A program made the translations under genes and the position numbers. From assembly GCA_007128135.1 (NCBI GenBank), contig SKYA01000140.1, positions 1-32,779 on the forward strand: 32,779 bases of DNA, read 5' to 3'. The notes beneath the pieces were generated by a model. That model had not been told where the DNA came from and did not search any database. It saw nothing but the letters and a program-made list of their open reading frames with translations. Source of the stretch: Paracoccaceae bacterium (GTDB lineage Bacteria > Pseudomonadota > Alphaproteobacteria > Rhodobacterales > Rhodobacteraceae). This document shows positions 1 to 32,779 of the stretch, piece after piece (position 1 is the stretch's first letter; each line of letters begins with the position of its first letter).

Positions 1-552
1 CTGCCCTGGGGGCTGCATGAACGCCTGTGGCCGCTGAAATACATCATTTTTCTTGCGCTCTTTGCTGCGTCTCTGGCCGCTGTGCCTTGGGCGAGCAGCC
101 TGAACGAGGTCGAGCCCTTTAAGACCGCGATCGTGCTGAAATTCGACCGTGCCTGGCCCTTCGTGACCTTCGCGCTGGTGCTGCTTGGCATCGGGCTGTT
201 CATCGAGCGCTTCTATTGCCGCTACCTGTGCCCGCTGGGCGCGGCGCTGGCGATCCCGGCACGGATCCGCATGTTCGACTGGCTGAAACGCTATCCGGAA
301 TGCGGCACGCCGTGCCAGACCTGCGCAAACGAGTGTTTCGTGCAGGCGATCCATCCGACGGGCGAAATCAACCCCAATGAATGCCTGAACTGCCTGAACT
401 GTCAGGTGCTCTACCAGTCGGAAACAAAATGCCCGGTTGTGATCCGCAAGCTGAAGCGGCGCGAGTCCGTCAAGACCAGCGCCGCGCCAAAGGCGGTCGA
501 TCCTGCCCGTGCGAACCATCCCAACCTGAAAAAGGAGACTTCTCATGTCTGA
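1..552 (+). CDS. nosR: NosR, C-terminal part (truncated by window edge)
   Basis: The reading frame is open from base 1 to a TGA at 550-552, giving 183 residues that are the C-terminal end of NosR, the membrane flavo-iron-sulfur protein that feeds electrons to nitrous oxide reductase. Visible are two hydrophobic segments, a CRYLCPLGA motif after the second one, and then a cytoplasmic ferredoxin-like region with cysteines arranged as [12 protein letters not shown] and CLNCLNC...KCP, which fits two [4Fe-4S] clusters. The FMN-binding domain and the first membrane helices lie before the window. The gene overlaps nosZ by 8 bases, so translation of the two is probably coupled. The neighbouring nosZ and nosX (flavinyltransferase for NosR) support the identification. 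Confidence 0.93.
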
Positions 553-2503
553 CGAGACCAGAAAACCCGGCATCAGCCGGCGCGGATTGCTGGGAGCAAC
601 CGCAGGCGGTGCTGCGCTGATGGGCGCCGGCATCGGTGGCGGTGCAGCGCGGCTTGGCCTGATGGGCGGCGCCGCCGCTGTCGGCACAGTGGCTGCGACA
701 AAGGGCGCGCAGGCCGCCGCCGATTACCATGTCGGCCCCGGCCAGCTGGATGAGTATTACGGCTTCTGGTCTTCGGGCCAGACCGGCGAGATGCGCATTC
801 TTGGCATTCCGTCCATGCGCGAACTGATGCGCGTGCCGGTGTTCAATCGTTGCTCGGCCACCGGCTGGGGGCAGACCAATGAATCGATCAGGATCATGAC
901 CGAGAAGATGCTCCCGCAAACAAGGGCATATCTCGAAGCCAACGGCAGGAAGGTCCATGACAATGGCGACCTGCACCACGTCCACATGTCCTTCACCGAC
1001 GGCACCTATGACGGGCGCTTCCTGTTCATGAATGACAAGGCGAATACGCGCGTTGCGCGTATCCGCTGCGACATCATGAAATGCGACAAGATCACCGAGA
1101 TTCCGAATGCCAAGGCGATCCACGGTCTGCGACCGCAGAAATTCCCGCGTACCGGCTATGTCTTTGCCAATGGCGAGGATGAAGGACCGATGGTCAATGA
1201 CGGCACGATCCTTGATGATCCGTCGCAATATGTGAATTTCTTCACCGCTCTGGACGGCGACACAATGGAAGTCGCCTGGCAGGTGATGGTTTCGGGCAAC
1301 CTCGACAACACCGACGCAGATTACGAGGGCAAATGGGCCTTCTCGACCAGCTACAATTCGGAAATGGGCATGAACCTGGCCGAAATGACGGCTTCCGAGA
1401 TGGATCATGTGGTGGTCTTCAACATCCGTGCCATCGAGCGCGCGATCGCCGAGGGCGACTACATCGAGTTGCAGGGCGTCAAGGTCGTGGACGGGCGAAA
1501 GGGAAAGAACAAGGACTATACCCGCTATATCCCGATCCCGAACAACCCGCATGGCTGCAACATGGCCCCGGACAAGAAGCACCTGTGCATCGGCGGCAAG
1601 CTCTCGCCCACGGTCAGCGTGATCGACGTTACCCGGCTTGACCTGATCTTCGAGGATGAAAGCCTGGACCCCCGCGAAACCGTGCTGGTGGCCGAACCCG
1701 AACTGGGCCTTGGACCCCTGCACACAGCATTTGACGGGAAGGGCAACGCCTTTACCACCCTGTTCCTGGACAGCCAGATCGTGAAGTGGAACATCGACGC
1801 CGCCATCCGCGCCCATAACGGCGAGGACGTGGACCCGATCCTGTCGAAGACCGATGTGCATTATCAGCCGGGACACAACTCGACCTCGATGGGCGAGACG
1901 CTGGAAGCCGATGGCAAGTGGTTCGTGTCGATGAACAAGTTCTCGAAGGACCGCTTCCTCAATGTCGGCCCGCTCAAGGCCGAGAACGAGCAGCTTTTCG
2001 TGATCGAGGGTGACACTCTGCGGCTGGTCCATGACGGGCCGACCTTTGCCGAACCCCACGATTCGATCATCGTGCGCAGCGATATCGTCAACCCGCTGCA
2101 TGTCTATGACCGCAATGACCCGACCTGGGCCGAAACCCGCCGCATTGCCGAAGCGGATGGTGTCGATATCGACGACTGGATGGAAACCATCGTGCGCGAC
2201 GGCAACAAGGTGCGCGTCTACATGTCGTCCATGGCGCCCAACTTCTCGATGGAGAGCTTCACTGTGAAGGAAGGCGACGAGGTCACGGTGATCATCACCA
2301 ATCTCGACGATATCGAGGATCTGGCGCATGGGTTCACCATGGGTGACCATGGCGTGGCGTTCGAACTCAGCCCCAACCAGACGGCCTCGGCCACCTTCGT
2401 GGCGGCGAAACCCGGCGTCTACTGGTATTATTGCCAGTGGTTCTGCCATGCGCTGCACATGGAAATGCGCGGTCGTATGTTTGTCGAACCGAAGGACGCC
2501 TGA
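545..2503 (+). CDS. nosZ: Nitrous oxide reductase NosZ (clade I, Tat-exported)
   Basis: This is the periplasmic multicopper enzyme that reduces N2O to N2. The 652-residue protein starts with a twin-arginine signal (SRRGLLG at residues 11-17), which marks the Tat-exported clade I type. A seven-bladed propeller domain follows, with histidines at 144, 145, 193, 336, 393, 444 and 505 in the contexts expected for the CuZ site. The C-terminal cupredoxin domain carries the CuA site: His595, then Cys630, Trp632, Cys634, His638 and Met641, the same spacing as in characterised enzymes. All expected copper ligands appear present, so the enzyme should be active. The ATG at 545 overlaps the end of nosR and is the only start that gives a complete signal peptide. 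Confidence 0.98.
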
Positions 2504-2504
2504 G

Positions 2505-3848
2505 ATGGGCGGCCCGCGCTTCCTTTGCGTGGCGCTGCTCGCGGCCCTTGTCCCGGCTTTTGCCGGGGCAGGGGAGCGTATCGTGCCCGCCGAACCGGGG
2601 GCGCTGGTCGCAGCCGTTGCCGGGGCCAGCCCCGGCGATGTGCTGATCCTTGCGCCGGGCCACCACGAAGGCCCGGTGACACTCGACCGTCCCGTTACGC
2701 TCGACGGGCGCGACGCAGCAACGATTGACGGTGGCGGCCACGGCGATGTGATCCGTGTCACCGGCTCGGATGTGGTGGTGCGCGGGCTGACGCTGATCGG
2801 GTCCGGCAATGCCCATCCGGTGGTCGACTCCGCCGTGAAACTTGATCGCAGTGCCGAGCGCGCGCTGGTCGAAAACAATGTCATGATCGAGAACCTTGTC
2901 GGCGTGCATGTCTTCGGCGCGACGGATTCCATCGTGCGCGGCAACACCATCATCGGCCGCCAGGACCGGCGCATGAATGACCGTGGCAATGGCATCTATG
3001 TCTGGAACGCCCCCGGAACGCTGGTCGAGGGCAATGACATCCGCTTTGGCCGTGACGGGATCTTCGCCAATGCCTCACGCGACAATGTCTTCCATGACAA
3101 CCTGATGCGCGATCTGCGCTTTGCCGTGCATTTCATGTATACGAACAATTCCGAAGTGTCGGGCAATGTCTCGATCGGGAACCATCTTGGCTATGCCATC
3201 ATGTTTTCGAACCGCACGCAGGTCACGGACAACATGTCCCTGCGCGACCGCAGCCACGGGCTGATGCTGAATTTCGCCAATAATGCCGATGTCAGTGGCA
3301 ACCTGATCCGTGGCGGTAGCCACGAGAAATGCACCTTCATCTACAACGCGCACCGCAACGTGATTGTCGGCAACCGCTTTGAGGGCTGCGACATAGGCAT
3401 TCACTTCACCGCCGGGTCCGAACGCAATGCCCTGACCGGCAATGCGTTTGTCGGCAACCGCACGCAGGTCAAATATGTCGGCACCCGCGATATCGAGTGG
3501 AGCCATGAGGGGCGCGGCAACTACTGGTCGGACCATGCCAGCTTCGATCTGGATGGCGACGGGATTGCCGATGCGAAATTCCGCCCCAATGACATGATGG
3601 ATCATATCCTGTGGTCCCAACCCGCTGCTGGCATGCTGCTGGGCTCACCTGCCGTGCAACTCATTCGCTTTGCGCAGGCCCAGTTCCCCGCCACGCTGCC
3701 CGGTGGCGTGCTGGACAGCTTTCCGCTGATGCGCGCGCCCGGAATCACGGTCCCCGATGACATTGCCCGCATGGAGGCCGAAGCCCGGCCCGCCTGGCAA
3801 TATGGAAGGTTTGACGATGCCGAACTTGACCCTCTCACAACTCACTAA
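2505..3848 (+). CDS. nosD: NosD, periplasmic copper-site maturation protein
   Basis: NosD is a periplasmic right-handed beta-helix protein needed, with NosF and NosY, to assemble the CuZ centre of NosZ. The ATG at 2505, one base after the nosZ stop, gives 447 residues and a clear Sec signal peptide (hydrophobic core at residues 5-18, then AFAGAGE); the frame stays open upstream inside nosZ, but an earlier start would destroy the signal. The body shows the repeated short N-G-N, G-N-x-I and D-N-x-x type turns of parallel beta-helix (CASH) repeats over roughly residues 60-370. It lies between nosZ and nosF and overlaps nosF by 32 bases. Confidence 0.95.
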   Translation: MGGPRFLCVALLAALVPAFAGAGERIVPAEPGALVAAVAGASPGDVLILAPGHHEGPVTLDRPVTLDGRDAATIDGGGHGDVIRVTGSDVVVRGLTLIGSGNAHPVVDSAVKLDRSAERALVENNVMIENLVGVHVFGATDSIVRGNTIIGRQDRRMNDRGNGIYVWNAPGTLVEGNDIRFGRDGIFANASRDNVFHDNLMRDLRFAVHFMYTNNSEVSGNVSIGNHLGYAIMFSNRTQVTDNMSLRDRSHGLMLNFANNADVSGNLIRGGSHEKCTFIYNAHRNVIVGNRFEGCDIGIHFTAGSERNALTGNAFVGNRTQVKYVGTRDIEWSHEGRGNYWSDHASFDLDGDGIADAKFRPNDMMDHILWSQPAAGMLLGSPAVQLIRFAQAQFPATLPGGVLDSFPLMRAPGITVPDDIARMEAEARPAWQYGRFDDAELDPLTTH

Positions 3849-4710
3849 GGCCTTTGGGGCCACGTGCGCGCTGCGCGAGGTGAGCTTCGATGTCGCGCCC
3901 GGCGAACGGATCGCGATTCTGGGCCATAACGGCGCGGGCAAATCCACGCTGATGAAGATCGTGTTGGGGCTGATTCCCCATGACAGCGGCAGGGTCGAGG
4001 TGCTGGGCGCCGCCCCGGGCGACCGTGCGGCGCGCCGTCAAGTGGCCTATCTGCCCGAGAACGTGGCCTTTCATCCCGCATTGACCGGGCTGGAGCAAAT
4101 CCGCACCTATCTGCGGTTGCGCGGCGAGCCGGTCTCTGCGGCCATGGGTCTGCTGGAGCGCGTCGGGCTGGCCGATGCCGCCAGGCGCCGGATCGGCACC
4201 TATTCCAAGGGAATGCGCCAGCGTGTCGGGCTGGCGCAGGCCCTGATCGGCAAGCCGCGGCTGCTGGTTCTGGATGAGCCGACCTCGGGGCTGGACCCGG
4301 TGTCGCGGCGCGATTTCTACACCACACTGGACGGGCTGGCAGCCGATGGCGCGTCGATCCTGCTGTCCAGCCACGCCCTCACCGAGGTCGAGGCGCGCAC
4401 CGACCGTATCGTGATTCTGTCGAAGGGCGTGATGGTGGCCAATGCCTCGCTGGACGAACTCCGTCTGCAGGCGGCCCTGCCAATTCAGATGCATGTGCAG
4501 GCTCGCGCCGGTGCGGTCGAAAAGGTTGCCGAAAGCCTTGGCGGGACGCGTTTCAATGGCGCGAGGGTCAACCTGACCTGTCTGCCTGATCAGAAGCTGT
4601 CGCGCCTGACGCAGGTCACAGCCCTTGGTGCACTGGTCGAGGATGTCGATGTGATCCCGCCCAGCCTTGAAGACCTCTACACCCATTTCAGCAAGCAGGT
4701 GCAGCCATGA
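3817..4710 (+). CDS. nosF: NosF, ABC transporter ATPase for NosZ maturation
   Basis: This cytoplasmic ATPase pairs with the membrane protein NosY and acts with NosD in supplying what the CuZ site needs, probably sulfur and copper delivery. The 297-residue protein has a Walker A motif (GHNGAGKST, 36-44), a divergent signature motif (YSKGMRQ, 129-135), a Walker B motif (LLVLDEP, 149-155) and the switch histidine at 186. The start at ATG 3817 was chosen because an AAGG element lies about 8 bases before it and the domain starts directly after; an in-frame ATG at 3802 would add five residues. It overlaps the end of nosD and shares ATGA with nosY. Confidence 0.95.
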   Translation: MPNLTLSQLTKAFGATCALREVSFDVAPGERIAILGHNGAGKSTLMKIVLGLIPHDSGRVEVLGAAPGDRAARRQVAYLPENVAFHPALTGLEQIRTYLRLRGEPVSAAMGLLERVGLADAARRRIGTYSKGMRQRVGLAQALIGKPRLLVLDEPTSGLDPVSRRDFYTTLDGLAADGASILLSSHALTEVEARTDRIVILSKGVMVANASLDELRLQAALPIQMHVQARAGAVEKVAESLGGTRFNGARVNLTCLPDQKLSRLTQVTALGALVEDVDVIPPSLEDLYTHFSKQVQP

Positions 4711-5528
4711 ATGCCGTTCTTGCCATATCCGTCGCCGAATTCCGCATCGCATTCCGCAACCGCTGGGTGGCGATTGCCATTGCCATGATGGCACTGTTTT
4801 CGCTGGTTCTGGCGGGCGCAGGCAGCGCACCCACAGGCACCCTTGGCGCAGACCGGCTGTCGGTGACCGTGGCCAGCCTGACCAGCCTTGCGGTCTATCT
4901 GGTGCCTCTGGTCGCCCTGCTGATGAGCTTTGACGCCATCGCAGGCGAGGTCGAGCGCGGCACCCTTTCGCTGATGCTGACCTATCCGCTGGGGCGGTTC
5001 GAGATCCTGCTGGGCAAGTTCATCGCGCATCTGCTGATCCTGTCACTGGCCGTGGCCATCGGTTACGGGCTGGCCGCCGCCGCAGCAATCTGGAGCGATC
5101 CGCGCGCCAGCGCGGGCTTTCCGGCCATGTTGCGGCTGTTCTGGACCTCGCTTCTTCTGGGCGGAGCCTTCGTGGCCATCGGCTATGCCATCTCGGCCCT
5201 TGCGCGGCGCCCCGGTGCAGCAGCGGGGTTGGCCATCGCGCTCTGGCTGGTGATGATCGTGCTCTATGATCTGGGCCTGCTGGCGGCAGTGGTCGCCGAT
5301 GATGGCGGGCTCTTCACCACCGCGGTCTTCCCCTGGCTTCTGGTGGGCAACCCTGCGGATGCCTTCCGCCTGTACAACCTGGCGGCCTCCGAGGCGACGG
5401 CTGCCGCCGCCGGCATTGGTGCCGCTGCCCATACGATCCCGCCTGCACATGCTCTGGCCTCGATCCTGCTCTGGCCGCTGCTCGGCCTGGGGATGGCGGT
5501 GCTTGCCTTCAGAAAGGTGATTCCATGA
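4707..5528 (+). CDS. nosY: NosY, ABC transporter membrane subunit
   Basis: This 273-residue integral membrane protein is the permease partner of NosF in the NosDFY maturation system. Six hydrophobic segments can be seen, starting with residues about 20-35 and 55-75 and ending with a segment at about 250-268. The conserved stretch around residues 75-100 (AGEVERGTLSLMLTYPLGR) is typical of ABC-2 type permeases such as NosY. The gene overlaps both nosF and nosL by the ATGA arrangement, so it is clearly part of the nos operon. Confidence 0.94.
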   Translation: MNAVLAISVAEFRIAFRNRWVAIAIAMMALFSLVLAGAGSAPTGTLGADRLSVTVASLTSLAVYLVPLVALLMSFDAIAGEVERGTLSLMLTYPLGRFEILLGKFIAHLLILSLAVAIGYGLAAAAAIWSDPRASAGFPAMLRLFWTSLLLGGAFVAIGYAISALARRPGAAAGLAIALWLVMIVLYDLGLLAAVVADDGGLFTTAVFPWLLVGNPADAFRLYNLAASEATAAAAGIGAAAHTIPPAHALASILLWPLLGLGMAVLAFRKVIP

Positions 5529-6103
5529 CCCGCGCATTCCTTCTGTCTTGCGCCGTCCTTGCGCTTGCTGCCTGCCGCGAAGACGGCACGGCCAGCCTGC
5601 CCGAGCCTGTCACCATGACCGCCGAGGCCGTGGGCCATTTCTGCCAGATGGAGTTGCTGGAACACCCCGGTCCCAAGGCCCAGGTATTCCTTGATGGCCT
5701 GCCCTATCCGCTGTTCTTCAGCCAGGTGCGCGATGCCATCGCCTATGACAGGATGCCGGAACAGAGCCACATGATCGCGGCCATCTATGTTTCTGACATG
5801 GGCTGGTCCGGTGCCACATGGGAAGACCCGGGCGCGGATAACTGGATTCTGGCCAGCGTCGCGCATTATGTCGTCGGCTCCGATCTGGTTGGCGGGATGG
5901 AAACGCCGGAACTGGTGCCCTTTGCCGCGCCGGAAGCCGCGCATGCCTTTATTGCCCGCCACGGTGGTGAGGTTTTGGGCCTTGAGGCCGTCACCGACGA
6001 TATGGTTCTCGCCCCGGTCGTGTTCGAATCCGATATCGGTATCGACGATGATGGCGATTTCGAGCAACGCCTGCGTGCCCTGTCGCGTGGGCAGGAGGGT
6101 TGA
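5525..6103 (+). CDS. nosL: NosL, copper-chaperone lipoprotein
   Basis: NosL is an outer-periplasm lipoprotein that binds Cu(I) and hands copper to the NosZ assembly machinery. The 192-residue product begins with a lipoprotein signal whose lipobox is LAAC (Cys17). The family copper-binding region HFCQM (His38, Cys40, Met42) follows, then HPGPKAQVFLDG and a later methionine-rich stretch (HMIAAIYVSDMGW), all usual for NosL. It starts inside the last codons of nosY and ends two bases before the nosX start. Confidence 0.94.
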   Translation: MTRAFLLSCAVLALAACREDGTASLPEPVTMTAEAVGHFCQMELLEHPGPKAQVFLDGLPYPLFFSQVRDAIAYDRMPEQSHMIAAIYVSDMGWSGATWEDPGADNWILASVAHYVVGSDLVGGMETPELVPFAAPEAAHAFIARHGGEVLGLEAVTDDMVLAPVVFESDIGIDDDGDFEQRLRALSRGQEG

Positions 6104-6105
6104 CA

Positions 6106-7038
6106 ATGCCACTGTCGCGCCGTCGCTTTCTTGTCATTTCCGCCGCTGCGAGCGCATTGCCGGTGGCTGCGCGCGCGCAGGCCGTGCATCACTGGCGCGG
6201 GGTTGCGCTGGGAGCCGATGCCACAATCACCCTCGCGCATCCGGATGCAGCGCGGCTTGTCGAACTGGCGCGACGCGAAATCACCCGTCTGGAAACGGTC
6301 TTCAGCCTGCACACCCCCGGATCGGCGCTGAACCGGCTCAATGCGACGGGGCGGCTCGCAGCGCCACCGCCCGAATTGCTGGAATGCCTGAGCCATTGCG
6401 CGCATCTGCACCGCGCGACAGGCGGCCTGTTCGACCCCACCATCCAGCCGCTTTGGGTGCTTTACGCACGCCATTTTGCAGGGACGCGCATGGCGGAACT
6501 GCCAGTCTCGACAGCGCGAGAGGCGACGCTGGCCTCGGTCGGTTTCGACCGGGTGCGTCTGAACGCTGCAGAAATCCGGCTTGATCCGGGTTTTGCGCTC
6601 AGCCTGAACGGCATCGCGCAGGGCTATATCGCCGACCGGGTTGGCGCGCTGCTGCGCGCACAGGGCCTGCGCGATGTATTGGTGAACACCGGCGAATTCC
6701 AGGCGCTTGGCCTCGGCCCCGATGGCCAGCCCTGGCAGGTCGGGCTGAAAGCAGGCGACCGGGTTCTGCGGCGGCGCGCGGCCCTGCGCGACATGGCGCT
6801 GGCCAGTTCAGCCGCGCAGGGCATCAGCTTTGACGGGCAGGGCCGTGCGGGGCATATCCTGAACCCGAAAACCGGTCTGCCTGCCCCCGCATACTGGCAG
6901 CTCGTCAGCGTGAAGGCCCCGCAGGCCTGGCTTGCCGACGGGCTGAGCACGGCCTTTTGCCTGATGGATCGCCAGGCAATCACCCGGACCCTTGGCCTGT
7001 TTCCGCAAGCTGGTATCGAACGGCTGGTGTCCATGTAA
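6106..7038 (+). CDS. nosX: NosX, ApbE-family FMN transferase for NosR
   Basis: NosX is a periplasmic flavinyltransferase of the ApbE family that attaches FMN covalently to NosR. The 310-residue protein has a twin-arginine signal (SRRRFLV, residues 4-10) followed by AAARAQA. ApbE-type motifs are LSLNGIAQGYIAD (165-177), VNTGEFQALG (193-202), HILNPKTG (250-257) and ADGLSTAF (277-284). The ATG at 6106 is preferred over a TTG six bases earlier because a strong AGGAGGG element lies about 7 bases before it and the twin-arginine motif is then correctly placed. It is the last gene of the nos run; the next gene is on the other strand. Confidence 0.94.
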   Translation: MPLSRRRFLVISAAASALPVAARAQAVHHWRGVALGADATITLAHPDAARLVELARREITRLETVFSLHTPGSALNRLNATGRLAAPPPELLECLSHCAHLHRATGGLFDPTIQPLWVLYARHFAGTRMAELPVSTAREATLASVGFDRVRLNAAEIRLDPGFALSLNGIAQGYIADRVGALLRAQGLRDVLVNTGEFQALGLGPDGQPWQVGLKAGDRVLRRRAALRDMALASSAAQGISFDGQGRAGHILNPKTGLPAPAYWQLVSVKAPQAWLADGLSTAFCLMDRQAITRTLGLFPQAGIERLVSM

Positions 7039-7065
7039 CCAGGGCTGCCGGAACTCTGGGGCAGG

Positions 7066-7094
7066 CGGCCCGGCCTGATGCGCAGGCCCGGGCG
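7066..7094. terminator. GC-rich imperfect hairpin between convergent operons
   Basis: Between the nosX stop and the dgcN stop lies an imperfect stem: 7072-7076 pairs with 7084-7088 around a 7-base loop, and the stem continues with mismatches to 7066 and 7094. There is no T-tract on either side. Its place between two converging operons makes a shared terminator plausible, but the sequence evidence is weak. Confidence 0.35.
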
Positions 7095-7106
7095 GTCACC
7101 ACCGGC

Positions 7107-8141
7107 TCAGGCCAGAATGGCCCGGGCCAGTCTGTCGGCGCTCTGGCGCACGGGATCCGCGACCGGCAGGCCGGTTTCATCCTCGAGCGACTTCACTGCG
7201 GTCTCTGCCTCTGGGGGTGACAATCGCGCCGTGTTCAGCGCGATCGCCACCACGCGGGCGGGTGTCAGCGCTCCCGCCGCGCGGGCCACGGCTTCGTTCA
7301 GGGCAATCACATCACGCAGCGGCGGGATGCGTACCGAGTCAAGTTCATCGAGTGTTTCCATGCCCGCGCGGTGACAAAGGATCATATGGGTGCACGCACT
7401 GCCACGCATCAGCGGCAGGGTCGCCGTGCTGCCCGGATGCAGTAGCGAGCCCTGCCCCTCGATCACGAGAATCTCGTGGTCGGCTGCCTCCAGCACCATG
7501 CGCTCGACCGCCCCTCCAGCATGATCCACGCGGATCGCATCCAGCGGGATGCCGCGCCCGGTGATGGCGATGCCGGTCTGGCCGGTGGCCAGAAAGGCGG
7601 CATCGCTGCCCATGTCCTGCAGGCTGCGCGTCAGTTCCAGACCGGCGGTCATCTTGCCGATGGCCATGTCCGTGCCCACCATAAGCACGCGGATGTTGTC
7701 CAGGCTGGCCGCGCGCGCCATGCCGATGGGTGGCGCGTCGCCTTGCGGCACGCGCAGGTCCCAGACCCACTGGCCTGCCCGCAACCTGTCTGCGAACAGC
7801 GGCTGAATCCTGTCATGCATCCCGTTCACAAGGCTCATGCCGGCCGCAACCGCCTGGTCCAGAACCGACACCCAGTCCTGCGGCAGGCGCCCGCCCGACG
7901 GGGCCGTTCCAAGCACCAGCACCTGCGCGCCCAGAGACTGCGCCTCTGCCAGTGTGGCGACAATCGGCACGTCGCTGTCCATGGTGCACAGATCGCGCAC
8001 GCGCCGGCCCGCCTGCGTGCTGTCGATCACGGCAGCGACCGGGTTGCGGCCATAGCGCAGGATGCCCTCGGCCATCTTGGCGTTGATCTTGCCAAAGGTG
8101 CCTTCGGTGAACAGCGCAATGGGCTGGGCTGGGTCAAGCAT
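7107..8141 (-). CDS. dgcN: DUF1611 protein, DgcN-like (N-acetyl-D-glutamate pathway)
   Basis: The 344-residue protein belongs to the DUF1611 family: a Rossmann-like N-terminal half (about 1-130) and a P-loop C-terminal half with GTDMAIGKMT at 156-165 and IEGQGS further on. Members next to a DgcA racemase have been reported as DgcN, an N-acetyltransferase acting on D-glutamate in marine proteobacteria; this is recalled, not checked. Other DUF1611 members have been linked to gamma-glutamyl or amino acid ligation chemistry, so the exact reaction is uncertain. It is the last gene of the ten-gene operon and its start overlaps the dgcA end by 8 bases, the usual sign of co-translation. Confidence 0.75.
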   Translation of the reverse strand: MLDPAQPIALFTEGTFGKINAKMAEGILRYGRNPVAAVIDSTQAGRRVRDLCTMDSDVPIVATLAEAQSLGAQVLVLGTAPSGGRLPQDWVSVLDQAVAAGMSLVNGMHDRIQPLFADRLRAGQWVWDLRVPQGDAPPIGMARAASLDNIRVLMVGTDMAIGKMTAGLELTRSLQDMGSDAAFLATGQTGIAITGRGIPLDAIRVDHAGGAVERMVLEAADHEILVIEGQGSLLHPGSTATLPLMRGSACTHMILCHRAGMETLDELDSVRIPPLRDVIALNEAVARAAGALTPARVVAIALNTARLSPPEAETAVKSLEDETGLPVADPVRQSADRLARAILA

Positions 8142-9165
8142 CGAGGGTGCCTCCGTGGCCAGGCCGGTCCGCAGGCAGGGTCACGCCGTGTTCGAAGGGA
8201 GCGCCGCTCGCCGGGTCGGGGTCGAGATTGAGATGGGAATCGAGGTCGACATAGTCGAACAGCGCCGAAAGCGACGCGCCCGCCGCGATCGAGACCGAGC
8301 TTTCGCCCATGCATCCGATCATGGTTTTCAGACCATGGGCGCGGGCGGTGGCGACAATGCGCAGGGCTTCGGTGATGCCGCCGCATTTCATCAGCTTCAG
8401 GTTCACCCCGTCCACGGAATTGGCAAAGCCGGGAATGTCGCCGGAAAAGCGGCAGGATTCATCGACGAATACGGGCAGGGACCGGTCGCGGAACAGATCG
8501 GGAAGCTGGTCTTCGGCCCCCTGCGCAAGCGGCTGCTCGACATATTCCACCCCGCGCGCCGCGAGCCAGCCCATCATGTGGTGCGCGTCCCCCAGCGACC
8601 AGCCGCCATTGGCATCGACCCGCAGCACTGCGCCGCTGCCTGCCGCTGCCTCATGCGCAGCGGCAAACATCGCCTTGTCAGCGTCGATCCCATCCGCGCT
8701 GCCCAGCTTTATCTTCAGCGCCCTTGCCCCGCGCGCCAGCAACAGCGGCACGCGCTCGCGCACCACCTCGGGCGGGTTGATCCCGACGGTCAGCGACGAG
8801 ACCACGCCGCGCCGCGCCAGCCCCAGCAACCGGTACAGCGGCATTCCCGCCTGTTTGGCGCGCAGATCCCACAGCGCCACATCCAGCGCCGCCAGCGCGC
8901 AGGCCCCGACACGCGCCGCGCGCGCGCGCGCCCAGATGTCATGGATCGCGCCCTCCAGTGCCTCTGCGCAGAACGCCTGCAACTGCGCCTGCCCCTCGGC
9001 CACAGTGGCTGCACCCTCGGTTGCACCCGGCGCCATCTCGCCCCATCCGGTATGCGCGCCTTCAGTCACCGAGACGAACAGGCTCTCGCCGCCCTCGTAA
9101 ACACCGCGCGATATCCGCAGCGGGAAGCGTTTCTTCAGGTAGCGCGTCTGATAGCAGATCTTCAT
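8134..9165 (-). CDS. dgcA: Enolase-superfamily racemase/epimerase, DgcA-like
   Basis: A 343-residue member of the mandelate racemase/muconate lactonizing subgroup, close to dipeptide epimerases. The barrel carries the catalytic KxK pair (Lys151, Lys153), the metal ligands Asp184, Glu210 and Asp235, and the opposite catalytic lysine Lys260 in KLMKCGG. This two-base arrangement is what 1,1-proton transfer at an alpha carbon needs. Database names are either L-Ala-D/L-Glu epimerase or N-acetyl-D-Glu racemase DgcA. The immediate overlap with a DUF1611 dgcN-like gene favours the second. It overlaps the deacetylase gene upstream by 4 bases. Confidence 0.78.
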   Translation of the reverse strand: MKICYQTRYLKKRFPLRISRGVYEGGESLFVSVTEGAHTGWGEMAPGATEGAATVAEGQAQLQAFCAEALEGAIHDIWARARAARVGACALAALDVALWDLRAKQAGMPLYRLLGLARRGVVSSLTVGINPPEVVRERVPLLLARGARALKIKLGSADGIDADKAMFAAAHEAAAGSGAVLRVDANGGWSLGDAHHMMGWLAARGVEYVEQPLAQGAEDQLPDLFRDRSLPVFVDESCRFSGDIPGFANSVDGVNLKLMKCGGITEALRIVATARAHGLKTMIGCMGESSVSIAAGASLSALFDYVDLDSHLNLDPDPASGAPFEHGVTLPADRPGHGGTLDA

Positions 9166-10178
9166 GCGACGCCTTTCAGAAAGGCTGTCAGATTGTCTGA
9201 CAGTGCGTCCGAGACATAGCCGCCCTCCTGCACCAGCACCAGAGGCAGGCCCAGTTCGGCGATCTCGGATGCGATGGCGTGAAAGCCCTGCGTTGTCACT
9301 GCCAACCCCTGAAACGGATCGTCAACATGCGCGTCCAGACCCAGCGCCACGACCACGACATCGGCCCCGAAAGCCCGGATACGCGCCAGCGCAGAGGCAA
9401 GCGCGGCGAGGTATTCCGTGTCGCCGGTGCCGCGCGACAGCGGCAGGTTCAGGTTGAAGCCAAGGCCCCGACCCTCGCCGCGTTCCTGCGCGCCCCCCCA
9501 GAAGAAGGGATAGAAACGGTCGGGGTCGGCATGCAGAGAGAGCGTCAGCACGTCCTCGCGGGTATAGAAGATGCCCTGCGTGCCGTTACCGTGATGCACG
9601 TCGATATCTAGGATCGCAGGCCGCAGTCCGCCTGTGCGCAGTCGTTCGGCGGCAATGGCCGAGTTGTTCAGAAAGCAGAACCCCCCGGCCAGATCGGCAA
9701 ATGCATGATGCCCCGGCGGGCGTGCCAGCACATAGACCGCACGCGCGCCGCCTGCCACCAGATCGGCGCCAGTGATGGCCGATTGCGCTGACCAGTAGGC
9801 TGCCTCCCAGGTCTGCGCCCCGATAGGGCAGGCGGTATCGGCCTGATGATACCCTGCCTGCCCGATTGCGGATTTCGGGTAATTGTCGGTTCGGGTGGCA
9901 GGATGGATATTGGGGATCACCTCGGGGCCGGCATCAGGGATGCGCAGCCAGCGTGGATAGATGGTCTGGAGAAAGTGCAGGTAGTCCGCACTGTGAATTG
10001 CAGCAATGGGCCCGAGCCCCGCATCTTCGGGGGCGTGGAACCGGCATCCTGCCGCCTGCGCCCCCGCCATCAGACGGGCAATGCGTTCGGGCGATTCCGG
10101 GCTGGGATAGGTCTTGCCATTGGCCATGAAGTGCTGCGGGTCATGCAGGCGCTGGCGGTCATCGAATACGGCTTTCAC
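9162..10178 (-). CDS. Histone-deacetylase-fold amidohydrolase, acetylpolyamine amidohydrolase-like
   Basis: The 338-residue protein has the full arginase/deacetylase active site: catalytic His157 and His158 in RPPGHHA, zinc ligands Asp193 and His195 in DIDVHHGNGT and Asp282 in LGLDAH, and the oxyanion tyrosine Tyr321 in QEGGY. These positions are almost the same as those known for acetylpolyamine amidohydrolase of Mycoplana, and the SLHADPDRFYPFF stretch also points to that branch. It should remove an acetyl (or similar acyl) group from a small amine or amino acid in the cytoplasm. Neighbours that add acetyl groups (GNAT, DgcN) and a polyamine-type transporter fit both an acetylpolyamine and an N-acetyl amino acid substrate. 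Specificity cannot be read from sequence alone. Confidence 0.87.
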   Translation of the reverse strand: MKAVFDDRQRLHDPQHFMANGKTYPSPESPERIARLMAGAQAAGCRFHAPEDAGLGPIAAIHSADYLHFLQTIYPRWLRIPDAGPEVIPNIHPATRTDNYPKSAIGQAGYHQADTACPIGAQTWEAAYWSAQSAITGADLVAGGARAVYVLARPPGHHAFADLAGGFCFLNNSAIAAERLRTGGLRPAILDIDVHHGNGTQGIFYTREDVLTLSLHADPDRFYPFFWGGAQERGEGRGLGFNLNLPLSRGTGDTEYLAALASALARIRAFGADVVVVALGLDAHVDDPFQGLAVTTQGFHAIASEIAELGLPLVLVQEGGYVSDALSDNLTAFLKGVA

Positions 10179-10669
10179 TCGGCTCTCCTGATCAGATGTC
10201 CGAAGCCCTGCGGGCCAAGGCGCATGTCCTGCATGCCTGTCGCGGGCGCAAAGCCCAGCCGGTGGTAGAAGTGCTGCGCGGAATGGCTGTGGTCATAAAC
10301 CGCAAGTTTCAGCCATGTCGCCTGCCAGCGCGCCGCGCCCTCGCGCGCCACCTGCGCCAGCAGCCGTGCGCCAAGTCCGTGTCCGCGTGCCTGCGCACCG
10401 ACCCACAGGTCCGACACATAGACCCCCGCCGCACCGCGCACGGTCGAGAAGACCGGACTGTAAAGCGCCGCGCCAAGGGTTTGATCACCCCGCAATGCCA
10501 ACAACCCGTGCGCGCAAGGCTGCGCACCCAGAACGGCCTGCGCCAGCGTGGCGCTGTCGGTGGCGTAAGCCTCGCCGATATCGGCACTCAGGGTACGCAG
10601 GGCCACTTCCAGCCGTGCGAGATCATCCGCATTCCGTACGTCGCGGAAGGCAAGCGCCACATCATGCAT
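10175..10669 (-). CDS. GNAT-family N-acetyltransferase
   Basis: A 164-residue single-domain GNAT protein. The acetyl-CoA pyrophosphate-binding loop is QARGHGLGARLL (residues 93-104), preceded by the strand VYVSDLWV, and followed by LKLAVYDHSHSAQHFYHRLGF, the usual motif B with the conserved Asn position replaced by His/Ser and the general-acid tyrosine region FYHRLGF. The layout resembles diamine and amino acid acetyltransferases, but the acceptor substrate is unknown. It overlaps the BKACE gene by 8 bases and the deacetylase gene by 4, so it is made together with both. Confidence 0.85.
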   Translation of the reverse strand: MHDVALAFRDVRNADDLARLEVALRTLSADIGEAYATDSATLAQAVLGAQPCAHGLLALRGDQTLGAALYSPVFSTVRGAAGVYVSDLWVGAQARGHGLGARLLAQVAREGAARWQATWLKLAVYDHSHSAQHFYHRLGFAPATGMQDMRLGPQGFGHLIRRAE

Positions 10670-11588
10670 TGATGCCCTCCGCGCCCTTCAGCCCCAGCGT
10701 GCCGCGCACCTCGTCGGGGGTCATGACGACGCGCCCCAGCCGCTCGACAATCGCGCGGATCTTTTCCACCTGCTCGGCATTGGACTGCGCCAACTGGCCG
10801 CGCGCAATGGTCAGGCTGTCTTCCAGCCCCACGCGCACATGCCCGCCCATGGCCGCGGCCATGGTGACCAGCGGCATCTGGAACCGCCCCGCTGCCAGTA
10901 CCGAGAACAGGTAATCGCCCGCAAACAGCTTGTCCGCAATCCGTATCATATGCGTCAGGTTTTCCGGGTCCGGCCCCATGCCACCCAGAACGCCAAAGAC
11001 GAACTGGATGAAATAGGGCGGCCTGATCAGGCCCCGGTCCGCGAAATGGCGCAGCATGTAGAGATGGCTCAGGTCATAGCATTCGAACTCGAAACGCGCG
11101 CCACGCTCCTGGCCAAGGCCGGTCAGGATGCGGGCAATATCACGCGGCGTGTTCCTGAAGACCAGGTCATCCGTGTTTTCCAGAAACGGCTTTTCCCAGT
11201 CATGCTGCCAGTTGCGGTCTCTGCCCAGCATCGGGTAGAGCGCGAAATTCATGGTGCCCATGTTCAGCGACGCCATTTCCGGCGCAATCGCCAGAGGCGC
11301 CGCCAGACGCTCGTCGAGCGACATGACCGCGCTGCCGCCGGTGGACAGGTTCAGTACGGCGTCGGTGTCGCGGGCCAGTGCGGGCACGAAGCCGTTGAAA
11401 TGCTCCAGCGCCGCCGAGGGCCGTCCCGTCACCGGGTCGCGCGCATGCAGATGCAGGATGGAGGCGCCCGCCTGCGCGGCTTCGATGCCCTGACGCGCGA
11501 TTTCCTCCCCCGTGACCGGCAGATGCGCCGACATGCTGGGGGTGTGGATCGACCCCGTAAGCGCGCAGGTGATGATGATGCCCGTCAT
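10662..11588 (-). CDS. Beta-keto acid cleavage enzyme (BKACE, DUF849 family)
   Basis: The 308-residue protein belongs to the zinc-dependent BKACE family, whose best-known member cleaves 3-keto-5-aminohexanoate with acetyl-CoA to give acetoacetate and an aminoacyl-CoA in lysine fermentation. The zinc ligands His46 and His48 in LHLHARD are at the family positions, and the family stretches LNLSTGG (79-85), GPDPENL and GGHVRVGLEDS (248-258) are present. Family members use different beta-keto acids, so the substrate here is open. It lies directly after the aminotransferase gene (6-base gap), which could make its keto acid substrate. Confidence 0.88.
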   Translation of the reverse strand: MTGIIITCALTGSIHTPSMSAHLPVTGEEIARQGIEAAQAGASILHLHARDPVTGRPSAALEHFNGFVPALARDTDAVLNLSTGGSAVMSLDERLAAPLAIAPEMASLNMGTMNFALYPMLGRDRNWQHDWEKPFLENTDDLVFRNTPRDIARILTGLGQERGARFEFECYDLSHLYMLRHFADRGLIRPPYFIQFVFGVLGGMGPDPENLTHMIRIADKLFAGDYLFSVLAAGRFQMPLVTMAAAMGGHVRVGLEDSLTIARGQLAQSNAEQVEKIRAIVERLGRVVMTPDEVRGTLGLKGAEGINA

Positions 11589-11594
11589 GCGCCC

Positions 11595-12935
11595 TCACGC
11601 CATTTCCGGCAAGGCCGGCGCAAGATCACGGGCCAGTCGGGTCAGCGCAGTGTCAAGCGTGTCGGCAATCTCGTCCAGATGCGCCTCGGTCACGATGAGG
11701 GGCGGGCAGACCATGATATGATCGCCCTCCACCCCGTCGCGCGTGCGGCGCGAATAGACGATCAGCCCCATCTGATAGGCAATATCCACCAGCCGCTGAT
11801 GCGCATTCAGATGCGCAGGCAAAGGGGCCATGGTGTCGCGGTCGGCCATCAGTTCAAACGCCATCAGCAGCCCCTTGCCGCGCACATCGCCGATCACCGG
11901 ATGCCGCGCCATCAACCCATCGAGCCGCGTGTGCAAAGCGTCCCCCATGACTGCCGCATTCTGCACCAGCCCCAGCCGCGCGATTTCGTCGATCACGGCG
12001 GCCCCGGCGGCGCAGGCCAGCGGGTTTCCGGCGTAGGTGAACCCATGCAGGAAGCCGCCCCCCTCCAGCACGGCCGCAACCAGATCATCGCGCGCGGCCA
12101 TCGCACCCAGTGGCACATATCCGGCGGCAAACCCCTTGGACAGCACCACGATATCGGGCGCGAGATCCCAGTGCTCCAGCCCCAGAAACCGCCCCGTGCG
12201 CCCCGCACCAGTCATCACCTCGTCCAGGATCAACAGCACCCCGTAACGGCGGCAGATCTCCTGCACCGCCTGCATGTAGCCTGCAGGCGGCACCAGCGCG
12301 CCAGTGGAGGCCCCGCCGACGGGCTCGACGATGAAGCCCAGCACCGACTCCGGCCCCTGCGCGATGATCTCGGCTTCCAGCATCGCGGCGTAATGCGCGC
12401 CGGTGACGGGGTCGGTGGGATCCAGCCCGTCCAGATAGGCGCGCGGGGCGGGAATCCTGGGCATCTCGCGCATCATGGGCGCAAAGGGCTCGGTCAGCGG
12501 GGCATAGCCCGTGACCGCAAGCGCGCCCAGCGTGCAGCCGTGATAACTGGGGGCGCGGCTGATGACCTTCCAGCGCGAACCCTGTCCCGTTGCCAGGGCG
12601 TATTGGCGCGCAAGCTTGATGGCGGATTCCACCGCCTCCGACCCGCCCGAAACGAAAAACACCTTGTTCATCCCCTCGGGGCACAGCGCGGCGGTTCTGG
12701 CGGCCAGCCGCTCGGAAGCCTCGGTCTCGAAATGCAGCCGGTAGCCGAAGGTCGATTTCTCCATCTGCCGACGCATGGCGTCGAGCACGCGCTCGTTCGA
12801 ATGGCCGATATTGCACACCATTGCCCCCGAAGACCCGTCGAGATAGCGCTTGCCGTCCACGTCCCACATATACACCCCGCGCGCCTGGTCGAGCACGGGG
12901 CGGCGCTGGCCTGTCTGGTAGAAAAGATGGCTCAT
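11595..12935 (-). CDS. Class III PLP-dependent aminotransferase
   Basis: A 446-residue fold-type I aminotransferase of the omega-amino acid/diamine group. The PLP site shows GGSEAVESAIKLAR (97-110), the ring-nitrogen aspartate Asp238 in LILDEV, and the Schiff-base lysine Lys267 in LSKGFAAGY. The start at 12935 begins MSHLFYQ and aligns with the usual family N-terminus; the frame is open much further upstream, but that part runs antisense-free over the ABC ATPase gene on the same strand in another frame and shows no domain. It follows the ATPase gene by 5 bases and precedes BKACE. It probably converts a terminal or beta amino group to an aldehyde or keto group. Confidence 0.9.
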   Translation of the reverse strand: MSHLFYQTGQRRPVLDQARGVYMWDVDGKRYLDGSSGAMVCNIGHSNERVLDAMRRQMEKSTFGYRLHFETEASERLAARTAALCPEGMNKVFFVSGGSEAVESAIKLARQYALATGQGSRWKVISRAPSYHGCTLGALAVTGYAPLTEPFAPMMREMPRIPAPRAYLDGLDPTDPVTGAHYAAMLEAEIIAQGPESVLGFIVEPVGGASTGALVPPAGYMQAVQEICRRYGVLLILDEVMTGAGRTGRFLGLEHWDLAPDIVVLSKGFAAGYVPLGAMAARDDLVAAVLEGGGFLHGFTYAGNPLACAAGAAVIDEIARLGLVQNAAVMGDALHTRLDGLMARHPVIGDVRGKGLLMAFELMADRDTMAPLPAHLNAHQRLVDIAYQMGLIVYSRRTRDGVEGDHIMVCPPLIVTEAHLDEIADTLDTALTRLARDLAPALPEMA

Positions 12936-12940
12936 GGCAG

Positions 12941-14014
12941 TTATCCGGGCAGGGCCGCACAATCCTGCGGCCTGAGGGTCATATGCACCTGCGCGCCAGC
13001 GGAAAAGGGACGTTCGTCGATCATGTTGATGGCCTGAAGCTGAATGTCGCCGGCGCGGACGAAATAACGCACGGATTGCCCCTGATAGTCCACGGTTTCC
13101 ACAATGGCGGGGGCAGAAAAAGCACCATCTTCGGGCGGGCTGTCGCGCAGAAGCAGTTTTTCGGCGCGGATCACCAGCTTGGCCGCCCCTTTGCCCTTCA
13201 GATGCGGGGCCTTTGCCGCTGGAACGGTGACCTTGCCGAAGACCGGCACTTCCAGCACTGCCTGCTTGGCCCCGCACGACAGGCAACGCCCGTCAAGAAT
13301 GTTGGACGCGCCCAGAAACCGGGCCACGAATTCACTGGCAGGAGTATTATAGACCTCTTCGGGGGCACCCACCTGCTCGACACGTCCATCCGACATCACC
13401 ACGATCTGATCGGACATCGCCAGCGCCTCGGACTGGTCATGGGTGACGAACACGGTCGTCACCCCGATACGCGCCTGAATATTCTTCAACTCGACCCGCA
13501 TATCCTCGCGCAGATTGGCATCGAGTGCCGAAAGCGGCTCATCCAGCAACAGCACATCGGGTTCGATCACGATGGCGCGCGCCAGCGCGATGCGCTGCTG
13601 CTGCCCGCCCGACAGCGCCTTGGGGTAACGGTTGCCCAGATGCGGCAGTTGCACCAGTTCCAGAGCCTCGGCCACGCGGCGCGTGATCTCTGCCCGGGCG
13701 ACATTGCGGTAGCGCAGGCCAAATGCGACATTCTCGGCCACGGTCTTGTGCGGAAACAGCGCATAATTCTGGAACACCAGCCCCAGATTGCGCTTGTGGA
13801 TCGGGACATCGTTGACGCGCCTGTCATTGATGATGATCTCGCCCTCGGTCGGGTCCAGCAGCCCCGCGATCATCCGCAGCGTCGTGGTCTTGCCGCAACC
13901 CGAAGGGCCGAGCAGCGTGGTGAAGCTGCCTTCGGGTATGGTCAGCGACGTCCTGTCCACCGCAAGGAATGTCCCGAACCGCTTGACGATATTGCTCAGA
14001 TTGACAGCGCCCAT
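12941..14014 (-). CDS. ABC transporter ATPase, PotA-like
   Basis: A 357-residue ATPase of the spermidine/putrescine and iron (CUT1-like) importer group. Motifs are Walker A GPSGCGKTT (36-44), the Q-loop Gln82, the signature LSGGQ (134-138), Walker B LLLDEP (155-160) and THDQSEA with the switch histidine. A C-terminal TOBE-type domain fills about residues 240-350. A C-L-S-C pair around residue 260 is unusual for the family. It works with the two permeases and the binding protein upstream in the operon. The gene is separated from the binding-protein gene by 109 bases that hold a strong hairpin. Confidence 0.92.
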   Translation of the reverse strand: MGAVNLSNIVKRFGTFLAVDRTSLTIPEGSFTTLLGPSGCGKTTTLRMIAGLLDPTEGEIIINDRRVNDVPIHKRNLGLVFQNYALFPHKTVAENVAFGLRYRNVARAEITRRVAEALELVQLPHLGNRYPKALSGGQQQRIALARAIVIEPDVLLLDEPLSALDANLREDMRVELKNIQARIGVTTVFVTHDQSEALAMSDQIVVMSDGRVEQVGAPEEVYNTPASEFVARFLGASNILDGRCLSCGAKQAVLEVPVFGKVTVPAAKAPHLKGKGAAKLVIRAEKLLLRDSPPEDGAFSAPAIVETVDYQGQSVRYFVRAGDIQLQAINMIDERPFSAGAQVHMTLRPQDCAALPG

Positions 14015-14091
14015 GATCTACCTTTCGCGGCAGGAAAGCAGCCTGCATGACGCATCGCTGCCGCTTTCATCTTGCCGGAAATACTCCGGGG

Positions 14092-14115
14092 GTCCGGGGG
14101 GCTGGCCCCCCGGAC
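14092..14115. repeat. Perfect GC hairpin between binding-protein and ATPase genes
   Basis: GTCCGGGGGG at 14092-14101 and its exact reverse complement at 14106-14115 form a 10-base stem around CTGG. It lies 8 bases after the binding-protein stop. Such intercistronic stems often protect the upstream message or stop part of transcription so that more binding protein than ATPase is made. The motif also resembles a CCGGGGG-type hairpin that I recall as frequent between genes in Rhodobacterales genomes, so it may be a dispersed element. There is no T-tract. Confidence 0.7.
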
Positions 14116-14123
14116 GTTGCGAC

Positions 14124-15266
14124 TCAGAAACCGCGCTGCACGCGGGCAAAGGTTTCGGACCATTCGGCCTCGTTCCCGTTCCAGTAGACGGGGTCGGCAA
14201 AGGTCAGGGCTTCGAGCGTGCCGGTCGGGTCAAAGGCGGGCAGGGTCGGGATCTTGTCGCCCAGATCGACCTTGGTGCCATCCAGCGCGGGTGGGTAATT
14301 CTGCCCCTCTGCCACCGCGATCGAGGTTTCTGGCGCAAGCATGAAGTTCAGCAACTCCTCGCAGGCCTCGATAGGTGAGCCCTTGATGACGAAAAGGCAT
14401 TCCTGCCAGCCAAAGCTGTTGGGCGCGTCGTAATAGCCGATGTCATGGCCCTGTTCCTGCAGCGCCGCGATCCTGCCTGACCAGCCTTCGGTCACATAGA
14501 TTTCCTCTTCGGCCAGAAGGCTCATCAACTCCGCGCCCGAGCCCCAGTATTTCAGCGCAAGGTCGCGATGCGCGCGGATCGCATCCCAGGCGGCCTCCAT
14601 GTCCTGAATGTCGTTGGGGCTCTGGCCGGTCTGCAGCGCCGCATACCACAGCCGCGTGCGCCAGTCGCTCCAGCCGCCGATCTTGCCCTCATAGGCCGGG
14701 TCGATCAGGATGGATGCGCCTTTCTCGCGGATTTCCTCGTCCGAGATGAACTTGCGGTTATAGGCCAGCCCCGTTGTGCCGTAGTTATAGGGCACCGCCG
14801 ACAGATGGTCGGGCGTGATGCTGCGGAACGCATTGGTCAGCGCATCCATGACCAGTTCCATGTTCGGGATGTTGTCCAGGTTCAGCTCCACATCCAGCCC
14901 GAAATTCACATAGCGCGCATAGTCGAACACGCCCGAAAGATGGGCGATATTGTATTCGCCCTCGCGGCTTGAACGCACCTGCGCCAGATACTCGTCACCG
15001 CCAGCGAATGTGCCGTCCACCACGTTGATGCCTGTGGCGGCGGTGTAGGGGTCGAAGGCGTGACGGCGGAAGGCCTCGGAGACGACACCGCCCCAGCCAT
15101 CGAAGCGCACTTGCGTCACATCCTGGGCAAAGGCCATGCGCGCAAACGGGGTCTGCACGCCGTAAGCGACACCGGCCGCGCCGATCAGGCCCAGAAAACT
15201 GCGGCGGTCCAGATCGCCATTGCGATAGCGTTCCAGCAGGCGTTCATAGCGTTTGGTATTGTCCAT
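14124..15266 (-). CDS. Extracellular solute-binding protein, PotD-like, Tat-exported
   Basis: The 380-residue periplasmic binding protein of the operon's ABC importer. After a charged N-terminal leader it carries a twin-arginine motif (DRRSFLG, 20-26), a hydrophobic stretch and a likely cleavage site after AFA (residue 47). The mature part resembles spermidine/putrescine-type proteins (VRFDGWGGVVSEAF at its start, YNYGTTGLAYNRK mid-way). An AGGAGA element precedes the ATG by a normal distance. Ligand could be a polyamine, an amino acid derivative or another small cation; family membership does not decide this. Confidence 0.9.
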   Translation of the reverse strand: MDNTKRYERLLERYRNGDLDRRSFLGLIGAAGVAYGVQTPFARMAFAQDVTQVRFDGWGGVVSEAFRRHAFDPYTAATGINVVDGTFAGGDEYLAQVRSSREGEYNIAHLSGVFDYARYVNFGLDVELNLDNIPNMELVMDALTNAFRSITPDHLSAVPYNYGTTGLAYNRKFISDEEIREKGASILIDPAYEGKIGGWSDWRTRLWYAALQTGQSPNDIQDMEAAWDAIRAHRDLALKYWGSGAELMSLLAEEEIYVTEGWSGRIAALQEQGHDIGYYDAPNSFGWQECLFVIKGSPIEACEELLNFMLAPETSIAVAEGQNYPPALDGTKVDLGDKIPTLPAFDPTGTLEALTFADPVYWNGNEAEWSETFARVQRGF

Positions 15267-15303
15267 TGTCTTCTCCTTGTCGGGGTTGGGGGGGGCGCGG
15301 TTC

Positions 15304-16089
15304 TTACATGCCGCGTTTCATGGATATCTGGCGGGCAATCGCGGCCCCCAGCAAAGGCAGGCCAACGGTGATGACGATCATCACCGTGCCGAGCGCATTG
15401 ATTTCCGGGCTGATCGAATTGCGCAGCATCGAGAAGATCTGCGTGGGCACGGTTTCCACCCCGCCCGGCTTCCAGAACAGCGTTCCGGTGATGTCATCGA
15501 AGGAAATCGTGAAGGCGAACAGTGCGCCTGCCGCCACCGCCGGCATCAGAAGCGGCAACGTGACGGAAAAGAAGGTCTGGACAGGCGAGGCCCCGAGGCT
15601 GAGGGCCGCCTCCTCCACATCGCGGCGGATGCTGACCAGCCGCGCCTGCACCACCAGAATGACGAAGGGCAGGGTGAATATGACATGCCCCGCCAGCAGG
15701 AGCGCAAAGCTCTTGCCGATACCCAGCCAGTTCAGGAACAACAACAGCGCCACCGCCAGAACCACCTCGGGCACCAGAATGGGTGCGATCAGGATGGTGG
15801 TAATCAGGTTCTTTCCCGGGATCGCGTAGCGCACCAGCGCAAGGCTGGCCAGCACGCCCAGCGTGGTGGAAATCAGCGCCGTCAGCAGGCCAAGGATCAG
15901 CGAGGTGCGAAAGGCGCGCATCACGGCGTCGTTGTTCCACAACGCCTCGAACCAGCGGATGGAAAAGCCTGTCATCGGAAAGCTGCCGAACTGGTTCTGG
16001 TTGAACGACAGCAACACCACCACTGCCACGGGCAGGAACATGAACAGATAGACCAGTATCGTATATGCGCGGATTGCGGCCCAGCCCAT
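15304..16089 (-). CDS. ABC transporter permease, PotC-like
   Basis: A 261-residue inner-membrane permease with about six hydrophobic segments. The cytoplasmic loop that contacts the ATPase is seen as EEAALSLGASPVQTFFSVTLPLLMPAV (roughly residues 160-186), the EAA motif. It pairs with the upstream permease to form the channel. Its ATG shares one base with the stop of that gene (TGATG), so the two are translationally coupled; a 37-base gap separates it from the binding-protein gene. Confidence 0.92.
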   Translation of the reverse strand: MGWAAIRAYTILVYLFMFLPVAVVVLLSFNQNQFGSFPMTGFSIRWFEALWNNDAVMRAFRTSLILGLLTALISTTLGVLASLALVRYAIPGKNLITTILIAPILVPEVVLAVALLLFLNWLGIGKSFALLLAGHVIFTLPFVILVVQARLVSIRRDVEEAALSLGASPVQTFFSVTLPLLMPAVAAGALFAFTISFDDITGTLFWKPGGVETVPTQIFSMLRNSISPEINALGTVMIVITVGLPLLGAAIARQISMKRGM

Positions 16090-16955
16090 CAGCCCAGCCC
16101 CTTCGTCAGTTGCGACATTCCCAGAAAGCGATTGTAGACCGCGACCAGTGCGCCAAGCACGATCAGCAGAAGCAGCGACAGCGCCGAGCCCATCGGCCAG
16201 TTGAGTTGCGTGATGATCGCCTCGAACACCAGATTGGCGAACATCGCGTCACGCGGCCCGCCAAGGATCAGCGGCGTGATATAGGTGCCCGCACCCAGCA
16301 CGAAGCACAGCAGCCCCCCTGCCGCCAGACCGGGCAGCGATAGGGGCAGCGTCACCTGCAGGAACGCCTGCCAGCGCGTCGCCCCCAGCGACGTGGCCGC
16401 GTCCTCCAGGTTGGTGTCGATCCCGTCAAGGCTGACATAGATGTTCAGCACCATGAAGGGCAGCAGGAAATGCACCAGCCCCAGAATGACCGTGGCCTCG
16501 TTATACAGCATCTGTATCGGAGACGAGATCACGCCCATGGACATCAATGCCGTATTGAGTGCGCCCGAGGAGCCGAGGATGTTGATCCAGCTCATCGTGC
16601 GGATGATGTAGCTGATCCAGAAGGGCAGCATCAGCAACAGCAGCAGGATCAGCTTGTTGCCGCTGGACCGGGTGATGAAATAGGCCGCCGGATAGCCCAG
16701 AAGCGCACAGAAGAACGTGGTGATGGCCGCGATCTTGAGCGTGTTGAGCAGAATGTAGCGATAGAACGGGTCGGTCAGGGCGCGTTGCCAGTTGTCCAGA
16801 TGGAACCCCACCGTATCCGGCCCCACGGCCGACCGCAGCCAGAAGGAATAGACCACAATGAACACAAGCGGAATCAGCAGCAGAAGCGCGACCGCCCCCA
16901 GGGCAGGGGACAGCAGGATCCAGGGCTGCCGCTTCTCGCGGGCTTCGACGGACAT
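16089..16955 (-). CDS. ABC transporter permease, PotB-like
   Basis: A 288-residue inner-membrane permease, first gene of the ten-gene operon. It has six or so hydrophobic segments and an EAA loop LEDAATSLGATRWQAFLQVTLP. The start at 16955 (MSVEAREK) is preferred because CAGGA lies 8 bases before it; the frame is open to a further start at 17021, which would add 22 poorly conserved-looking residues and run into the divergent promoter region. The gene faces away from the LysR gene at 17064, so that regulator probably controls it. Confidence 0.9.
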   Translation of the reverse strand: MSVEAREKRQPWILLSPALGAVALLLLIPLVFIVVYSFWLRSAVGPDTVGFHLDNWQRALTDPFYRYILLNTLKIAAITTFFCALLGYPAAYFITRSSGNKLILLLLLMLPFWISYIIRTMSWINILGSSGALNTALMSMGVISSPIQMLYNEATVILGLVHFLLPFMVLNIYVSLDGIDTNLEDAATSLGATRWQAFLQVTLPLSLPGLAAGGLLCFVLGAGTYITPLILGGPRDAMFANLVFEAIITQLNWPMGSALSLLLLIVLGALVAVYNRFLGMSQLTKGLG

Positions 16956-17030
16956 GATGCGGGTCCTGTTGGGTGCAGTTGCGTGATCGGATGGGATACT
17001 GATTGCAAGACGGGCGCGCATCAGGCAAAT

Positions 17031-17063
17031 TAATAATTGATATAGTGATTATAGTTATCATCA
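17031..17063. promoter_or_regulatory. AT-rich divergent promoter/operator between operon and lysR
   Basis: In an otherwise GC-rich stretch, about 33 bases directly before the lysR start are AT-rich. They contain the inverted repeat TGATA (17038-17042) and TATCA (17056-17060) spaced by 13 bases, a typical LysR-type dyad. Inside it lie TATAAT on the minus strand (17053-17048), a perfect -10 hexamer for the transport operon, and TATAGT on the plus strand (17041-17046) for lysR. No good -35 is seen on either strand, which fits activator-dependent promoters. Confidence 0.6.
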
Positions 17064-18062
17064 ATGACAGAAGATTCTGAAACCGACAGGCTGACCCGCG
17101 ACCTGGACTGGAACCTGCTGCGCAGTTTCGTCGCCATGGCCGAGGCGCGCTCGATAACCGATGCGGCCCAGCGGCTGCGTCTGACACAGCCATCTGTCTC
17201 TATTGCTTTGAAAAAACTAGAGGATCGTATCGGCAAGCGCCTCATCGACCGGGCCCCCGGACGCTATGAGCTGACCCGTGCGGGTGCCCTGCTCTATCGA
17301 GAGGCGGTCGAGATTCACGGCGCGGTGCATCGGCTCTCGACACTCATGCGCGACATGACCGACGAGGTGACGGGACATGTCCGCATTGCCGTTGCCAGCC
17401 ATGTCGTCTGCCCGCTTTTTGATCAGGTCCTGTCCGAATTTCACGCAGCCTATCCGCGCGCGACGCTGTCGATATCGGTTCTGGGGTCCGGCTCCGCCCT
17501 GGCCAGCGTGGCCTCCCGCACGGCATCCTTCGCGATCTGCCTTGTCCACCGACGTGATCCCAAGATCGAATACCTGCGCCTGTATCGAGAGTTCTTCGGC
17601 CTGTTCTGCGGCCCGCCACATCCATTGTTCGGGCGCCGCGGGCTGCGGCAGAAGGATCTGGCCGGGCATTCGGCAGTCAGCTTCGAGACGGACAGACTGC
17701 ATGACGCCCTGCGCCCCGTCACCCTGCTGCGCGCGGAGTCGGAATTGAGCGAGCGTATCATAGGCACCTCAAGCCACCTTGAAGAGGTGCGCCGCATGGT
17801 GATCTCGGGGCTTGGCATAGGCCCGTTGCCCCTTCATGTGGTTGAACGAGACGTCAGGGACGGGCTTCTCTGGCGGCTGCCGCCTTATGTGAACCCGCCC
17901 CCCATCGACGTGCATCTGGCGTGGAACCCCAAGGCCATGCTCAACCGCGCCGAATCGGCCCTCCTTGGGGCATTGCAGGAAGCCATCGCCTCTGTTCCCA
18001 TTGCCGACCGCACCTATGGTCTGGATACCAGTCACGAAGGCACTGAAGGCAAGGCCACCTGA
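17064..18062 (+). CDS. LysR-family transcriptional regulator
   Basis: A 332-residue LysR-type regulator with the N-terminal winged helix-turn-helix at about residues 17-75 (RSITDAAQRLRLTQPSVSIALKKLEDRIG) and a substrate-binding effector domain after it. It is divergent from the ten-gene transport and catabolism operon and is very likely its regulator, with the operon substrate or an intermediate as inducer. The ATG at 17064 has no ribosome binding sequence before it and an in-frame TAG lies 12 bases upstream, so the message may be leaderless or have a very short leader. Confidence 0.9.
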   Translation: MTEDSETDRLTRDLDWNLLRSFVAMAEARSITDAAQRLRLTQPSVSIALKKLEDRIGKRLIDRAPGRYELTRAGALLYREAVEIHGAVHRLSTLMRDMTDEVTGHVRIAVASHVVCPLFDQVLSEFHAAYPRATLSISVLGSGSALASVASRTASFAICLVHRRDPKIEYLRLYREFFGLFCGPPHPLFGRRGLRQKDLAGHSAVSFETDRLHDALRPVTLLRAESELSERIIGTSSHLEEVRRMVISGLGIGPLPLHVVERDVRDGLLWRLPPYVNPPPIDVHLAWNPKAMLNRAESALLGALQEAIASVPIADRTYGLDTSHEGTEGKAT

Positions 18063-18222
18063 GTGTCCGTTCTCGATCCGGCAGACGCGCCCGGACCCCA
18101 GCCTGCAAACCGTTACGCGAGGCAAGCGAGCGGCCTGGGATTGCCGTCGGGTCGGGCAGTCAACCATGCATCCGGTTATCGCGCGGCTTGCAACTGCCCT
18201 CGCGGCATCCGAGGATGGCAGG

Positions 18223-18594
18223 ATGGATCATGACACCAGACGTTCCCGGTTGCGCATCCGCATCCACTTTGACGACCACGGGATGATCGGCCCCGGCAAG
18301 GCCGAATTGCTCGAACGCATCGATCGCTGCGGCTCGATCGCTGCGGCCGGGCGCGAGATGGGGATGAGTTACAAGCGCGCGTGGGAACTCGTGGGCACGC
18401 TGAACGCCATGTTCCGCGATCCGGTGGTCGAAAGCACACGCGGTGGTCCCGGTGGCGGTGGCGCGGTTCTGACCGAGGCGGGCCGCGAGGTGCTGAACCT
18501 CTACCAGGCGTTCGAGCGCGAGGTGGCAGAAGCCGGCGCCGGGCGGATTGCGGCCCTGCACTCCCGGCTGAAGGATCTTCCCGAAGAAAGATAA
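18223..18594 (+). CDS. Short ModE-like regulator (DNA-binding domain only)
   Basis: A 123-residue protein matching the N-terminal winged-helix domain of the molybdate-responsive regulator ModE: RIRIHFDDHGMIGPGKAELLERIDRCGS-type opening, then SIAAAGREMGMSYKRAWELV (38-57) and the GGPGGGGAVLTEAG wing. The C-terminal molybdate-binding (Mop) domains of full ModE, which is about twice as long, are absent. The start at 18223 has GAGGATGGCAGG just before it; an in-frame ATG at 18166 would add 19 residues. It lies just upstream of modA and a ModE-box-like palindrome, so it probably controls modA. Confidence 0.83.
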   Translation: MDHDTRRSRLRIRIHFDDHGMIGPGKAELLERIDRCGSIAAAGREMGMSYKRAWELVGTLNAMFRDPVVESTRGGPGGGGAVLTEAGREVLNLYQAFEREVAEAGAGRIAALHSRLKDLPEER

Positions 18595-18608
18595 CGCTTG
18601 CGCCATCG

Positions 18609-18652
18609 GTCCTTCTCGGGCGATATTTTCCTAAAAATATATCGAGAAGGAC
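18609..18652 (+). promoter_or_regulatory. ModE-box-like palindrome inside a hairpin covering the modA ribosome binding site
   Basis: CGATATTTT (18621-18629) and AATATATCG (18636-18644) are inverted half-sites, 8 of 9 positions symmetric, spaced by 6 bases; this is the layout known for ModE boxes (CGNTATATA-N6-TATATNNCG). Around it, GTCCTTCTCG (18609-18618) and CGAGAAGGAC (18643-18652) are perfect inverted repeats, and ATATTTT/AAAATAT pair around CCTA in the centre. As RNA this folds into a long hairpin whose 3' arm contains AGAAGGA (18645-18651), the modA Shine-Dalgarno sequence. Confidence 0.75.
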
Positions 18653-18658
18653 CTGCAT

Positions 18659-19456
18659 ATGCCGTTCGATTCTTCCCGTCGATATGTTCTTGTGGCAATA
18701 ACGTCGCTGGCCCTGACAGCACTGCCCACACTGCCCGCACTGGCGCAGAAGGACGCGCCCGTGATAGCTGTGGCCTCGGACCTGCAATTCGCGATCACCG
18801 AGATCGCGGCAGCGTTCGAGGCCGAGACTGGCCTGCGGGTGCGGCTCTCGTTGGGGTCCACGGGCAATTTCGCCCGCCAGATCCGGGAGGGCGCGCCCTT
18901 CGAGATCTTCATGGCCGCCGACGAGCAGTTCATCGCGCAGCTCGACCAGGAGGGACTGACCCGCGACGCGGGCGACCTCTACGCCATCGGTCGGGTGGTG
19001 GTCATGGCAGCGCATGGCGCGACGCTGACCCCCGATGCAGGACTGGACACCCTTGCCGACATGCTCGCGGCGGGCAGGATTACCCGTTTTGCCATCGCAA
19101 ATCCCGAGCACGCGCCCTACGGCATGCGCGCGCGCGAGGCGCTGATCGCACGCGGGTTGTGGGATGATCTGCAACCCTTCCTCGTGATGGGCGAGAATGT
19201 CAGCCAGGCAGCGCAATTTGCCCTTTCAGGCAATGCCGAGGGCGGCATCATTGCCTATTCGCTTGCCCTTGCGCCGCAAATTGCCGTGCGCGGGACCTAT
19301 GCCCTGATTCCCGAAGACTGGCACGAACCGCTGCGCCAGCGCATGGTGCTTCTCAACGATGCCGGCCCCGTGGCCGAGGCGTTTTATGACTACATGATGC
19401 AACCCGCAGCACGCGCGATCATGGACCGTTACGGCTTCGTCCTGCCCGAGGATTGA
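18659..19456 (+). CDS. modA: Molybdate-binding periplasmic protein ModA (orphan)
   Basis: A 265-residue periplasmic binding protein with a Sec signal peptide (cleavage likely after residue 29, ALA). ModA-type ligand motifs are present: ASDL (Ser40), LGSTGNFARQI (Ser67), APFEIFMAADE (79-89), NPEHAPYG and GENVSQAAQFALSGNAEGGIIAYSLA with the valine and tyrosine that contact the oxyanion. It should bind molybdate or tungstate for import. The strong AGAAGGA element sits 7 bases before the ATG. No modB or modC gene follows: the next gene begins 477 bases later and is unrelated, so the permease and ATPase must be elsewhere. Confidence 0.88.
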   Translation: MPFDSSRRYVLVAITSLALTALPTLPALAQKDAPVIAVASDLQFAITEIAAAFEAETGLRVRLSLGSTGNFARQIREGAPFEIFMAADEQFIAQLDQEGLTRDAGDLYAIGRVVVMAAHGATLTPDAGLDTLADMLAAGRITRFAIANPEHAPYGMRAREALIARGLWDDLQPFLVMGENVSQAAQFALSGNAEGGIIAYSLALAPQIAVRGTYALIPEDWHEPLRQRMVLLNDAGPVAEAFYDYMMQPAARAIMDRYGFVLPED

Positions 19457-19933
19457 GTCCGGGCCGGGCTGCGGCCGAACCGACACTGACGCGCAAGGCT
19501 GCTTGAAAGTCATCATCCCGCAAGGTTGCGCGCGCAACTGGCCATCCATGCGGCGGACTGGCTGCACCATGGCCGCCTGCCTCCGTGCCTGTTGCGGTGC
19601 GACGGATCAATGTCCACCCCTTGCGCTCCGTGTGGTTGATGTGCTGTATGAGGCGCGGAGTGATGGGAGCGCAAACATGATCGTCGCGCGGCAGGTGCAG
19701 GTTCGGAGGAACGGGCAGAACCCGCGCCGCCCGCATCCCGAACGGCTGCATCAGGGTCGCGTCGCAAATGTCAAAAGTGTCGGGGCGGGCGATGTGTCCC
19801 TGCACATGCGTCGCGCAACGAAGCATACAGGCAGGGCCCTTGCCATGGTGGCTGATCCCATACGTGTCGCGAAAGGCGAATGTCGGCAAGGCCGGTTTGC
19901 CAGCGCCCATCCAGTCAGGAAAGTTGACCCGGC
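19457..19933. other. 477-base stretch without a recognised gene
   Basis: Open frames of 144 residues (plus, 19503-19937) and 163 residues (minus, 19419-19910) overlap here on opposite strands, but neither shows a known domain, a good ribosome binding site or a neighbour-coupled start, and both look like chance frames in GC-rich DNA. A perfect 14-base palindrome, GTTGCGCGCGCAAC, lies at 19525-19538 and could be an operator. The promoter for the dehydratase gene should be near the right end. No molybdate permease remnant was found. Confidence 0.5.
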
Positions 19934-21643
19934 ATGACCAGACCCCGCCGCAGCCAGAACTGGTATGGCAAGCTTGACAGGGACGGCTTCATCCACCGGT
20001 CGTGGATGAAGAACCAGGGCTTTCCCGACCATGCCTTCGATGGCCGCCCGATCATCGGCATCTGCAACACATGGTCGGAACTCACACCGTGCAATTCCGG
20101 CCTGCGCATCCTTGCCGAAGCCGTCAAGCGCGGCGTGTGGGAGGCAGGGGGCTTTCCGGTGGAATTTCCCGTCACCTCGCTTGGCGAGACGCAGATGAAA
20201 CCCACCGCGATGCTGTTTCGCAACCTGCTGGCGATGGATGTGGAGGAATGCATTCGTGCCTACGGCATTGACGGGGTGGTGCTTCTGGGCGGCTGCGACA
20301 AGACGACACCGGGGCAGGTGATGGGCGCGGCATCGGTCGATCTGCCGTCCATCGTGGTCAGTTCCGGCCCCATGCTGAACGGCAAATGGCGCGGGCGCGA
20401 TATCGGGTCGGGCACCGATGTGTGGAAATTCTCGGAAGCGGTGCGCGCGGGCGACATGACCTTGCAGGATTTCATGGCCGCTGAATCGGGCATGTCGCGC
20501 AGCGCGGGCGTGTGCATGACCATGGGCACGGCCAGCACGATGGCGTCACTGGTCGAGGCGATGGGGCTTGCCCTGCCCACCAATGCGGCCCTTCCGGCGG
20601 TCGATGCGCGGCGCACGGCGCTGGCGCATCACACCGGGCGGCGCATTGTCGAAATGGTCGAGGAAGACCTCAAGCCCTCGGACATCCTGACCCGCGCGGC
20701 CTTCGAGAACGCGATCCTGGCCAATGCCGCTGTCGGGGGCTCCACCAACGCGGTGGTACATCTGCTGGCCATTGCCGGGCGCGTCGGCGTTGATCTGACG
20801 CTGGCCGATATCGAGCTTGGCCGCGATATTCCGCTGTTGGTCAACTGCATGCCGTCAGGGCAATACCTGATGGAGGATTTCGCCTATGCCGGCGGTGTCC
20901 CCGCCGTTCTGGCGCAGATCAAGGACCACCTGCAACCCGCGCGCACCGTGCTGGGCGGCGATATTTCCGCCTATGCCGAAGGCGCCGAGATCTTCAACGA
21001 GGATGTGATCCGCCCGCTGTCGAACCCGGTGAAGCCTGCCGCCGGTCTGCGCGTGCTGCGCGGCAATCTGGCACCTGACGGGGCCATCGTGAAACCCTCG
21101 GCAGCGACCGATGCGCTGCTGGAACATGAAGGCCCCGCCTATGTGTTCGAGAGTATCGAGCAACTGAAAGCCGAGATCGACCGCGACGATCTGCCCGTCA
21201 CCCCCGACACTGTCCTGGTGCTGAAAGGCTGCGGGCCGAAGGGGTATCCCGGCATGCCCGAGGTCGGCAACATGCCGATCCCCGCGAAACTGGTCAAGGC
21301 GGGCGTCCGCGACATGGTGCGCGTGTCGGACGCGCGCATGTCGGGCACGGCCTTTGGCACGGTCGTGCTGCATGTCGCGCCCGAAGCACAGGCAGGCGGG
21401 CCGCTGGCGCTGGTGCGCACGGGCGACCATATCCGGCTGTCTGCCAGCCGGGGGGAACTCTCGCTGCTGGTCGATGACGCGGAACTCGCCGCCCGTCGCG
21501 CCCTCTGGCAGCCCGACCCGCCGCATTACACGCGCGGCTATGCGAAGCTCTATGTCGATCACGTCCTGCAAGCCGACAAGGGCGCGGACCTGGATTTTCT
21601 GGTGGGCAAGGATACCCGCCTTGTCACACGGGAGAGCCACTGA
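19934..21643 (+). CDS. IlvD/Edd-family dehydratase, probable sugar-acid (aldonate) dehydratase
   Basis: A 569-residue iron-sulfur dehydratase. Cluster cysteines are Cys53 (TPCNS), Cys121 (GGCDKTTPG) and Cys194 (GVCMTMG), with the metal and lysine positions Glu85, Asp122 and Lys123, and SDARMSGTAFG near residue 460-470 carrying the catalytic serine. The cysteine spacing matches the [2Fe-2S] L-arabinonate dehydratase of Rhizobium rather than a housekeeping dihydroxyacid dehydratase IlvD, and the partner SDR resembles aldose 1-dehydrogenases. It therefore probably dehydrates an aldonic acid to its 2-keto-3-deoxy form in a non-phosphorylated sugar pathway. The exact sugar is unknown. The SDR start overlaps its stop. 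Confidence 0.88.
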   Translation: MTRPRRSQNWYGKLDRDGFIHRSWMKNQGFPDHAFDGRPIIGICNTWSELTPCNSGLRILAEAVKRGVWEAGGFPVEFPVTSLGETQMKPTAMLFRNLLAMDVEECIRAYGIDGVVLLGGCDKTTPGQVMGAASVDLPSIVVSSGPMLNGKWRGRDIGSGTDVWKFSEAVRAGDMTLQDFMAAESGMSRSAGVCMTMGTASTMASLVEAMGLALPTNAALPAVDARRTALAHHTGRRIVEMVEEDLKPSDILTRAAFENAILANAAVGGSTNAVVHLLAIAGRVGVDLTLADIELGRDIPLLVNCMPSGQYLMEDFAYAGGVPAVLAQIKDHLQPARTVLGGDISAYAEGAEIFNEDVIRPLSNPVKPAAGLRVLRGNLAPDGAIVKPSAATDALLEHEGPAYVFESIEQLKAEIDRDDLPVTPDTVLVLKGCGPKGYPGMPEVGNMPIPAKLVKAGVRDMVRVSDARMSGTAFGTVVLHVAPEAQAGGPLALVRTGDHIRLSASRGELSLLVDDAELAARRALWQPDPPHYTRGYAKLYVDHVLQADKGADLDFLVGKDTRLVTRESH

Positions 21644-22410
21644 TGACCCATCCCATCTATCCCGACCTCGACGCCGCGTCGGTCTTCATCACTGGCGGCG
21701 GCTCCGGCATCGGCGCGGGCCTGACCGATGCCTTCCTGCGTCAGGGCGCTCGCGTGGCCTTCGTGCAGCGCTCGGACGCGACGGCCTTTTGTGATGCCAT
21801 GCAACAGGCCACAGGCAACCGGCCGCTGTTCATTGCCTGCGACATCACCGACGCGCAGGCGCTGAAAGCCGCCATCGCGCAGGCCGCCGAGGCGCACGGC
21901 CCGGTGCAGGTGCTGGTCAACAATGCCGCCAATGACCAGCGCCACAGGCTGGAGGATGTGACCGAGGATTTCCTCGACTGGTCGCTGGCAATCAACTTCA
22001 AATGCCATGTGACCGCCTGTCAGGCGGTTGTTCCTGCCATGCGCGCCCTGGGCGGCGGGTCGATCGTCAACATCACCTCGATCAGCTACATGATGGGCAA
22101 TGCCGGCTATCCGATCTATACGGCGGCCAATTCGGCGCTCAACGGGCTGACCCGCAGCCTCGCGCGCGAGTTCGGGCCTGACCGCATCCGCGTCAATGCC
22201 CTGGCCCCCGGCTGGGTCATGACACCAAAGCAGCTGGAACACTGGGTCACGCCCGAAGGGCTGGCCGAACATCTCAAGCGTCAATGCCTGCCCGACACAC
22301 TCGCGCCCGAAGATATCGCGCGAGGCGTGCTGTTCCTTGCGTCCAATGCCAGCCGCGCGATGACAGGGCAGGCGCTGGTGATTGATGGCGGCGTGGTGGT
22401 GACCGGATAG
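21643..22410 (+). CDS. SDR-family dehydrogenase, XylB-like, with Asn in place of catalytic Lys
   Basis: A 255-residue short-chain dehydrogenase with the cofactor loop TGGGSGIG (17-24), NNAA (93-96), Ser145/Ser147 and the catalytic tyrosine Tyr159. It resembles Caulobacter D-xylose 1-dehydrogenase along its length (opening IYPDLD, GGGSGIGAGLT, NDQRHRLEDVT, VTPEG). In the YxxxK motif the lysine is replaced: YTAAN, Asn163, codon AAT at 22129-22131. With the overlapping dehydratase gene it probably forms a sugar oxidation pair, but the missing lysine makes activity or cofactor handling uncertain. Confidence 0.88.
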   Translation: MTHPIYPDLDAASVFITGGGSGIGAGLTDAFLRQGARVAFVQRSDATAFCDAMQQATGNRPLFIACDITDAQALKAAIAQAAEAHGPVQVLVNNAANDQRHRLEDVTEDFLDWSLAINFKCHVTACQAVVPAMRALGGGSIVNITSISYMMGNAGYPIYTAANSALNGLTRSLAREFGPDRIRVNALAPGWVMTPKQLEHWVTPEGLAEHLKRQCLPDTLAPEDIARGVLFLASNASRAMTGQALVIDGGVVVTG

Positions 22411-22707
22411 GCGTCCCGCCCGACGCGCAGCGGATGTGGCCCAAAGGCATGACCTCCCGCGACTTGCGCGCACGGTGTCGCGGCCTGTCGTCCCTCAGGC
22501 GTCAGACACGGACGAAACCCCTCTCATGCGCCCAAGGGATAAATATCCCCGCAGCCACTTGCAAAGCAGCGCGCCGTCAGTTACATAACCCCTGCATAGC
22601 TTCTTCATTCGATCTTCTGTCTCCATACGGCTTCAGTTGCGATTTTGACGACACTGAGCCAGGCCATCGCGATCCTGCGGATGGCAAACAAGACAGGAGA
22701 TATCACG
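22411..22707 (+). promoter_or_regulatory. Non-coding stretch upstream of the cold-shock gene
   Basis: No gene is seen here. A 7-base stem with a 13-base loop (CCGCGAC at 22457-22463, GTCGCGG at 22477-22483) could end the dehydratase-SDR transcript, though no T-tract follows. GGGATA-AA-TATCCC at 22536-22549 is a small palindrome. TTGCAA (22559-22564) and TACATA (22582-22587), 17 bases apart, are a weak possible promoter; it would leave a leader of about 115 bases before the cold-shock start, in line with the long leaders of such genes. Confidence 0.35.
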
Positions 22708-22914
22708 ATGGCCAATGGCACCGTGAAATGGTTCAACGCAACCAAGGGTTTCGGATTCATCGCTCCGGCGCATGGGTCCAAGGACGTTTTCGTTCATGTG
22801 ACCGCGCTGGAACGCGCCGGGATCCGTCAGCTTGATGACGGTCAGGCCGTGACGTTCGATCTCGAAAGTGATCGTAACGGCCGCGAGTCGGCAACGAATC
22901 TCGCGCTCGCCTGA
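22708..22914 (+). CDS. Cold-shock domain protein (CspA family)
   Basis: A 68-residue single cold-shock domain protein that binds single-stranded nucleic acid. The RNP1 motif KGFGFI (13-18) and RNP2 motif DVFVHV (26-31) are present, preceded by GTVKWFN. The ATG at 22708 has AGGAG 9 bases upstream and gives the usual family length; the frame is open further upstream but without a family match. It stands alone, with its own terminator 30 bases after the stop. Confidence 0.96.
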
Positions 22915-22943
22915 ACCCGGGCTCGCACGACGACATGATCAGG

Positions 22944-22972
22944 ACGGGAGCGATGCAAATCGCTCCCGTTTT
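22944..22972 (+). terminator. Rho-independent terminator after the cold-shock gene
   Basis: ACGGGAGCGAT (22944-22954) and ATCGCTCCCGT (22959-22969) are perfect 11-base arms around a GCAA loop, a stable GNRA tetraloop, followed by TTTT (22969-22972). It is the clearest terminator in the window. Confidence 0.92.
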
Positions 22973-23134
22973 CCGTTATCGGTCGCAAACTGCCGGGTTT
23001 CGCGGCCCCCGGCCCTCTGAGCCTTTGCCAGCCGGCCCGCAATCGGGACTGCCTTGTGCGGGCCAGCGTCGCAATCGCTGAAATGAACGCGCTCAGCCGG
23101 TGCGCCGCCGCCGCCGACCCCTGCGCCATCCCCG

Positions 23135-23869
23135 TCAGCGGTCAGGCAGGCCCGACCCGGTCTGGCCGGCAATCTCGTCCGACCCGTCGATCAACCTGTC
23201 GGGCTGCGCCAGCACGGTCAGCTTTTCCCTGTCCGTGATGATCACCCTCGCCCCATCCATCTTGATGCCATCCGCCTCCAGCAGGCGCAGCGTGCGCGAG
23301 AGGTTCTCTGGCGTCATCCCAAGATATGAGGCGAGCAGCCGCTTTTCCACGGGCAGGATGTAGGATGCCACGCCGCCCGCCAGCAGCGACTGCCGCAGCA
23401 GGTAGGAGGCCACCCTCTCGCGGGAATTGCGCAGCTTGAGCGTCTTTGCATTGCGCACGACCGAGCGGTAGCACGCGGCAAGCTCATTGATCACGGATAC
23501 CGCGAATTCGGTATCGTGCCGGAACATGGCGCGCAGGTCCGAGGCCGGGACAAGGATGATGCGCGTGCGCTCCAGTGTGCGGGCGGACATCAGATAGGGT
23601 GCATCCCGGATACAGGCCGCGAGGATGAAGGTCGAGACCGGGCGCAGGACCGCCATGGTGCATTCCCGCCCCGACCATTGCGCGAACAGCTCGACCGAAC
23701 CTTCCAGCACGATATGCAGGAAATCGGCCGGATCGCCCTGCCGGATCATCTCCAGCCCCTGAGGGAATATCTGGGCATAGGAACTCGCCATCAGCGATTC
23801 GAAATTTGCCTGCGCCATGTCGCGGAACAGATGCAGGTGGCGAATCTCGGGCAGGTCTTCGGGTCGCAT
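23135..23869 (-). CDS. narR: Crp/FNR-family regulator, NarR-like
   Basis: A 244-residue regulator with an N-terminal cyclic-nucleotide-binding-type barrel (about 15-120) and a C-terminal helix-turn-helix (176-202, SYLGMTPENLSRTLRLLE). Recognition residues Glu188, Ser191 and Arg192 match the E-xx-SR pattern of FNR, so TTGAT-type boxes are its expected target. The only cysteines are at 70, 86 and 133; the N-terminal iron-sulfur cluster cysteines of FNR are missing. In Paracoccus such a protein, NarR, sits beside narK and activates it in response to nitrate or nitrite. The position here, divergent from usp-narK-narGH, supports that name, though a Dnr/Nnr-type nitric oxide sensor is the alternative. 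GAGG lies before the ATG. Confidence 0.75.
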   Translation of the reverse strand: MRPEDLPEIRHLHLFRDMAQANFESLMASSYAQIFPQGLEMIRQGDPADFLHIVLEGSVELFAQWSGRECTMAVLRPVSTFILAACIRDAPYLMSARTLERTRIILVPASDLRAMFRHDTEFAVSVINELAACYRSVVRNAKTLKLRNSRERVASYLLRQSLLAGGVASYILPVEKRLLASYLGMTPENLSRTLRLLEADGIKMDGARVIITDREKLTVLAQPDRLIDGSDEIAGQTGSGLPDR

Positions 23870-23887
23870 TGCGCTGCCTCATTAGAA

Positions 23888-23901
23888 TTGACAATTATCA
23901 A
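23888..23901. promoter_or_regulatory. FNR-type box near the narR start
   Basis: TTGACAATTATCAA, which reads TTGATAATTGTCAA on the minus strand, matches the FNR/NarR half-sites TTGAT-N4-ATCAA with one change. It ends 18 bases before the narR start codon. That is too close for activation of narR from the usual -41 position, so autoregulation by blocking, or a distal role for the nar promoter, is more likely. Confidence 0.7.
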
Positions 23902-24023
23902 GTGTTTGGCGCAGATCCGTCATGCTGCCGACAGACAGGAATCTTATCCGGAAAACAAGATTCTTTCGACCGGTTTTTGCAGGTTTCAATCCATGTACGA
24001 TTTGGAATGAACTTCCCGCAACG

Positions 24024-24037
24024 TTGATCTGGATCAA
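24024..24037 (+). promoter_or_regulatory. Perfect FNR-type box upstream of usp-narK-narGH
   Basis: TTGATCTGGATCAA is a perfect FNR-family site. Its centre at 24030.5 would put a class II transcription start near 24072, leaving a leader of about 40 bases before the usp ATG. Anaerobic FNR and/or the NarR-like protein next door should act here to switch on the respiratory nitrate reductase genes. Confidence 0.85.
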
Positions 24038-24112
24038 GTCCCGTGGCCAGGGGCTGTGACTGTCTGCCTGCAAGCGGGTGCCTGAACGCACCCTGATCGC
24101 TAGGAGACGGCA

Positions 24113-24586
24113 ATGCATGTGATGCTGGCCTATGACAATTCCCGCAATGCCCGGATCGCGCTCGAAACCGTGCGCGACCTTCTCTCGGCCCTCAAGCCGC
24201 GCATCACGCTGATTTCGGTCGTCGAGGATGTGGGCAGTTCGACTGCGGGTGTCGATGAGCTGTTTTCGGCACAATATGCCGAACAGAAAAAAGGCACCGA
24301 AGCGGCGGCGGCCGAACTTGCGCAGGAGGGCTTCAATGCCTCTGTGCTCATTGCCGAAGGCGACGCGCGCAAGATGATCCTGCGCGCGGTGGAAGAACGC
24401 AAGCCCGACCTGCTGGTGATGGCACGCCACAGCCACAAGCCCGATCCCGGCCCGCTGAATTTCATCACGCGCAAGCTCGATGCCCTGGTCGAGGAATTCG
24501 ACCACATGACCTTCGGCTCGACCAGCGCATTTCTTGCACGCCGCGCGCCCTGTCCGCTGCTGATCATCCCGACCCATGCAGAGTGA
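24113..24586 (+). CDS. Universal stress protein (UspA family)
   Basis: A 157-residue single Usp domain with the usual opening (VMLAYDNS, acidic residue Asp8) and a C-terminal FGSTSAFLARRAPCPLLIIP with the GSTS phosphate-binding turn at 135-138. The first part of the ATP-binding motif, normally G-x2-G, reads ARHSHKP, so ATP binding is doubtful. AGGAG precedes the ATG. It is the first gene after the FNR box, 47 bases before narK1, so it appears to be expressed with nitrate respiration; Usp genes under FNR control are known in other denitrifiers. Confidence 0.92.
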   Translation: MHVMLAYDNSRNARIALETVRDLLSALKPRITLISVVEDVGSSTAGVDELFSAQYAEQKKGTEAAAAELAQEGFNASVLIAEGDARKMILRAVEERKPDLLVMARHSHKPDPGPLNFITRKLDALVEEFDHMTFGSTSAFLARRAPCPLLIIPTHAE

Positions 24587-24633
24587 CATGACCCGGACGC
24601 GCGCGAACCCATACTCAAATCTCGAGGTCTGAC

Positions 24634-26295
24634 ATGCAGGTCAGCGATATCTTCCGCTTCAAGAATGCCGAGATCAAGGCGCTCCATCTGACATGGATCG
24701 CGTTTTTCATCAGCTTCTATGTCTGGTTCAACATGGCGCCGCTGGCGTCATCGATGCTGCGCTCGGTCGATTGGCTGACGCGCGACGATATCCGCCTTTT
24801 CGCCATCGCAAACGTGGCGCTGACAATTCCCGCGCGCATCATCGTGGGCATGGCGCTTGATCGCTATGGTCCGCGCCGCGTGTTCTCGGTGCTGATGGTG
24901 CTGATGGCGATTCCGACTTTCGTCTTTGCCTTTGGCGATACGCGCGAAGTCCTGTTCATGTCGCGTCTGGTTCTGTCCTCGATTGGCGCAAGCTTCGTGG
25001 TCGGCATCCACATGACCGCGCTGTGGTTCAAGCCGCGTGATATCGGTTTTGCCGAAGGCTTCTATGCAGGCTGGGGCAATTTCGGGTCTGCTGCGGCGGC
25101 GATCACCCTGCCGACCATCGCACTGACCATGTACGGCGGCGATGACGGCTGGCGCTATGCGATTGCGACGTCTGGCGTCGTGATGGCGGCTTACGGTGTC
25201 TTCTACTGGTTCGCCATCACCGATGGCCCGACCGCCGACACCCACAAGAAGCCGCGCAAGGCCTCGGCGCTGGAAGTGTCCAGCTGGAAGGATCTTGTGC
25301 TGCTGTGCATCTTCACGGTGCCGATGGTCGGCATCCTGTCGATCCTGGTCTATCGCGTGCAGATGATGGGCTATATCGACGCGATGACCGCTGCCTTCAT
25401 CTATGCAGCCATTGCGGTGATCGTGACCTGGCAGGTCTGGCAGGCGATCCGGGTCAACCTGCCCATCCTGCGCCGCGGCGTTCCGGAAGACGACAAATAC
25501 CCCTTCACCTCGGTCGCGGCGCTGAACGCCACCTATTTCGCCAATTTCGGCGCGGAACTGGCCGTAGTGTCGATGCTGCCGATGTTCTTTGAGGAAACCT
25601 GGGGGTTGACCGCCGCCGCGGCGGGGCTGATTGCCGCGAGCTTTGCCTTCGTCAACCTGTTTGCGCGGCCCATGGGCGGGTTGGTCTCCGACCGTTTCGG
25701 CAACCGCCGCTTCGTGATGCTGGCCTACATGTTCGGAATTGCCATCGGCTTCGTGCTGATGGGGCTGCTGAACTCTAACTGGCCGCTGATCATCGCGATT
25801 GCCATCACCATCATGTGCTCGTTCTTCGTGCAGGGCGCCGAGGGCGCGACCTTCGGGATCATCCCCTCGATCAAGCGCCGCGTGACCGGGCAGATTTCGG
25901 GCATGGCAGGGGCATACGGCAATGTCGGCGCAGTGTTCTACCTGTTCGTCTTCATGTTCGTCACGCCGCAGCAGTTCTTCTTCATCATCGCGGGCGGCGC
26001 CTTCATCAGCTGGCTGATCTGCTACTTCTGGCTGGTCGAGCCGGAAGGCGGGTTCGGGGATGAATATGTCATCTCCTCGGTAGACCGCGAGATTGCCCGC
26101 GAAGCGGCCGCGAAGAAGGCCGTTCTGTCCGAAATCGAAGAGATCTTCGCGACCTCGGACAAGGTCGAAGTGACCGAGCGTGCCGGAGGGGTGCAGATCA
26201 AGGCGCAATTCAGATCCATCGCGGATCTGCGCGCCGCCCTCGGAAGGGTCGCGTCAGAACCGACAGCATCAACACCAACGGCCAAGGCCACCTGA
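24634..26295 (+). CDS. narK1: Nitrate transporter, NarK1 type, with C-terminal extension
   Basis: A major-facilitator protein of the nitrate/nitrite porter family, likely a proton-linked nitrate importer. It opens with FYVWFNMAPLASSM, has the loop motif GMALDRYGPRRV (72-83) with the substrate arginine region just before it, and both nitrate signatures, GWGNFGSAA (146-154) and AGAYGNVGAVF (around 425-435). Membrane segments end near residue 469. About 84 further residues follow, charged and partly helical, which most NarK1 proteins do not need for transport. In Paracoccus NarK1 and NarK2 are fused; here they are two genes 66 bases apart. Confidence 0.92.
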   Translation: MQVSDIFRFKNAEIKALHLTWIAFFISFYVWFNMAPLASSMLRSVDWLTRDDIRLFAIANVALTIPARIIVGMALDRYGPRRVFSVLMVLMAIPTFVFAFGDTREVLFMSRLVLSSIGASFVVGIHMTALWFKPRDIGFAEGFYAGWGNFGSAAAAITLPTIALTMYGGDDGWRYAIATSGVVMAAYGVFYWFAITDGPTADTHKKPRKASALEVSSWKDLVLLCIFTVPMVGILSILVYRVQMMGYIDAMTAAFIYAAIAVIVTWQVWQAIRVNLPILRRGVPEDDKYPFTSVAALNATYFANFGAELAVVSMLPMFFEETWGLTAAAAGLIAASFAFVNLFARPMGGLVSDRFGNRRFVMLAYMFGIAIGFVLMGLLNSNWPLIIAIAITIMCSFFVQGAEGATFGIIPSIKRRVTGQISGMAGAYGNVGAVFYLFVFMFVTPQQFFFIIAGGAFISWLICYFWLVEPEGGFGDEYVISSVDREIAREAAAKKAVLSEIEEIFATSDKVEVTERAGGVQIKAQFRSIADLRAALGRVASEPTASTPTAKAT

Positions 26296-26304
26296 CCCCA
26301 TTGC

Positions 26305-26341
26305 CTTTGGTCTCCGAGCCCTTCTGAGCCCGGCACCAAAG
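26305..26341 (+). repeat. Stem-loop between narK1 and narK2
   Basis: CTTTGGT (26305-26311) and ACCAAAG (26335-26341) are perfect inverted repeats enclosing 23 bases with a little inner pairing. There is no T-tract after it. It may adjust the message between the two transporter genes. Confidence 0.4.
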
Positions 26342-26361
26342 CTCCAGAAAGGTAAAAGACA

Positions 26362-27720
26362 ATGGCAACACAGTCCACATCGGCTACAGCGTCAAGCACA
26401 TGGCTGCCGCGCTGGGAACCGGAAGACACCGCATTCTGGGAGAGCGAAGGCAAGTCCCGCGCCTGGACCACATTGATCCTGACCACTGCGGCGCTGACCA
26501 TGGCCTTCATCACATGGTTTCTTGTCTCCGCACTGGTCGTGCGCCTGCCGCAGATCGGGTTTCAGTTCACTGGCAGCCAGCTTTTCTGGCTGGCCGCCAT
26601 GCCGGGTCTTGCCGGTGGCACGCTGCGCCTGATCCACATGTTCCTGGTGCCGATCTATGGCTCGCGCCATGTAATCTCGCTGTCCACGCTTTCCCTGCTG
26701 ATCCCGCTGGTGGGCTGGTTCTACGCTGTGCAGAACCCCGATACTCCCTATTGGGTGCTGATGCTGCTGGCGTTTCTGGCCGGTCTGGGGGGCGGCAACT
26801 TCTCCAGCTTCATGCCCTCGACCAGCATGTTCTTTCCCAAGCGGATGCAGGGCACGGCGCTGGCCATTCAGGCGGGTGTCGGCAATTTCGGGGTATCCGT
26901 GGTGCAATTCGTGACCCCCTGGGTCATCGGCTTTGCGCTGCTGGGCGGCATGGCCTGGATGGGCGAGCCGCAGACGATGACGCGCGCAGGAGTCGACTCG
27001 CAGATCTATCTTCAGAACGCGCCGCTTGTGATGATCCCCTTTGTGACGGTGTTCGGAATCACAGCGTGGATTTTCCTGAAATCCGTGCCGATCAAATCCA
27101 ACTTCCGCGAACAGTTCGACATCTTCAAGTCAGGCCATACCTGGGCGCAGACCTCGCTGTACATGATGACCTTCGGCGGATTTGCCGGGCTGGCCGCAAC
27201 CTTTCCGCTGCTGATCCGCGAAGTCTATGGCAGCTTCGAGGGCGCCCCCGATCCGCTGGCCTGGGCGTTTTATGGCCCGCTTGTGGGCTCTGCCAGCCGC
27301 GTCATCGCCGGGCCGCTGTCGGACAAGCTGGGGGGCGCGCGAGTGACGCACTGGGCAGGTCTGGGCATGCTCGTCTCGGCCTTTCTGGTAACGCTGACGG
27401 TCACGCCCACCTCGCTTGACAGTTTCTGGCTGTTCGTTTCGGCCATGCTCGCTCTGTTCTTCTTTGCAGGTGTCGGCAACGCCTCGACCTTCAAGCAGAT
27501 GCCGATGCTCTTTGCTCCGCGTCAGGGTGGCGGTGTGATCGGCTTTACCGCAGCCATCGCGGCCTACGGACCTTTCGTCTTCGGGATGCTGTTCGCCTGG
27601 TCCTTTGCGGCAAGTGGTTCTGCTGCGCCCGTGTTCTACGGCCTGATCGCTTTCTTCGGCTTCAACGTGGTCCTGAACTGGGCGCTCTATGCCCGCAAGA
27701 ATGCTCCCTATCCCTGCTGA
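26362..27720 (+). CDS. narK2: Nitrate/nitrite transporter, NarK2 type
   Basis: A 452-residue major-facilitator protein of the NarK2 branch, likely a nitrate/nitrite exchanger that removes nitrite made by NarG. It begins with the branch's cytoplasmic WLPRWEPEDTAFW segment, then AGGTLRLIHMF carrying the substrate arginine, the nitrate signature GLGGGNFSSFMPS with GVGNFGVS soon after, and GSASRVIAGPLSDKLGG in the second half with the second arginine. AAAGG lies before the ATG. It follows narK1 and precedes narG on the same strand. Confidence 0.93.
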   Translation: MATQSTSATASSTWLPRWEPEDTAFWESEGKSRAWTTLILTTAALTMAFITWFLVSALVVRLPQIGFQFTGSQLFWLAAMPGLAGGTLRLIHMFLVPIYGSRHVISLSTLSLLIPLVGWFYAVQNPDTPYWVLMLLAFLAGLGGGNFSSFMPSTSMFFPKRMQGTALAIQAGVGNFGVSVVQFVTPWVIGFALLGGMAWMGEPQTMTRAGVDSQIYLQNAPLVMIPFVTVFGITAWIFLKSVPIKSNFREQFDIFKSGHTWAQTSLYMMTFGGFAGLAATFPLLIREVYGSFEGAPDPLAWAFYGPLVGSASRVIAGPLSDKLGGARVTHWAGLGMLVSAFLVTLTVTPTSLDSFWLFVSAMLALFFFAGVGNASTFKQMPMLFAPRQGGGVIGFTAAIAAYGPFVFGMLFAWSFAASGSAAPVFYGLIAFFGFNVVLNWALYARKNAPYPC

Positions 27721-27726
27721 ATGTCG

Positions 27727-27753
27727 CGGATGCGCGCCTGACGCGCGCATCTG
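27727..27753 (+). repeat. Strong stem-loop between narK2 and narG
   Basis: GATGCGCGC (27729-27737) and GCGCGCATC (27743-27751) form a perfect 9-base stem with a 5-base loop, extended by one G-T and one C-G pair. No T-tract follows. It starts a few bases after the narK2 stop and ends about 27 bases before the narG ATG, so partial termination or 3' protection of the transporter message is likely. Confidence 0.6.
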
Positions 27754-27780
27754 AAACCCACTCAACCTACGGAGACAGCC

Positions 27781-30700
27781 ATGAGCCATCTTCTTGACCG
27801 GCTGAACTTTCTGAAGTCGAACCGCAAGGATACGTTTTCAGGCGGCCACGGCCAGACCACCACCGAAAACCGCGACTGGGAAGACGTCTATCGTGACCGA
27901 TGGCGGCACGACAAGATCGTGCGCTCGACCCATGGCGTGAACTGCACCGGCTCATGCTCTTGGAAGATCTATGTCAAATCGGGCATCGTGACCTGGGAAA
28001 CCCAGCAGACCGATTATCCGCGCACGCGCCCTGACCTGCCCAACCATGAACCGCGCGGCTGCGCGCGCGGTGCCTCCTACAGTTGGTATCTGTATTCCGC
28101 CAACCGCGTGAAAACGCCCCTTGTGCGCGGGGCGCTGATGCGGCTGTGGCGCGAAAGGCGCAAGACCATGACGCCCATTCAGGCATGGACTGCAATCCAG
28201 AACGATCCGGCGGCACGGGCCAGCTATACCCGCAAGCGCGGCACCGGCGGCTTCGTGCGCGCCACCTGGGATGAAGTCACCGAAATGACTGCCGCGGCCA
28301 ATGCCTATACGGCGAAGGAATACGGGCCTGACCGCGTGTTCGGCTTCTCGCCCATCCCGGCGATGTCGATGGTCAGCTATGCCGCCGGCTCGCGCTACCT
28401 GTCGCTTCTGGGCGGCACCTGCATGAGCTTCTATGACTGGTATTGCGACCTGCCACCCGCCTCGCCCATGACATGGGGCGAACAGACCGACGTGCCGGAA
28501 TCGGCAGACTGGTATAACGCGGGCTACCTGCTGCTCTGGGGGTCGAACGTGCCGCAGACGCGCACGCCGGACGCCCATTTCTATACCGAGGCGCGCTATC
28601 GCGGCACCAAATCCGCCGTGATCTGCCCTGACTATTCGGAAGCCGCGAAATTCGGCGATGTCTGGCTCAATGCCAAGCAGGGCACCGATGCCGCACTCGG
28701 CATGGCCTTTGGCCATGTCATCCTGCGCGAGTTCCATCTGGACCGGCAAGTGCCCTATTTCGAGGAATACGCACGAAAATACAGCGACATGCCGATGCTT
28801 GTCCGGCTCGACAGGAAGGGCGACAAGTTTGTTCCGGGTCGGCAGTTGCGCGCCTCCGATCTGGCCGACAACTTGGGTGAGGCGAACAATCCCGAATGGA
28901 AAACCATCTGCATTGACGAGACTTCCGGCAAACTGGTCGCGCCAAATGGCTCGATCGGCTTCCGCTGGGGCGAGCAGGGTATGTGGAACCTCGAGGAGAA
29001 GGCGAAAGGGGACGAGATCGTGCCCAGGCTGTCGCTGATCCTGGACGAGGACCGCGACGATGTCGTGGGCGTCGATTTCCCCTATTTCGGCGGCATGGCC
29101 ACCACCCAGTGGGAAAACGACGCGCGCGGCGATGTTCTGACCCGCAACGTGCCGGTGAAGAAGATCATGCTGGCCGATGGCTCGGAAGCGCTGGTGACGA
29201 CCGTGTTCGATCTGTTCTGCGCCAATTACTCTCTGGACCGGGGTCTGGGCGGCGATCATGTCACGGATGATTACAACGCCGATGTGCCCTTCACGCCAGC
29301 ATGGGCCGAGCGCATCACCGGCGTCAGCCGCGACAAGATCATCCATGTGGCCCGCGAATTCGCCAGCAATGCCGAAAAGACGGGTGGCAAGTCGATGGTC
29401 ATCATCGGCGCCGCGATGAACCACTGGTACCATATGGACATGAATTACCGCGCGGTCATCAACATGCTGGTGATGTGCGGCTGTGTGGGCCAGTCGGGCG
29501 GTGGCTGGGCGCATTATGTGGGCCAGGAAAAGCTGCGCCCGCAGACCGGCTGGACAGCGCTGGCCTTTGCGCTGGACTGGGCACGTCCGCCCCGCCACAT
29601 GAACTCGACAAGCGCCTGGTATGCCCATACCGACCAGTGGCGCTATGAGACGGTGACGGCGAAGGAAATCTTGTCGCCTACCGCACCCAAGGGTGATTGG
29701 GAAAGCCTGAGCCTGATCGACTACAATATCCGTTCCGAGCGGATGGGCTGGCTGCCTTCTGCCCCGCAGCTGAAAACGAACCCGCTGAAAGTTTCGGCTG
29801 CGGCGAAAGCAGCGGGCAAGGACATCCCCGCCTATGTCGCCGAGCAGTTGAAGGCCGGCACGCTGGAGATGTCCTGCGAGGACCCGGACGCACCCGAAAA
29901 CTGGCCGCGCAACCTGTTCGTGTGGCGCTCGAACCTGCTGGGGTCGTCGGGCAAGGGGCATGAGTATTTCCTCAAGCACCTTTTGGGCACCAGCCACGGC
30001 GTGCAGGGCAAGGATCTGGGGCAGGAAGGGCGGCAAAAACCGGTCGAGGCGAAATGGCATGATGACGCGCCAGAAGGCAAACTTGACCTGCTGGTGACCA
30101 TCGACTTCCGCATGTCCACCACGGCGGTATATGCTGATATCGTCATGCCGACGGCCAGCTGGTATGAAAAGGACGATCTGAACACATCAGACATGCACCC
30201 GTTCATCCACCCGCTGCAAGCGGCGGTTGATCCGGCCTATGAATCCAAGACCGACTGGGAAATCTTCAAGGCGATTGCCAGGAAATTCTCGGATGTCGCG
30301 CCGGAAATTCTGGGCGTGGAAACCGATATCGTTCAGCTTCCGTTGCAGCATGACAGCCCCGGCGAATTGGCGCAGCCTTTCGTGCAGGACTGGAAGAAGG
30401 GTGAATGCGACCTGATCCCCGGCAAGACGGCGCCTGCCTATATTGCCGTGGAACGCGATTATCCGAACCTGCATGCGCGTTTTACTGCCCTTGGCCCGCT
30501 GATGGAAAAAATCGGCAATGGCGGCAAGGGCATCGCCTGGGATACGAAAACCGAAGTCCACCACCTCAAGGCGCTGAACGGCACCCATACGGATGGGCCG
30601 ACCAAGGGCATGGCGAAGATCGACTCCGCCATCGATGCCTGCGAGGTCGTGCTGATGCTGGCACCCGAAACCAATGGCGAGGTGGCAGTCAAGGCATGGC

Positions 30701-31521
30701 ACGCGCTTGAAAAGGCCACGGGGCTTGAGCACGCGCATCTGGCCGCAGTCAAGGAAGACGAGAAGATCCGCTTCCGCGACATTGCCGCGCAACCGCGCAA
30801 GATCATCTCGTCGCCGACATGGTCAGGCATTGAATCCGAGGAAGTCTGCTACAACGCAGGATGGACCAATGTGCACGAGCTGATCCCGTGGCGCACGCTT
30901 TCGGGGCGTCAGCAGCTCTATCAGGACCATGAATGGATGCGCGCGTTTGGCGAATTCTTCGTCACATGGCGCCCGCCGGTGGACCTGAAGACGATCACCG
31001 GCGATGCCACGAAATCGTTGAAATCGGCCGAAAAGCATGTGGTGCTGAACTTCATCACGCCGCACCAGAAATGGGGCATCCACTCCACCTATTCCGACAA
31101 CCTGCTGATGCTGACGCTCAACCGCGGCGGGCCGGTCGTGTGGCTGTCGGAAGTGGACGCCGCGAAAGCCGGGATCGTCGATAATGACTGGGTCGAGGTG
31201 TTCAATTCCAACGGTGTGATTGCCGCGCGGGCTGTGGTCAGCCAGCGGATGAAGGACGGCACATTGTTCATGTATCATGCGCAGGAAAAGATCGTGAATA
31301 CGCCCGGAAGCCAGATCACTGGCCAGCGCGGCGGCATTCACAACTCGGTCACGCGCACGGTGCCCAAGCCCACCCACATGATCGGCGGCTATGCGCAACT
31401 GTCCTATGGCTTCAACTATTACGGAACCGTGGGCGCGAACCGCGACGAGATGGTGATCGTTCGCAAGATGGAAAACGTGGATTGGCTTGATCAGCCCGCA
31501 AAAGTGGAGGCAGCAGAATGA
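27781..31521 (+). CDS. narG: Respiratory nitrate reductase alpha subunit NarG
   Basis: The 1246-residue catalytic subunit of membrane-bound nitrate reductase, facing the cytoplasm, which reduces nitrate to nitrite at a molybdenum bis-pyranopterin guanine dinucleotide centre. The FS0 cluster ligands His51, Cys55, Cys59 and Cys94 have the spacing of E. coli NarG, and the aspartate in YCDLPPASP (residue 223) corresponds to the molybdenum ligand. WGSNVPQTRTPDAHF and the C-terminal TGQRGGIHNSVTRTVPKPTHMIGGYAQ region are typical. Length equals the family norm. GGAGA precedes the ATG. It overlaps narH by four bases (ATGA). Confidence 0.98.
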   Translation: MSHLLDRLNFLKSNRKDTFSGGHGQTTTENRDWEDVYRDRWRHDKIVRSTHGVNCTGSCSWKIYVKSGIVTWETQQTDYPRTRPDLPNHEPRGCARGASYSWYLYSANRVKTPLVRGALMRLWRERRKTMTPIQAWTAIQNDPAARASYTRKRGTGGFVRATWDEVTEMTAAANAYTAKEYGPDRVFGFSPIPAMSMVSYAAGSRYLSLLGGTCMSFYDWYCDLPPASPMTWGEQTDVPESADWYNAGYLLLWGSNVPQTRTPDAHFYTEARYRGTKSAVICPDYSEAAKFGDVWLNAKQGTDAALGMAFGHVILREFHLDRQVPYFEEYARKYSDMPMLVRLDRKGDKFVPGRQLRASDLADNLGEANNPEWKTICIDETSGKLVAPNGSIGFRWGEQGMWNLEEKAKGDEIVPRLSLILDEDRDDVVGVDFPYFGGMATTQWENDARGDVLTRNVPVKKIMLADGSEALVTTVFDLFCANYSLDRGLGGDHVTDDYNADVPFTPAWAERITGVSRDKIIHVAREFASNAEKTGGKSMVIIGAAMNHWYHMDMNYRAVINMLVMCGCVGQSGGGWAHYVGQEKLRPQTGWTALAFALDWARPPRHMNSTSAWYAHTDQWRYETVTAKEILSPTAPKGDWESLSLIDYNIRSERMGWLPSAPQLKTNPLKVSAAAKAAGKDIPAYVAEQLKAGTLEMSCEDPDAPENWPRNLFVWRSNLLGSSGKGHEYFLKHLLGTSHGVQGKDLGQEGRQKPVEAKWHDDAPEGKLDLLVTIDFRMSTTAVYADIVMPTASWYEKDDLNTSDMHPFIHPLQAAVDPAYESKTDWEIFKAIARKFSDVAPEILGVETDIVQLPLQHDSPGELAQPFVQDWKKGECDLIPGKTAPAYIAVERDYPNLHARFTALGPLMEKIGNGGKGIAWDTKTEVHHLKALNGTHTDGPTKGMAKIDSAIDACEVVLMLAPETNGEVAVKAWHALEKATGLEHAHLAAVKEDEKIRFRDIAAQPRKIISSPTWSGIESEEVCYNAGWTNVHELIPWRTLSGRQQLYQDHEWMRAFGEFFVTWRPPVDLKTITGDATKSLKSAEKHVVLNFITPHQKWGIHSTYSDNLLMLTLNRGGPVVWLSEVDAAKAGIVDNDWVEVFNSNGVIAARAVVSQRMKDGTLFMYHAQEKIVNTPGSQITGQRGGIHNSVTRTVPKPTHMIGGYAQLSYGFNYYGTVGANRDEMVIVRKMENVDWLDQPAKVEAAE

Positions 31522-32779
31522 AAGTTCGTGCCCAGATCGGTATGGTGCTCAACCTCGATAAGTGTATCGGGTGTCATACCTGCTCGGTGACCTGCAAGAA
31601 CGTCTGGACCTCGCGCGAGGGCGTTGAATATGCATGGTTCAACAATGTCGAAACCAAGCCCGGCATCGGATACCCGAAGGACTGGGAAAACCAGAAGCGC
31701 TGGAATGGCGGCTGGAAGCGTGACCCCTCGGGGCAGCTTGTGCCCAAGCAGGGCGGCAAATGGCGGATATTGGCGAATATCTTCGCCAATCCCGACCTGC
31801 CGGAAATCGATGATTTCTACGAGCCGTTCGATTTCGACTATGACCATCTGAAATCGGCGCCTGAAATGCAGGCGTTTCCGACCGCGCGCCCGCGTTCAAG
31901 GATCACCGGCGAGCGGATGGAAAAGATCGAATGGGGCCCCAACTGGGAGGAAATCCTGGGCGGGGAGTTCTCGAAGCGGTCGCAAGACTACAATTTCGAG
32001 GGCATCCAGAAGGACATCTATGGAGAGTATGAAAACACCTTCATGATGTATCTGCCGCGGCTGTGCGAGCATTGCCTCAACCCGGCCTGCGTGGCGTCCT
32101 GCCCGTCGGGCGCGATCTACAAGCGCGAGGATGACGGCGTTGTCCTGATCGATCAGGAAAAATGCCGTGGCTGGCGGATGTGCGTGTCGGGCTGCCCCTA
32201 CAAGAAGATCTATTACAACTGGTCGAGCGGAAAATCCGAGAAATGCACGCTCTGCTATCCGCGTCTGGAAAGCGGTCAGCCGACAGTCTGCTCGGAAACC
32301 TGCGTGGGGCGTATCCGGTATCTGGGCGTCATGCTTTATGACGCGGACAAGATCAGTCAGGCGGCAGGGGTCGCAGATGAAAAGCAGCTCTATGATGCGC
32401 AGCTTGACGTGTTTCTTGACCCCAATGACCCGGCAGTGATCGAAGCGGCACGAGCCGAGGGCATCCCCGAGGACTGGATCAAGGGCGCGCAGAATTCGCC
32501 CATCTGGAAGATGGCGATGGAATGGAAGATCGCCTTCCCGCTGCACCCGGAATACCGCACGCTGCCGATGGTGTGGTACATCCCGCCGCTCTCGCCGATC
32601 CAGAACGCGGCGGAAGCAGGAAAGATCAGCGCGCAGGACGATATGCCGGATGTGAAATCCCTGCGTATCCCGGTGCGGTATCTGGCCAATATGCTGACCG
32701 CGGGCGATGAAGCCCCTGTGATCAGCGCACTGGAGCGGATGCTGGCGATGCGGTCCTACATGCGGTCCAAGACCGTGGA
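31518..32779 (+). CDS. narH: Respiratory nitrate reductase beta subunit NarH (truncated by window edge)
   Basis: The first 420 residues of the iron-sulfur subunit that passes electrons from NarI to NarG. The first cluster motif is Cys16, Cys19, Cys22, Cys26 (CIGCHTCSVTC); a second group starts at Cys183, Cys186, Cys191 and Cys195; CRGWRMC carries the tryptophan that replaces a cysteine at the [3Fe-4S] cluster; KCTLCYPRLE gives more ligands. All match the E. coli pattern. The gene is open at the right edge; narJ and narI are expected next. Confidence 0.97.
   Translation, partial: MKVRAQIGMVLNLDKCIGCHTCSVTCKNVWTSREGVEYAWFNNVETKPGIGYPKDWENQKRWNGGWKRDPSGQLVPKQGGKWRILANIFANPDLPEIDDFYEPFDFDYDHLKSAPEMQAFPTARPRSRITGERMEKIEWGPNWEEILGGEFSKRSQDYNFEGIQKDIYGEYENTFMMYLPRLCEHCLNPACVASCPSGAIYKREDDGVVLIDQEKCRGWRMCVSGCPYKKIYYNWSSGKSEKCTLCYPRLESGQPTVCSETCVGRIRYLGVMLYDADKISQAAGVADEKQLYDAQLDVFLDPNDPAVIEAARAEGIPEDWIKGAQNSPIWKMAMEWKIAFPLHPEYRTLPMVWYIPPLSPIQNAAEAGKISAQDDMPDVKSLRIPVRYLANMLTAGDEAPVISALERMLAMRSYMRSKTV

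Follow-up and report, generated by a model that had tools for sequence, protein, structure and literature searches.

The window analysed here is a stretch of 32,779 nucleotides from a Paracoccaceae genome (contig SKYA01000140.1), which carries ten genes on the minus strand and a divergent gene for a LysR-type regulator (Table 1). All of these open reading frames were confirmed, and family models agreed with the families named in a first-pass annotation of the sequence, which had listed two permeases, a binding protein, an ATPase, a class III aminotransferase (AT3), a BKACE, a GNAT, a deacetylase (APAH), and DgcA-like (here EPI) and DgcN-like (DUF1611) proteins. The same annotation described overlaps or gaps of a few bases throughout, which holds for the enzyme genes, where the ATPase-AT3 and AT3-BKACE gaps are 5 and 6 bases and four overlaps of 4-8 bases each follow, but not for the transporter genes, where permease 2 lies 37 bases from the binding protein and the binding protein 109 from the ATPase. 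The start codon of the deacetylase gene is GTG. The best PDB match of the GNAT, a thialysine acetyltransferase (12JC), was weak at 43.6 bits.

Table 1. Genes and candidate regulatory region of the operon, with the evidence for each assignment
Feature	Position	Strand	Evidence
ABC permease 1, PotB-like position	16089..16955	-	BPD_transp_1; start revised from 17021
ABC permease 2, PotC-like	15304..16089	-	BPD_transp_1; PotC model 211 bits (cut-off 326)
Solute-binding protein, SBP_bac_8 family	14124..15266	-	Family model, alignment, predicted structure
ABC ATPase with TOBE domain	12941..14014	-	ABC_tran, TOBE_2; TIGR01187 potA 363.1 bits (subfamily cut-off 355.6)
Class III aminotransferase (AT3), putative beta-transaminase, YodT-like	11595..12935	-	Aminotran_3; best PDB match 3I4J
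BKACE	10662..11588	-	Curated NCBIfam NF053538 467.7 bits (cut-off 430); BKACE15 structures 8RIO/8RIP (E about 1e-102)
GNAT N-acetyltransferase, putative omega-amine acetylation	10175..10669	-	Acetyltransf_1; weak PDB match 12JC
Histone-deacetylase-fold amidohydrolase, APAH-like	9162..10178	-	Hist_deacetyl; best PDB matches 3men, 9gkz, 3q9b
EPI, enolase superfamily, dipeptide-epimerase / N-acyl-amino-acid-racemase type	8134..9165	-	MR_MLE; 3iji, 3jva
DUF1611 protein, DgcN paralogue	7107..8141	-	DUF1611_N and DUF1611; 2obn 265 bits
Divergent LysR-type regulator	17064..18062	+	LysR-family models
Conserved AT-rich block, candidate LysR binding/promoter region	17026..17054		Alignment of 13 intergenic regions including this operon's

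The most likely start of permease 1 is 16955 rather than 17021. This ATG and the codons downstream of it were conserved in 12 aligned relatives, where an ATG near the position of 17021 was out of frame in nine, absent from one and in frame in two. With this start, the gap to the LysR gene becomes 108 bases. A LysR homologue (at least 40% identity) was found on the opposite strand within 8 kb of the enzyme core at 68 of 109 loci.

The ATPase passed the PotA subfamily cut-off (Table 1), and the binding protein fell far below that for PotD (32.1 bits against 582). The predicted structure of the binding protein (model pLDDT 81) gave PotF, PotD, MotA, AgtB and GABA receptors as best folds at 16-21% identity, which would suggest a ligand of the polyamine, opine or GABA type. 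In the alignment the acidic ligands of PotD seem to be substituted, an observation that depends on the PotD residue numbering used and so is no proof.

Distribution of the enzyme core

AT3, BKACE, APAH and usually GNAT travel together in Rhodobacterales, Hyphomicrobiales, Thalassospira and metagenome-assembled genomes labelled Sneathiellales and Gammaproteobacteria, and this enzyme core is widespread. The counts given here come from a biased sample of loci: a first set of 60 comprised the 49 best-scoring besides the operon's own and 11 weaker ones, of which 16 were without the core (L066 and the 15 weakest, L078-L092), and a further set comprised the best 80 of 588 matches together with 20 of 23 AT3 matches, the other three being already included.

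BKACE lay directly after AT3 on the same strand at 84 of the 86 unique loci holding both genes, an arrangement far beyond chance. Of the 79 loci holding AT3, BKACE and APAH, 14 had no GNAT, as would be expected if the substrate can arrive already acetylated. APAH was absent from seven of the 86 AT3-BKACE loci (L049, L050, L054, L056, L096, L208 and L212), among which L212 stops at a contig end and L050 is without GNAT as well. BKACE and APAH also occurred without AT3, at a 45% threshold for the latter, at 17 of 109 loci.

The aminotransferase and its cleavage partners

Residues His46, His48, Tyr171 and Glu256 of BKACE were invariant in 14 aligned sequences, and the histidines and the glutamate are presumably metal ligands. 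The tyrosine has a catalytic role in BKACE (PMC12871164), and the related BKACE15 takes neutral C5-C6 3-keto acids (PMC11961710). The operon's enzyme is predicted to cleave a beta-keto acid with acetyl-CoA.

AT3, whose annotation name is 'aspartate aminotransferase family', shares its best PDB match, 3I4J, with B. subtilis YodT, for which that structure was given as the nearest (PMC6522883). It scored below cut-off on the two NCBIfam models closest to it, PRK07483 (449.9 against 485 bits) and PRK06917 (NF005375; 419.7 against 535). The latter we take to be the model for YodT-type aminotransferases.

Six loci in the 92-locus AT3 set were without BKACE. Of these, L205, L209 and L222 encoded both subunits of a CoA-transferase of 3-oxoacid type, as did two plasmids with AT3 and without BKACE (L225, L227); the L209 subunits passed the 3-oxoacid CoA-transferase cut-offs. 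A thiolase was present at L222, L225 and L227, and an ArgE/DapE-type (M20) deacylase at L205, L209, L225 and L227. That CoA-transferase was found at none of the 86 AT3-BKACE loci (within 7.5 kb, 40% identity), and 89 of the 92 AT3 loci had one system or the other near AT3 (86 BKACE, 3 CoA-transferase). That one aminotransferase is paired with either of two unrelated cleavage systems suggests a beta-keto acid as the product of AT3. In both versions, most loci also carry a deacylase. The swap has exceptions: both APAH and the M20 deacylase were found at L143 and L210, BKACE with the M20 enzyme at L208, BKACE and APAH with a CoA-transferase pair nearby and AT3 absent at L137, AT3 and APAH with neither cleavage system at L218 and L219, and AT3 alone at L221. 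This exchange of BKACE for CoA-transferase and thiolase is a strong, cheap clue to the chemistry of AT3, and also to that of the deacetylase-fold enzyme and the DUF1611 pair.

Exchangeable transporters and tail modules

Among relatives, the transporter is of Pot, His or Liv type, and the type changes at least seven times on the AT3 tree, counting the 76 rows, out of 95, whose type was identified; the other 19 rows, in which no known binding protein was detected, are left out of this count, and treating them as a state of their own gives 15 changes. The EPI-DUF1611 pair occurs in 11 of the 95 rows and is an add-on that has arisen twice on this tree. The ten genes, proposed earlier to form one unit, thus come apart: transporter and enzyme genes separate when gene order is compared across relatives, a split that the first-pass annotation had itself named as a refutation, and the racemase pair is present in few of them. 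What stands of the proposed acetylation, transamination, cleavage and deacetylation is a single pathway as indicated by the co-travel of AT3, BKACE, APAH and GNAT, to which inversion of an alpha carbon would be an optional entry step at most.

EPI lies directly after APAH at nine of the ten loci that have it, the tenth having no APAH, and a DauA-like gene takes that same place at 30 of 32 loci; the two were never found together (0 of 109 loci). At other loci this place is filled by a DauA-like dehydrogenase, mostly accompanied by RidA, or by an amidohydrolase together with a racemase. The racemase of L226 was nearest to the PRK13340 model, and L103 and L117 also carry racemase modules. No tail module was scored in 51 of the 95 rows, a figure that includes undetected genes, as ORF calling misses some, and cut contigs. 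In four of the 11 family genomes with EPI the pair lies outside the core; one of them, G253, has an EPI-less core elsewhere (L047), and one outside pair still follows an APAH (L233).

EPI has the motif set of a dipeptide epimerase or enolase-superfamily racemase, with LKIKL (LKVKL in two), VDAN, VEQP (IEQP in three), DESC, LKLMK and DLD in 11 aligned rows, which we take to represent the KxK motif, the D-E-D metal site, the second-side lysine and the DxD motif. The first-pass names 'DgcA-like' and 'DgcN-like' are apt as statements of family similarity, but both proteins score far below the cut-offs of those models (EPI, 196.6 against 400 bits on NF042940; DUF1611 protein, 229.3 against 480 on NF041892). 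EPI retains the arginine of DgcA's ISRG stretch in the aligned rows and is without another that 18 of 18 aligned DgcA rows carry in one loop. The EPI tree has few supported inner forks and was used only for the EPI-DgcA split, a fully supported long branch; the placement of row L232, hand-cut from an open frame, was not used. An acidic loop in EPI was considered as pointing to a cationic substrate, an idea weakened by the DgcA rows, which carry their own Glu two or three columns further; of this loop, the missing arginine alone is counted as evidence.

A proposed pathway and its alternatives

We propose, with a probability of roughly 0.42, that the operon serves to break down a 3,omega-diamino acid aerobically, the likeliest candidates being beta-lysine (3,6-diaminohexanoate) and its N-epsilon-acetyl form. 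The proposal draws on gene content, synteny, replacement patterns and the BKACE family, from which we infer every reaction and the substrate. N-epsilon-acetyl-beta-lysine is a known compatible solute that some bacteria also use as an osmolyte. It is an osmolyte of methanogens (PMC12776343), and no account of how other microbes consume it was found in the open-access literature searched.

In this pathway, the Pot-type ABC transporter would bring the substrate in, and GNAT would acetylate the distal amine of a substrate that enters free, which would keep the later keto acid neutral and prevent its closure to a cyclic imine. AT3 would transaminate C3 to give 6-acetamido-3-oxohexanoate, which BKACE and acetyl-CoA would convert to 4-acetamidobutyryl-CoA and acetoacetate; once CoA has been lost, deacetylation by the APAH-like enzyme would yield GABA for the succinate-semialdehyde route. 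The genome holds a succinate-semialdehyde dehydrogenase and a 3-oxoacid CoA-transferase subunit, both over cut-off. EPI and DUF1611 may be an optional addition that handles the opposite enantiomer or a linked D-amino acid, a role that the DauA-like dehydrogenase (mostly with RidA) or the amidohydrolase and racemase would fill elsewhere. Acetyl-beta-lysine, among the substrates first suggested, fits the core best. We dropped kynurenine, ectoine, carnitine, aspartate derivatives and polyamine conjugates as candidates, since none yields a fitting beta-keto acid by transamination.

Two considerations count against a 3,omega-diamino acid: KamA shows no link to the core, and the chemistry of EPI requires an alpha-stereocentre. 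The loci that lack APAH or AT3, the exceptions to the swap of cleavage systems and the AT3 scores below cut-off count against it as well. A TIGR03822 search turned up no KamA-family aminomutase in the cluster or in the genome (95% complete), and KamA (at least 300 bits) occurred in 6 of 45 genomes with the core against 22 of 250 others (p = 0.40); a link to lysine 2,3-aminomutase was rejected for want of association across these 295 genomes. At a single locus (L124), BKACE, GNAT and APAH lie beside a class II tRNA-synthetase-domain protein, interpreted as EpmA of EF-P beta-lysylation, an adjacency that we regard as coincidence. The enolase superfamily abstracts the proton adjacent to a carboxylate, so that known chemistry gives EPI no way to invert C3 of a beta-amino acid. 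The other tail modules, DauA-like and broad-racemase-like, recall basic alpha-amino acids, which also counts against beta-lysine.

One alternative is that the core is a single pathway and that EPI and DUF1611 perform an unrelated reaction, merely parked in the operon. The rarity of EPI, the pairs outside the core and the EPI-less core of G253 would suit this reading, but the pair arose twice beside the core, EPI keeps its place behind APAH, even in one outside pair, and that place is shared with a DauA-like gene that never accompanies it, all of which makes parking rather unlikely.

Also unlikely, in our estimate, is the catabolism of a basic alpha-amino acid (D/L-lysine, ornithine) by an N-acetyl route, in which GNAT would guard the distal amine, AT3 take the alpha-amine and the deacetylase release an omega-amino acid, with EPI/DUF1611, the DauA-like enzyme or a racemase admitting the D-enantiomer and BKACE acting at a later step or on a keto acid yet to be recognised. 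In favour of this, the natural chemistry of all three tail modules is that of alpha-amino acids, as seen in the DauA-like dehydrogenase, the PRK13340-type racemase of L226 and an enolase-type racemase without the DgcA-loop arginine. An alpha-keto acid, however, is no substrate for BKACE or for 3-oxoacid CoA-transferase and thiolase, yet one of these systems accompanies nearly all AT3 loci.

The use of acetylated polyamines or diamines, also suggested earlier, would combine Pot-type import, deacetylation by APAH and transfer of the freed amine by a class III aminotransferase. The transporter family agrees with this, putrescine class III aminotransferases exist and are among the PDB matches of AT3, and the solved structures nearest to the deacetylase are acetylpolyamine amidohydrolases or aminohydrolases by name. 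Bacterial polyamine deacetylases (APAH, cluster 4) are marked by RPPGHH, EGGY and PIS motifs and Glu106 of MrApaH (PMC11532494). By alignment, the operon's enzyme has RPPGHH and EGGY but has PFQ for PIS and Ile105 for Glu106, although the weight of Glu106 as a marker is lessened by PsApaH, which is polyamine-active and also without it (PMC11532494). Polyamines would give aldehydes rather than beta-keto acids, leaving BKACE and the CoA-transferase unexplained, and the transporter type varies among loci; as the main substrate, polyamines are therefore highly unlikely.

Less probable still is the D-glutamate or muropeptide route suggested earlier around the DgcN/DgcA-like enzymes, for which the shared families and the ISRG arginine speak, but against which stand the scores far below cut-off, the EPI-DgcA split, the missing loop arginine and a true DgcA (512.8 bits, cut-off 400) adjoining a DgcN homologue elsewhere in the same genome.

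The beta-lysine proposal can be extended, at odds we consider decidedly low, to a hitherto undescribed pathway, aerobic and acetyl-protected, for osmolytes of the beta-lysine type, in which three unrelated tail sets (EPI with DUF1611, DauA-like dehydrogenase with RidA, and amidohydrolase with broad racemase) would be interchangeable for one stereochemical problem. An epimerase-type enolase-superfamily enzyme would thereby serve in a pathway for a beta-amino acid, where to our knowledge none has been shown to act. Naming the pathway would cover many marine, salt-lake and root bacteria.

Comparison with known systems

With the Bacillus subtilis operon kamA-yodPQRST, the operon shares a class III aminotransferase resembling YodT, an acetyltransferase, a deacylase and, as proposed, CoA-dependent splitting of a beta-keto acid. 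Unlike it, BKACE here replaces CoA-transferase and thiolase, an enzyme of histone-deacetylase fold replaces the M20 deacylase, no AblB model matched the GNAT (E 0.001), the search for KamA found none and the operon includes transporter genes. The kamA-yod pattern of CoA-transferase and M20 deacylase after the aminotransferase is absent from this operon's stretch and is found in the alphaproteobacterial L205, L209, L225 and L227, which carry the CoA-transferase and ArgE/DapE parts. In B. subtilis, KamA makes beta-lysine, and YodT was described alongside it (PMC6522883).

Anaerobic lysine fermentation proceeds through KamA, KamDE, Kdd, Kce and Kal or Kat (PMC3149608); there too a beta-keto amino acid is cut by a DUF849/BKACE enzyme with acetyl-CoA, and a variant has a class III beta-transaminase, Kat (PMC3149608). 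Unlike that pathway, the operon is without aminomutases, and its keto acid would come from transamination of an acetyl-protected diamino acid. The oxidative deoxyribonate pathway likewise forms a neutral 3-keto acid in one step, which BKACE splits to acetoacetate, but as described it uses an SDR dehydrogenase acting on a sugar acid and involves no amine chemistry (PMC6365646).

The DgcN-DgcA pathway for D-glutamate (NF041892, NF042940) has the same two families side by side; in the operon the gene order is reversed, identity is about 31-39% over the aligned stretches and one active-site loop differs. In yeast-type degradation of N6-acetyl-lysine, acetyl protection is followed by transamination to an alpha-keto acid and later deacetylation, with no BKACE. 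The pathway proposed here shares this sequence of protection, transamination and deacetylation, and differs in its BKACE and in the beta-keto acid that AT3 would supply to it.

Organization of the operon

The ten minus-strand genes encode two ABC permeases, an SBP_bac_8 binding protein, an ATPase with a TOBE domain, a class III aminotransferase (AT3), a DUF849 beta-keto acid cleavage enzyme (BKACE), an N-acetyltransferase (GNAT), a histone-deacetylase-fold amidohydrolase (APAH-like), an enolase-superfamily epimerase/racemase (EPI) and a DUF1611 protein. Gene calls and family matches agree with the first-pass annotation on these ten genes and on the divergent LysR gene. Neighbouring enzyme genes lie 5-6 bases apart or share 4-8 bases; gaps of 37 and 109 bases occur in the transporter part. 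The alignment of relatives indicates that the start of the first permease should be better placed at 16955 than at 17021, because the ATG at 16955 and the codons right after it are conserved in 12 of 12 aligned relatives and the ATG near the position of 17021 is mostly out of frame (out of frame in nine, absent in one, in frame in two). With this revision the gap to LysR is 108 bases, and it includes a conserved AT-rich block that may be a LysR site. A simple promoter and terminator scan returned nothing above chance.

Features of the operon, its surroundings and single loci in related genomes
Feature	Location	Strand	Remark
Ten-gene operon	7107-16955	-	Revised permease start
LysR gene	17064-18062	+	Gene call
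Conserved AT-rich block	about 17026-17054		Between permease 1 and LysR; alignment of intergenic regions
Region beside the operon, read from 4707 on	4707-7038		By eye, ABC permease, NosL-like and ApbE/NosX-like genes resembling the end of a nitrous oxide reductase accessory cluster
Region past LysR	18100-19456		By eye ModE-type regulator-like and molybdate-binding-like proteins
Second BKACE-family gene of the window's genome (L002)	G000:C53:11795-12589		Different contig from the operon; 291.5 bits to Pfam BKACE
BKACE copy in another genome	G034:C1:915021-915932		One in-frame TGA; apparently decayed
BKACE-GNAT-APAH trio	L124:3204-9822		Adjoins a protein with a class II tRNA-synthetase domain, interpreted as EpmA-like
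Distant BKACE, Hyphomicrobiales MAG	L155:9983-12027		The gene directly after it has an EPI-like match (31% identity)

The window's deacetylase is closest to acetylpolyamine amidohydrolases in PDB matches and alignment, and it retains RPPGHH and EGGY. PFQ replaces PIS and Ile replaces Glu106, for which reason we call the predicted enzyme APAH-like, not APAH; an excerpt of PMC11532494 discusses PIS and Glu106 in connection with polyamine specificity. The binding protein is far from PotD, scoring 32 bits against a cut-off of 582, and its structural model (mean pLDDT 81) has polyamine, opine and GABA receptors alike among its matches and therefore indicates no ligand.

A stable enzyme core with exchangeable transporters

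With the BKACE protein as query, 136 of 295 genomes of the same family gave a match at E 1e-60. Gene order was read at 60 places fetched from this search: apart from the place in the window itself, these were the best 49 and 11 of weaker score. Of the 60, 16 held no core (AT3, BKACE and APAH, usually with GNAT). The best 80 of 588 named-genome loci with a BKACE alignment and the surroundings of 20 of the 23 AT3 matches from 398 genomes of the phylum were also sampled, and removal of duplicates gave a final set of 109 loci holding AT3, or BKACE with APAH.

Among these loci AT3 occurred in 92, BKACE in 103, APAH in 99 and GNAT in 86. AT3 and BKACE were found together in 86 and in 84 of them lay next to each other on one strand; APAH was absent from seven of the 86, one cut by a contig end, and GNAT from 14 of the remaining 79. 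BKACE and APAH stood without AT3, at a threshold of 45%, in 17 of the 109. The window's Pot-type binding protein accompanied AT3, BKACE and APAH in 46 loci, with titles such as Salipiger bermudensis, Roseovarius mucosus, Alloyangia pacifica, Roseibium aggregatum, Hoeflea marina, Rhodovulum robiginosum and Thalassospira lucentensis, and elsewhere the same core was accompanied by His-type (SBP_bac_3) or Liv-type (Peripla_BP_6, BPD_transp_2) transporters. On the 95-row AT3 tree, transporter type changed at least seven times among the 76 rows with an identified type (47 Pot, 23 His, 6 Liv), and thus the stable part is the enzyme core, not the transporter. The observation of the ten genes is correct, and the single ten-gene pathway proposed at first is right in part.

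Rhizobial versions (L212-L220, L153, L165) and L137 carry a DMFA2_C (N,N-dimethylformamidase-like) homologue near the core, just before AT3 where read and just before BKACE in L137. A Phaeobacter inhibens plasmid (L224) has two class III aminotransferases paired with pca genes and another BKACE. The L124 trio presents a possible link to EF-P beta-lysylation, at one locus only.

Replacement of BKACE by CoA-transferase

Six of the 109 loci contain AT3 without BKACE, and three of the six (L205, L209, L222) encode both CoA-transferase subunits. Those of L209 exceed the 3-oxoacid CoA-transferase cut-offs and lie beside an ArgE/DapE deacylase; in L222 a thiolase follows. On plasmids L225 and L227, AT3 forms a row with CoA-transferase A and B, an ArgE/DapE deacylase and an acetyl-CoA C-acyltransferase, followed by an amidohydrolase and an alanine racemase, and plasmid L226 has AT3, BKACE and an HDAC-fold protein followed by homologues of that same amidohydrolase (64% identity) and racemase (51%). 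A CoA-transferase of this kind was found within 7.5 kb of AT3 and BKACE in none of the 86 loci holding both. Behind one aminotransferase, two unrelated systems for splitting beta-keto acids alternate, and the deacylases found with them are unrelated too. Given this pattern and established chemistry, the product of AT3 should therefore be a beta-keto acid, that is, its substrate should be a beta-amino acid, and the accompanying deacylases indicate that the pathway should include an N-acyl group.

There are exceptions to the pattern: both deacylase types occur in L143 and L210, the M20 type accompanies BKACE in L208, and L137, which lacks AT3, holds BKACE and APAH close to a pair of CoA-transferase genes. 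The remaining loci without BKACE (L218, L219, L221) had no such CoA-transferase either and fall outside the replacement.

Candidate substrate

For a beta-amino acid with a second amine needing acetyl protection, beta-lysine is the best match among known metabolites. The best PDB match of AT3 is 3I4J, likewise the nearest structure given for Bacillus subtilis YodT in an excerpt of a review of B. subtilis PLP enzymes, which also describes KamA as the producer of beta-lysine (PMC6522883). BKACE15, by sequence similarity a characterised member of the long subfamily of the window's BKACE, takes neutral five- and six-carbon 3-keto acids according to an excerpt of PMC11961710, and the best match of GNAT, a weak one, is a thialysine acetyltransferase. 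KamA was not found in a search of the window's genome and showed no association with the core (present in 6 of 45 core genomes versus 22 of 250 others at 300 bits, p = 0.40), so the substrate would need to be imported. The products could be usable by the host, since its genome encodes succinate-semialdehyde dehydrogenase and a 3-oxoacid CoA-transferase subunit, over cut-off. The nearest named relatives include metagenome bins called CSSed, one a Natronohydrobacter, and Rhodobaculum claviforme, and suggest, rather than show, a saline or soda setting, where beta-lysine-type osmolytes occur.

Our tentative proposal is that a 3,omega-diamino acid would be imported, protected by acetylation, transaminated at C3 and cleaved by BKACE; with beta-lysine as lead substrate, we give this mechanism a probability of roughly 0.4. 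Considerably safer than this choice of substrate is the broader claim that a beta-keto acid passes from AT3 to BKACE or CoA-transferase.

EPI and the tail modules

The last two genes had been read as DgcA-like and DgcN-like. They are not DgcA and DgcN themselves: EPI reached 196.6 bits against a DgcA cut-off of 400 and the DUF1611 protein 229.3 bits against a DgcN cut-off of 480, and another contig of the genome has a DgcA of 512.8 bits adjoining a DgcN homologue. A DgcN homologue adjoined DgcA in all 20 fetched DgcA loci, in the order N then A, the opposite of the order in the window. EPI retains the racemase residues and the DLD motif in alignment. One loop has Arg in all 18 DgcA rows that entered the alignment (two of the 20 loci did not) and EGA in 14 of 14 EPI rows; the loss of this Arg argues against a glutamate side chain and may allow a cationic one, although DgcA has its own Glu slightly further along, so that an acidic residue alone proves nothing about a cationic substrate.

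At an identity of at least 59%, EPI of this kind occurs in 11 of the 295 genomes of the family, and at E 1e-50 in one of 385 sampled class genomes, the window's own. Seven of the 11 lie in core loci and four outside. Of these four, L232 is close to flagellar and adenine-deaminase-like genes, and its genome has a core of its own elsewhere that lacks EPI (L047); L233 is a trio of APAH, EPI and DUF1611; in L234 a Liv transporter, an AT3-like gene and a FAD oxidoreductase lie divergent from EPI; and L235 is another setting. On the AT3 tree EPI presence needs two changes, which we read as two gains.

Other genes can occupy this position. A DauA-like FAD dehydrogenase lay near the core in 32 of the 109 loci, directly after APAH in 30 and with a RidA homologue in 23 of the 32, and it never shared a locus with EPI among the 109; the nearest structure to the L077 protein is D-arginine dehydrogenase. 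Five loci (the three plasmids L225, L226 and L227, plus L103 and L117) have an amidohydrolase and an alanine-racemase-family protein, with EPI and the DauA-like gene neither detected nor annotated in any of the five; the L226 racemase is nearest to the PRK13340 model (349 bits versus 434).

The common theme of the three modules is chirality, and they are the part not reconciled with a beta-amino acid substrate. A PLP racemase or flavoprotein could in principle act at C3 of a beta-amino acid; no known chemistry would let an enolase-type enzyme do so. This leaves three readings: that the modules serve a linked D-alpha-amino acid, that an alpha-amino acid is the substrate and BKACE has an unrecognised role, or that EPI has new chemistry.

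Comparison with known systems

Searches of open PMC papers found none that describes the present gene set. Its counterpart in B. subtilis is kamA-yodPQRST. The parts are known families, and their combination is a YodT-type scheme with BKACE, new as a combination.
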